Shown: one piece after another, positions 1 through 64,000 of the stretch | Position numbering within the stretch: position 1 is the stretch's first letter | Layout of the letters: the number at the start of each line of letters is the position of its first letter | Assembly (NCBI GenBank): GCA_014871385.1 | Contig: CM026426.1 | Coordinates: 68,440,674-68,504,673 of the forward strand | Direction: 5' to 3' | Length of the DNA stretch: 64,000 nt | DNA from: Ceratodon purpureus | Taxonomy: Eukaryota > Streptophyta > Bryopsida > Pseudoditrichales > Ditrichaceae | Notes under the pieces: model-generated | What the model was told of the DNA's origin: nothing | Seen by the model: the letters and a program-made list of their open reading frames with translations, nothing else | Databases searched by the model: none | Translations under genes and position numbers: made by a program

Positions 1-1799
1 ACACAAGAAGACGAAGACGGGGTAGATTCCTCTCGCTGCAATTAGCCGTCACTTTCCGGATTTATAGGAGTAGGTTTCGGATCGGGAGATCCGGATTATT
101 CGTAAAGTAGGATTCTAGGTAGATAACTAGGGATTAGGGTTTTTGATTGAACTGCCGGCGCCGCCGCTTTTGTGAAAGCCCCTGCTTACTTAAACGGTGA
201 AGGCGATGCAGTCCGGGTCTTTGTTTTGCATGTTTTCTCCCTATATTCCTTATCAGTAAAGTATTCGTGTTTTGCAAGTACTGTGCGTGGTTTCCAGTTA
301 AGTGTGAATGATCCGGGAAGGATATGAGAGTTCCGCTGTAGCTCGGATAGGAAGGTGATGGGAGTTGTGACGAGACCCAAACCGGAAAGGTAATGGGATT
401 GAGCGGAAAGATTTAGTGGATTGTCGTAGGAGTGAAGCCTCACTGTTCCGTCCCCAACCCAACCTCACGCGGAATAGCCGTCGCTAGGGTCGAAGCGGAT
501 CGAGGAGTACTTGATCGGGCTCCCTGAACTTCTGAAGAGGTTCAGTACAGTGTGAGAGGGGGATTCGGAACGTGGCACGGGTCGCCTAGGGATAATCGGA
601 TCCTAGTTCTCCCAGATCCGGATTGGTTTGTCGTTGTAGTCTCACGGATCGGAAGTGGTCGTCTGCATGACCTGCTGGCCAGAGTACTCTAGGACAGTTG
701 TGAGACGGTAGCCGTTCCGAGACGTTGGGGTTTGTGGACGAAACAGCTGACGAGAAAGAGAAAGAGAGAAAGAGATAGTCGAGGAGTTACGTTCCGGAGA
801 CACTATCCGAGCAGTGGCAAGGCTCGGAACTATTAGGAGTAACTACTTGGTGAAACACTATTGAGTCCCTGGACGATACTCGGAACCTAGTGACAATACG
901 GAAGTTTGCGCTCAATTGGAGTGCTATCCGGATGTTAGTTGCGTTTCCGTGTTCCGACACAACACATTGAAAAAGTGAGAACAAGATGGGTCTGTTGTTG
1001 TCGGAAATCACGTTTGATGCCACGGGGACCTCCGTCTGTGAATTGCGGTTGTAGAAATGACAATGACCACTTAAAACAGAAGTCCCGGCGGACGAAAAGA
1101 GACCGAATCATTTGTGAAACTTTTTGGAGTCTAAACGGAAAATATTGCGACATTGGAATATGTTTTTGTGAACGTTTTCTTGATATTGGTATCTCGGGAA
1201 AAAAAAAAGTGAAAAAAAAATAATTACAAAAAAGAGGTTTCACTTGAAATTCAGAGCAAACAAATTGACAGTTGGTCTCAAGTGCCCTAGGACAGTGCCA
1301 CGTCGTAACTAGTGGTTTAGCAGTTTCATGGGAATCACATTGGTTGCCTCAAAGTTAGCGTGCCGTCGCTCGTGCGGAGATGCAAATGCTGATAGGGGAC
1401 GGTACAGTGATATTATGGTAAGGACACTTCGGTGGATGGAAATTCGGAAATGGAGAATTTTGAACTCCTGCGTCTGAAGAGCTCTGTTTGGTAGGGTCTG
1501 TAGGATGGGAGGCAATGGGAGTTGGTAATGCAGTTGGGGTGAATAAGGTGCATATGTACGAATAATCCCGGGAAGATGTTGGGTTAGATAGGAATATTCA
1601 AAAGCCTACCAAACAAATGTCGACGCCTATTGGTTGGGGGGTATGGAGTCTAAATGTTACGATTAGGGTTCCGGGCAAATTAGGGATCTTTTCAGACTTC
1701 AGAATGAATCAACGTTGACGAGATTTGCAGCAAATCCGGGGCAGAGAAAAGCTGATTTGGAGAAGCTGATTTGTATAGGAGAGAAGAAGGAGGTAGCTT
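1..1799. other. Left flank without a supportable gene
   Basis: No open frame here has a recognisable domain; the short frames look random. The stretch 1000-1058 closely resembles 20808-20866, which lies inside a small inverted-repeat element further right, so part of this flank is probably an old copy of a related non-coding repeat. The last 60 bases become rich in GGAGAGC-like units leading into the proposed left end of the large MULE-type element. Confidence 0.5.
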
Positions 1800-1995
1800 G
1801 TACGTGAGCGCAGAGCGGAGAGCGGAGAGCGGTGAGCGGAGATTTGGAGTGCGGAGAGCACAGAATGGGGGACAGAACCTAAAAATAGCATTTTTAAACT
1901 AAAAATATAATATATAATTAGAAGATTCGAATATTCAACGTATATTTTTAGAAACTTACTTATTTTAGTAATTTAATTGACCCTATAACCGTGGA
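1800..1995 (+). repeat. Proposed left terminal inverted repeat
   Basis: Contains a GGAGAGC-rich tract (about 1805-1860), the 18-base block at 1851-1868 and the 17-base block at 1979-1995, each found inverted near 15.7 kb. An acttattttagtaa motif just before the second block also recurs inverted near 15.62-15.64 kb. Alignment is patchy because of indels. Confidence 0.5.
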
Positions 1996-2754
1996 CTAAT
2001 TACAGTATTTTCATTGAATTTGTAGTTCGTTTTCTCTTTTCTTGGCAATTAATTTTTTGACGTGCACCAATTACTATGCTCCAGCTCCCTCTAACTAGTT
2101 CAGGCATACATTAATTCCCCTTATCCCCTCACATTCATATGCAAATTACTACTTAAAATGTATTGGTATTGAAGCTTTTAAGAGGGATCAAGTAACATTT
2201 AATATCGTAACATTTTCTTAACATTGCTATAATTCATCCGCCATAGTCTACATGCCTTTCATCTTCTTTTTTTTTTTTTTTTTTTTTTTTATAATTGTCT
2301 TGTATTTTTTATTAACTTTCTTTATTCTATCTATCATGTTAGAGGGGTCAAAAGCCTCCTTTCATTTAATTTTCTCTTTCATTTTATTTTCACATTCATT
2401 TTCTTAATCTCCTTCATATTATTTTCAACCTTAATATTAATTTTTGCTTTCGTTTACTTTTATCTTTTTAATTTCATTTTTTATAAATGTTTATTTTTAA
2501 ATTTTTTTTGCTATTATGATTTCATTATTTTTTTCAATTTTTTTATTAATTTTTAATCGTAAATGACCTCTGCTAAACCCTCATCTTTTTCCATTCAGTT
2601 TAGGAGGATGACAACTTTTAAATGAATGAAAAGCCGATTTTCAAAGGCGCCAAGCATCGTCTTCAGGGATATTTAAAATAAGATTATGGAATGTCTCTTC
2701 CTCTTTTGTGTTGGTGTTCTGTGAAGCTCTTTTCTGTAGTGCGGGACAGCAGTT
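1996..2754. other. AT-rich spacer with poly-T run
   Basis: An AT-rich, low-complexity stretch with a run of about 22 T near 2269-2290 and many T-rich blocks. No coding frame is supported. It separates the proposed left terminal repeat from the small acidic gene and may hold that gene's promoter, but I see no specific element I would defend. Confidence 0.5.
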
Positions 2755-3216
2755 ATGGAGGACGTCAGAGATATTGTTGTTTCACTTACTGACGATGTTT
2801 GTCCATTTCAACCATATGTTGAGGTGGAGGACGAAGAAGAGGTGATGGCCAACAGCCAAGGGCGTCCTTTGACAACAGATGTTGATGTACAACCGGATGT
2901 AAGAGCTGACCCTCCACGTTCAGAAAATTCAGATGATATCATAGTGCTGGAGGAGGACGCAGATGTGCCTTTGCAACCACATGCATAGTCCAAGGTTGGA
3001 AAGATCCCAAGGGGAACCTATTCCAGGGAATCAGTGAATCGGAGGCGGGGAGGTGGGCCATTGCTGAAACGTTCATACCAAGGATACTTGCCAAGTGTGG
3101 GAACGAAAGTGAATGCGAATGTAGTTTGTTCTGTAGTACAGTCAGAGGCTGGCATTCCTGCTGATAGTGTAGTGGGCAACCCTAAACGTGTTAGGATCGA
3201 AAATTATGACATCTAA
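2755..3216 (+). pseudogene. Small acidic accessory protein of the MULE-type element, interrupted by one TAG
   Basis: A single reading frame of 153 codons from ATG 2755 to TAA 3214-3216, broken only by TAG at 2986-2988. The first half is very acidic and holds two SUMO-interaction-like patches, DIVVSLTDD and DDIIVLEEDAD. The second half is basic (VNRRRGGG, PKRVRIE), resembling nuclear-localisation stretches. It is convergent with the transposase gene, whose frame ends about 240 bases away at 3459. This tail-to-tail layout recalls the second gene of MuDR, but I see no sequence similarity that would prove kinship. I do not recognise the family. The TAG could have been CAG (Gln), which would restore one frame. 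Function unknown; a regulator or nuclear partner of the transposase is a guess. Confidence 0.5.
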
Positions 3217-3458
3217 TAACAAGTATATGTTTGTTGTAATAAATTGTACATGTTAGGGGATACGAGTTATATAGTGCACTTGTTCAAGATAGAATGTATT
3301 GAAATAGAATGCAATCAATGTGTAGGACAAAGCCTTTATAATGAAAAAGTCAATACAGCTTCTGAATAGCTGACTTAGTACATGGTATATTACTAAAATC
3401 ATTCAGTACGTGATCAATGGCCATTGTGGAAATGGCAGTTCTAAAGTAGGACGGCTAC

Positions 3459-6400
3459 CTACTTCTTTGCCAAGGGGTGACACAAGATTCCACTCTCTAG
3501 GAGTAGCTTGACCTCGTTGAAGCTAAAGGTAGGCGCATGAATGAAAAGCTCGGCTTCGGGATCACGGTTGCAGACCTTCAAGAGTATGTAGTATAGGTGC
3601 TTACAATACGTGAATTGAGTCTTGCCACGGAACGTAGTCATCGTCTTCTTGAATGCTAGGCAAGTGCAACCAGGGTAAGAACTGATGGTAATCTGGTACC
3701 GTGTGATGTGTTGAGCGACGCCCAAATCCAGCCCAATGATGCAACCGTGGCCCGGCTCAGGTATCATGGTGACGAAACGGAGGCGCGCTTTAAGAGACTC
3801 GGAGGAGCCCATGGACAGTCGCTGCGCCGGATTGGGACGAGTGGCAGTGCGCTTCACCATCTTGCCGTCTCTCTTGCCTGGGTAGCGGCCAGCATCTGCA
3901 CGGACTGGCACCGAGCTGAGATTTGCAGGGGGCGGGGCAGAGGAGAATAGGCATCTTGGAGAGACCGGCTTCTTCGGCGGAAGTTGAAAACCTGCTGCTT
4001 CAAGGGCAAGAATCTCGGTGAGTTTGAGGTTAGTACCAAGTTTCACTGGCAGACCTCTGGAATGGAGGGGAATTCCTGGTCCTTTGAGTAGTGTGCTACC
4101 CACTTGCGCTTAGAGCCTTTCACGCAACGCTCAATATCGTCGGAGCAGAAGAAGAATTCTGTCTTCTCAACTGTGTTCCTGCGGTAGTTAGTCCAAAGCC
4201 TAGTGTAGGTCGGGGCAGCTGTGCAATGGGGCCCCCTGACAATTCCCTCAGTGCACTTCTTCTTCGTTTCAGCTCTTTGGGCCCAGCAGCACTTCGCAGA
4301 AAGTTTGTGAAGTCTCGAGATGTGCCACTCTTTCACGTCGACCTTGGTTTCTTCAACCGCGTTGACATGGCAAATGCCGCCCTTGTTCACAGGTGAAGGT
4401 AAAGGGGAATCAATTGCCTGTGCAGGAGATTGGGTACCTTCTACCTCGGTGTCGTGTTCGGAGTCGTCTTCCACAATGACGGGCATCTGCATAGGGCGAG
4501 CCCTGACGGCACGTCTTGGGCCTCTTGGGCGTGAGAAGTTTGTCTTGTCCGGGCAATAGGACTCCTCGTCAGCTCCGATGGGGACGTCGGCTTTTCGCTT
4601 CTGTGAACCAAACACTTCCGCTCCAGGCATGATAGGCTGACGGGTGCAGAACTCATCCGCTCCTGGCATATCAAGCATGGGGTCATCGAGCAGTGTAGGA
4701 TTTCTCCATTTCTTCGCGTTGCGTTCTGCCATCCGGAGCCTCTGTTCCTTCTTCGATGGTCCTGTTCCACCGACGTCACCTTTGAGGAACTGGTAGTAGT
4801 TAACAACCTGTAGAAAAGCCCGAACGAAATCGTCCATGGTAGCAACGTAGAGGTCGTTCCTGTTGTTTCCTGAAGCTTGGAGCCACTTGTTGTGAACTGT
4901 TTCGGCGAGGTTATAGGTGGGCATCTCTGTGAGTTCGTCTTCCGTGAATTTCTGCAGATTTGACAGTAGGTGCCGTTAGTTTCACCGATTAGAGTTTTGT
5001 AGGTTAGGGCTAGGAAATTAGTATCAAAAACATCAAAACAGAGTGCAGAGATCATACTGTGGTCATGAATCCCCCCCACTGGCGGAAGCGGTGGTGCCAG
5101 AATGACAGCCACTGATCGAGTTTGATAAGTCCGCTCTCGCCAATGACCCTGGTGGATGCCCACCATGCTCGCAACGCGTGGTACAGAGTGTCCGCCTCTG
5201 CCATGCTGGTCGCATTCTTGTACTGAGTGTGCATCTTCTTGTGCTGTTTCCAGAATTCTTCGGGGAAGTGCTTCTCCGTATACTGGACCATGTTCTGAGT
5301 CCAGTGGAACAAGCACGACCTCTCCCGGTCCTCCATTGGGTCCTCTTTGTTGCCATTGCCGTATAGGATTTGCACTGCATTCTAATTAACTTGTGCGTTA
5401 TCCGCCATGAACCCATTGAAGTTTGGCGTTGCAACGCCATTGTTCTCCATGACGAGGGTGAGGTTTTTCCAGAAGACGAGCTGGGCCTCCGTGTCCTCGG
5501 ACTGCATGACGCAAGTGGCGATTGTCATCATGCGGCAGTAGGTGGCGTCGTACACGTGGCAGGCCATCGTCGACCACTCTTTTACCCGTCGCACATGGTC
5601 AAACATGATCCAGGCGTTCTCCAGATCTCTGCCAGGTTGCATTCGACTGACCAAGTCGACACCACTACCCGGCCCGACCTCCGACATCTTGAAGACAGAG
5701 ACTTTGTCACGCATAGCTCCATGACCAGGAAACTTATTCTCTTGGACAAACGCTCACACACTGTTTCCACGGAGCTTGGTGAAAATTTCCATGACACCGT
5801 ACCTTCTGATGATTTTGAAGGTCGCGACTTTGTTGCGGATGTTTGGTGACGCCATGTCTTTGCATTGATCCAGAACTGGAACCAGCTCCTCCATCGTCTG
5901 CTTCCTCGGTGGTGCGTCCTCGGGCTATAGCAGATAGCTCCCGATGGGATGTTTGCTCGCCTCCAAGACAACGGCGCTCTTCGTTGCTTTGTTGTTCATC
6001 TCTACCTGCTCTTCTATTAAGCTTCTAATTTCTGCTTTAGAGTCTCTGTAGTCTCCAACTTTCACTGGATGATGATGTGTTCCTATGTGAATACAAGCTC
6101 TAGTCTGATTCGCTTTGCCCACAACGCAATAAATCTTAGCCTCGCATGTAGCTACACATGATGGAGGTTCTTTACATACCTTGCACACTAGCGTGGATTC
6201 AGATGGAGGAGGCTGATCCATGAGAAAAGCTTGCAGGGTACACCCTTCGAACTCAATCTCGTTAACCTCAAAGATCTTGGGAACACGCTTGAGGAAGTCA
6301 CACTCCTTGTTGCTGCAGCGCAGCCATCTGACGCAGGTGGAACTTTGAAAAGATAGTCCGAAGTTGCTTTTGATGTTTGTTGTGATGGTCTTGGTCCAGA

Positions 6401-7139
6401 ATTGTCCGTCGTATCGTTTGTCCATTCTTTGCATTGACTTGGCGGCGAGCTTAGAGGATCGTGCAGCAGCTGGGGGCAACTCAAAAAGAACCGGACCATC
6501 AAAGTTTGCAGGCAAGTACTCTACTCTCTCGTGTCTCATAGTGGAATAGTCTATCTTCTTTAGAATGTTATTTGACCCACGCGCCTTCGCAAGCTGTTGA
6601 AGGAGGGAGACAATGCTACCTGTGAATTGGGACAATGGAGGAGACACATTGGAAGGAGGAGCATCAGCGTGGACCTTAGGCACCAACTTGACGGGACTGA
6701 CTTCGTCATCAGAGGAGAGAGAAATGATTGTCGGAGGAGGAGGTTTCTCTACGTCTGATGTTTCAGTATCAGGCTCGACTTTGACCTTGACATCACGAGG
6801 TAAGGGAGTCTGAATTGTGCAAGTAGAAGAGCGAGGGAGGGTGAGGATCTCAGTGGATGCAGCCATCAGAGAATTAGTAAGACCATAGACTCTATAGGAT
6901 CTAGGGAAGAGTCTCCACTGCAACATATTGTTCTCATCTCTCACTGAAGGTTGCCCGAGGGTGTGGGTAACCTCCGCTGTAACGTCATCAAAGATCTTCT
7001 CCTCTATACTGATGGAATCCTCACAGAAATGGAATCTGAGACTCAGGCAAAGAGAGGACACTGTAGCTAGACCATTATCATCTACGCAAAACCTAAGAGG
7101 GATTCCCATGCCCTGGGCATACAGACAGACCATCCCCAT
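3459..7139 (-). pseudogene. Mutator-like (MULE) transposase with SWIM zinc finger, decayed
   Basis: About 1190 codons in two exons: 7139-5058 and 4953-3459, with a GT/AG intron between. The start is the first in-frame ATG (MGMVCLYAQG). Reading order: an N-terminal region; a SUMO-interaction-like patch IISLSSDDE; a Cys/His-rich DNA-binding-type region ending THHHPV (about 6050-6330); the DDE region with YDATYCRMM and FMADNAQ; a CLFHW motif and a helical segment ending HALRAWW; an acidic linker with PVIVEDDSEHD; and a C-terminal SWIM finger, CTC followed 18 residues later by CKH (about 3590-3680). This order is characteristic of plant MULE transposases. The gene is broken by TAG at 5925-5927 and 5382-5384, TGA at 5754-5756, and a frameshift near 4065-4095. 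Outside these points the frame is clean, so decay looks recent. Not functional as read unless a sequencing error or recoding is involved. Confidence 0.85.
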
Positions 7140-7732
7140 GTTCGCAGGCAACTCTGTAGTAGTAGTGGAAGAAGGGAGAAGAGTGAGTGTAGTAGCCAAG
7201 TGGTATCGCAAGAGCAAAGTGAGAGGAATGATGCATCGCTGTTGATCATTTTATTCTAGTTGGAATGTCCATGTGGACGACTAGGTAATGATTCATTCTG
7301 TTACGTAACGAATGTATGAATTAAGAGAGACGGCGCTAACTAATTAGAGTGTTGCTTTTTGCAGGCCCAATTATACTAAGTAGGAGTTTTTAGAACTACG
7401 CATTTAATATTTGAATCGTGGAACCGATTCTATTCGATGCGAGGGTTGGTGAGATTAGAGTGGGCCGTCAGTTCCTTCCATATTTAATACAAGTATGCAA
7501 GTGGTTAATTCAAATCTTTTATAATTTTGTGGGATTCGTTTTTTCTCTAATAAAATAGATTGATGCCATCAGCTTTAATTCAAAATGCTTTTCATTATAA
7601 ATTTTAATATTTTAAGTCAGTTAAACAAAAGGTAAGTATTTAGGGCTGAGTCAGAGGGGTTGGAGGTTTGGGATGCTGGGAAGTTAGAAGCGGAGCTATA
7701 TTGTGAGGAGAGTTCCTTCGTTAGTTAGACAC
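7140..7732. promoter_or_regulatory. Divergent intergenic region between transposase and the CTD-like gene
   Basis: About 590 bases separate the minus-strand transposase start from the plus-strand gene beginning at 7733. The sequence is AT-rich from about 7500 to 7630. Because the two genes diverge from here, it is the natural place for both promoters. I see no certain TATA box or other defined element. Confidence 0.3.
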
Positions 7733-10206
7733 ATGAAGGAGAGTGGAGGGTCAGCTCCCTCCACTTATGTCACTCCTAAACCTAGAAGAAAAGCATATGG
7801 TACAGATTTTACGAATAGGAGAGCGAGGAAGAGGAGAGAATCACGTAGAAAGGAGAAGTCGAAAGGCAACCTCTTGAATGCACCTCTGAAGGTTCGAGGA
7901 GCTGGGTTGCCTTTGGCAATTAAATTTTCTAGCATTCGTAAACTCATTCTAGAGTCCATAGTAGAGGTGGAAGAACAGGATTTAGACGACAACGTAGTTG
8001 AGCATCAGGAGGATGAGGTAATAAGTAGCGAGGAGAAAGACATAGAGATGACGGAAGAATTAGGGTTCAATTCCACTCCGATTTTGGAGACACCGCAACC
8101 TTCTTTCGGATTCAAGGAGTGTTCAATAAGAGGGACGGATTCACAGTCGGGCGACCATTCTAACACGGATGTGGTAAGTTTCATAACCGATAGATTAAAA
8201 TATGGTAAATATAAATTATGTATTTTTGTGGAGTTATATTAAGTTAGAATTAATGTCTTCGCTGCGGATTTATTTCATTACTGTTTAGAATTGTGATGCC
8301 GCCTCAAACCGAAAGGTTGTTCAGAATAAGAGTCCTGAAGTAGTAATACTCGTCATAGTCTTAAACATTTGCACAGATTGTCGAATGGTTTAGGATTGAG
8401 GAAGAGCTTGGACAGGAGAAGACGCCAGAAGTGGATGCGGGCGAGGAGTCAGATCCTGAGACATTGATAAAAGTCGCTCGGAGAGCGAGACGTGAAATTA
8501 TGGAGGCGGGCAAAGGTGGGGTTGTAACAGCTGCTAGACGAGCGGGGCGAGGGCACCCTGGAAGTCCTACTGGGACTAGTGGGGAGGATGTTGATTCGCT
8601 CGACATTGCGGTAGGCCCAGGAGAAGAGGATATGGATGAGGGGTCGGCCCGAGGGAGAGGTCGAGGGGCCGAGGTGGGGGGTCGAGGGAGGGCTAAAGGT
8701 CGAGGTGGGAGAGGGAAGGCTTCTTCGCAAGCCCCATTCAAAGACACACCTGCGGCACCGGACGAGAGAGAGACTGTCAAGGAGATGGAGGGGCGAGGAG
8801 AGGAGCGTGTGGAGGAGGAGATGGCAAGTGAGCAAGGTGGATCGGACCGCGGCCCTGCTACCGAGGAGGTAAGGATTCGTGTTAGATGTATTGCGGTTGT
8901 GGGTGTGGGTGTACAGGGAGAGTGGATTGAATACGTGAGTGTTGTAGAAGTCAAGGCCGCGGTGGAGATTGTGGGGGAGGAGGGGGAGGTTGTTGGGGAG
9001 GAGAGGCGCAACTTGAATTGGGAGATGGAGGCAGCCATGGCCGCGGCCCATGTGAGGGGAATCGCAAGCTTAGACACGGCCTCTGCTGCAGTGGATCCCG
9101 AGGAAGCGAAGTGTAAGGAAGGGTTTATTTAGCAGTCTGCAGCCACTGCCGCGATGTAGGAAGTGGGTACTGAGGCGGATTGGGAGGTGGGTACCGCAAG
9201 CATAGACACCAAGGTCGCGGCTGCAGCCACTGCCGCGATGTGGGAGGTGGGTACCGCGGCGGAGAGGGAGGTGGGTACTGCAAGCATAGACACCATGGCC
9301 GCGGCTGCAGCCACTACCGCGATGTAGGAGGTGGGTACCGCGGTGGAGTGGGAGGTGGGTACCGCAAGCATAGACACCATGGCCGCGGGGGAGAAGCCTC
9401 ATGAGGAGAGGCATTCTGTGAAGAATGCCCCCCATGAGGAGGGGGAGGATTCGGGGAGAGTGGTGGCGGAGGTGGGTACCGCAAGCATAGATGCCATGGC
9501 CGCGGGGGAGAATGCCCCCCATGTGGACGGGGCAGCTGTTTGGAAATTATTTGAATGGAATACAACTCTTGCTTTTTTTTATGATGTATTCTTTTCAATT
9601 CTTATAATCTGTATACCGTATGTTTTGTAGGAGTTCACGGATCAACTCACTGCGACTGAAGCTGATGGTCCAACTCCTGCAGAAACTGAGGTAATTTAAT
9701 CAATTTTTCCTTTTTGTATTGAACTTGGCATTTCCTTTAGAAGTTTTGTAAACTAAAATGGTAACTTGACATTGTCTTTGTTCCTCTACTTGTAGGTATT
9801 CTCAGATGCACCCTTGTCCATCAGTTCCCCGATTACAGTGATCAATGTTTCCGACCTCTCGGATTCATTTGATCAGCCCTATTTATGTAGGTGTGATTTA
9901 GAAAACCCTGTAGGTTTAGGTAGTGGACCTCTCGAGGTCCACTCCCCTCAGTACATGCCTACGTCTCCTGTCTATGAGCCTACATCCCCAGGCTACATGC
10001 CTACTTCTCCACGACTTGGTACCCCGCCGATGTCTCCACCTTCTCCTTCCTCGCCTATTAGAGTGAGGAGGCTAGCCCATGTTGTCTTCGCTCTCCCGGC
10101 GATACTACCATGCCCTGTCCAACAGACCAGGCATTTTTGGAGAAGGCGCCGACACTGGAACTGTAGACAGGCTAGGGAGTATTATAGCCGTGCTCCACGT
10201 ACATAG
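7733..10206 (+). pseudogene. Low-complexity nuclear protein with CTD-like YxPTSP repeats, upstream of the methyltransferase gene
   Basis: Exons I can support: 7733-8173 (ATG 7733; basic RRKEKSKG-type stretch then acidic), 8377 to about 9540, 9631-9690, and 9796 to TAG 10204-10206, all joined in phase 0 with GT/AG borders where clear. Exon 2 encodes a Gly/Glu/Arg-rich segment, then tandem EVGTASIDTMAA units. Exon 4 holds ITVINVSDLSDS and YMPTSP/YEPTSP/YMPTSP units, close to the RNA polymerase II CTD heptad. In-frame TAGs at 9130, 9157 and 9325 break the repeat region; at two of them the neighbouring repeat has TGG. The stop at 10204 is also TAG. The next exon at 10360 is in a compatible frame, so this may be the N-terminal half of the ParB-methyltransferase protein rather than a separate gene. 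Function unknown; recruitment of transcription-linked factors is a guess. Confidence 0.5.
9133..9520 (+). repeat. In-frame coding minisatellite (EVGTASIDTMAA units)
   Basis: Four imperfect copies of a unit containing gtgggtaccgcaagcatagacaccatggcc lie near 9187, 9268, 9355 and 9472, interleaved with gcagccactgccgcgatg blocks. The repeat length keeps the reading frame. A TGG codon present after ATG in one unit is TAG at 9157 and 9325, which dates the stops after repeat expansion. Confidence 0.7.
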
Positions 10207-10359
10207 TGGCCTATGTACTACTTACTACTGATGATGATTGGTTTTCCTGAAGACATGTACCAGTAAAGGAAGCTATTGTTCTATTCTTCTTCATAATTGT
10301 TTTACTTCTTATGATCCTTGTCTTGGAAACAAAATTTGAAAATGTATGACTTCTTGCAG

Positions 10360-13300
10360 GTAACTCAGACACAGAATATGTTGCTAGCGCCATCTTGTCC
10401 TCCTGATTTCACGACTGCAGTGGATCGTGAATTGGGACATTGTGTACAGCACAAAGTGGACTCCATAGGCATGATCAACAACCTCCGAATACTTCCAAAG
10501 ACAAAGTCACGTATCCAAGTTTCCCTTTGCCGAATGCTCTCAATGGCAAGAGTGCGACCTGTGGGAGAAATGGAGCGAGAGTTTGTCAAAGGCTATAGAG
10601 ATGGAGACAGAGTCATGTAGATTTCCATGTACAACCACGAAGAGAAGACAGCCGATGTCACTGAGGAGACCAAGGCTAAGTGGAGCCCCTGTTGGCAAAA
10701 AGCAAATGATGCTTTCGAAGATGAGCTCTTGGCCGACCCGGATTGGAAGGAGTTTTCTGGGAAGATGTTCTATGTCTGGGAAGGTAACCATCGCCTTGCC
10801 GCATGGTTCAGACATATCAACAAGCATCACAGCGACGATCCAGCATGGCACATCTCTGTGCATTGCATTGTTCTTGACCCACGCGGTCATGTAGGAAACC
10901 TTCTTTATGCCATGCATGACATCAACTGGTAAGAATTAACTCCCTCTACTTTGTCCACCCCTCATGAACGCCGATTCAACTAGTACTTTATGCATATTAT
11001 TAACTACCGTCCATTTGTTCAGGTCTACAGAAAATTATCTCGTGAAGAGTAATATTCCGGCAAAACTTTTTCGTATTCGCTCCTTTGGTGTGATAAAATT
11101 GGAGGAATTCAAGGATCTCCTTACACCACAGGAGTATCATTTATCATTGAATCACAAACGAGCTACTCCATCCTGGTTTACCTTGCCATCAAAAGTCGTT
11201 ATCGCTTTTCTTTATCGTGTAAGCTCTTGTTCCTCCCTCCCTCACGCTTCCATTCGACAATTGATTTACGCTGCTTCAATAAGTCGCTAAAACATAACTC
11301 TGTGTTCCAGCGAGAAATTGTGGTTGCCTCTGACGAAGCTGCCAGAATCTACAAGGAGAAAACAGCCACTGAAGACCAAACTGCGACTGGTGTTTGGGAT
11401 GCCATGACTACGGCTTCAAACAACATGGTGGAATCCATTAAGAGGAAGGACTTCACCAAGTACTTGGCAATTGCAAATCCCAAGAATGGTGACGACTTCC
11501 TAAATGAAGTGAGACCCTGACCTTGGTTGACTTCAGTATTTCGTTTGACTACAGCATATTTGTATTCATATTTTCTAAAACTCCTCTACTTGTTGCAGAT
11601 TAATCGGCATTTCAGTGACTTCCCTAAACCTGAGATGTCACTCGATAAGCTCCAGAAGATTGTTCCCGCAGCAGTTGAGGCCAAATACAAGGCTCGTTGG
11701 TTGAGGTGGTGGAACTCATCCCCGAATTCCAGTCTTTCTTACAGATTCCTACCACTTGAATTCAAGGATACCAAATTTGACCCATGGTTGAACAAGGCCT
11801 CATTCTGGGCTCGGGTATAGTTTCTTAAAAAACCTTTCCAATTACATTCTCTATTATTCTCTTCCTCAATTCTTTCTCATTGCTAATGAATTGAATTCTG
11901 AATTACAGTTGGAGGAAGCCGTCATCAACGAATTTGACGACATTTGCAAGGCGGAGAATCTCGTTATCAATTGGAAGGCATTTCCTGAAGTCCAAGAGCC
12001 AAGCGATTATGTGGAGAGTTCACGTATCCTGTTGTGGGACAAGGCCTTCCCTACGTTCATTGGAAAGACAGCGGATAAGCCCTTCGACAAGAAGTCCATT
12101 TTCGCTAAATTTCCTAGAACCGCTCAGGTTGTCAAGCGTATTACTTACCGGTACGTTACTAACCTTTACAAGATTTAAATTGCTAAATGAGCTCTCTATA
12201 TCTTTCTAATACTAACCTTCTACAAATTGGTTTCCTTAGGTACTTCAAGCGAGAGCTTCTTTTGAAGGGGGCAATCAAGGTTCCGCAGCTCCCTAAGTAC
12301 TTTAGTGCTTTGACGCCGAAAACCTCTGACCACTGTATCTATTCTCCCAAGCAGTTGAAAAGGTAGAAAACTCCTCACTTGGTTGAAGGATGCTGTTATC
12401 TTGATTGCTCTCGTGGTTTCACGATTCACTCAGAGGTTGACGTCAAGACTCTACATGATGGGGGTGAGGTTGTGGTCGAGGACTCCGTGGATGATGCAGA
12501 AGGTCGTGAAGGAGAGTAGGATCAGTCTTCTGCTCCTCCACCGAAGAGAGGGAGAGGAAGGCGACTGAAATCTTTGCGTTCTCAGTCAGAGGCATCACAT
12601 CAGACTGGGGCGGAGTCTTCCGCGCCAGTTGACAAGGCACCAGAGCCCTCTCCAGGTATTGTTGTTACGAAGCATTCTCCAACTTCTACGCCGGCTCCTT
12701 CCTCGATCAGTGCTTTCAAAGTCACCACAGGTCTCCTTGAGCAAAGGAAGGCCAAGCAGTTTCTGCAGACTACTTCTTACGCTGGAACACCGCTATCCAC
12801 ATAGGTTTATGTCATCAACTCTTCTGTGGATTCAATTATGCTTCGACACAACGAGCTCCAAGACATGGGTGGCGATCACAAATGGAACAAAGCTCTAGAC
12901 ATCGTTAGAAAGGTATGATCCGTTGCTTACTGCTTTCCCTTTAATACGTACATTACTGTAAATCTTATAGTGTCTAACTCTGTTTTCATGGTTCCTCTAG
13001 TTTGGAGCAGGCCGCCAAAACCGAGTTTCTGATTGTTGCAAACAGCAGAATCACTTGGGATTCGACTTGATCATTGCCGACATCCCTGAGAATCTTCCCG
13101 TCCCTTCGGTGTCCGATCCCCCCGACGTCATTCCACCTTGGAACACTCGTGATAAGGATTATGTGTGGAACATCTTCGATTTCGCAAGACATTACTTGTA
13201 GTACGATGGTATTTTTGCATAATCCACAACAACGACCAAGACCTGGCTGCGCATATTTCTGTACAGGCTAAGGACAATTCCTTCATGCAGCACCGAGACT

Positions 13301-14343
13301 GGTGGGGCTTCAATGCACTAGGCTTGGCTCACCCTACGATCCCCGGCTCATTGGTATGTACATGATAATCATTCTTTGTCTTTGCATTGTGCTAAACTTT
13401 CTTAATATTTACACTCACATGTTTTGGTGTCTCGCAGTCTCTTCGCTTCTGGGTGCGCGTCTTCATCCGTGGTGGCCATCCCCCATTGAAGTTTTCTTTT
13501 CAAACGAAGAAATCCGATGTCGTATACAGCGACCTCCACATTACCGAGAGTGATGCCATTCTCAACTTCACCGATTTGGAATCGCAGCACATGAATGGGG
13601 ACGTACCATGGAGAGGGCCAACGGAGAAAGCCTATGAGATGATGCAGACCATAATTGAAGAGATGTCCAAGCCCGGAGACATTGTCTTTGAGTAGAAGGC
13701 TGCAACAGGTAATCTTATATAAACTGTTTCTGCGTTTCCGTTTTTATGATTTTCTCCACATAGTCTTAATTTTTTGTTCTTGTGCTACAAGTTGCAGGGG
13801 CCTCCATCAAGGCTTGCCAGAGTATTGGTCGCCATATTAAAGCTTGTGAGGAGGACAAAGCCATATTCAACGCCCTTCTCAAACCGTATATGGCTACGTC
13901 ATCCGCCATGGGCCCTCCTAAACATCCTAGACCGGCAGCAGTTGAAGAAGCACCTCCAAAGAGACCACGACAAGATAAGTACTGTAAGTTCTACTTTACA
14001 TTTTCTAACTTCAGGACTAGTTCTCTTTGCTTCTTTACTGATTCCCTCTTCACCCACTTATTCTTACCACTATTGATTTTCTCTTGCAAAGTAGTTGCGG
14101 CAACACCGCCACGTAGGCCAACACGCGTGTGTATTCCATCGTGGCGTCTTCATTCCAGCCCAATTCAGCCTTATGTACTTCCGGACTATGCAGAGGGCTT
14201 GAATCTGGTGCACTTAGATACGTTCCTAGTCGGCCCACTAGTTTTGATCCCAGGGCCCTTCTCTTTGTCGATGAAGAGGCTGTAGAAGGAGATTCAGAGT
14301 CATCTAGTTCTGAGAGTGGAAGTAGCAATTGTAGCATGTTGTG
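10360..14343 (+). pseudogene. ParB-like domain fused to a DNA N6-adenine/N4-cytosine methyltransferase, transposon-borne
   Basis: Exons by GT/AG borders and frame: 10360-10928, 11023-11218, 11311-11508, 11599-11814, 11909-12150, 12240-12912, 13001-13353, 13438-13708, 13798-13983, and a last exon from about 14093. The first exon reads like a ParB/sulfiredoxin-fold domain: LRILPKTKSRIQ, then FYVWEGNHRLAAW (compare the ParB G-x-H/R-R-x-x-A motif), then ISVHCIVLDP. The middle is helical and unrecognised. The C-terminal part matches a beta-class (motif IV before motif I) methyltransferase: FDLIIADIPENLP stands where the DPPY/W catalytic motif is expected, then DYVWNIFDFARHYL, and later EKAYEMM, KPGDIVFE and AATGASIKACQSIGRHIKA, the AdoMet-binding motif. 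Bacterial and phage proteins joining ParB and N6_N4 MTase domains are known. The copy is broken by TAG at 10618, 12364, 12517, 12802, 13199 and 13693 plus a frameshift near 13220. The DIPE and AATG variants would themselves weaken catalysis. Confidence 0.6.
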
Positions 14344-14630
14344 AGTTTGAAGGAGGCTTCGGTCTATCATTGTTTTCATTTGATTTGATTTGATTTAATT
14401 GGAGTTGATTGCGTAATCCTTCGTATACTCTACTGCAAACCTCCTAAAGTAGTTATGATTCTCATTTCCAATTCGTATCTGTGTATGTAAAGAATGAAAT
14501 GTCACAACTGTAATGCTCAAAATGTAACATGCACAATGAAATGTTACAACTCAAATGCTCAAAAAATATATATAATGCTCTAATTACTTTCTTAATCATT
14601 CAATATCTCGCATTTCCATAGCCATGTTAC
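14344..14630. other. Spacer after the methyltransferase gene
   Basis: AT-rich non-coding sequence with a short gatttgatttgattt repeat near 14381-14396 and repeated aatgtcacaac/aatgctcaaa words. Probably the 3' untranslated region of the methyltransferase gene. No terminator or poly(A) signal can be fixed with confidence. Confidence 0.4.
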
Positions 14631-15132
14631 CTATTCTTGGGAGAGATCCAGATACCATCTCTTGGAGTAATTTTCTCTCCTTTCGGCACATCCAAGACCT
14701 GATTCCCATTGGCCCATAGCAATGTCCTCAACTGATTTAACTCAACGCAACTAAGTTCTCCAAGGGACGCTGTCTCTAACCTCTCGTTGTAAATTGGAGT
14801 TGCAAGTTTCCAAGAACTCCTAAAAACACTCCAGTTGATGTTAAACCGATTAACTTCGTATTCGGACTTTCATGGCGACCCCCGTACGAAAAGTAATCCC
14901 ACCTCGCTAGCCGAAGGCATGCGTATTCAGGACTGCTGTCAATCTCACGCTTCCAACTCTTCGACACACCACGAGCGTTCTCGACGTCTTCAAACGTGAT
15001 TACCGTCGGAGGAGTCCAACCCTGCGTTGCACTACTACCTATATGATCCCAGGGGTTAGGCCCATCCGCCATCCGCTTAAGCAAATCCTGTAAAATCGTT
15101 TCACAGGCAACGACCTCAAATGAATCGCCCAT
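14630..15132 (-). pseudogene. F-box-like protein fragment, possibly captured by the transposon
   Basis: ATG at 15130-15132. The first ~110 codons include TILQDLLKRM and ARGVSKSWKREIDSSPEYA, the spacing and wording typical of a plant F-box (Leu-rich start, V/C-K-x-W-R/K, SPE). After a frameshift near 14800, a second frame continues with ETASLGELSCVELNQLRTLL and GDGIWIS-like residues to about 14640. The protein is short for an F-box protein and lacks a visible kelch or LRR domain. It lies between the methyltransferase gene and the proposed right end of the MULE-type element, so capture of a host fragment (Pack-MULE style) is plausible. F-box proteins act as substrate adaptors of SCF ubiquitin ligases; whether this one does cannot be told. 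Confidence 0.4.
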
Positions 15133-15658
15133 ACCTTCAAACAACTACAAGTGCAAGGTTAAGTTCTACAGAAATCATTGAGTTAATACAACTTCAAGGA
15201 TGTCTGCCAAGGTGTATATAGATCGTTTCTTGACACTTAAGCTAGGAATGGTCTTATCTAAAGACGGAGAATTCTTTGACCATGACATGCAGTATGACTT
15301 GGTATACATCTTGGTTTCAGCAACTCCATTATTGTACACGAACTCTGAAATATTCCACGAAGTTTTAAGACCATTTCTTCTTGCTTGTTTCGAGTTTTTT
15401 TTTCCTTATAATTATCTACATTATCTATTCAATCTAAACCGCTGTGATTTAAAAACATCATGCAGGAATAGTCGTATCTACATCCAATAAGGGACCAAAT
15501 CTAAAGGATTGTATGCATGACGTCATCATGACATCAGCCCTAATTTGTAACTCAGTAAACAAACTTAAGAAATTCTTACCGAAGAAAACCCTGAATTCCA
15601 CGGTAATATACTCTTTTACTAAAATAAGTAACAAAATCATGCCTTATTTTAGTAACTT

Positions 15659-15756
15659 TCCACGGTTATAGGGTCTACTTTGCTTTTGAAAATTTCGCTC
15701 ATTGTCAATTCTGTGCTCTCCATTCTGTGCTCTCCGCTCTCCGCTCACATACGAAC
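15659..15756 (-). repeat. Proposed right terminal inverted repeat
   Basis: Holds reverse complements of the left-end blocks: 15659-15675 matches 1979-1995 and 15720-15737 matches 1851-1868, followed by cgctcacatacg, the inverse of the left gtacgtgagcg region. A short duplication of tctgtgctctccatt occurs inside. The 500 bases before it (15140-15650) are non-coding. Confidence 0.5.
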
Positions 15757-18700
15757 TTTCCCCGAGAGGAGAAGGCCGACTCCGACTGCCAACCTATAGC
15801 GGGGCAAAGCAAACTGGGAACAGATGCCGAGGACCGAGGGTCACAACATATTGCACAGAGAGAAGGGGATGAGGTAGCCAGATTCTCTCGGATTCAGAAC
15901 AAGAACAACTCAACGCAGACACACAGCAAATCCATCAGCGATGAACTTTGTTGGTCCATTTCGACCCGAGAGGTTTGTTTGCTACTCTCGTTCTTAGGGT
16001 TTAGGGTTTTCTGCGTGAGGGCAAGGGTTCTACAAGATCGTGATGGTGTACACAGTAACTTCACGTACTAACTATGATTTTCCTTTTTTTGTGAAATTAG
16101 GCCACTATGCTGGAAGAAGCAGGACAGGCACAGCTGGCTTGTCGGAGCTTGCATACAAAGAAGGGAAAATTGTAAGTTCGTTGCTCTGATGTGCAGTTGT
16201 GAAGAATTATGTTTTTATCACATTTTGACCTAGTTTATACTCTGAGAATGTTTTAATTGAGGACAAGCATGCTTGGTGTGGGGTATTCCACCCTTCTGTT
16301 GATTTACTTTTGGAAAAGTGAGCATGTTGATTTCATTTTGCCAGGTTCATTGAAACTTATCATTGATATAGTAGATAAAATGCTGGGATTAGAAGTGGAG
16401 GGAGTGGTCCCCGTGCAGGACTGATTTGTAATTTAATTATTCACACAGGTAGAGAAGCTGGGACAAAGAGAACACCGTGCATCTTTGTACTTGCAGGAAA
16501 ACCGTTTATGAGGAACTGAGGAGATCTACCGAAAACTTCTTGACGTTATGCCTCACAATTACCAGTAAGTGATTTTGGTAATCTGACCTGCAAGTTTAAT
16601 ATTCATGATATTGTATTTTCGCCCATTTTTTATGAAGGTTTGGCTCTCCCTTTCTCATTTTCGCGAGCTCGTATTCATCTGCGTTTATTTCGTGTATGAA
16701 GGACTGCATGTTGCATCATCGTGCCTGGGAATTCACATCTTCTCTGTTTAGCTCAGGGAATGTTTCTTTCAAACTATTAGGGCTTTCTACTTTATGGAAG
16801 GGCAGAGGTATGCATTGTAGAATTTTTTCTTCTAATTTTTTGTTGATGTTGTTTGCTTCGAGGGTGTGCCTTCAATTCTTATGGTCCGTTGTACGCTTTA
16901 TAGTGTTCCCGGAAAGGTATGGTATGAACAGAAATCCTTTTCGTAATTAAATGAGTCAAATTCGCCATAGTAGTTTGAGACTGTAGAATTCGGCATTGTC
17001 TCATCGTTATGTTATGCTCGTTGGTAGGTTCATTCTAAACCTTTTTATGAAATTAGTGGTCTGAGTTCTGGACACCATCACCTCACGACGTTGTACGTGC
17101 TCATGCCTTAACACTTCGACATGCATGTCATCATCTGTGCTGCTGACGTCTTAGCCTTCTTTTGCAGGTTGAAATTTCGTTGGGAGTTTTTCTGTAAGTT
17201 CTCTGTTCACATCCAGCCCTTAGAAACATTTCCTACTAGATATTATATGAATGTTTTTCCAATTTGAAGCATATATTAGTGATCAGTAAAAACTGTTGGG
17301 ACATTGAAAGCTGGACTAGTGTACTGGTCAATGCCTTCATACGCTCATGGCAATGCCAGAGAAACGGGAGGATGAGGGAAACGCAGGGTACTTAGAGGAT
17401 GTCCAAAACATTGAATTTCGTGGGATTTCTAAAATTGAAATGGCTTTGCGTGTCCATCAAAGATCCACCACTATTGCAATTCTGAGTAAGAAGAGTAGTT
17501 CACCTGGAGGTAAATAATTACTTGTCCAAATTTTGCAGTTCTGATGTCGAAACTCCTCCGACCTACTTCCGTACTGTATATCTTCTTGCTTAGGTTTGCT
17601 GTTCTCTAACTTTTGATATTGATTTGGATCTTTCCAATTCATAGCTTCTTTTTTCTTTGAATTCTTTTTAAAGGACTGTGTTGTACATCTCAATTTGGTG
17701 GTAGAACCTATCCTTGCAGCACTTCGACTGAAGAGATCGACGCTATGAAGAGGCTCGATCTTACTTCAATCAGGCAATAGAGCACACGCCAAGAGTCACT
17801 GGCTTATATCATAAGAAGGTTCTTCTCTTGGATCTGTGCTCTAAATTCCTTGTCTTTATCTTTAACGCTTAGGCTCACTATAGTATTCGGGTTCAAAGGG
17901 CTCGTTCAGTATAGCTAGCCATGCTTTGGTTCGTTTGCTGTCGATAAACTTTGAAGTGTAGTGCGGTACCCATTTGTACGATTCGTATTAGAGCACTGAA
18001 AATGATTCTCTTCGGATCAGGGGACAGGCATCAGGAGATGGGTAGCTCGAAGAAGGCGCGTGCAAGGGCAACGATTGAAAGACAGCGAGAACTTAGATTG
18101 GAGGCCGACGAGCGTCGGGAGATAGAGATCTTGGAGCAAGCTGAGCAAGAGCGAATCCGTAAATTCAGGTATGTGCGAGGAGACTCGTTCAACCGGGGAA
18201 CAGCCAGGGGCATTGCATACAATAGTGCAATGTTGAATGTGAGCGCAATATTCCCCATGTTGTTAGGCTTGTTTGAGAATGATATGCTGAGGGGACACTG
18301 ACTGCACAGCATATGCTACAATCTGCGTGGGAACAAATTATTCTATGAACACAAGGCTGAGCTGAAGCGGGAACATCACCGGACATGGAGAAGTCGCTTA
18401 CGATCAGATGGGATGAGGGGTGGTCTTGACGATGCTAGTGGAGAGGGGCCATCTGCTGCAGAAGGCGAGTGTGAACCGGGCAGCAAAGAGCATCACATCG
18501 AGGATGAAGACCAGATTGTTCGTGACGGACTTGAAGGACAGGATGGCGGTTTGCCAAGCATGGAAGAGTCCCAGGAGAAAAATCAACAAGCCACCCAGAC
18601 GGCGGAGTCCACGGGAGCTGCTGGCGATGAGAATGAGGGGGACGGAGTGACGTTACGATACCGGAAGTGCAGGTGGGCTGCTTCGAAAGGAGTGAATCAA

Positions 18701-19052
18701 CTCATGCGCATCCTAGATGCAGACTTCACTGATGAAGAGAAGAAAAATGTACTTTGCAGGTACTTCACCGATGAGCGCATTTGGGCAATGGACTCGAAGT
18801 TGTACGCGGCTGTGGAGAAAGTGCGCACGGAGGCTACCACCACAGTGTAGAGTTTGAGGGGGGCGCTGCAGACCATACGGTCCACAACCAAACAGGGCAA
18901 GTTAAAGGTGAGAAATATAGTACTGACAGCAGCTGTCTTGAAGGGCGACTCACAGCGCAGGATTTGCAAGGCGTTGGGAGCTTCACGGTATCTAGTTTGG
19001 AAAGCATTCTTACGTCGTACCTCAATTGACAAAACCGGGGAAAATCTTTGGG

Positions 19053-19053
<1 letters not shown>

Positions 19054-19084
<31 letters not shown>
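19054..19084 (+). repeat. Poly-G run of 31 bases
   Basis: An uninterrupted G homopolymer inside the transposase gene. Frames on either side do not join simply, so its length is either a real slippage mutation or an assembly error. Confidence 0.9.
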
Positions 19085-19087
<3 letters not shown>

Positions 19088-20540
19088 AAAAAAGCGAAGC
19101 GATGCCCTTAGTGGAGAGGATCAGTCGGCTGTATGTGGGATGGTGGGAGACAGAGACGACAGTGTCCCCTAACAAGAAGGACGTGAAGAGGCGTGCATGC
19201 AACCCACTACTTGCAAGTGTCGCAGGTAGAGATAAATCCAGCCCTTCCTATGTGAAATGTCTGAATGTTTGTGTTTTAATCCAATTAAAAAAACTACATA
19301 ACGAAGTTAAGAATGGTGTGAAGGTGAATTGCTCTCTATTGGGACTGTACTGAATGCGTGGCCTCACAAGAGTAGGGAATTGCACGGCATATCACTGCCT
19401 ATGGGTCACGTTTGGACAGAATCTGATGCACTTTTTCTGCATGTCTGGGAATTGTCAGCTAGAGTTCCATGCAAGGTTCAGGGATGCGAATGAGGAGAGA
19501 AGGGTGGGGCTCAGAGCCTTCGAGCTGTTGAAGCCCTGCTACGTGAGAAGGCTGAAAGAGCGGAACACGTGTGCGTGCCGCTACCACTGTGAGGTTGCTG
19601 AGCTGAGGGTCGGGTGGAACAACATGAAGACCACTACGAAGGGAATACACGGGCGGCACTGTGGATGCGATTGCGAGGTGTGCGTGAGTCCGGTTACTGT
19701 GCAGGCATTAGGGGTGGACCGGAGCAGCACATGTCATGCAGATCTGTGTCACTTCAAGGGAGTGACGGACATGTGGCACACTGTCCTCTGCCCAGCCGGA
19801 GCAGATGGATGGCACGCTCCAGCATGTATCAAGGGTGACTGCGATTTTTGTGGAGTGGACATGTTACAGCTATGTCCAAGGGAAATGGACGACACAGTTC
19901 CGCTTACGGTTTAGTGGCATAACTTCAAGATGGTGGTCCATGGACCATCGCAAGGAGGGAAAGAGAATAAAGTTCTGAGGATGATGTACGAGACTACGGG
20001 GGCCCCAGTATTTGAGGAGTATCTCAAACAGAAATTGCCAGCCTTCATAGTCCACAATTACATTGCCAAGTGGCAAGCAGAACAATTCAAAGTCAGCATC
20101 GATACCTTTCCCCCTGACTCGATTTTGTCTGCCGTTGATTTCGCGAGAACTACACCTTCCAGCCCTACCAGGAACTGCAGTCCATGCATTGGCTGCAGCA
20201 TCAGATCACTACACTTGTGCACATCTGCTATAGATGGAATCCCCTCTACCTTGCAGACCGAGGATCAGGTGCCCCCAAGCTGTTGACTGAGTACCATTAC
20301 TATATAAGCGACCCACCGAAGCATGACACACTTCTAGTTCAACATTGTTTTGCGTTGCATTGGAAGCACATCACCGATAGGGGAATCAAACCGAACGAGC
20401 ACATCATCTGGTCCAATGGCTGTGCGGCATAGTTCAAGTCACGGAGGTGCTGGTATCATGTGTCTATGTATGTCTTTGTTCTGAACTGATCTTCTCTTCT
20501 GCTAGCACTATTTTCCGCTCCTTCATATCACCGTGAATAG

Positions 20541-21287
20541 TGCCAGGGGGGAAGCACAATAAAGTGTACCACAAAAGTGCTTAGCTCATTGCCAATTTCA
20601 GCCATTGTTGTAAACACTAAGAAAAGTGACATATAATTTGATGATATGTTGGAAGGAGCTTTGGGTATAGAAAATAGACTCGGTCATCTTGAGTCTACGA
20701 AATTTTGGAACCGATGTGTGCCTTTTACGAAGCCTTACGAGTCACGGCAAGTGATCCAAAGTGAATGCTATCATTTGAAGAAGTGGACAAAAAAGAGTGC
20801 ACAAATGTTAGAAATCACTTTTGACTGCGCTGTACCCTCCGATTGTGAATTGCGGTTTCAAAAATGGGCCTAAGCAATTCCTTTGAAAGTTTGTATAGCC
20901 GAAAAGTTTCGTTGGGACGTTTTCGGGGAGCTGTTTTCGACGAAACTTTTTGTGAGGTTTTTTTCACCGAACATTGTTTTTTAAATTGGAAAAAACATCC
21001 TCTAAAGACAATAGAGGGCCCGAAATGAAGAAATTAAGACTTTGGAAAAGTTCATTTTCATGATTTAGTACTAGTGGTCAAATTAAGTTTCAATTGAAGA
21101 TGTTTTTTTTTATGGAAATGCCTGTAAGATACCTTGTGACACCTTGAAAAGTGACTAAAATGCTCAAAAACTACACCAAAATGCTCAAAATTAGATTTGA
21201 GCAATAAAAAACAGCACACTTCAAATTCACTTCCTAGTGATCACATTTTGCACTTTGTGGTACACTTTATTGTGCTCTCTCCTGCCA
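20541..21287. mobile_element. Short inverted-repeat element (MITE-like) nested in the transposase gene
   Basis: The ends are a near-perfect inverted pair: 20554-20580 and 21250-21275 (gcacaataaagtgtaccac, then one A more on the left). The similarity extends outward into a purine-rich tgccaggggg/ggcaggagag stretch. The interior is non-coding. It separates the SNGCAA-FKS part from the HGKG part of the host transposase and may sit in one of its introns. I could not fix a target duplication. The segment 20808-20866 resembles 1000-1058. Confidence 0.65.
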
Positions 21288-22660
21288 GCATTTAACAGGT
21301 GTGAAATGGGAAATGCGCTTCAGCTGCAGGATCCTGTCCACAACAGTGATGTCGGGCTTGCCGAATGGATGTAGGATGGTGTGGTCTAATTCTTGCAGTG
21401 GCCATGGCAAGGGGCTCCACGATGGAGCAGGAGCGATGTTCAAATGTGCAATACGCAAAGAAGAAATGAATTTCGAGTCGAGGACTAAGCTGCAAACTGC
21501 AGCCGACGTAGTGAGCTTCTATAACCGGAAAGAGCTAGAGGAGCATCGCGCATACGGGAACGCAAGGAGGACTCGCAATCGATATTTTCATCTGATTGAA
21601 CGAGGTTCCGTCGATAGGAGTCGAGACTTAGACTGTGGGCCTGTACTAGGGACCAGATCTGTACATTCAGTGTCTTCGGTGTCTCCTACGAATGTCACCT
21701 ACTTGCACATAAGGCAACGTGCTTGTTTTTGTCCGGAGTGCATGGATGACAACCCCATGCTATGTGCAAAACAAGAGCACGTGCGACATTGGGCCTTAAA
21801 AGTGTTACAACCACTAACTCCGATTCTGGTAAGCACTCTGCAATGAGCACCAGAAGTTGCTTTGATTTGAATGGTGGTATTCTCCGATTGGTGAGGACCA
21901 TGTTCGGTGATGGTTCCAACTAAGATTATTAGCCGTGTCTGTCCTGCGGTTAAGTATGTGCCGCCTTGTGAAGAAGTGGGGACCGTTCATGCGGTATGCT
22001 GACTCTTCAGTGCATGCGTGTCACTGTGTAGTTCGCAAGCACAAGAAGTCGATTTCAAAGAACAAGTGAGCATGCTGGGGAGTCGTCTGCTTCAGCAGAA
22101 AACATGGCTTCCGGGGTTGAAGTGGCCGGCACTGAGTCGGATTGGCCTGCACCAAATGTGGTCGAGCCAGATGCAGAGAACATGAACGAAGATTTCGTGG
22201 ACAATTTAGTTGACGAGGGCGAGGACGAGGCGGATTTGGAATCAGAGGCTGAACGATTGGAGACTGGGGACACCTATGTAGTGTATACTGACCGCCCTCA
22301 AAATGGCAATCGATTCTTACTGGTGCTATGTGACATGCCCGTGCACAACAACAACGCCACGTTCACAGATGGGTGGGGTTGTACATGGTCCAAAGACACT
22401 ATGCTGATAAGCGGGACTTACTACCGGCAAATTCCAAGCGTCGGACGTGATGCAAGTGCGTACAGGTATGAGCTCCTCGAAGACGAGCCGAAGGCTTGGA
22501 ACTACTTCCACCTCGTGGTGCAGTCGTAGGTACAGTTGTTGCAGTACAAGAGTAACAAGAGGAATCCTCGATTCAAGATGTCGGCACAGACGAGGGAAGC
22601 GATTCTGTCGAACGTAGAGGAACGACAATCGTACAATGCACATTATTGGAAGGAGCGCTG

Positions 22661-23269
22661 AGAAGGCCTGTCTCTGCCAGCCATGTCAGGGGCGTACTGG
22701 GTTCGTGCTATGTTGGCGATTTTCCAAAACTGATATTGGGAGAACTGATTCTCGTTTCAGGGGGTTTGACTTAGGTTTTTTTCAATGCACCTTTGAGAAA
22801 ATGTCGACCAGGGTTACGGTACTTATCTTGACATTTTGTGTGGGAGCATAGTGGGAGTAGCTACGGGTAGTTTTGTCGAACCACTCCGACTAGAAGTACT
22901 GCTGCGTTGATCAAGGACGGCAATATGAAAAGGCTTTATACCTCATTGACTAGGCGATTGCTTATGCGCCAGACGTCATTCACTTATACCTTGTTATGGT
23001 GCCGATATTTGTTACTGGGACAATTTTCGTGGACAATATTTTTCGCCTCTTTTGTTCAGGTGCTGAATGATGTATAAGTTCAGGTAATTGTCATTGTTTA
23101 CGTGCAATTTGTAATCAGCACTATCCAAACTCTCTCCTTCTGAGCCATTCCAGTTCGACCTGTTAGTGTCTGCAGTATTTTGCAATATTACTCGAATCTG
23201 GTCGTAGGCACTGTTGTCATTTTTTCTTCTATTGTGCTCAAGGTATTGGTGAGATTTCTTCTTTTCTAG
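22661..23269. other. Remainder of the enlarged NAA15 intron
   Basis: No coding frame. Between the end of the inserted transposase gene and the acceptor TAG at 23267-23269. It probably holds the right end of the inserted element, which I could not delimit. Confidence 0.5.
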
Positions 23270-24427
23270 GGTAGAATACTGAAGCTCGGTGGAGATCCTG
23301 TGGCTGCTGCAACTTTAGCTCATGCAGCTGGGACCAGGGATCTTGCTGATCAATTTTTGGTCGGGACTTCTAATCATTAGGGTACTTGCGCGGGCCTCGC
23401 ATGCTGGAAGCTGACCAGGTATTCGTTGTTGACTCTGGTGATTTTCTTCTTAACTAGTTCTATTCCCGATTTAGAAATTTTGGAGGCTCGATTCGGAATC
23501 TTCGAAAAATTGCTTCAATCCTTATCGAAGGTCATTGTGTTGGGTACACCCATGATGTTCGGATGATGATTCCCAGGGTGGTAAGTGCACATCTTTATAT
23601 GCTTTAGGGTGCAGGGAAGAGTGCTGTACTCTTCAGCAAGGAAGGCGATGAACATAATAACTTGTTTGATATGCGATGCAGGCGGAAAATTTTGGACCTT
23701 CTATAATGCAAAGGTGACGAACCTCCTGATAGATGTTCCTTTGTCCACGTGGTTGTTTGTCAGTAAATTTCTCTGATTTCTGTAGGTACGAGCTATCACT
23801 TGGTGATAGCCACTGTAGGTGAGGAAATATGGGCATGGCTTCGACAGTATACTTCGCTGTGGAGAAACACTACAATGATATGGTTGAGGATCTGTTCTAC
23901 TGTCGACGAGCTCCTCACGAAAAACGACTTTGAGAGCATACATTCGCATGTTGCAGAACGAAGATCATCTCCATCATGATTGTTTCCTTTTTAGAGCTGG
24001 TACTCCAACCTCCCGGTAGGATTTCCAGATTTTTGTATCGAATGATTTAAAGAGATTTTGAGATATGTGATGGACTCTTATTAGGGTTAATGTGCTGGAA
24101 GCTGCTATTTTATCTCAGTTTAGGGTGTTTTTTCTGTGTTGACCCCCAGCTCTTTATATATCTTTCATGACTGCAACCTTCTCTATTGTGCGAGAATTTC
24201 TTCTGAGTCACATAAGGTATGGATTGTACAGAAGATGTAATTTCTGCCAAAAATCTAACCTCTCAGGTGCTACATCAAACTTCATGATCCACCTGCAAAG
24301 GCTGCAGCAGAAGAACAGGAAGCATCTGCAGCAGAAGAACAGGAAGCATCTGCAGCAGGTTTGCCTGCTGCTCAAGGATGGAAGATGCGCCAGAAACTTC
24401 GCTCGGAAAAGCAAAAGCAAAGAAGGT

Positions 24428-26466
24428 ATATGATGAGCTTCCTTGTTTTTGCTTTGATCATGAATAGCTATATGTTTCTTTCCTAGAATTTCGATATTGG
24501 ATTCTCTTCTTGGATATGGCAGTTTCACTTCACGGTGCAGATGATAGTCTCGTGCTGCCACGTTGTTTCTCCTGCTTTGTTTTGTAGTCATAGTTTACAT
24601 AATTATTGTGCATGATTTTATACTAGAGAAGAGATTGTGCGTCATTCAACAATCTTCCAGTTCTGCTTGGCTAAGTCTGGAACTCAGAATGTGAATTTTT
24701 GACAGTAGGACATCAAAACGGCAGGTGTTCTCGCCCTATTCGAAGGCAAGGACAAGAACGTGCAAGGAAAACGTCGGCAAAGCAAGTTAGAGAAATGACT
24801 CACTTTGCTGAAAGGATTACTTGTATAAATCGGTTGCTTACACGCTTGGCATTCCCGATATGTCCGAGTTCTTCCTGTGAATCCGATCATTTCAATTGGT
24901 GTATTTTGTAGTCTGCATATATGGTATCTCTGAATCCATGACGTTGTTTAAAACTGTAAACGTTTGGCTTACTATGAAGCTTGGACTGTATGAAAGTCAG
25001 TATGATAGGTTCAATGAGATCCATAAGACTTTCAAAGACATGTCTCCCGAATAGGGTTAGGACTATAGACTGCCTTAAGAATTTCGGAAATGAAGATAGT
25101 GAAGCCATTGTGGTGACTGATGCCGAGCGCATCCTCCGCCTCGGAGACCTCCGTTGCTAGGTTCACCAGCAATGCTCGTGACTCTTGGTACGTAAACTGT
25201 GTTTGTTTAGGTGGTGGTGCCCTAGATTTTTGCAGCAAAAAATATTGTACAGTGCAGAGAATCAGTAAACTGATATTAAGGCACTCCACTTTGTTGTGGC
25301 ACACGTAGACCCCTCCTGTGCGTTGTTCGGTTGAGGTACTTTGGGCGGCCTACCTGTCACTGCTGATCTCACTTTCGGCGGATTGGGGGTGCTGTGGACA
25401 GGGTTGCAGTGAAAACGCAGGGGAATAGTTGCACTTCAAACGCTGCGTACAGGCCTTCCATCACTTCAAGAACGGTGTACAGGGTTTAGGTCAGAGTCAT
25501 GCCACTTTCGTGCATGTATCCACGCATTGCGAGATCCTATGTCAAACTCAACTCACTTGCACTTGAGAGGCAGGGGTGACAATAGTGCGGAGTGCTCCAT
25601 CTCCTATGTCATCACTGATTTTTCGCTGTTTTTTAGGTGGATCGGGAGCCTCACTGAGTAATGCCTTGAGTTCCTCATTCCACTGTCTGCCTAGTGAGTA
25701 ATGTGCTTGTCTAACCGCAATATTTTCTGTCACTGTGGCATGACAGGTGGAACTGTGAGGTTCCCAACATGGGCACTGCTAGGGCACTGCTTCACTTTCA
25801 CCACCATCCTGGTGCTTCGTCCTACTCTCAGAACTGTGGGGGACTTCTTCGACGGTGCCGTGGCACTTATCTTTTGGTTTGCCACTTTGATCTCACTTCT
25901 AAACGGTTTAGTAATCTTTGTTTTCTTTGGCTCACTCGGTGGCTCACTTAGTAATCACTATAGTTACGATGTACTGGCCACTTAGAGGAGCTGTCCATGT
26001 GTGAGTGTCAGTAAGTACTTCACTTCGCACGACGGACGGTGACAGTGTGGTACCCTTTGGACGGGCCTCAATCAGGGCAGTGTCTCAGTTGCATTGCCCT
26101 TGTGGACACTTTTTCACTTGGGAGCAGCTAAAGACGCCTCTCGACAGTGGCATGTCACTTTTCATTCGCTGGCCACGATTACTTTCACTTTACTTTCACT
26201 TACTCGCTTTCTGTTCAGTGGTTGAGATATGTGATGGAGTCATATCTGAGTTGATGTGAGCACATATTGTGAATGTAAGTACTTATGGAGTGCAGTATAT
26301 TACAAAGTTTTTTCATCAAGACATTACTCGACCACTTGAAGCGAACGGGCAAGCAATAGTCAAGTGCAACGGAAATGGTATCGTCCTGTCTATTTGGATC
26401 ACTACGGTACATTTGCATATTGTTTTTATGTTTGGGGTCTCTGAAGATTGTTGTTTGATTTTGTAG
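24428..26466. other. Region without a firmly identified gene
   Basis: A short frame near 24700-24800 rich in Lys/Arg may be a further remnant of NAA15, but I cannot align it. On the minus strand 25548-25733 encodes EAPDPPKKQRKISDD-like sequence, and a neighbouring frame 25985-25760 is Lys/Pro-rich, so part of an unknown minus-strand gene may be present in broken form. Nothing here is strong enough to name. Confidence 0.4.
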
Positions 26467-26640
26467 GGATGGATTGCAGATTTTTATACCCGTCATCGAG
26501 TCACTTGGGTTTGAAACTGATCCTCGGTGTCGTGCACGAGGACAAGCTTTCTTTTTGTTAGGTTCACACCGGCCTCGAGAATTTCTTGTTACAACTACGC
26601 GTAGTGAGGTACCCCCTCGCAACGTCCGTGATTATCAGTC
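26467..26640 (+). pseudogene. Fragment of a Snu114/EFTUD2- or EF2-like GTPase
   Basis: After a clear acceptor (TAG at 26464-26466) the frame reads FIPVIESLGFETDPRCRARGQAF, then PREFLVTTTR. Both eEF2 and the U5 snRNP GTPase Snu114/EFTUD2 carry LPVIESFGFETDLR-x-TQGQAF at this place in the C-terminal half. The following REF-V-TRR-like run fits Snu114 better. Sequence between the two motifs has lost similarity and no other exon of the gene is evident within 2 kb, so this is an isolated remnant. Confidence 0.55.
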
Positions 26641-28010
26641 ACCAATAGTGCTTTGTGTTCCTATCACATACAAGTCAATGCAAGTGCATGTCTGTTCCCT
26701 TGTGCATTAGTTGTGGCTCAGTTTTGCTACAGAATCTTCTCGCCTGCTTTGATCTTGTACAACAGAGGTTTTTCGGGCTTGTGTGCAGGGACCGAGCGAA
26801 GATGTGAGTTTCCAAAGAATCCTAAACCTTCGGAAGATATTCTCTATTCACATTCATAGTCTAGTATTCTGAAATTCCCTATCACCTTCGTGCTTTCATA
26901 CATGCGCATTTACCGATGTACTCAAGGTCACTTTAGGTACGGTGAAGAAATTAAATACTCTTGCCGAGGATGCGGTGAGGTCTTCACTTGATAACACCTT
27001 CATCGAACTCCGTGCCGGGGACGACTTCTCTAAATTACACTGCAACGAGACTTCGGGGGATACATTGCTTTACATTTTTTTATGTGGATGTCTACCTCTG
27101 TTGGCTGCTGCGATTATATGTTACAATCATGAGATACCTGAGATTTTTGATTGTGCGTGTACAATCTGCCCATCAAAATTGTCTTATAAGCTTCTGTGAA
27201 ACTGTGAAATAAGTAATGTCTGGTTTTGTAGAGTATGTCAACAATGCTCTGTTCTAAATGAAGTTAATTGCTTTCCTGATTAGATATGTTTTTTGGCTAT
27301 GGAATCAGTCCTGAGTTGCTATTCCAATTCTCAATGAACTCAGTAATGTTCTCACTAATCTTCTCTCTAATTTGCTCACTAGTAAAATCACATGGCATGT
27401 GACGTGACCTCATGTTGTCTTACAGAAATCATGAGAGCTTGATCTCTACAACCTGGGTGCCACCTCCAGTGACGTCTTGCGCATGAAGGGTGTGACAGGT
27501 TACTCTGAATTGCCTTCAGTGTAACAAGGACGTTGGTGTTCTCCTATCCAGCTCAAATCAATGAGCAACTCCCAGGAAGTAAGCTGTATATGCCCGAGGG
27601 ACTTCCCCTTCCATTTCTCCATCGCCTACTCCGAGAGCTCTCCTTGTTTTTTCGCATCGTCCTCCTCGTCTGCACTCTTGGCCTCACTCTTCCGACCCGT
27701 CACGAGGTACTGTGATTGCTTAGTTGTTTGGCCACCTAACGCATTCCATTTTGCGGGTTCATTGTGTTTGCAGTATTTGTACCACCTCATGCCCTTGTGT
27801 TCCATTTTCGCCGTCTCTGCTGTACATATCAGTTGTCTCAACTGTCGACTCCCAAACTTGGTGTACCTTGTCTTGGATGATGTCTCTCCCAACTTCTGCA
27901 TAACTAAGAACACGCTTGTATGTTTCATATCCGAGGCGTGCTTGTTTACCTCAACCTTGTTTCCCTCTCACCAACTGACTAACGTCCGTGCCGGCGTTGC
28001 TGTGGACAGC
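26641..28010. other. Ambiguous stretch, open frames on both strands
   Basis: A plus frame at 26942-27070 (VKKLNTLAEDAVRSSLDN) and a minus frame at 27928-27626 rich in Lys/Glu with YCKHNEPAKW both look somewhat protein-like, but neither matches a family I know and neither has supporting splice sites. Frames upstream of ATG 28011 on the plus strand are Cys/Ser/Leu-rich and probably not coding. Confidence 0.3.
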
Positions 28011-29509
28011 ATGGCCACCGTCGAGGAGTCTTCCGTCCCGTGGTTTGTGGAATTCATGTGGCTGCATAACAGGGGCATGGTTCCCAAGATAACTCCTAAC
28101 AAGTACATGCCCAGCCGCCTAGCTATGGCTGATTTCTTTGGTCCCCCTTCCGCCCTGGGATACGTGTTCGCAGATCAGGGGCTACCAAACTACGAGGTGA
28201 ATGTGAGCTAGTTGTTCTTGCAAGTACTCCAACTGCCGTGGCCTGAGTCCGGTGTGATGCCATTTCACTTCACCAGAGGCTTGATGGTGGGTGCGTTGGG
28301 CGTGGAGGTGAATTGGGCCAACTTTGTGTTTGGCCAAACACACCCACCCCAGTCGAAGACCAAAATACCGAGGATCCTCCCGAAGTACAAGTCACTTCAG
28401 GAGCCTCTTCCTCCGCTGCTCATGGTCATGCCCCGTGCACACCTATCGGTACTCTCTCCCCCCTCAGAAGTTCTATTTTAAATTCTTTGTTTCAGCAGCC
28501 ACCATCTTCGCCACACTGATTCCCACTCTCTCACATGATATAGCAGAGTAAACGGCGTCTGAGTCTGGTGGTCCTCTGTAATTTTTAGAAATCCAACTTC
28601 TCTGATTTCACCTGTGCGATTTGCGTGTCTTCACGTGCTACATTGGAGGTTGTCTCCATTGATCATTGTCCATGGTCGATTTGGTCTCTCACTGAGTAAT
28701 GTCTTGACACAGGTGAAATCCTCTGTGGCAACGGCCATCGCACAACATCTGAATGCAGAGGGAGGGAGTTCCACTGGCGTCGGACTCCCGCAATCACAGG
28801 AGATGACTGCCGCAAGCTTTGACATCCTGCCCAACGCGGAGGCACCCGTGGAAGACCGTGGCCATACGCACCTGGAAAACGCGCCTTTAGTAATTGTTCC
28901 CATCACTCACACACCTCTGGTGCCTTCCCCTAAAGGGCAGATCGTCGGAGATCCCAAAGTCCGTGGCCCGGTGACCCTGGACCTCGCTTAAATTTCCGCT
29001 TTGGCGCTGCTCCGTACAAGTTTCACGAACTCCGTCGACAATGAGCGTGTGCGCCTGCTGATGGTCGAAAGGGATCTTGGGAAGTCGGTAGGTAAACTAC
29101 GGAAGAGCTTAACTGAGCAGAGACAGCCCCTCACTGTGATGGAACGGAAAGCCTTAGAGAAGTCCGACAACCATGACCGGGCCAAAGCACAATTCCGCAG
29201 GGCACGTGAAATCATGAACGCCAATAAGCTGGACATAGGTGCGTCTGTCACAAAGCATGGTGGATCAGCTGGAAATTCCGGTGTGCAAATGTTTGAGCAG
29301 CTCTTGTCAACTCCTGGATGGACAATGTTGCTGTCGCGGCCAAACAGGTGGAGTCTTGGAAATTAAAGTTGAAGCTTCAGAGAGAACGAGTCGAGAAGAC
29401 AGAGGGGGAACTTGCTGCAGCGGAGGACGTCCTGAAGGAGAAGGTGGAAGTCCTGGACGAGTCTCTAACACACCTACATGCTCTTGCTGGTTTCCTCGCA
29501 AGTCTGTGA
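28011..29509 (+). pseudogene. Possible degraded fourth copy of the coiled-coil/RING-like family (copy D)
   Basis: ATG 28011 opens a frame (WFVEFMWLHNRGMVPK, then FFGPPSALGYVFADQG) interrupted by TAG 28209-28211 and continuing to FHFTRGLMVGALGVEVNWA (about 28260-28320). That last run resembles RFLKGAFATFVHGLEVNWVAEA of copy A at 39.3-41.3 kb. A frameshift follows. After a likely acceptor near 28713 the frame continues, with TAA at 28989-28991, into a long charged helical region (DNERVRLLMVERDLGKSVGKL) and then, in another frame, a strong coiled coil (ERVEKTEGELAAAEDVLKE) ending TGA near 29509. No Cys/His cluster is seen at the end, unlike copies A and C. Kinship rests mainly on one motif and on shared domain order, so it is tentative. 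Confidence 0.35.
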
Positions 29510-31094
29510 GGGTGAGAATGTAGACATAGGAGTGAGGAATCTCAATCTGCCTGCCTTCACCATGATTCTCAGTATTTTTTTTCTTCTGTCCCACTGTAAT
29601 AGAGTCAAGTTTTCTTGCAATTGACTTCGTGGCCCCAAGTCGACGGAGACGGAGAATTGAACTCACGCTGGTATCTGCACAAACAGTAATTTGTGGAAAA
29701 GTATTTTGAACTTTGAACTTAGATTCTGCAGATGGACATTGGGCCCGCCGTTACCAACCATCACAGATGGCTTCGCGGACAGTATGAATTCAGTGACACA
29801 GCTCTCTTGGATTTAGGATTGTAGAACTCTGCAATGGTACATTTTGGGAAGCCATCTTCTGTACAGGAATCTCTGGGGTTGAGCAATGTCGTCCAGCATT
29901 TCTTCTACCCTATGTTCTTTCACAGCCTTCTTCCGTGCTCCGTCAGTGCTTGTTCAGAACACTGTCTTTTACCAAACGCTAAGTGGAGCGGTGCTAGTCC
30001 AGTTACTTTTCCCCAAAAGTGCAGTCAGAAAGCGAAGCCGAAGTAGAAGAGCACGAACTGAACACATGCCTTCGCATAGCACCGTATGTAATCACTTCCG
30101 ACTTCAATGATTCTAGAATTACAACTGCATGACTCATGTCCTGTTCATCTGTCTAATTATATCTTCACGCCCGACCACTTCAATCACGGCAATCCCTTTG
30201 CCCTATGGTTCTGGATTTCTGAATAATTGTATTCATTGTCATTTTGCAAGATTTTTGCAAGATTTTGCTCAAAAAGTGAGGCGCAAGTACCAGTAGAGTA
30301 ACAGAGCAGTTGCAAGAACTACAGTCCATGTATTGACTCGCATTGTTATGCAACAGGTGGTTTTTGAAGGATCTGTTTATCCTACTAACTCGGTACAAGA
30401 ATCTCTGCAGTCACAATGAGGGGACATGTGTTCCCACTTCCCACTTTCCACTGACCCTTGCACTTTGCTTTGTAGTGCCCCTCTCACTGTGATTCCACTG
30501 ACCCCGTGCATAGCGAAGTTGTCACGACAGTACTCACGATGTAACATATACTTAATCCAAACTCCCGCTATTCAATTTCATACTGAGTAACATGAATATA
30601 AAACAATAAAGTCCATGGCCAGTTTCCTATGGAAGATCAGCATACAGTATCTCAAACGTGTAAATACAGTGCACTTGCGTGCCATTCTGTTTCCGACACA
30701 GAGGCTGAACCGTCCTCTTTGAGAATAAGTCTCCTCGACAAAATGTATTTTTTCACGCGTCATTGTTGAAAATAAAATGAGCGAGTATGTTCTATCCTAC
30801 ACCAGAACAGAAGTGGCATTGACTATATTGCGCCAGTAACACGAGAACCTAGACTACCTATCTTTTTAAGTATTCCATAGAGGCCTGCTGCAGGTAGTCT
30901 CCCACCTCGCTTGCCCAAGATGTCACAAACTTTATGCACAGTTTTCCTTTCCTCAACTGTAGTAGTTTCATCCTGCACAAAAATTTGAGCTTCAATTAGA
31001 TTTGACGTAATTTCAAAGACTTCTTATGTCCATCTATTGAACAAACCACAATGTAGATACATAGTAAGCTGCGTAAACAACATAAGCAGCCGAG
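29510..31094. other. No gene identified
   Basis: Mixed non-coding sequence. A minus-strand stretch at 30880-30980 reads as a plausible exon (ERKTVHKVCDILGKRGG) next to the ALG9 remnants, but I cannot place it in that protein. Confidence 0.4.
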
Positions 31095-32760
31095 CTAACC
31101 ATAGTGCACAATGTTGTGAGTAATCTGGCAAGGAAAAAATGGGAGGAAACCTCCACCCAATAACAAGTAAATCACTAATGGAGCAGCAGCTAGAGCAGCA
31201 AAAGGCCAGCCGATAAGAACTCCAGCTGCTGTGACAGCCACAACTGTTTTATGCCTATCTCCCAATAAGACAAGTGCTGATGCTAGGGTGATTGCATACC
31301 TAGAGAAAGTGTTTGGCAAAAAACCTGAGAATTGCAGACCACAATGTCATTTCATGTGTGGTTTCTCCCACCTCCAACTGTCCAGCAATTGAATCTCTAA
31401 GAATAACGTAATGAATTGGAATTCTATTATGCAACTAACATTTCATGTTCAAAAGTCAAAAGAAAATATATTGGTTAAAAAAATGAGTTTCACATCATTT
31501 ACAACTGGAAAAAGACGAGAAACAAGGCAGTAGACGCACATAAGCATGCTTGCGTTAAAGCTTCCGCTGATGACACAAAGTAGCATTCAAGTGTGCATTC
31601 CAACTATAGCTCCAAATTTTTGATTAGCAGCTTCCACTAATGTCACCTCAGTAGACGCTGATAGTAAACCCAATGGCAGCCTGGCCGTGTAAAACACTTG
31701 CACTTGCATTACATTCTCTAAATGTTAAACTCCGTTGCTTCCATATGGAAGTGCACCTATACTACCCTTGCTTACTTCATTCAGGTCATATGATTTACAA
31801 TTATTCGATAGTCCAGCCACTTGCAAATTCTTATATAGAAAATAGTTCTGCTTCTACAGCTTCAAAGAAGGTAATATATGGCACGACCTCACTCAAAACT
31901 ACTAATATGCAGACAGCTCAACAACCTAGAAGGATCATAATAGCTCATACAAAAATGACATGAGTACCGGTATGTGAGGAATGACTCACCTTGTAAGACA
32001 GCAGCACAGGAGGTCCACCAAAAACCGCATGTAGCAACTCATACAGATACAAATACTGTGCAAAGTCAGAACTGCACCAACCAGACAAACACCAACGATT
32101 GATAATAACCCAAAACTGAACTATCCCAAGAAATAAGTAAATTATTACAATATACACCCCATAACATGTTTAGTTGCTGTGAAACATTAATAGCTGCACA
32201 GAAGGATTCATCTACACAGTTGATAATCAAATCGACTAGATACACCAATCCCATAACAAAACACACATCTAATGCACTAAAACGCTGTCTACAATAGCAT
32301 GAAACTCCAATCCTAATAACTTCCAATGCAACGATCAAATAGCCGGAACGAGGAAAAACTATCACTGAAGATGATCAAACCCCAAAAAATTCACGCCTGC
32401 AGTGATTAACGTGTTAGGGTTTACGGTTCATCATCTCCAAAAACCAGGGTTAATTCACAGCTAACTGCAGACTTACGAAAACCGTTTGGGACTCATGGTT
32501 ACATAAATCTAACAACTATCAAACATCAATTATCCATCCTTTCGCCTGACAAAAATCAAAGCTACTAATCAGCTTCTACTCTACAACTGATGGCTTCACT
32601 AACAAATTATTTCAAATTGAGCGCCACACCTGTACTCCCAAGTTTGAATCCCGGACTTGTCAAGCAAGTAGTGAAGCTGCTCCAAGTAGTTGAAAACCTC
32701 ATCGCAGTCGTGGATATTGTTGTACATGGCGCTATAGTAGCGAGCGATCATGATCCAGCA
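31095..32760 (-). pseudogene. Remnants of ALG9-type alpha-1,2-mannosyltransferase
   Basis: ALG9 adds mannose to the lipid-linked oligosaccharide in the ER membrane. Three pieces appear in gene order on the minus strand: about 32760-32660 (HDCDEVFNYLEQLHYLL, against the family's HDCDEVFNYWEPLHYLL with its acidic D-E motif), 32070-31988 (FAQYLYLYELLHAVFGGP, against RSYLYILFHELVG-type sequence) ending at a GTGAG donor, and 31319-31110 (FSRYAITLASALVLLG and GVLIGWPFAALAAAPLVIYL, a transmembrane segment). Trp to Leu and Pro to Gln changes in the first motif and loss of readable sequence between and after the pieces indicate a pseudogene. Introns are kept, so it is a genomic copy. Confidence 0.65.
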
Positions 32761-33992
32761 GAACGCCCCTCACCACCCTTCAAATTGAGCTCACCACCTC
32801 CACTTGCTCCTTCTCGCGGCCTTTCTCCCCCTCCTCATGTCTGTCCCCCTACTGTACTTGCTCCTCCATGACCGTCCTCCTCCGCTCTTGCGAACCCGCC
32901 CCCGTGGTCGCCATAACCGCAAATCCAGCTCCAAACTCACAAAACCTCTCAAAACTCTACCGCAAAATAAAACACGGCAAAGTGGGTTTGGAAGACACCC
33001 TCACAGGCGCTTGGAGCGTTGATCCGGCGTGACCCAGACAGTCTCCAGTGACTTCTGCCCATCATTAGAAAAGTTTTCGAGTTTCCAAGGGGCCCTGTGG
33101 AAGATCAGGGGGGCAGCAAGTTTGTGGCGGGGAAAGGACTTACAATGTACAGTACAAAAACCTTGCTGGCACGGTGGGTGCTACCTTTGCTTGGGACATT
33201 GTCGTTGCTCCCAGGTACTAGAACCACAGCCAATCAGGTTCGACATCCATTTCTGCGAGTACCAAGTGCTGTGTGCGGTAGCGATGGTACCGTGATTAAA
33301 CAACTATTCTCCACTTGATGTGGTGAACATTATTTTAGAACTTGTTGTCCTGAGAGATGGAATAGATTAAGCCGAATAGATTGGTGGGAACATATAGTTG
33401 GGTTACACGTCGGTGCTTCACCACTGATCCAGCCTTGTTAGTTTATCGACAAAAATGCAGTGTTCATTGTTGCAGCCGCAAGAGTATAGATAAGTAGCAA
33501 AACTACGTGCTGACAACCTTGAATACAAATTTCCGCAAAGATTATAACAATGTGTGCAATGACATGCTTATATCAAATGCATCGCATGCTTGGGCTGCGG
33601 TTACAAACATCTTGCTACAATTTTTGAATGTTATTCTAAGTTCACAAAATCTACTACGAAACCAACAAGCTTAACAAACTTAACAAGCTCACCAACAAAC
33701 CTCCAAGCAATGTATACAATATAGCAGACCACCTGATACAACATTCTGTATGGTTCAGAACTTCCGCAAGAGCTCTTCAAATTAAGAAACGATACTCTAT
33801 TTACAAGAGGAAAACATTGAGTTAGTCTGCAACTTCAAGGCCCAGGAAAGTCTTTGTCCATCAATATCACCAAAATGAAAGCATTATGTAAGTCTGAAAT
33901 TCGAAGAGTTTAAGGTTATGGTCTGTGAACAACGTGTATGTAGCTAAAAACGTTGAAGTCCTCAGAATTTCCCATTTTCGCAGTAACATGTA
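32761..33992. other. Mostly non-coding; possible 5' part of the ALG9 copy
   Basis: Minus-strand sequence 32880-32760 is Arg/Lys-rich in some frames, as expected for the start of ALG9, but no unbroken frame exists. 33000-33300 and the rest show no supportable gene. Confidence 0.35.
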
Positions 33993-36105
33993 CTACCCGC
34001 TTGTCTGCGTGGCTGCATAGAGCACAATGGCATTCTGTAATGGGCTCGGTGTAGAAAGTCCGAGTGACTGCTGGCGTGCATCAGCAACCTTCCCTTGAGC
34101 ACGAGTCAACAAATCAACTGCCGCGTGGTGTGCTTCACCCTGCGTTGCGCAGATGGACTCGAGCCTCTGCACCTCCTCCCAAAAAGCGGCGTCTGCTGCT
34201 CGCAAAGTATCAAGGTCAGTGGCCAAGGACTTCACCTCCGCGGCCTTGTTTGCGTAATCTGCAGATGGAGCGCCCTCACGCAGAAGTTGCTTTGCCTCCT
34301 TTGATGCTGCAAGATAAGCTTCATGAAGTGCATCCGCGGCGTCGTCGTCCTCCTCACGCAACTTCTCCAAGGCGGAGTCGAGCTTCATCCGCGCCTCCTT
34401 CAGAAGCGCTTCTGTCTTAGCAACCTCCTTTGCTGCCGCTAACTCCTCCTCCTTTGCGCCAGCAAGTGCATCTTGAGTCTGCATGCTTTTGTTGCAAGTA
34501 ACCGCTGCTTTGCAAACAGGAAGCACACATTGAGGTAAGTAGGTCTTCATAATTCAATTGTGCGTGGTCAGTACGTAGATTCAACACAGAAGAAAACTCC
34601 CCATAAACCAGAGGCAATGTTTTAGTCTTGAGCTCGCAAAATTCCACCCTCATTTTTAGCAAATTGCAAAGACGTCAAATATCAGAAACAATGAAATGCT
34701 CTTCTGAAATGATATGGAGGCGGAAGTCATAAATGATTAAGCAAACCCTCGTGGTTATCTTTTTTTTTTTAAAAAAACATTGCAAGGATTGGTTGAGTAT
34801 CATTCAGTAGATGAGTACTGAAGACTCTGATGGTGGTGGACTCTACAATTTTTGATTCTTTCTACAAATTGGACTTTTCTAATGTGCAAAAAGTAGAACT
34901 AGTTTCCAATCCGCCAACACGAACTTCTGAAAGTTCCGTATTACTTTTGAGAAATTTCAAAAATAAATCCCAATCCGGGTATCAAGTGGTCTCACGGTTC
35001 ATACCCCCCAGCACCTTGCACGAATCAACAAAACAGTCCGCAAATTTATTCAATGCTACGATGTTAATTCTGATCTTATCCCTAATCAACTGACTTGTTG
35101 AGAAGTTGTTACCGCATATTTATCTTGATTATGTAGGAATCAATCCCAAATGTGTTCAGACTGGACGAGGCAATGAAAGGATGAAACAAAAAACATCGAA
35201 TACAACACTTTCACGAAACCTTAAAAGTAAAGAGCATCATCGTTACAGAGTAGAAAATGAAAGACAAAAAACGAGAAACATGTAAGCACACAACATAAAG
35301 GCTCAAAACAGATCCTCTCAAATTAGAAATGAAAGTGGAATATTACAAAGTGGAATAAAGCAAAGGCAGATGAAGAACCTAAAGTGGATGCCCCAGGGTC
35401 AAGGTTCACCGGTGCTGCGCTCCCGCACGACAATTGTGCAATAATTTTGCACAATCCTTTGACTTGGCAGCGCGTCGCCACCGGCCCAAGCTTCAGAGGA
35501 TTGCGGCGCTGATTCTTCAATCGAAGCGCCATGCGGGACATTGCTTCCGCAAGCCAATACACAGGTAAACCATAACCAAAAGTAGCGTAGCAAGCCCTCA
35601 AGAATCGGAGGGAATAATACGAATTGTCGGGCTTGTTCCCGTAGACTTTGAAGTACTGGATTGCAAATTGCTTTCGCTCAGCAAGATCTCTGCACCTGGA
35701 GATCTCGTACCGGTTTGGTTGACCACCTGGCCTCCACACGGCTACAATCTCCTCTTCGGTGATGAAGAAATAGGCCTTCGGCAAATGTTTCAGCAATGGA
35801 CCGTCGGCGCAGAGGCCCACCTGAGACATGAAGAACTCAGGGTCATAATGCGCATCACGCCCAAGCAGCATTGGTGCTGCAGCCAGCATGCGCTGACGAA
35901 CTTCGGGGAGGATTCCAGACAAATCAAACGGTTCATCGAACTCCTCCATTGTCACTGCCCGCCCATTCGATGGCTCGATGTTACTGCCCTCTGAAGAGGA
36001 GTCATCAGAAGCATACTGTGATGGAGCACCGTGACGAGTCGGGGGTGGACTGCAGCTTGGCTTCCGCTTGGTGCGCTTCGCCATCTGCTTGGAACGCGAC
36101 GTCAT
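33993..36105 (-). CDS. Coiled-coil protein of an unrecognised local family (copy B), apparently lacking the RING-like end
   Basis: ATG 36103-36105 (MTSRSKQMAKRTKRK). Exon 1 runs to about 35385 and exon 2 from about 34511 to TAG 33993. Exon 1 has a basic nuclear-type start, an acidic Ser-rich stretch (DDSSSEGSN), then the family's conserved domain: PFDLSGILPEVRQRM, APMLLGRDAHYDPEFF, VGLCADG, FKVYGNKPDNSYYSLRFL, LGPVATRCQVKGLC. Exon 2 is a long Ala/Glu/Lys/Leu coiled coil (ALHEAYLAASKEAKQLLREG). It corresponds closely to copy A (39279-41264) but stops after the coiled coil, at a TAG just where copy A also has an in-frame TAG. Past the stop I see no Cys/His cluster. Exon borders are approximate. 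Function unknown. Confidence 0.5.
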
Positions 36106-37259
36106 CGGAGCGAGAAAACAGAGAAATCCAAGGTAAGAGTGACACTTCTGTGAGCTTAGGTGAGTCTGTGACAACAAGCGGCAACATAAACTGAAAAATC
36201 AAGGGGCATGCCAAGCAATCAAGCAAGATGTGAAGCGTGGATGCAAAGTGAACCTGCTTAGACTATGAGGCTGAAGCAAAACCCAGACATGGCGATTAAG
36301 CATAAAGGTGTTGTGGAGAGACGGACATGGCCACCAATGTTCCATCACTGCCAGTACCAAGTGTGGAATTAGTGGGACTCGACGGTTTGTTATCATGGCA
36401 AATATTTACATGGTGTGAAATTAGTGGGACTTGACAGTGTGGTGTCATGGCAAATATTCACATGATCTTCATTGCATGGGGAGGGGACGTTTGAGTCTAC
36501 ATGAAGTGACACTACTGTAGGGAAATAGTGAGGTGTACCATTACATGAGAAATGAAGTTAGTAATTGCCGTAGGATGAGGATGCTTCAACAAAGATGTGG
36601 TCCATGGGCTCTGAGATTATTCGTGGGAACTTGGAAGTCTGAATCAGTCACAGGTAGAGCTGGATGGATGGGTCGATAGCAAGAGGAAAATGGGTAGCCT
36701 CGGTAGCTTGGAAAATGGATGGGGGGTAGACGCCTATTGCCATGTTGGAGCCTTTAGATTTAAGTCAATTGGTGATAAATAAGGACATATGAAAAAAACC
36801 GAAAGTAGCCATAAAATATAAAACAAAAGGCATAAAAGTAAATAATAAATGAAAGAACAAAAATTGAAGCCCAGGAAGGGTAAATACATAATTCCAGAAC
36901 AGAAAATGAAGAGATCATTAAGGAAGAATTAGTTATTATTCACGTTTCACTGAAACTTCATTTCTCATCTCATTTTTCATCCACTCATAAAAGATAAGTT
37001 CACTTCAATGTTTCCTTCAATTTTATATAATAGTGAATATTGTTTTCAACTCTTGCCATGCTGCACTACTATAATTTTTAATATGGTTCTAATTTGGGTT
37101 AGTTCTGTGCACAATGATTAAGGAAGAATAAGTCCTTATTCATGTTTGACTGAAAATTCATTTGTCGTTCATCCATTTTTCATCCGCAAAAGATAAGTTC
37201 TCTTCCATGTTGCTTTCAAATTTCATATTTACGGATATCATTTTCCCCTTGCCATGCTT
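36106..37259. other. Spacer and outer, diverged tandem repeats of the left arm
   Basis: 36106-36900 is non-coding with a few gtgtggaattagtgggac-type short repeats near 36360-36430. From about 36910 a diverged ~190-200 base unit begins (attaaggaagaattagtt ... ttcatgttt ... gccatgc ... ggttct), repeated near 37120 and continuing into the left inverted arm. Confidence 0.5.
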
Positions 37260-38860
37260 CAGTGCCTTTTTCTGTTATTTGGTTCTACTTGGGGAGCTAT
37301 ATCTCGCACAGTGATTAAGGTGGAATTAGTTCAGATTCATGTTCAACTGAAACTCCAATTTTCATTCATCTATTTTTCATCCACCCTTAAAAGATAACAT
37401 ATGAATGTTTCCTTCAAATTTCAGTAATTACGAAAACTGTTTTGACCGAGCCTCCATGCTTCAGTGCTTTATTTTATTTTTTTATTTGGTTCTAATTGGG
37501 TTCAGTTCTGTTCATACTGATTGGAGCCTTGGAGGTGTGTTCTTTCTTATTCATGTTTCACCGAATCTGGCTTCTTCATTCATTCGTTTATCGTTCACAA
37601 AAGTTAGGGTCTCTTTAATGTTTCTTCATCCTTGCCATGCTTCAGCGTCCTATGGTTTAGATGCTTCAAATTGGATTGAGTTCTGTGCAAGCCGATTAAG
37701 GAAGAATTAGTTCTCATTCATGTTTCATTGAAACTTCAATTTTCAGTCATCTAGTTTTCATCCATCCACAAATGATGCAAGAACACTTCAATGTTTCCTT
37801 CAAATTTCTTGAAGTGCTTCAGTGTTTTTTTTTTTTTTTTTTAGTTGTTCTGATTGGATTGAGTTCTACGCCTTGAAAAAATATTACCACTAAATGGGCT
37901 AGAAACTGGGAAAAAAATGATTAATTGTGAATGAAGAAGTAACAAACTAGCAGGATTTAATTCACAAGTATAATGAATTTAGAAATCTGTAGCAGATTGA
38001 ATGGTATCTGAAGATAATAAACTGCTGAAACATACTTGTGTTCTTTGAAAAAGAAAGACATTAGACTTTGGAATATAAAGATACTTCTGGAAAGAAGGCT
38101 TGGATACTCAGTTGCTTATATTGGTTTTAGAATTATACAAGACTCTGCTAATGGTTGAACAAAATTCTAAGTATTGAAAACACGGTGATAGTAAAGAAGT
38201 TCCTACAGAACAATTTACATCAAAATCTTCATATCCGGTAAAAAAACACTTCAGTGAAAATAATTTATAAAAGGAAAAAAAAAAATTAAAAAAAGCACTC
38301 GATCTGTGCGGGCGTGTAAGCGTGGTGGGGTGGGTGTTGGAGGGTGGATTCGAACTCGGCACTAGCACCCTGAGGCCGCCACGTCAGTTCGAACCCAAAG
38401 CCTCGGATCACCAAGCCACCAAGGCTTTGACGAGAGGGTGTGTGATCTGAGCATATTTATAACAGACCTGAGATCCTAAAAATCAAAAAAAATTAAAAAA
38501 TTAAAAAAGTTTGCGCCACCAACTGCGCATCGAAAGCGTGGTGGGGTGGGTGTCGGAGGGTGGATACGAACCCGACACCAGCACTCTGAGGCCGCCACGT
38601 CAGTTCAAATCCGAAGCCTCGGAACACCAAGCCACCAAGGCTTTGACGAGAGAGAAAGTGTTCTGGGCATACTTATAACAAAACTGAGATCCAAAAAATC
38701 CAAAAAATTAAAAAATTAGAGAATTCTACATTAGAACTTTAAATTTCTTATTCGGATTTATGCATAACTAATAAGCATCTCCATGTTCCAGACTCAGGAT
38801 TGCATAAAAAATTCGATTTCAAATTAAGCAGTGGACACCAAATTGAACATAGTAAGCAAA
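37260..38860 (+). repeat. Left inverted arm
   Basis: Inverse of 55795-57640. It holds about three ~190 base tandem units (37260-37860), a T run near 37818-37842, a unique ~450 base block (37870-38290), two SINE-like units (around 38300-38420 and 38530-38650) and an inner tail. The unique block with one SINE-like unit occurs a third time at 43130-43745 in the opposite orientation. Confidence 0.85.
38290..38650 (-). repeat. Two tandem tRNA-derived SINE-like units
   Basis: Read on the minus strand, each unit has a TGGCTTGGTG-type A box, then about 50 bases later a GGTTCGAATCC B box (slightly altered in the units here), then the cacccaccccaccacgc stretch and a T run. This is the internal RNA polymerase III promoter arrangement of a tRNA. 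Related units occur at 43190-43340 and in triplicate at 55990-56575. Confidence 0.6.
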
Positions 38861-39278
38861 TCAAAGCCGACACAATATTGAACAATCTGGACAGCAAGCT
38901 TGAGCAAATCAAACCAAATCAAATTGGAACAAAGTGGATAGCAAGGTTAAGCAAATCAAACAAATTAAATTGAAATTACACATGCAATTTTAATATTTAG
39001 AACCATATAAGTTTTTAAACAGGTCATACTCTTTGAAGTCCCGGGAGAGGTAAGCTCCACTGACTCAATGGGATTACCGAATCACTTGTCACCAATTTCC
39101 ACAGAAAAATTAGCAACAACCAATTAAGACTCAAAATGTGCATGTTCAATGTTTGAGGGGCTTCATTCTACGTACGGACAATAGGAGATAGAAAGTAAGT
39201 TCCGGAATAAACGGGCTCTAGAAGTAACTTAGAGTTCTAATCTAGGCTTCAGCATATAAAGTGAACCACAACTTTCAT

Positions 39279-41264
39279 CTAGTTCCTTGCAGCTGGGGGG
39301 TACGGTTCTCCAACACGCTTGACAAGGTCCACTGTTTGCTCCATCCAACGATCCTGCTCAGGAGTCAACTGCCCGCCCCACTGTGCAACCCACGATGCGT
39401 CAAGATCTGTGTCGCAAAAGAGGCAACGGTGACACTTGGATTCAATCATCTCTGCAACACAAGTGTTATGGAAAAGGCAACCACATGATCCGAGCACAGC
39501 AGCCCCAGCCACGAATCCCTTTGAGCACATCGAGCACCAATCCTTCAAACTTGGGACTCCAACCGGTGGTACCGACTGTCGATGCACGTACTAGAACAAA
39601 GACTTGGGACGCAATACCAAATTATCCATCCGTGCCTTCTTGAATGCCGCATCAGCTACAGCACGTGCCACCTGGGATTGCTTGAAAACCGCGGCAGCCA
39701 TGGACAGTGGCCCATTCTCCTGAGCAAGACGGTCGATGGTAAATCGAGCGGTCATCACGGCCTCCTGCAAATCAGCGAATTTTTCGGCGGTGGACCGAAC
39801 CACTTCCATCTGGGCCTTGTAATCCGCTGGAGTCCCTGATTGGAAGAGCCTTTTCTGCTCCAACACGGCTGCGGCACTCGCTGCTTCGGCATCTCCTACA
39901 TCCTTGGTGGAGTATCTTCTCAGAACTGCCTCAGCGTCATCCTTCTCCTTCTGAAGTGCACGAAGCCCCTCCGCTGCAGATATCTCATCTGCTGCCGCAA
40001 GTTGCGCCGCCTTTTCCGCTGCATCGACCAAGGTTTCCAGTGTCGGTGGAGATGGAGATGCTGTGGACATGCTTCGGATGATGCCGCATAGGCCCTCAAC
40101 CTGGCAGCGAAGTGCGATGGGGCCAAGCTTGCGGAGATTCTTCAATGCCGTGGCAATGTGTCTGCTCCGACAATGCAGTGCTTCAGCCACCCAATTGACC
40201 TCCAATCCGTGCACGAATGTTGCAAAGGCACCCTTCAAAAACCGCATGAAGTAGTACTTGTTGTCGAGGCTGTGTCCATAGACTTCATACCAGTGTTTGC
40301 TGAATAACCGAGCCTGCTCCTTGTCGGTGTAGTTGATAATCTCAAAACGGTTTGCTTGATTTTCGACCCTCCAGATCTTGGTGATGTCACTGTCCGAAAT
40401 GTGCGGGTAAACAAATCCAACGTCGTCGACTATGACACCTTTGTTGCACAAGCCAACCTGAAAAAAATAAATCACCATGTGAAACAAGCTGGACCGCAAG
40501 ATTCGGCAATTTAGAGTAAAATCAAATTCAAACAAAGTGGAGAATAAGCTAAAAGAAACTAGAAATAGTATGGGCCGCAAGCTTTAGCAAATGAAGAAAA
40601 AGCAAATACAAGCAAAATGGCTTGAGCAAGCTGAAAGACTCTTGACACAAACTGGACCGCTTGGGCATGTCCAATTCAAACTGAAACAGTGGACTTATGG
40701 AATAAAAAAAAAGCCAACCTGCAAATGAAACAAGTCTCATCGAAACAAGCTGGACCGCAAGCTTCGGCATACGAAGTAAAATCAAATTCAAAAAAACTTG
40801 GAGAGCAAGCTGAAAAAGACTTCAAACAGAATGTCATGCAAGCTTCAACTATCAATTTCGGTACAACTCAAATTCAAACAAACTCATGCGGCAAGCTGAA
40901 AAAGACTTCAAATAGACTGATAGGAAGCTACAGAAAGTGAGGTAACATCAAATCGATTACCAACCTTCTCACTGAAGAATTCTGCATCGTACTCAGCTTT
41001 GCGGCCAACAATCGCTGGAGCCACCTTTACCATGGATGCTCGCAATGGTTCCGGGATTCCCGTGAGATCCAGTGGAACATCCCACTCATAGTTTCTTACG
41101 TCAAATGCTTGGGCAATGCTTTCCAAATCTGCTTCGGCATGTGACATTGCTGCCCCGGATCCTTCGCCTTCGTCACTGTAGTCGGAGTCGATCACCACAT
41201 TGCGGCTGAATCTCCTGGTTGGTGTGGTAGCGGCCCGGGATTTCCGTTTCTTCTCTTGCACCAT
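39279..41264 (-). pseudogene. Coiled-coil protein with C-terminal RING-like Cys/His cluster, unrecognised family (copy A)
   Basis: ATG 41262-41264. Exon 1 runs 41264 to about 40965 (basic start, NVVIDSDYSDE SUMO-interaction-like patch, PLDLTGIPEPLRASMVKVAP). Exon 2 runs 40457 to TAG 39279. The conserved domain continues (VGLCNKG, YEVYGHSLDNKYYFMRFLKG, GLEVNWVAEALH, LGPIALRCQVEGLC), then about 190 residues of Ala/Glu-rich coiled coil, then CSMC, CGCLFHNTC and CHRCLFC, a RING-like spacing of Cys/His pairs, and WVAQWGG near the end. One in-frame TAG at 39591-39593 separates coiled coil from the zinc cluster; otherwise the frame is intact. RING proteins are usually E3 ubiquitin ligases, but the spacing is not canonical. 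The intron carries several copies of a ~90-base acaagctggaccgcaagctt unit. Lies inside the inverted-arm segment. Confidence 0.55.
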
Positions 41265-43129
41265 GGCGACACTCTCAAGCTAAGAAGCAAACATGTTAGC
41301 CACTGTGATTTCGCAAGAAGAAGGAGGTTAATAAAAAATCAAGAGCTTAGTACAGCAAATTGAAAATGGAATTAGAGTCAACCATTGCAGTGGGCGGGAG
41401 CAAGGTGCGTGCTGTAGGAGATCCACAGTTTTGCGTGGCGGAGGTGATGATTGTCGGGCGCATGGGAACACTCTGCCATTGCATTGGCTTCTCGTCTTCA
41501 AAAATCCAGCGTCCTTTGTCTCCCATCATTGTGCAAAATTTAATGAGAAAGCGATTCCTTGGAGAAGCAGCCGTTCTAAAATGGATTGATGGGGAGTACA
41601 TGCAATTGCTTAAGCATCCCATTAAATGCTACGATGGAACTCTCGGGTCAGCTCAACGAAGATGGTGGGACCATGTTGTCTAATTTGAGTACGTATAACG
41701 ACCCATAACTTGGAAAATAGGCTGCTGACCATTCGTCCACCTTCATTCGTCGAATGTGAGGAAATACAAAGAGTATAACCGGCGCTCGATGAAAGGGAGT
41801 GGACAATGTTACGTGGAAACTTCATCCCTGCAAACAATTGTAACCATTTGTAACAGAAAATCAAACCATGTTTTCTTGGCGGAGCTTCCTTATTGATTAA
41901 TCACTGAAACTACATCTTTCATACATCTTGTTCTTCATCCACCCATGGAAGATTGGTTTACTTTAATATTTCTTTCAGCCCTTGCCATGCTGCACGGTTT
42001 TTTTGGGGGATGCTTTCTAGATTCCTTGTTCCTCAATATCTTAAGATATATTCAGTCGCATTTGCATAACTAATTAGCATTTCGATATTCAAAAATCGAA
42101 TCATCAACTTACACCATTCCAAGGAAAACAGTGGGCACCAATTAAGCACATCAAATTCCAAATAAACCATGCTTTAAGCGAGCTCTTGCATAAGCATCAC
42201 TAACATGCATAAAAGGAATAAAGAAAGGTGAGGGGATTAAAACAAAATTAATTTAAAAAAGGCACGACGAAGGTATTGAAGAAAGATGAAGGGAATTCAA
42301 AAAAAATAAAAAATAAACAAACAAAGATTGATGACATGGCTCAAAAAAAGATGAAGGGAATAAAATTAAAAAATAAATAAAGAATGATGAAAAGCATTAA
42401 AGAAATATGAGGGGAATAAATAAATTAAAAATAATATAAGGGATGATGAAGAGGATAAAGAAAGATGAAGTGGGTAAAGAGAAAAGAAGGAAATAAAGAA
42501 AGATGAAGGGGGGTGGAAGTAGAAGAAGGGAATATTAAAAAATGGAACAAAAAAAAAGGAATATTAAATTTCAAATTAAACAAGGAATTAGCCAACAATG
42601 AACTACATTTTATTTTGAAGGACATTGACTCGGAGGCGCATTCTAAATGTATAATCTTTCTGAATATTTGTTAAAGAAGATGGCGAGTCCGGTTAAAAGA
42701 GTCATCGGCGATTAAGACTCCAAGTTTGGAGTGATACCCAAAGTTGCCAGTTGGTAGTGATTAGGAGATTGATATATTATCTGGAGGAAGAATCCAAATG
42801 TATGGTTAGAGTTCTTTGTAAAGACATTCAACACTTTTCATATAGATCTAACATTTCTTGTATTAGATTATTTGTAAAGGCATCGAATATTCGTGATTGG
42901 ATCTAAGGTAACCTTGAACTGCTTATTTGAGCAATTCCAATTTTTATTGCATAGTATGGCAAAATGTTAAAACTTTTTGTCTTGCATGTATGTCATTGCA
43001 ATTTAATATTTGAGAACCCACAGTAATATAGGAAACACCAATTTTTTGCTAATAAATCTGTAACCTCTTATCCAATCACCATATTTAAATTTCCAATGCA
43101 CTTCGAAGACTTGCAAGCAATAAGGAATT
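41265..43129. other. AT- and purine-rich spacer
   Basis: 41360-41690 is moderately open on both strands without a recognisable protein. 41870-42000 carries a further diverged copy of the ~190 base arm unit. 42230-42560 is a degenerate purine tract of gatgaaggg(a)ataaa-like words. No gene supported. Confidence 0.5.
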
Positions 43130-43745
43130 TTTTAATTTTTTTGATTTTTAGGATCTCAGTTTTGATATAAATATGCTCAGAACACACTCTCTCTCGTCAA
43201 AGCTTTGGTGGCTTGGTGTTCCGAGGCTTCGGATTCGAACTGACGTGGCGGCCTCAGGGTGCTGGTGCCGGGTTCGAATCCACCCTCCGACACCCACCCC
43301 ACCACGCTTACACGCCCGCACAGATCGAGTGCTTTTTTTAATTTTTTTTTTTCCTTTTATAAATTATTTTCACTGAAGTGTTTTTTTACCGGATATGAAG
43401 ATTTTGATGTAAATTGTTCTGTAGGAACTTCTTTACTATCACCGTGTTTTCAATACTTAGAATTTTGTTCAACCATTAGGAGAGTCTTGTATAATTCTAA
43501 AACCAATATAAGCAACTGAGTATCTAAGGTTCTTTCCAGAAGTATCTTTATATTCCAAAGTCTAATGTCTTTCTTTTTCAAAGAACACAAGTATGTTTCA
43601 GCAATTTATTATCTTCAGATACCATTCAATCTGCTACAAATTTCTAAATTCATTATACTTGTGAATTAAATCTTGCTACTTTGTTACTTCTTCATTCACA
43701 ATTAATCATTTTTTCCCCAGTTTCTAGCCCATTTAGTGGTAATCT
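43130..43745 (+). repeat. Third copy of the arm block with one SINE-like unit
   Basis: Matches 56390-56995 in the same orientation (and 37870-38460 inverted): SINE-like unit at 43190-43340 with a GGGTTCGAATCC B box at 43269-43280, then the unique block through ttctagcccatttagtgg. It lies alone, inside the loop between the two arms, and shows a few substitutions. Confidence 0.85.
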
Positions 43746-45643
43746 TTTTTCAAGGCGCAGAACTCCATTTTCAACCATCTACAAAAGAATCATTGGGACA
43801 AGTTCATGTTTCTTTCAAATTTCAATAGATATAGACATTGTTATTGAGCTTCCCTTGCCTCATTGAAACTTTATTTTGCATTCATGTTGTATTTGATCCA
43901 TCCACCAATATCTTAAAATATATCAAGTCGCATTTGCATAACTAATTAGCATTTCAATATTTGAAAACCGAGTCATCAACTTACAATGATTCCAAGGTAA
44001 ATCAGGCTTCAAGCTAAAACAAAGTGGACACCAGGCTTAAGCAACTAAGCTTGGATCGAATTCAAATTACACATCCAATTGAAGGTCTGGAAACATAGAA
44101 CGATGAAGGAAATAAAGAAAGATGAGGGGATTTTTAAAAAATAAATTATGCAAGCAATAGAATTTTTAAGATCAAATTTTGTGGTTTTACATAATTTTTT
44201 ATTTCAAACAATTGGTGATGAATTTTTTTATTTAAATATAGGAAACATTCATTTACACATCCTTCATTTAAAAAAATACCTCATTAAAAAATAAAAATGA
44301 GCTGATCTAGGAAGACCTCAACATGAGGTGTTAGTATGACCAAATTTTGTGAAATAAGTATCTTTATATTTTAATCAGATCTTAATAAAGTAATTATATC
44401 GTCATGCTCAAGTGTATAAACTTAGTTACGATATGGAGGGAAACAAAAATTCGGGTTATAATAAAGAATCAAAACATATCTATTGTTATAACAATTGGGC
44501 TTTGTTTAGTCCATATTAAATTCCTTCGAAGTACATATTGAACTTTTTGTAGACACTTGCAAAAAGAAAGATGTGCATACATACAAAATATAACCTACAT
44601 ACATTCAAAATATAACCTTGGATGTTCCCTACATACATTCAAAATATAACCTTTAAAAATGCCAAACCTTAATTTTTTTGCAAAAAAAAAAGGTGCAAAA
44701 TCATAAAAAGTGACTTAAAAAATCATCAAGAATGGATTATTATTTTCCTTGAACTAAGATTTGGTAGACATTGACTCAGTTGTTCCTTGTGTCCTTACTA
44801 CAGTAGTCGATTGGATGTGGAGCCTGATGTAGAGCCTCAGCGCCCAGATAGGCAGACTTTTTGGTGCCATGTTTTGAAATGATAAATTTATTATTTATTA
44901 GAATAGTTTTGCAGAAAATATAGTGAATAGTGAAAACATAGTGAAAAATAACAGAGAATAGGGATTTCAAGAGTAGAGAAATTAAGGATTTAACATTGGT
45001 TTTAAAAGCAATATTTCAAACAATTTCAAAGTATTTCTATTTTCTTTGAATTAGTTCCCAAAAAAATCAATTTTGCAAATTTGAATTGAAAGACAACCTA
45101 TACCTCATTTAACGGTATAGTGATCCAACACTTCAAAACTTTAAATATCCAAAAAACTTCATTGTCAATTTTGGATTTTGATATTGACTTTGAATAACCC
45201 TGTTTAGAAGTTTGAGCTTTTACATCTCTTCGTGTTTTGTTCTTTTCATCTCTTTTTTTATTGTGTTTTCCTCTTGGATTTAATCTTTAACTGAATTTGA
45301 TTTTAGATTATGTTTCCTTTGACCACATTTTTAATGTTTTATATTACCTTTGTTTTTCAGTTTCTGATTTTTGGTTTTTCGATTCTACTGTGTTCCTTGT
45401 TTCAGTGCATATTAAAGGCTCCAAAATGCAAAGTTACTTAATTCAGATCCCATCAATCACTGCCATGCAATGAAGCACCGAAACCTGTGTTAATACTTGG
45501 ATATCATCTCATTAAAGTGCTGTAGCACATTCTGTTGCTGTTCAAAAATTGGGCTTCACAACAAAAGCACCTGCTACATCAAAATTTGATTGTCAATCTT
45601 TAGTGCACCTAATTGCCTACTGCATTGCTATAGCAATGCTCCT
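43746..45643. other. AT-rich spacer
   Basis: Contains further fragments of the arm (43890-43960, tatcaagtcgcatttgcata, also near 42050) and a small cluster of tacattcaaaatataacct repeats at 44580-44655. No gene supported. Confidence 0.5.
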
Positions 45644-46870
45644 TTACGATTGGACAATTTTGAATCTACTTGAATTCTGTGCTACAAGCGCTCCAATCTC
45701 TGTGCTTCGCTCCGACCGAGCATTGATCTTGAAATCGGGGAAACCAGGGCGCTTCACGACAAGGTCGTAGTAGTCAGGTATGGCTTCTCGCAGAAGCAAG
45801 ATCGATATCTCTTCGCGGATGTGCGACACCGACCAAAGCGAACCAACTTCAATACCAGGTAACTCTTTACCTTGGAACTCAACTGTGACACAAATCATGT
45901 GCTGCACCACGGCCTGATCGATGGGTATCCATAGAAGGCCCTCTTTCCTGTATCGCACATACTGGAAATTGAGGTATAAAACTTGACGTGCTAGATGATA
46001 GCGGAAGATCATGCTAGGCTTGGAGACAACACACTTCAATACATCTTGGCCCGCTTGAAACTTCTCGTCCCATCCGACATCCATAAGACTACTCAGAATT
46101 GCTTCAGCTGGCGATTTGAAGACGTACATGGTGGCTGTGCGACGCGGGTTCTCTGCTAGAGCAAACAAGTCAACCATGACATGCACAGGCATGAACCATT
46201 TCACGTGTGCTGATTTACTCCCGGTTCCACCTTTCATTGCTTCAGAGATGTCGGTGGCCAACTTCAATCTAAATGCCTCGGACGTGTGCATGTCAGGGAG
46301 GGGCCAGTAGGGGTCATCAAGGGCGGGCAACGGCAACTCCTCTAAGCTGCCATACAAAGAAGAGCCAGACTCTGGAACGTACACTGCTTTCAGGAAAAAG
46401 GTGCCATTCTCCAGCAAAGTCTTATGACTGCGGCCATTGCGCACCGCTGCCTCTCCGACTTCATGGTGAAGCACGAGGATGACATCCATGACCGCTGTTG
46501 GATCAACCCAGTCGTCCGAATACGACTGATAAAGCAAGTTACATCCGCGGGGCTCCCTCGCAGCAGTGGCCGGATCCAAGAGCAACTGCCGGCGTTGATA
46601 AGCATGCCGAACTTTGATGGCGTCTAGCTTCAGTACATCCCTACCACGCCTTGCCATTGCTTTGAAACGGAATCCAAGGATCTGAGCCTTCCATGCCCCA
46701 GCGAATGAGTCTGGACCATGAATCCTCGCGTCTCGGGACCAGGGACCTCTCACGGCCGCTCTCAATGTCACCCAACTGCCTATTTCTACCCGAAGGGGAA
46801 CGTAATTACCACGATCGTCCAAGTTGTTATAAAGCACGACAGCATGCACCTCTTCAACTGGCTTATCCAT
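45644..46870 (-). CDS. Unrecognised 408-residue protein, possibly with a ubiquitin-like C-terminal fold
   Basis: Intact ORF from ATG 46868-46870 (MDKPVEEVHAVVLYNN) to TAA 45644-45646. A likely intron acceptor (TTTGCTAG) lies just upstream, so an untranslated or further coding 5' exon may exist. The N-terminal half has GSWVTLRAAVRGPW and AWKAQILGFRF, beta-rich; the middle is helical (FMPVHVMVDLFALAENPRR). The last ~85 residues (VTVEFQGKELPGIEVG, HIREEISILLLREAIP, YYDLVVKRPG) alternate strand-helix-strand as in a beta-grasp fold. That assignment is weak. It is the only long uninterrupted gene of the region. Placed inside the inverted-arm segment; the next gene on this strand is copy A. Base composition is richer in GC than its surroundings. 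Confidence 0.55.
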   Translation of the reverse strand: MDKPVEEVHAVVLYNNLDDRGNYVPLRVEIGSWVTLRAAVRGPWSRDARIHGPDSFAGAWKAQILGFRFKAMARRGRDVLKLDAIKVRHAYQRRQLLLDPATAAREPRGCNLLYQSYSDDWVDPTAVMDVILVLHHEVGEAAVRNGRSHKTLLENGTFFLKAVYVPESGSSLYGSLEELPLPALDDPYWPLPDMHTSEAFRLKLATDISEAMKGGTGSKSAHVKWFMPVHVMVDLFALAENPRRTATMYVFKSPAEAILSSLMDVGWDEKFQAGQDVLKCVVSKPSMIFRYHLARQVLYLNFQYVRYRKEGLLWIPIDQAVVQHMICVTVEFQGKELPGIEVGSLWSVSHIREEISILLLREAIPDYYDLVVKRPGFPDFKINARSERSTEIGALVAQNSSRFKIVQS

Positions 46871-49800
46871 CCTCGCTCTAGCAAAGATCACAAGAAAACT
46901 AAGATGTAACAAAGATCACTAAAGAACTTGCGAAGTACTCACTGACGAGCTCCAAAGAGGAACAGTTTCAGATGGCAATGGTTTCACGAAGGTCCACAGA
47001 ACTTGAGCATGGCAGCGATGGAAGGGCTCTGGTTTTAGAAGGTGCTACAGCAGACTAGGAGGGCATCTTCGAAGTGCATGGAATGTTAGAAGGAGATCGA
47101 TGAATTTATGTATCTGTGTGAGCCAACCCACGAGAGAAAGCATTTCCCCATATCTAGTAAGTGGTGTATGAGTACTGTGTCACTCCAGTTTGGTAAGGAA
47201 ATTATGCGAGCATTTTGTTTTCTATGAAAAGTCGTTGCACATGTAAACTGATCTCAGTGTCACAGTAGAGCAGCGCCAAATCATGCCGTGCATTGTACCT
47301 ATAATCCTGGGCTTGGATATATTTGATTGGCAGGCAATGTACATCAGAATAGTACGTGGATTTAGACAATGTTAACCTATCGTCGAATATTGATTAATAA
47401 CAAGGTGGTGCAGCTTGCCAAATGCTTGGATCGTTGCACCCGTATATTATAACTTTTCATAAGACGTTGTCGGAAGAGCACTGATGTTGAAATCAACCAC
47501 GACAGGAGTTTGTGTATAATGTCGTAACTCGCTAATCCCGGCGTTGGTCCGTGACCTTCATCATCAATGTGAGCCCCTACATTGCAACTAGGTGCCTACT
47601 GCCGCCCACACTCCCACCCCTACATGTGTTTTCAAGTGAAATTTGCTCTTTGAAGTAATAAACAACATTGTAATGGTGTCACTTGTACTGCTGCCAAATG
47701 TATTGTTGCCAATTGAAATGTTGCAAATTGTAAACAAAATTGTGAAAAAATAGTTGCGGCCATGAAACTGAAGGCCATGGCCATGGGACCCAATGCGGCG
47801 GTCATGGGGCCAAAACCGGTGGTCTTGGGCTCAGTGGAACGGTCATGGGTAGGCAGCAGTGGTCATGGGTAGTTTTTTTAATAAAAGAGTAAAAGAAAGA
47901 TGAAAGAAAACGGGGAAGAAGAAGGGTTTAAAAAAAAAAAAAAAAACCCCAAAAAAATAAAAGATGAAAAAACTATATATCTCTCTTTTATTTGTGAATT
48001 TGCGAAATAGCATTTGAGAAACTTGAGGAAACAGGTTCTGAAGCGCACGAGGACCTTGCGAGGTTACCAATTATAATTTATATCCTTCTTGTCATCAAAT
48101 TGTTACTTAAACAGTAGTACTTGAGCTACATTGTAAAATGACTTGCCCATATCATAATAGCGCATTGAAAAATGGAACAATGAATTATATATTTATTAAG
48201 AGGGTTAAATAAATAATGGAGCATCCTTAGGAAGAAACATAATGCATGAAGAATAAAATCGAGATGAGTAAATCTTCTTCAACGCATCTTCAAGAAGAAG
48301 CATTAGACATAAAAATACAGAAATGAAGTAAAATAAATAAATCAAGGTAAATAAATAAATAAATAACGCTGCATCTCCATGAAGACGCATACTAAAAAAA
48401 AAACTACACATCTTCAGGAAGAAGAATTATGAATCAAATAAATAAATATTAGTAACTTGGCCTCACGAATTACAAGCTCAGCCACCTTGCTATAAAATAA
48501 ATGATTATAGACAACTGAAATATAAAGTAATCAGAGCATAGGGCAATAAATATTTATATATACATTATAATAAATAAGAATATATACTTTCTTTATATAA
48601 TACAGTTACTTAAGCTAGCTTTTACTTTACTTTTAAAAATAAAAGTAACTTCAAAAGTAAAGAAAAATGTAAAAGTGTGTACTAAATTTAAAAAATATAA
48701 AGAGTCAGTATTACATTAACAAGATGTGTGGGACCTCAAGGTTCGCGTATAAATACTAAATTTGGAGAAATAAAGTTGAAACTAAAGTATAGGGTTGAAG
48801 TTTAGGAGTATATGAAGATATACAAGTAGAAAAAGAATTAAATGAAGCTTACAACTTACGGTTTTGCATTTCTGGAGTTTCATGGTCCCAAAATTTTGTG
48901 ATAATTTTGCAATATAAATACAAGTTTCATCATTGATATATATTGTGATACCTTATCAATATTATTTGTTCACTTGTAAATCGATACTATATAGTAGTAT
49001 GCATTTTAACAATTTTGTCGTTGCTAAATCATTTTTTTAACAAGTTTGTGAAGATAGATATTCTAGTAAACCGTTCTCATAACCCAAAGTTCTAGATACA
49101 TTATTTTTCCTTCTTTTAGATATAGTTATTGAATTTACGATATCAAGGATGAAATTGATGTTGGAACTTGTTAGAAGCTTGATGTTAGAAGCTTGTTCCG
49201 ATAGCAAGAATGATACAATGACATACGGAACTCAATGTGGAAGTCCACGTCAAACAAAGGAACACTAATTTATAGACCATACGTGATTTATTTATATATT
49301 TTTGAACATTTATATTCACTCTCAATAAAATTTAATCTTTAAAGTATTCAAGTTGATAAAATAAGAGAATTTTCTACATCATCTTGAAATATTGGGCTTT
49401 TAGATGAAGATATAAGAATATAATATAGTATAGAATTTATAGCATACATATTATGACAAAAACATTACTCTCATCCTTTAAAACATCATAGTGACTCCAA
49501 ATATTTACTATATATACTAAAGTTAATTCATGTATCCATGGTTCAACATGAGAATTTTGAGACTGGACTACAAACAATCAAAATATTTAAATACGATAAT
49601 TTTAAAATTAACAATTGTATTTACTTTTACAGTTACTATTATCTATAATTTTTATAGTGATTTTTACTTTGTATGTAAGAGATTCTTTTACTTTTACTTG
49701 ACTTTTGTATCATATGCATGATGCACGGGAGCATTATTCAGCGTTACATGCAAGTGTAAGGTACGAGTCAAAGCTACGGTGATTATACATTCAAAACAAC

Positions 49801-50046
49801 ACGAATTATCCAAAGCAACAAAACTTATAGTGTTCCATAATGTAACATTATAATATTTGGAAGTCTCATTTTAAGCTTGTTTTTCATTAGTCTTTTGAAA
49901 AATTTCCTTCAAACTAGACTAAACACTTAATATACAGCATGTGCAACCGATGAAACTTATCTTAATGATAGTCTAATTATTGTGTTATTTGTCTATAAAA
50001 AGTAAGAACTATGTATTAAAACAAAGTGGAAAGGTATGTTCTAAGA
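46871..50046. other. Long AT-rich spacer
   Basis: 46871-47660 is unremarkable. 47660-47870 has cat/ggtcatgggg-type short repeats. 48160-48470 has taaataaat microsatellite-like sequence and a repeated gaagaagcat word. 48500-50040 is very AT-rich. No coding region supported. Confidence 0.5.
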
Positions 50047-50300
50047 TTGCAGTTGGGGCCCCCAACTAGTGCAGTCACGAGCCCCCAACTAGTGCAGCTG
50101 GGACCCCCAACTAGTTACAGCTGGGGCCCCCAACTAGTGCAGCTGGGACCCCCAACTAGATACAGCTGGGCCCCCCAACTAGTGCAGCTGGGACCCCCAA
50201 CTATTTGCAGTTGAGGCCCCAACCAGTGCGACCAGGGCCCCCAACTAGTGTGGCCGGGGCCCCCAACTAGTGCGACTGGGGGCCCTACCTAGTGCGACCA
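50047..50300 (+). repeat. Minisatellite of ccccaactagtgcagctggg-type units
   Basis: About a dozen units of 19-21 bases built on ggg(g/a)cccccaactagtgcagct, with A/T and C/G variants, begin near 50050 and decay after 50290. The unit is nearly its own reverse complement in part (actagt, cagctg), so it can fold. It is not a CRISPR array, as there are no unique spacers. Confidence 0.85.
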
Positions 50301-52227
50301 AACCCTTCAATTCAACATTGTATTCATTAAATTGGCAAATCTTGTTTATATCTGGCGTGGTAGCTGTGCAGATTGTGATTGGCTCAAAATGAATGAAGAC
50401 AAACTTGTGGAAAAGATGATCCAGGTCTATTGAAACATACAAAACAAATCCAAAACAAAAGAAAGAGGGTGGAAGCACACTAGGGTGGACTGCTTTTGAC
50501 ATGTAATTGTACTCAAGAAAGCACTAAAAGCCAACGCCCAATTTTGATGGGTATTTAAGGTACTAGAAAACTTAAATTGTAAATAAACAAGGTTTAGAAG
50601 GAGCATTGGAAGAATATGGTTCAATACTTCAAAAATCCACCTGAAAATTCTAATTTTTTACTAAACTAAATAATGTCAAAATTTTTGCCCTTTGATCGCT
50701 AAGAATTGTAAGGTAAGGATGAGTGCTTGGGAAATAATGATACAACATGTGTTACCGTAGAAGGTGCTCTTTTTAACCATATAATTTTTTATGTACTTTG
50801 CAACTTAATTTTTATCAATATTGATTACTTTGTGACATTTTTTACTGCTGTAACGTACTTTTTCTAAAAAGTAAGAAGTGCAATTTTCAGTATGTTTCTA
50901 ATGTTTTTCAAAAATTGGTGAAGTGATTGCACACTCCATTACTCCTTTCACCCAAATCCACAAAAAATTGAGTGCTGTAGGATGTAGAGGGGTCCAAGAA
51001 AGGCCATTGAAGAAGCAATTTTACAGGATTTAGACGGTGTAACGTACTTTTGGATCCACCCTGGTGTCCTTCCATCCAAGAACAATGGAAAAAATAACCA
51101 GGGAGTCGAAATATTAATCAAAACATAAAACAAAGACTACAAAATTGGGAATAACGGGGAAATGAAACCGGGTAAAATAAAGATGAAAAATAACAAGCAA
51201 CAATACATTTTCACAATTTTTTTATAAAAAGGACTATGAATGGAAGATAGAATGGAAGAAGGATGAAAAAACATTAACATGGACAAAGGAAAGAAAAAAT
51301 GACGTGGAGAAGAAGAATGAAAAAGTTACACAAAAAAGAAAAATAGAAAAATGCGTTGGACTTCTCGTTGGTTTTAGAAATGAAGAAGAAATTTCAATAA
51401 AACTAAAATCTAGTAACTTGAAGAAGATGACATAGGATTATAAAAGTTGACGAATTTGAATTGAGTTTTACATGCAGCTTTTATTCAAATAGGAGTACGA
51501 GCGTCTTCAAAAGCTTTTCCCTTATTGTACATCTAATTTAAAATACATCTTGCAAAGAGGATCAGAAAACAATTTAGTGACCTCAATTACAGGACACCAT
51601 ATTACTGACCCCCCGAGTTCATCTCCATTTCTAGTACCACTAGAAAGTATGTACACTAAAAATTATCCACTACTGTTCATTGAGTAAACTCTCTTCGTCA
51701 CGAGTACTTGCGTTGACTTCTCTAATATTAAGCATTAATCAAATATTAGAAGCGGAGAGCTTATTCTAAAGAGATTCACAGAATGGACTGATGTATCCTG
51801 AAAAGTTTAATAATGCCCAAGCCAAACAAGCAAGGTCTCAAGTTACATCTGCGGTACAGATTCTAAGCCCCACTAACGTGTACACGTTGTTGTATATCCG
51901 CATGGAATAGTGTTTCTAATCCCACAATATCATGATAAGCCTTGATGCGGACGCAGAATACTAAACGGGCGGGAGAGGTTCAGAAATAATCCACCCGTTT
52001 CATTGATTTAACAGACCACATCACGAGTACGTAAGTTGACTTTTTCCAAATCATGTCCATGCAATGATGATACGTTTAACTAAGAAGGACATGGACTTCA
52101 GGATATTAGACTCACACCTCCAGGAAGATGTTCTCTCATTCTCTACGCCCTACAACCAACTTTCTCATTCAACCCCGCATCTTCTCTCCCAAACTCTTCC
52201 TTAATTCTGCTGTAGCAACCTAGCTCG
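50301..52227. other. AT-rich spacer upstream of copy C
   Basis: No gene. 52130-52227, immediately before the ATG of copy C, is pyrimidine-rich (tctcattctctacgccc), resembling a 5' untranslated leader. No TATA box can be fixed. Confidence 0.4.
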
Positions 52228-54429
52228 ATGGGAAAAAGCAAGAAGCCACAACGAGTGGTTGTGCCAGCAGCTCAGGCGAGTTCTAGTGAGACTAGCTCCT
52301 TTGAAACACCTTTGAGTTCTGATTTCATCAATCCTTCGATTTGGGCTGAGGCATTCGACTTGAGAGGAGTGGGTGAGAATATGCGGAAGCACCTCACAAG
52401 CGTGGCTCCATTTCTGCTTGGAGACGCCGCATGCTATAGCTCTGATTTTTTTGTTGACGTGGGAGGACTATGTGGTAGCGGCGTCCCATTCAAGCGACTC
52501 AAGGAAGAGCACAACCTGCCACTTGAAGCAATTGTGGGCACCTATCCGCTCAACAAGAATGAAAATTGCCATCCATTGTGGCATATGACAGAGGATGTTG
52601 TAGCGAGGGCACTTAGGATGTACCAGCGCGTTTATGGGGGGACAGCTCCAGACAATGGCGAGTTTGGCACGGCATTTGTCAGGGGCTTAATGCTTGATGC
52701 CAAACGCTAGAAAATCAATTAGGCCGAAGGTGCTGCTAAGATAGCGAAAGTAAGTCTCCTTAATTTTGATGTATGTCTTCTCCTCGTTGATTTGGATCAT
52801 ATCATCATAGACTAACTGTTGCTTCTGTGTACGCAGAGCCGCCTCAAAAGTCCAGTGCTGAATCGAGCGAAGCTCACACCGCCGTGCTTGCGTGAGCAGA
52901 TCCAGGCGATGCTGAAAGTGTTCAGAGCAGTAGTCAATAAGGTGGTACGCGAGAAGGATGGGGCAGCAAAAACCATCTCTGAGGGAGGTGTGCCGCGTCC
53001 AAGAGGTATTGTGCGACAACTACGTGCTCCAAAGCCTGAAGTCAAAGTGCCGATCCGGAAGTCACCTGTGAGCCATCGAAGTGTGGTGGTCAAGGGTCCT
53101 GCTCCAGCTCCAAACCTGCTTCCGCCCACTCCTGCAACAGCCTCGGCAAGCAGTAAGAAGAAACCCCTTCAGGTTACTTCAGACATTGGAGGCCAAAAGC
53201 TCGCCACCGTAGAGGGATCCGCATCTGTGCTGAAGCAACGGGACTTCAAAGAAGGATTACTCATCAAGATGAAGGATGAACTGGAGCGCGCTGAAATAGC
53301 GCTTGCAATGCGGGAATCTAGGCGACAGGAGTTGCAGCGGTTGGAGCAGACCAAGTGGGACGAGTTCGCTGGTATCCAACATTCCAAGCAAGCAATGACT
53401 TCGATGGATGACGCCGCTAAGAAGGTGATTGATGCGCGCCTGCGATCACTTATGGAGGATGCAGTTGCCGTGTCTACCAACCTGGCGACCCTAAACCCTG
53501 AGATTAAGCACTGGACCGAAGCTGCCGCCAATTTACGTTCTCAGCTGCTGCAGCTTCAGGAGTCCATTAAGATACTTGAAGCAAAAATTGATGTTCTCAT
53601 AGTTCAAGAGAGTTGTATACGCCCACAACATTTTTATACAGCATTTCCTGTGAACCTTGGAGAAGTGGTGCCGCTGAAGACGCACCTCCCCTGTATGGGG
53701 TGCGGACGCAACTGGGCTGACATGGCTTTAGCAAACCTCCCTTGCGGATGTCTTCTCCACCCAATATGTTTGTTCCAGGTCGCCCTCAATGCTTCACCAC
53801 GCTGTCCTGGCTGCAATGCCAAGCCATGTGCTGGCTGGATGGGACAATGGGGCTTCAAGTCTGACTTTGCTACCGCACGCATGGCTGCAGCAGCGGTGAA
53901 GAGAGAAGGTTGGGCACCTCCGCTGAGTCGCTCTGAAGCAAAGACACAATTCACAAAGCGGAAGACCACTGATGAACCGTCACCCCTGATCTCCTCCCCC
54001 AAGCGAGCTTGTCTTCCAGCACTACTGGAAAATGGGCCCGATGACGAAGTGCTTGAGCACATGTCTGTGGATCCTGCTTTTCCACCACGTGTCGATGCAC
54101 CTGGTGTCACCACTAAAGCACCCTCTTGTGAAGAAGTAACTGTTCACAAGAACAATGTTGTCGTAGTAGGAAGCGGCGCCACAACAGCAACGACGTGCGG
54201 AAAGCCAAGAGAGGCTGCTGCAAGTGATACCCTGAAGAAGTTAGTTTCCAAAGTCGACGATGCAGGCCACGACACGGCATCATCCCGCTGCAGCCCACTC
54301 GTAGATGCAAAACTTGAGCTGATTGTTGGAACTCCTCCTGCAACCGTGGATCCCGCCGAGTTAAGAGACATTGTGAACATTGCATGTGCAGCCGCAGCAG
54401 AAGCAAAATTTCCTACTACTCCAACATGA
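52228..54429 (+). pseudogene. Coiled-coil protein with RING-like Cys/His cluster and long tail (copy C)
   Basis: ATG 52228. Exon 1 runs 52228-52749 and exon 2 52837 to TGA 54427-54429, joined in phase 0. The conserved domain is AFDLRGVGENMRKHL, APFLLGDAACYSSDFF, GGLCGSG, YQRVYGGTAPDNGEF, AFVRGLMLDAKR. Two TAGs (52708-52710, 52720-52722) interrupt exon 1 near its end. Exon 2 encodes a basic Pro-rich linker, a coiled coil (ELERAEIALAMRESRRQELQ), then CMGC, CGCLLHPIC and CPGC with WMGQWG, the same layout as copy A (CSMC, CGCLFHNTC, CLFC, WVAQWG). A ~190-residue tail carries KRKTTDEP and SPKRACLP, nuclear-localisation-like. Against the family, this copy has the best-kept zinc region but a shorter match in the first domain. 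If the TAGs were CAG the product would have about 705 residues. Confidence 0.6.
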
Positions 54430-54570
54430 AGGACCACGAAGGAAGTTTTAGCTGCCGCTGAAAGATAGCATACATACACTTTTAGAAGACTAGCTGCAGA
54501 TAGAAGTTCGATCTTCACTAGACCCTTCCGTTTCTTAGCACAACAGCATGTCACATGTGCACGTAATGTA

Positions 54571-54970
54571 CATTAGGAGAAAAATCAGGTCACAAAAAGG
54601 CCGTGTAAGCGGCACGTGAGAGAAAAAAACGGGCGCTGCCCGCGTACTTTTTGACATGGCATGTGAGGTGCCACCTTGCTGCCAGCAACCGCCACGGGGG
54701 CTCGAACCAATGACCTCCGAGGGAGGCGTGTGGAGGGCACATCTACAGTGTCGGGCTGACACAACCTGCCCACTTGGGACCAAAGCCCGAGCTGAGGCAT
54801 TCATGTCTCACCTAATATTCCGAGGACCTTTGTTGTGAGTGCGCCACGCAGTTCTGTGCGGGCAGCAACTCTGGCATCCGCTGCCAGCGGCAGAGGTGCC
54901 CAAAGTAGGGAGTTCACCTAGAAAGGGCAGGCTTACACGGCCTTATTTTGAGCTCATTTTTCTCCTAATG
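54571..54970. mobile_element. 400 bp MITE-like element enclosing a tRNA-like block
   Basis: Terminal inverted repeats of about 40 bases pair 54571-54610 with 54931-54970 (cattaggagaaaaat ... aaggccgtgtaagc) with a few mismatches. The interior is GC-rich. On the minus strand it contains a GGTTCGAGCCC B-box-like sequence (about 54707-54697), preceded about 60 bases upstream by an A-box-like TGGTCCCAAGTGGG. So either a SINE-like sequence was caught inside a MITE or the MITE evolved from one. It lies 140 bases after copy C. No target duplication is clear. Confidence 0.65.
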
Positions 54971-55794
54971 TTATCTGTTTTGCAATGGAATCTAAAAATG
55001 TGCCCTTTTTTTCCCACAATTCTGAACTCTCTGAATTGCTAATATCTGTCCACTTCGTAAGTATGAAGGGCTGAAATTCTATCCTTGATTTGTGGCCGTG
55101 CAGGTATACTCATGGTCGTCAGTGCTGGTGTGCGATGCATTGCTTAGCAACCATTAATTCTTCTTCGATGCTTCAGTGTAAATATCTATGCACATCGATA
55201 AGAATCTGAAGCACTCGGGTCTTGATCAAGTTTGACTCTACTCTTTGGAATACACCAGCATGTCCTTCTTCCTATCATATACAAACTGAAAGAGTTTTGT
55301 TATCGAGTGGTTGATCATTGGCTATAATTATGTATTACAATGAATGATGTGAATTGAGTAGTGGGCATGTAAGGGAATGCCTTTTGGTCATGTAAGGCAG
55401 TGCCTTGATGTTCTGGTTCTGAAGCTCATTTGTACAGAGCTGATTACTTAATGTTCTTGAAATTACCAACAATTAGAATAAAATTTATGTGTTGATAGAC
55501 TTCAATGTTTATGTGATAATAAACAATTTCTGTGTTGATAGACTTCGATTTTTACAGACTTACATATGCATATGTGATCCACAATTTGACTTGTTTCAGT
55601 TACTTACGCTTGGTGTCCACTTTGTTGAAGCTTCAACACTGCTTTGCGTGTATTTGTTAATTGCTTGCTTTGCTCAAATTCGGGTGGACATTCCTTTTCT
55701 TTAGAATGAAGTACCTTTTGCAATTCCTGATTTGGATTAGAGAAAAGCTTGTTAGATATGCAAACACAAGATTATTAAGCATAAAATCTGATTT
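54971..55794. other. Spacer before the right arm
   Basis: Non-coding. A short tandem similarity (gtgttgatagacttc twice, 55491-55548) is the only structure noted. Confidence 0.5.
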
Positions 55795-57640
55795 GCAAGG
55801 ACTCTATATTCAATTTAGTGTCCACTACTTAATTTTAAATCGAATTTTTTATGCAATCCCGAGTTTGGAACATGGAGATGCTTATTAGTTATGAATAAAT
55901 TAGAATACGAGATTTAAAGTTCTAATGTAGAATTCTCTAATTTTTTAATTTTTTGGATTTTTTGGATCTCAGTTTTAATATAAATATGCTCAAAACACAC
56001 TCTCCTTCGTCAAAGCCTTGGTGGCTTGGTGTTCGGAGGCTTCGAATAGGAATTGCCGTGGCGGCCTCAGGGTGCTGGTGCCGGATTCGAATCCACCCTC
56101 TGACACCCACCCCACCATGCTTTCGATGCGCAGTTGGTGGCGCAAATTTTTTTAATTTTTTAATTTTTTTGAGTTTTAGGATCTCAGTTTTGTTATAAGT
56201 ATGCCCAGAACACTTTCTCTCTCGTCAAAGCCTTGGTGGCTTGGTGTTCCGAGGCTTCGGATTTGAACTGACGTGGCGGCCTCAAAGTGCTGGTGTCGGG
56301 TTCGAATCCACCTTCCGACACCCACCCCACCACGCTTTCGATGCGCAGTTGGTGGCGCAAACTTTTTTAATTTTTTAATTTTTTTTGATTTTTAGGATCT
56401 CAGGTCTGTTATAAATATGCTCAGATCACACACCCTCTCGTCAAAGCCTTGGTGGCTTGGTGATCCGAGGCTTTGGGTTCGAACTGACGTGGCGGCCTCA
56501 GGGTGCTAGTGCCGAGTTCGAATCCACCCTCCAACACCCACCCCACCACGCTTACACGCCCGCACAGATCGAGTGCTTTTTTTAATTTTTTTTTTTCCTT
56601 TTATAAATTATTTTCACTGAAGTGTTTTTTTACCGGATATGAAGATTTTGATGTAAATTGTTCTGTAGGAACTTCTTTACTATCACCGTGTTTTCAATAC
56701 TTAGAATTTTGTTCAACCATTAGCAGAGTCTTGTATAATTCTAAAACCAATATAAGCAACTGAGTATCCAAGCCTTCTTTCCAGAAGTATCTTTATATTC
56801 CAAAGTCTAATGTCTTTCTTTTTCAAAGAACACAAGTATGTTTCAGCAGTTTATTATCTTCAGATACCATTCAATCTGCTACAGATTTCTAAATTCATTA
56901 TACTTGTGAATTAAATCCTGCTAGTTTGTTACTTCTTCATTCACAATTAATCATTTTTTTCCCAGTTTCTAGCCCATTTAGTGGTAATATTTTTTCAAGG
57001 CGTAGAACTCAATCCAATCAGAACAACTAAAAAAAAAAAAAAAAAACACTGAAGCACTTCAAGGGTCAAAATAGTTTTCGTAATTGCTGAAATTTGAAGG
57101 AAACATTGAAGTGTTCGTGCATCATTTGTGGATGGATGAAAACTAGATGACTGAAAATTGAAGTTTCAATGAAACATGAATGAGAACTAATTCTTCCTTA
57201 ATCGGCTTGCACAGAACTCAATCCAATTTGAAGCATCTAAACCATAGGACGCTGAAGCATGGCAAGGATGAAGAAACATTAAAGAGACCCTAACTTTTGT
57301 GAACGATAAACGAATGAATGAAGAAGCCAGATTCGGTGAAACATGAATAAGAAAGAACACACCTCCAAGGCTCCAATTAGTGTGAACAGAACTGAACCCA
57401 ATTAGAACCAAATAAAAAAATAAAATAAAGCACTGAAGCATGGAGGCTCGGTCAAAACAGTTTTCGTAATTACTGAAATTTGAAGGAAACATTCATATGT
57501 TATCTTTTAAGGGTGGATGAAAAATAGATGAATGAAAATTGGAGTTTCAGTTGAACATGAATCTGAACTAATTCCACCTTAATCACTGTGCGAGATATAG
57601 CTCCCCAAGTAGAACCAAATAAAAGAAAAAGGCACTGAAG
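55795..57640 (-). repeat. Right inverted arm
   Basis: Inverse of 37260-38860. It carries three SINE-like units (55990-56140, 56220-56350, 56440-56570), the unique block (56575-57010), a poly-A run at about 57030-57046 and the ~190 base tandem units (57047-57640), with diverged units continuing to about 57790. Identity to the left arm is high enough that open frames of 86 and 101 codons recur with at most one residue changed. Confidence 0.85.
55990..56575 (+). repeat. Three tandem tRNA-derived SINE-like units
   Basis: Each ~230 base unit has tggtggcttggtgttc (A-box-like), a first ttcgaactgacg, then the B box ggttcgaatcc about 50 bases on, cacccaccccaccacgc, gatgcgcagttggtggcgc or a variant, and a T-rich tail. 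The left arm has two units, so one was gained or lost after the arms formed. Confidence 0.65.
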
Positions 57641-58083
57641 CATGGCAAGGGTGAAAATGGTATCCGTTATTATGAAACTTGTAAGAAACATAACGGTGAC
57701 CTTTTCTTTTATGGATGGAGGTAAAACGAAACAATGAAAAATGAAGTAATGTGAAACATGAATCAGAACTAATCCAGAATGAATCAAGTTTCAGGTTCTC
57801 ATAAAGGTGGACTATTCTTGCACTGATTACTACTTATTTGGGTACTTCGTTTCCACACAATCAAAGTCTTCTCGAGTTGCTTAGGTGGGCATTCCGCTAC
57901 AGATAAAAAGGGGAATTGAAACATGACAGCCGAATACATACATCCACTTCCCCAAAGTGACAAAGATATGGGACTTCACAAAATTTTACCTCCACAGATA
58001 GATTAAAAAGAAAATATTTTGTGTAAAACTTCTCATTTCGAATGGCTTAGCTGTTTCTGACATCAAAGTTCTCAGTAAAATCA

Positions 58084-60503
58084 AGTGATATCAGTCACAT
58101 CTTCTACACTAGTCTGAGATTCACTAGCACCCGCTTCTGTGCCCCTACTTGTCTCTTCGATATCTGCTGCCTCAGGAGACACATATCTATTGCCCTGGCG
58201 GGTGCGACTCTCACGCCAGGCCTCACTAGCCGCCCCTGCCCCAGACGCATGCCATGCTTCACGCCTCCTAGCCATACATTCAAGGGTTGCTGGATCTGGC
58301 AACACCTGCTCGGATGCCGAAGTCCTCATTTGCAACTTTGCAGCATACCTGTGCTGTATATTTCTATACTAGAACTCATACTGCTGAACGATAATACTCG
58401 TCCTAGCTACTGTCCCACCATGCTGTCCATGGTATTGGCTAGATGCTTTAGTAGCATGGTGCGATTTCTCCATTCCTAGGCAGTTCCATACAGACAAACT
58501 CCCATACTGTTCAATAAACCAGGGCCCGTGCTTCACCAACACGTGCTGCCAACAAAAGATCAGGGTCAATTCAAAACTTGTAAACATAGTATAAAAAGCA
58601 TACATAATTGTTGAAGGCCATAGCGACCCTAAACCACGAACAAGCTCAAACGCTCACAACACAAGCCGGTTAACACTTTGAAATACTCACGATATATTGC
58701 GTCACGTGACCCTCCCCATGTGCCGCAACAAATGCTCTCCCGAAACTCTCAATGACAGATTTACAGTTCCTCCTCTGATCGTCTGTTAGAACCAAGCCAG
58801 TGAAGTATGGCTGCAATGCCTTGAGAGTCTCCCATACTCGCCTGCGCTTCACCCTTGCTTGCCCACTTTCTAGGTTATTTGATTCTAAAGCGAGTACGTC
58901 CTTCCAAACCCGATCATTTCCAGACCACGAACTTGGTCCAAACAGTTTGCTTGCACAGACACCGCCAAGGTTCGGCTTCTGATGAACATTCCCCGTTTTC
59001 CCAGAGAGTTGCGGGTCTTGCTTTAGCACACAGTTCGACCCTTCTACACCAATAGCAGACATTGTTTTCTCCATAGCGTCAATTGCAGCGGATTTCCTCT
59101 CCCCCTCTTGCATGTTCCAGACGAACATGAAGTGCAGATGTAACACTTTCTCAACAATTTGAACCAGTGCATGCAAAGTGCATATGTGTGTCCTGCTCAA
59201 AGGAATTGGCAGAATAGGTTTCCATCTCGGATGTGTGTCGATGTCGCATGGTGCACTTTGAATCCTTGTAGCAAACAAACCTCCCCGCCAGGTTCCTTTC
59301 CCACGTGCTGAAGCAGCCTGCTCTGCTTTAGCACTTGTGCACGTCCTCAAACGTTCGTGCTTCTGCTCACAGTATATGCAATTCATCTTGCATGCCGGTC
59401 CATGCTGTAGCCCATACATACACTTGATGGTCTTCATATCAGCACTTAAATGCCACTCAACTGGATAACTTCCGTAACCTGCTACATCAAGTTGTTCCCC
59501 GCTTGACTGCGCTTTAATGATATCCGGAATGCTTGTTTGTTCAAATACCCACTGCAAGATATCATGTGATTCCGTCTCCACCTGAAAGCAGCCTATTGGC
59601 CAAATCTCTTGCTCAGACTGGACAAAGAAATATTTATCATTGTTTCTCTGTATCTCTGGATCTAGGGCTCGATTCATCAGTGTCAGGCTCACTCGCTCAA
59701 ACTTCTTCCCGTGCAGCACTTCCGCCTCATCAAGCTTCAGCACGAATATCAATGGCCCGCCCCTCAACTTTGATTTAAACCAAGGTAATAAACAGCACTT
59801 AGCATCGAATACATTAACAAGAGCCCGCTACCTTCCGATAAATGACAAAACAGAGATTTCGATTTTGGAACTCACCTTCAACCGTGATGTCATAGAACAA
59901 CACCATTGATTTTTGAACTACTCTAATGTCTGCAAAGAGGTTGTTTTTTTCATTTAGAATAACCTCCTTTGACTGTCTCACCACATTCTTACCGACCCTT
60001 GCCTCTGAAATCACTCTGCGCCCATTTATGTGACGATACTCTCCAATGAATTGTGGCAGCTTGCTATTCATGCTCCTTCGCAACTCCGCCACCTTATTAC
60101 TAGACGGCAACAGACCTCGCTTTAGCTCAGGCGCTATAGATATCACTCCGTGCTTGATGACCTTGCAGAGTGCATGGTATCCTCTATGTGTTACGTTGTT
60201 ACCATCGCACACTCCCAGCATGACTTCTTGACTCAACTCCCCTTGAATCTTTTTGAATACATTCTTGGTTGCGGCCGCATTTGCTTGGCTCATCTTGGGC
60301 TGCTCTCCTAACCTCAAAGCCTCACCTGCAGACAAAACGCTTGCAATAGCGCGTGTTGTAGCAGGTTGTGAATCTCTTGCCCCGTTCAGCCTTTTCCTCT
60401 CCCCCTGTGCCTTGTTTGATCGCTGCAGTTGACTGACCAGTCGAGGTTGAATCTGAGCCCGCAATATAGTCCTTCGACGCTTAGCATTCCCTGATCCTGC
60501 CAT
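58084..60503 (-). pseudogene. Transposase-like protein, third mobile element of the window
   Basis: ATG at 60501-60503 (MAGSGNAKRRR). Exon 1 ends at a GTGAG donor near 59875; exon 2 covers 59767 to about 58690; exon 3 starts after an acceptor near 58555 and ends TGA/TAA near 58084. Features: basic start; SQEVMLGVCDGNN; LKLDEAEVLHGKKF; WHLSADMKTIKCMYGL followed by a CIYC pair; AHGEGHVTQYI joined to HVLVKHGPWF; and GMEKSHHATKA with YHGQHGG. This set (an LSAD-K motif with C-x-x-C insert, GEGHV, EKSHH) is shared by transposase-like proteins of plants and invertebrates whose superfamily I cannot name. Asp residues in LKLDEAE and LSADMK are candidate catalytic positions. One in-frame TAG at 58369-58371 interrupts exon 3. 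The partner ORF 60792-61433 lies just upstream on the same strand. Confidence 0.5.
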
Positions 60504-60791
60504 GCATCCATCTGGTATCAATGACCTTACACCCTGTTTAAATAAACTCCTTCAAAGAAGATATTAAATACTTACTGCACCACTTGGTTAATGTCCTCCA
60601 CATTGACTTGCTGCAATGTAGCAAGCAAGTTGGTTCGCTTGTTTAGAGCAAAATAAAAAAACCATGAATTTGCAAAAGCCTGCTTCCATATTACACTCAC
60701 AGATAAGTAAATAGCCGCAACAGCACTATAAAACGTAACTGCCGAAGCATTTCACAAACGTCTAAGAACCTGGAGCGAGCTCGTCTACATT

Positions 60792-61433
60792 CTACATGCT
60801 TAACGTGTGTACGCGCTTGCGGAGACCCCTCGGGGTCTCAACCATGTATTTCATTTTTGCTTGTAGATCTTCACGCGCTGTTTTTGATTTCGATAACTCT
60901 GCCTGCAATGAAACTACCGTTGCTCTAAATCCCTCCGCTGCAGCAAGAAGTGACGTCCTCAACTCTGTACATGTGGCTTCTGAATTGACCAGTTCGCTCA
61001 CTAATCTTTCACGCTCTTCCCCAAGCAAGGACACGGTGCTCTTCAAATTGTCAACATGGCGTCTACATTCTTCATGTTGCTGACGAAGACAATGTATGTC
61101 AAATTCATAACCACGGACCGTCGATTGCAAGCTCGTGACTGCACTGCCCAAGCGTTTTGTGTATCCCAGCATACCTCCTTCGCCGTGGCATAGGAATTCC
61201 AAGTACTCTTTCAACGTCCTAAAGCATGGATGCAAACTTGTTGCAGGATCGACTGGATATAAGCTCCCGTCCACCCACATGTCGATGTTCTTCTCCCCAT
61301 TAGCCCTCCTTGCAGCAAATCCTGCATGTGAACTGCGTTCGTCTAACAAATGACCTTGCTTAAGCAGTGGAGCGTAGATCGATGCCAAACGCACAGAAGG
61401 CACGTACGTGTTGGTCACATCTCGAAGCGCCAT
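60792..61433 (-). CDS. Coiled-coil protein upstream of the transposase-like gene
   Basis: Intact 213-residue ORF from ATG 61431-61433 (MALRDVTNTYVPSV) to TAG 60792-60794. The first ~80 residues include NIDMWVDGSLYPVDP and FRTLKEYLEFLCHG; the rest is a long heptad-like coiled coil (LREE/LVSELVNSEATCTELR type) ending in a basic tail RGLRKRVHTLSM. It sits about 290 bases upstream of the transposase-like gene on the same strand. It may be a second protein of that element or its first exon(s); I cannot decide. Family not recognised. Confidence 0.5.
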   Translation of the reverse strand: MALRDVTNTYVPSVRLASIYAPLLKQGHLLDERSSHAGFAARRANGEKNIDMWVDGSLYPVDPATSLHPCFRTLKEYLEFLCHGEGGMLGYTKRLGSAVTSLQSTVRGYEFDIHCLRQQHEECRRHVDNLKSTVSLLGEERERLVSELVNSEATCTELRTSLLAAAEGFRATVVSLQAELSKSKTAREDLQAKMKYMVETPRGLRKRVHTLSM

Positions 61434-63200
61434 CTTCTAATCCGACAAAAAAAGCAATAACACATATAGTTGAATCTCACAACACCGTACAAATGTGAAC
61501 AACGATAAAATTAACAACACTTTCCATTCCTAAATTGGGCAGATACGACACACACGGTGCATGAATAGAACTGACAGCATACTTCAAGTAGAATGCTGTA
61601 GCAAATTTTCATAACTGTAGACAGCTCTCAATTTGGCTCGCCACTGCCATGGGACATGCCATGCTTGCACCTCCCGCCTTTTTAGTGGAGGTATTTCCCG
61701 CCCCCAGTTTGCCCACGGGGCTTATTTAATTCCCATCAAATATATCAAATAGGGGATGTTCGAATATTATTACCCAAGATTACACTGACCCAGGGGTACA
61801 ATGGATTGACTTTGCAGAATGCTAATAGTTATTTTATCCGGGTTTCAACGACTGTTGGTTGGTACTGGTCACTATTCTACTTTGTTTTATTGGAGTGCTA
61901 TGGACTGCTTCTAGGATATAATGATTACTTCGACCCTGCCCAAGCAGTGTTGGCCGGTTGCCCCCAACGAAAAAAGGACTACCTTTCAACTGCCCGGGAC
62001 TCCCTTGGAGGGCCTCTTGGAGACTCGAAAACTTTTCTAATGCTCCTGGGATCACGTGGACTTCGACCATCCAACAGCTCAGGAGGAAGGCAAGCAGGGA
62101 GTTCAGTTCAGAGTTCAAGAGCTCACCCAAGGTCTGCGTCCAAAGCCTCATTGGCAAGGGGGTCGTGAAGGACCAGGATTTGCTGAAGACCGCGACGGCG
62201 GTATCGAACTCCGCCAACCGATTTCCCCGGCGGTGAAGCAGCCACTTTCTACCGGCAACAGGCAGATGGAATTTGCGCACGGATGGAGCAACGCGCAATG
62301 CATTGTACTCTACCCTGGACCTGATCGCTGCGCTCCACTCCTTCAACATACACGCAAGTTTCAGTATGAGCTCCAAGAGCAGGCTCCTATCAACGTTAAG
62401 CCGATCGACAGCAACCCAGGGATCTGCGGGAGCACAAGCGAACTCGAGTACGTGATCAATCAGAACATAGCACGCCACCATGTCGCAGCAGCCTTGCTTG
62501 TTTCTCGCACAATCTACAATCTAGCGAAGGTCAGACATCTCGGCGGACACTATAACGACCACCGAGAAGAAACGGGGGCGTAGAATGTGCGGTCGGGAGA
62601 ACTGAAGGGCGAGGAAGGTGGAACTGGAACAACATAGGAGCGCGAAGGCAAACAGAAGGAGGAAGTGGTTTCAAACAAGTTGCGTACCTTGGTTTAGGAA
62701 GAAGAACGACGTTGGAGGATGGAGAAGACGGCTGCGAGGGGACTGTCAGCCGTCGAAATCATGCCTGATAGCCCACCATAATCACTGGGTTAATGATGCG
62801 GAGTAGGGGTAAGTCCCCTCAAGTCACTTCTCTGTAGGAAATTGGTGATTAGGGAGAGTTGAAGGGTAATCATACTTGGACGACCCTGCATGGTCATGAT
62901 GAAATCAGCAGCCCAGAGAGCATTAGGTCAGACTAAAATCCTGTTTCATTTTTAAGAATGTAGCAAATTTGCTTGTAGTAATTCACGTAATATGAAATAG
63001 TTTTTAAGAATCACAACAAGCTCTGCCATTGCTGACAACATACCGTAAACAAAGCATTTAGAGAGGTTATAAGATAGAAATTAAATAGGATAATAAATTA
63101 TGAGGACAATAGCGGACACATCAATACAGCGGTCCAATGCTGGGACACAGAGAGAGTACTGAGACAGAGATGAACATTACCTTGTAACACCGTGCGAACC
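61434..63200. other. No firmly supported gene; overlapping open frames at 61.8-62.6 kb
   Basis: 61834-62481 on the minus strand is open for 215 codons and 62056-62583 on the plus strand for 175; this GC-rich patch is the cause. The minus frame (LLLELILKLACMLKEW, VAGRKWLLHRRGNRL) is the more protein-like, but I recognise no family and neither strand has splice support. The rest is non-coding. Confidence 0.35.
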
Positions 63201-63204
63201 AAAT

Positions 63205-63975
63205 TTTGTACATACCATTGTCCAAGCACACAATGCCGTCACGGTGTACTTGTTTCCTGCAAAACGAGGCCGTCATCTAGCTCAAACAAATGAATCTCAG
63301 TCAAGAATATAACTCCTGCACATTCTAAGTCTAGAACAAAGAGAAAGAAAGAGACGGGGATCTTGTGACATTCCTTTGAGTACGTACCGCAAATCTACAA
63401 CTACTTGTTGCAGCACAAGAGGAAAGCGAGGATCATCAACACCCTGCAACATATGTGCATCCATATCCTTCTTTACCTGCCAATCTCACGCAACCAGAAT
63501 ATCAGACCTTGTCACAACAGCATAGGCTTATTGTGCACTAAAAATCCAGAAGTTCTTAAAACGGAAATTCACAAAAGCGATGTAGAAGTCCAAGGTTACG
63601 TCTCCAATACATTCATTACGAAGGAAGTGTCCCATTAGGAAGGGTGTTCCTTCAGTCGTTTTTTCAATTGCTAGATCGTATTGGCTATATCGCCCACCAC
63701 TTCCAAATACAAAGGCGTAAAGACTAAGTTCAGTATTCAGAGTTATCACATTCTAGATTGTCATAGTGCATTTCCGTATGGCACAAGAAGCTGAATAACT
63801 AGAAAATGTCTGACCATACAGTAGATCGACATGTTCCGCAATCCAGATTTCTTTAACCAGATCCAAAATTCGTTTCAGAAGTCAATTTAGTACTGAAGGG
63901 GTCTAACCTGCGGAAAATACACTTTATCCACCTTCGCAGTATAAAAATTGACGTGGATAACAAGAGGAGGTTTTC
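63205..63975 (-). CDS. Several exons of an unidentified gene at the right edge (partial)
   Basis: Minus-strand stretches with matching GT/AG borders: about 63975-63910 (FGKPPLVIHVNFYTAKVDKVYFPQ-type sequence, first residues after a TGCAG acceptor), a frame about 63749-63590 (LYAFVFGSGGRYSQYDL, GHFLRNECIGDVTLDFYIA), 63478-63389 (MDAHMLQGVDDPRFPLVLQQ before a GTACGT donor) and 63262-63220 (QVHRDGIVCLDNG before GTATGT). They read as a conserved eukaryotic protein, but I cannot name it. The gene starts beyond the window. Whether it is intact is unknown. Confidence 0.4.
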
Positions 63976-64000
63976 CAAAACTGCAATACCAAGCATGCAG

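Follow-up and report, generated by a model that had tools for sequence, protein, structure and literature searches.

The window, that is the whole stretch of 64,000 nucleotides analysed here, carries at positions 1788-15763 a decayed copy of a MULE-like transposon of about 14 kb, with inverted ends and flanked by a 9-bp target duplication. The family to which it belongs has a high copy number and a size range of 14-18 kb. Two genes lie in the element, a transposase-like gene on the minus strand and a nine-exon accessory gene on the plus strand. The product of the latter begins with a domain of predicted ParB/sulfiredoxin fold, continues through a long middle part and ends in a domain homologous to N6/N4 DNA methyltransferases (MTases). 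The host chromosome measures 110.5 Mb in a genome of 362 Mb and is most likely the UV sex chromosome of the moss Ceratodon purpureus. The span of the element far exceeds the interval 10360-14343 covered by an earlier note on this DNA. The following features were located:

1779-1787, no strand: left target-site duplication, GAGAGAAGA, against GAGAGGAGA at 15764-15772 (identity 8/9)
1788-1860, plus strand: left terminal inverted repeat, about 65-75 bp, made of short GNGAGC repeats
3462-4975, minus strand: transposase exon 2, broken in the window copy, with a SWIM-like end (CTC...CKHL)
5066-7250, minus strand: transposase exon 1, broken in the window copy, with a DDE-like layout (DATY ... ADNAQANWNAVR ... 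CLFHW)
9137-9388, no strand: tandem array, 84 bp x 3, where other copies have palindrome arrays; no dyad site in the window copy
9796-10206, plus strand: conserved ORF whose heptads resemble those of the RNA polymerase II CTD (YMPTSPV YEPTSPG YMPTSPR)
10360-10928, plus strand: exon 1, ParB/Srx-like domain with the GNHR box at 10783-10794; carries one stop and, compared with most copies, a 15-bp deletion
11023-11218, plus strand: exon 2, from boundary comparison across copies
11311-11508, plus strand: exon 3, from the same comparison
11599-11814, plus strand: exon 4, from the same comparison
11909-12150, plus strand: exon 5, from the same comparison
12240-12912, plus strand: exon 6, with a basic, proline-rich stretch; three stops
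13001-13353, plus strand: exon 7, first half of the MTase domain; one stop and a 1-bp frameshift in the window copy
13079-13090, plus strand: motif IV position, DIPE instead of DPPY/W
13438-13708, plus strand: exon 8, MTase, KPGDIVFE (motif I) at 13669-13692, then one stop
13798-13983, plus strand: exon 9, remainder of motif I and the following helix/strand
15694-15763, minus strand: right terminal inverted repeat, element terminus ...AACTTTCCCC
15764-15772, no strand: right target-site duplication, partner of 1779-1787

All four complete copies, the window copy included, have terminal inverted repeats of about 65-75 bp, and the target duplications are exact over 9 bp in the three others. Target duplications of 9-11 bp are a hallmark of MULEs. 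The inverted termini and 9-bp duplications bear out the earlier assignment to a MULE-type element, with a transposase-like gene for which a Pfam search gave no match. We take this gene to be a putative transposase from its DDE-like and SWIM-like motifs, recognised by eye. Two other copies have open equivalents of its exon 1 (731 aa in U021 and 746 aa in U009) and of its exon 2 (505 aa in both). The CTD-like ORF of one copy (L012) matched the Pfam family RNA_pol_Rpb1_R at 8.3e-4 and 19.9 bits, slightly below the cut-off of 20.3, and inspection by eye found no conserved splice donor of suitable phase that would link this ORF to exon 1 of the accessory gene. The genome search took the best 150 of 730 candidates in order of likeness to the sex-chromosome copy; because of this ranking, we make no claim of enrichment on the sex chromosome.

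The accessory gene was modelled with confidence up to position 13983. FYVWEGNHRLAAW lies in frame at 10768-10806 inside the open exon that begins at 10360, FDLIIADIPENLP within the exon beginning at 13001, and AATGASIKACQSIGRHIKA spans the junction of exons 8 and 9. That is, the motifs described earlier, and their order with motif IV ahead of motif I, were found again in place. The introns proposed for the gene also held up, as nine exons with identical boundary positions were recovered in 16 copies (L013 and L023, both partial, had been excluded beforehand). Where exon lengths vary among subfamilies, the difference is mostly a multiple of three; exon 4 in L024, exon 7 in the window copy and exon 9, which L011 lacks, depart from this rule.

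The stops in exons 1, 6, 7 and 8 and the frameshift leave the window copy broken, and at least one stop occurs in 9 of the 16 compared copies. Since MULEs often carry captured pieces of genes, the accessory gene could be regarded as a host or bacterial fragment carried as passive cargo in Pack-MULE style, non-functional for the element. However, the search for intact copies recommended earlier returned seven stop-free ones among the 16, the element is present in hundreds of copies, and relatives from metagenomes retain the motif. Whole-gene dN/dS was 0.18-0.36 in 45 of 45 pairs from 10 of the 16 copies (five of the ten carry stops, which were skipped), with values near 0.2 even across deeply split clades. 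At the level of sequence, this establishes purifying selection on the accessory gene, and the constraint largely refutes passive cargo, which we consider very improbable. For exons 7-9 alone, dN/dS ranged from 0.25 to 1.30 over the same 45 pairs; dS there is just 0.01-0.12, so these values are noisy and constraint in recent copies is poorly measured in this part. Judged from the sequences, the ParB-MTase pattern of motifs is beyond chance because exon boundaries are shared, dN/dS is low and, in the window copy, the MTase region matches PHROG_3008 (5.6e-9).

Relatives outside this genome were recovered with single-domain queries and consist of exon-sized ORFs, whereas a query with the full spliced protein of the window copy (968 aa, with X for each stop) yielded none at E 0.01. 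The metagenome relatives share 34-38% identity and have the motif in common. In tblastn searches of phages, identities were 21-38% in the best 15 of 124 and the best 15 of 168 records; because these matches are scattered over many phages, no donor lineage can be named.

For the first domain, the fold was modelled for a metagenome relative (P0007). The structural matches were headed by ParB and sulfiredoxin structures, with no Foldseek E-value below 0.001, and the GxHR/GxxR box of the ParB/Srx fold is present. Pfam and other profile searches gave no match of this domain to ParB sequence profiles, PF02195 included. Divergent ParB/Srx members can escape profiles, and the failure of PF02195 therefore lowers the claim that the domain is a ParB, not the claim about its fold. 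The model thus supports a predicted ParB/Srx fold; the ParB-like setting first suggested stands by fold and finds no backing in sequence profiles.

The assignment of the C-terminal part to bacterial-type N6/N4 MTases was upheld. The stop-free L021 copy matched PF01555 (N6_N4_Mtase) with 31.5 and 35.2 bits (Pfam cut-off 26.7), the match being confined to the final third of the profile, and the window copy reached 22 bits, under the cut-off. A SAM-binding motif I (D..xxGxGxx) is present as VLDWNAGTGAS and similar sequences in stop-free copies, with NAGAGAS in L020, NVGTGAS in L018 and an end at NAGT in L011 among the seven. With the DpnA/CcrM-type beta-class N6/N4 enzymes the domain shares the permuted order, motif IV ahead of motif I; the sequence match to DpnA had an E-value of 0.0017, and of 0.09 with a three-sequence profile. 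These enzymes have DPPY/W at motif IV, whereas the moss protein has DIPE. A model of the MTase part built from metagenome fragments (pLDDT 47) was too poor for use.

The aromatic residue of motif IV stacks on the flipped base. The catalytic pattern (D/N/S)(P/I)P(Y/F/W) is absent from all 23 distinct loci read, in which Glu replaces the aromatic residue (DIPE in 22, NIPE in one); these loci had been collected with a DIPE-containing query. DNA coding for DIPENLP occurs at 548 genomic sites (reversed-pattern control: 2), and versions with an aromatic codon at two (control: 1), which is chance level. A sister family retains DQPY/DQPF, with Y/F in five of five loci, and the loss is therefore specific to the DIPE clade. 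Since Glu replaces the aromatic residue, ordinary production of 6mA or 4mC has most likely been lost, and the writing of these marks envisaged in the earlier note was not borne out. That note's reading of an active writer methylating its own element, with Glu as a tolerated variant, could draw on the well conserved motif I and following strand, on the constraint on the gene and on the Ectocarpus fusion, which its authors predict to make 4mC or 6mA (PMC12477816). Against the missing aromatic, the clade-specific loss and the noisy dN/dS of exons 7-9, we regard it as unlikely. The domain is classed here as MTase-derived rather than as an active aminomethylase.

Upstream of the accessory gene, 13 of the 18 copies examined have tandem arrays of units with a dyad-symmetric site. 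The arms of these sites change together, and the type of site tracks the clades of the tree built from exons 1-6. A relaxed site pattern had no match in the scanned DNA of the other five copies (L013, L017, L019, L023 and the window copy), of which L017 and L019 possess other palindromes. Five of 15 array units (L009, L015, L016, L024 and the window copy) failed to beat shuffles, by a palindrome score that was picked, like the site frames, after looking at the data. The clades L011/12/18 and L010/14/20 have a common outer half-site and differ at its centre only, so the concordance is not one of a single site per clade throughout. As in VANC-type systems, the arrays are fast-changing tandem repeats that carry a short motif in non-coding DNA of the element.

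Transposases and host proteins bind repeats as well, and some units contain a second, different inverted repeat. The arrays might therefore serve binding by the transposase or some host protein, or be no more than hairpin-forming satellites, with the ParB-like protein serving transposition in another way. This explanation seems doubtful to us, as the type of site follows clades of the ParB gene (the comparison was made with this gene, not with the transposase gene), and an identical outer half-site is kept in units with seemingly unrelated backgrounds. Moreover, the parS site to which a ParB dimer binds is palindromic. These patterns are compatible with binding by the transposase too, but we infer that the ParB-like protein would be the one to bind the palindromes; the dyad arrays could be candidate landing pads of this very protein. 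The arrays also lend indirect support to the suggestion that the ParB-MTase protein may mark its own element.

For self-recognition of the VANC kind, which we hold to be evenly balanced between right and wrong, the ParB-like part would bind the dyad sites as a dimer, so that the protein would be loaded onto elements of its own subfamily. The domain derived from an MTase, having retained motif I, would bind SAM and contact DNA, acting as an altered enzyme or as a non-catalytic module. Silencing would thereby be relieved in an element-specific way, or transposition would be helped, as happens through VANC proteins in Arabidopsis VANDAL MULEs; no ParB-like or MTase-like character is known for the VANC protein. 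A version closer to ParB-parS appears plausible only tentatively: the ParB-like domain and the palindrome array would have co-diverged, and the MTase module would have been exchanged between subfamilies and, with the aromatic lost, would have become an effector that binds SAM or an enzyme that places an unusual mark on the DNA of its own element. The likeness to ParB-parS systems, whose function is partition, is one of fold and palindromic site only.

VANC anti-silencing proteins are encoded by an extra gene of VANDAL MULEs, whose short motifs are amplified as fast-changing non-coding tandem repeats that diverge with the protein (PMC5735166, PMC10398659). The moss element resembles them in its extra gene and its fast-evolving repeats holding a short motif. 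The VANC motif is YAGTATTAY, and palindromes are unmentioned in the main text of the 2017 VANC paper. If self-recognition holds, land plants would have at least two MULE systems, the moss one and VANC, in which a protein and a repeated motif co-evolve.

ParB-MTase fusions in transposons are already known from algae; new are the land plant, the MULE, the altered motif IV and the parS-like arrays, and no moss case was among the matches listed in searches of the open-licence literature. According to PMC12477816, the Sola1-1_Ec32 transposon of Ectocarpus encodes an accessory protein of 1104 aa with ParB-like and N4/N6 MTase domains, on the strand opposite the transposase, and the authors propose that this protein binds and modifies the sequence of its own transposon; similar proteins are cited there from green and red algal transposons. 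By its published description, Sola1-1_Ec32 belongs to a brown alga and the Sola superfamily, whereas our element, from a plant that is most likely a moss, is MULE-like, with 9-bp duplications, DIPE and dyad-site arrays. The algal proteins, reported from a few species, may bind and modify their own element, and the moss case adds a candidate target, the dyad arrays beside the gene. Since this proposed target is visible and its type tracks the subfamily, pairs of matching and non-matching sites would allow a direct test of function, in a plant amenable to long-read sequencing. The conserved Glu of motif IV would offer a natural experiment on a base methyltransferase fold after loss of its usual active site.

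By structure, the element is a MULE. We located its left end from the 10 kb upstream of four copies, three of them complete, and found exact 9-bp target duplications in 3/3 of those complete copies. The window copy spans 1788-15763, with a target duplication that is 8/9 identical. Inverted termini of ~65-75 bp with short GNGAGC repeats were present in all four complete copies (window copy included), and the right end ...ACTTTCCCC is common to 17 of 18 oriented copies (L023 differs; L022 has TTTCCTC). In two copies the minus-strand gene is still open, its frames being 731-746 and 505 residues long. Judged by eye, the product is DDE-like in layout and ends in a SWIM-like part; a Pfam scan of it gave no match. 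At C2, about 9.56-9.58 Mb, one copy, L009, is nested in reverse orientation within a same-family copy (the pair L009 and L026), with a clean 9-bp duplication.

The exon boundaries of the nine-exon accessory gene coincide across 16 copies, L013 and L023 being excluded as partial. All compared copies were picked from the best genome-search matches, and the gene ends are provisional (first exon, link to the CTD-like ORF, C-terminus past 13983). Seven of the 16 copies have a joined frame without a stop (908-968 codons: L011, L012, L014, L018, L019, L020 and L021). Among these, L011 lacks exon 9, and L021 has an altered acceptor preceding exon 2, so that a stop-free frame need not be an intact gene. 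The remaining nine carry 1 to 17 stops each; among them is the window copy, a pseudogene. For the gene as a whole, dN/dS was 0.18-0.36 in 45/45 pairs among ten copies, a set that excludes L011, L017, L019, L024, L025 and the window copy.

Beside this gene, at 9796-10206 (+), lies a conserved ORF with 2-5 heptads resembling the RNA polymerase II CTD (YxPTSPx), which is unusual for a transposon. A matching ORF occurs in other copies, at least two heptad-like repeats are found in 15/18 copies including the window copy, and the median dN/dS is 0.13 (101 pairs with dS >0.1).

The peptides quoted in the earlier note were all recovered within the nine exons, in the order it gave and at positions close to those it assigned. 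Its MTase domain (METHYLTRANSFERASE) was also borne out. In the window copy the Pfam match is weak (22 bits versus a cut-off of 26.7), the PHROGs match is clear (5.6e-9), and DpnA was matched in PDB with E 0.0017 (more weakly, 0.09, with a three-sequence profile). The stop-free L021 exceeds the Pfam cut-off (domain 35.2 bits, whole protein 31.5 bits), in a match without the first half of the domain. A sister MTase family, detected in the same genome with PF01555, provides the link for that first half. Its member L030, which has an internal TGA, matches profile positions 2-218, and it shares 31% identity with the DIPE protein over 231 residues (E 4e-25, three-sequence comparison). The sister loci L030-L034 (G000 C8, C12, C3, C3 and C1) have DQPY/DQPF as motif IV, and the family is multi-copy at least in part, with near-identical L033 and L034. 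Two further loci (G000 C1:5958254-5958736 and C5:15306119-15306592) match PF01555 with scores that equal or barely exceed the cut-off; they sit in open frames (567-569 aa) that do not resemble the TE exons.

In base methyltransferases, the aromatic residue of motif IV stacks on the flipped base. In the alignment, DIPE occupies exactly the position that DQPY/DQPF has in the sister family (five loci read, three aligned). In the DIPE family the aromatic position is Glu in 23/23 distinct loci read (DIPE in 22, NIPE in L008), a count biased by a query that itself contained DIPE. Less biased is a search for DIPENLP-coding DNA, with 548 genome matches versus 2 for the reversed-pattern control; the aromatic-codon version gave 2 versus 1. 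Among six metagenome relatives, DIPENLPVP occurs in all four that cover this part, two of which are 34-38% identical overall to the window query. The change to Glu is thus an old one that has been retained.

Tandem Repeats Finder placed arrays between the two genes in 16/18 copies, with subfamily-dependent units of 84-242 bp (the count omits L013 as well as L023, whose repeat is 96 bp x 2). An inverted repeat of ~22-26 bp is present in many units. When the best inverted repeat of the consensus unit was compared with 300 dinucleotide shuffles in 15 arrays, it was reached by none in L011, L012, L018, L022 and L025 and by 5-16 in L010, L014, L017, L019 and L020; for the consensus units of L009, L015, L016, L024 and the window copy it was not significant (60-108/300). 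A common 24-bp frame with half-site ~CCNA[CG][AT][GT]TCG[GT] fits 13 arrays, L016 and L017 most poorly; it leaves out L019 (different palindrome), L021 (array outside the piece), L013, L023 and the window copy. Across 11 distinct sites, mirror cells are paired in 86% versus 35-47% when slid, a percentage biased upward, since symmetry was one of the grounds for choosing the sites. Two-sided changes occur in 7/11 pairs (reached by 51/500 shuffles), and the covariation score is 0.431 versus 0.149 in shuffles (0/500 reach it). Positions 3, 6 and 7, which change in parallel, carry more weight than the paired percentage. A relaxed site pattern had 84 matches before position 2700 in the 18 oriented copies (12/18 copies) and none beyond; the upstream extension of L021 (U021) adds four, bringing the pattern to 13/18 copies. 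The 64-kb window has no match (mean 0.10 after shuffling). By eye, the 128-bp units of L009, L010, L015, L017 and U021 share a start near GCGGAGGC and a T-tract, ~10 bases long, ahead of the dyad site, and some have a second, stem-like inverted repeat.

In the sampled copies, site types follow the clades of the exon 1-6 tree, all with support 1.0. The first clade (L011/L012/L018) has CCTACTGTCGT; the second (L010/L014/L020) has the same outer half-site around a different centre; the third (L009/L017) has CATTCGG; the fourth (L015/L021/L022) has CAAGTGTCGG in U021 and L022, with one arm changed in L015; and the fifth (L016/L024/L025/window) has CACATTCGG or CCACATTCTG. Outer half-sites are alike in the first and second clades and related in the third and fifth. 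The CCTACTGTC half-site is kept both in AT-rich 201-242-bp units and in GC-rich 128-bp units, although their backgrounds show no apparent relation. For most copies, the tree of exons 7-9 is incongruent, and between-clade dS (10 copies) is 0.33-0.85 for exons 2-6, 0.5-2.6 for exon 1 and 0.02-0.12 for exons 7-9; as an exception, exons 7-9 of L024, L025 and the window copy group apart on a long branch (0.25). On the simplest reading, array and ParB part would be one inherited unit, with the MTase part and 3' end exchanged among most subfamilies. From exon 7 to the 3' end, the MTase segment is nearly identical among subfamilies with deeply split ParB segments (except L024/L025/window), which may reflect module exchange or conversion.

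Composition, constraint, arrays, symmetry and clade agreement are established here in the sampled copies. The ParB-like protein, as a dimer, would read the array sites; motif I of the MTase-derived domain would bind SAM; and the outcome might be anti-silencing or help with transposition. VANC is the nearest working model: its binding motif is described as building up in tandem repeats of VANDAL introns and upstream regions, changing with the protein (PMC5735166; PMC10398659). Ectocarpus Sola1-1_Ec32 is described as encoding a 1104-residue protein with ParB-like and N4/N6 MTase domains, in a study that also points to cases in green and red algae (PMC12477816), so transposon-borne ParB-MTase fusions were already known. 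Searches confined to open-licence literature turned up no such case in a land plant or in a MULE, no fixed DIPE motif and no palindrome arrays, which does not prove absence.

The window (G000:C6:68440674-68504673) lies on a chromosome of 110,524,308 bases in a genome of 362,488,568 bases. The U and V sex chromosomes of the moss Ceratodon purpureus are described as >100 Mb, ~30% of a 360-Mb genome (PMC8000587), and we infer that C6 is one of them. Elsewhere in the window we noted:

35326-36198 (-), 39594-41279 (-) and 52216-54426 (+), ORFs that look related by eye, with a VYGxxPDN-like motif
37128-38718 and 56153-57773, inverted repeat pair of ~1.6 kb, 96% identity, with a partial copy at 43126-43768

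All three ORFs were scanned without a convincing Pfam match. Tandem units of 215-216 bp lie at or beside one end of the ~1.6-kb inverted pair.
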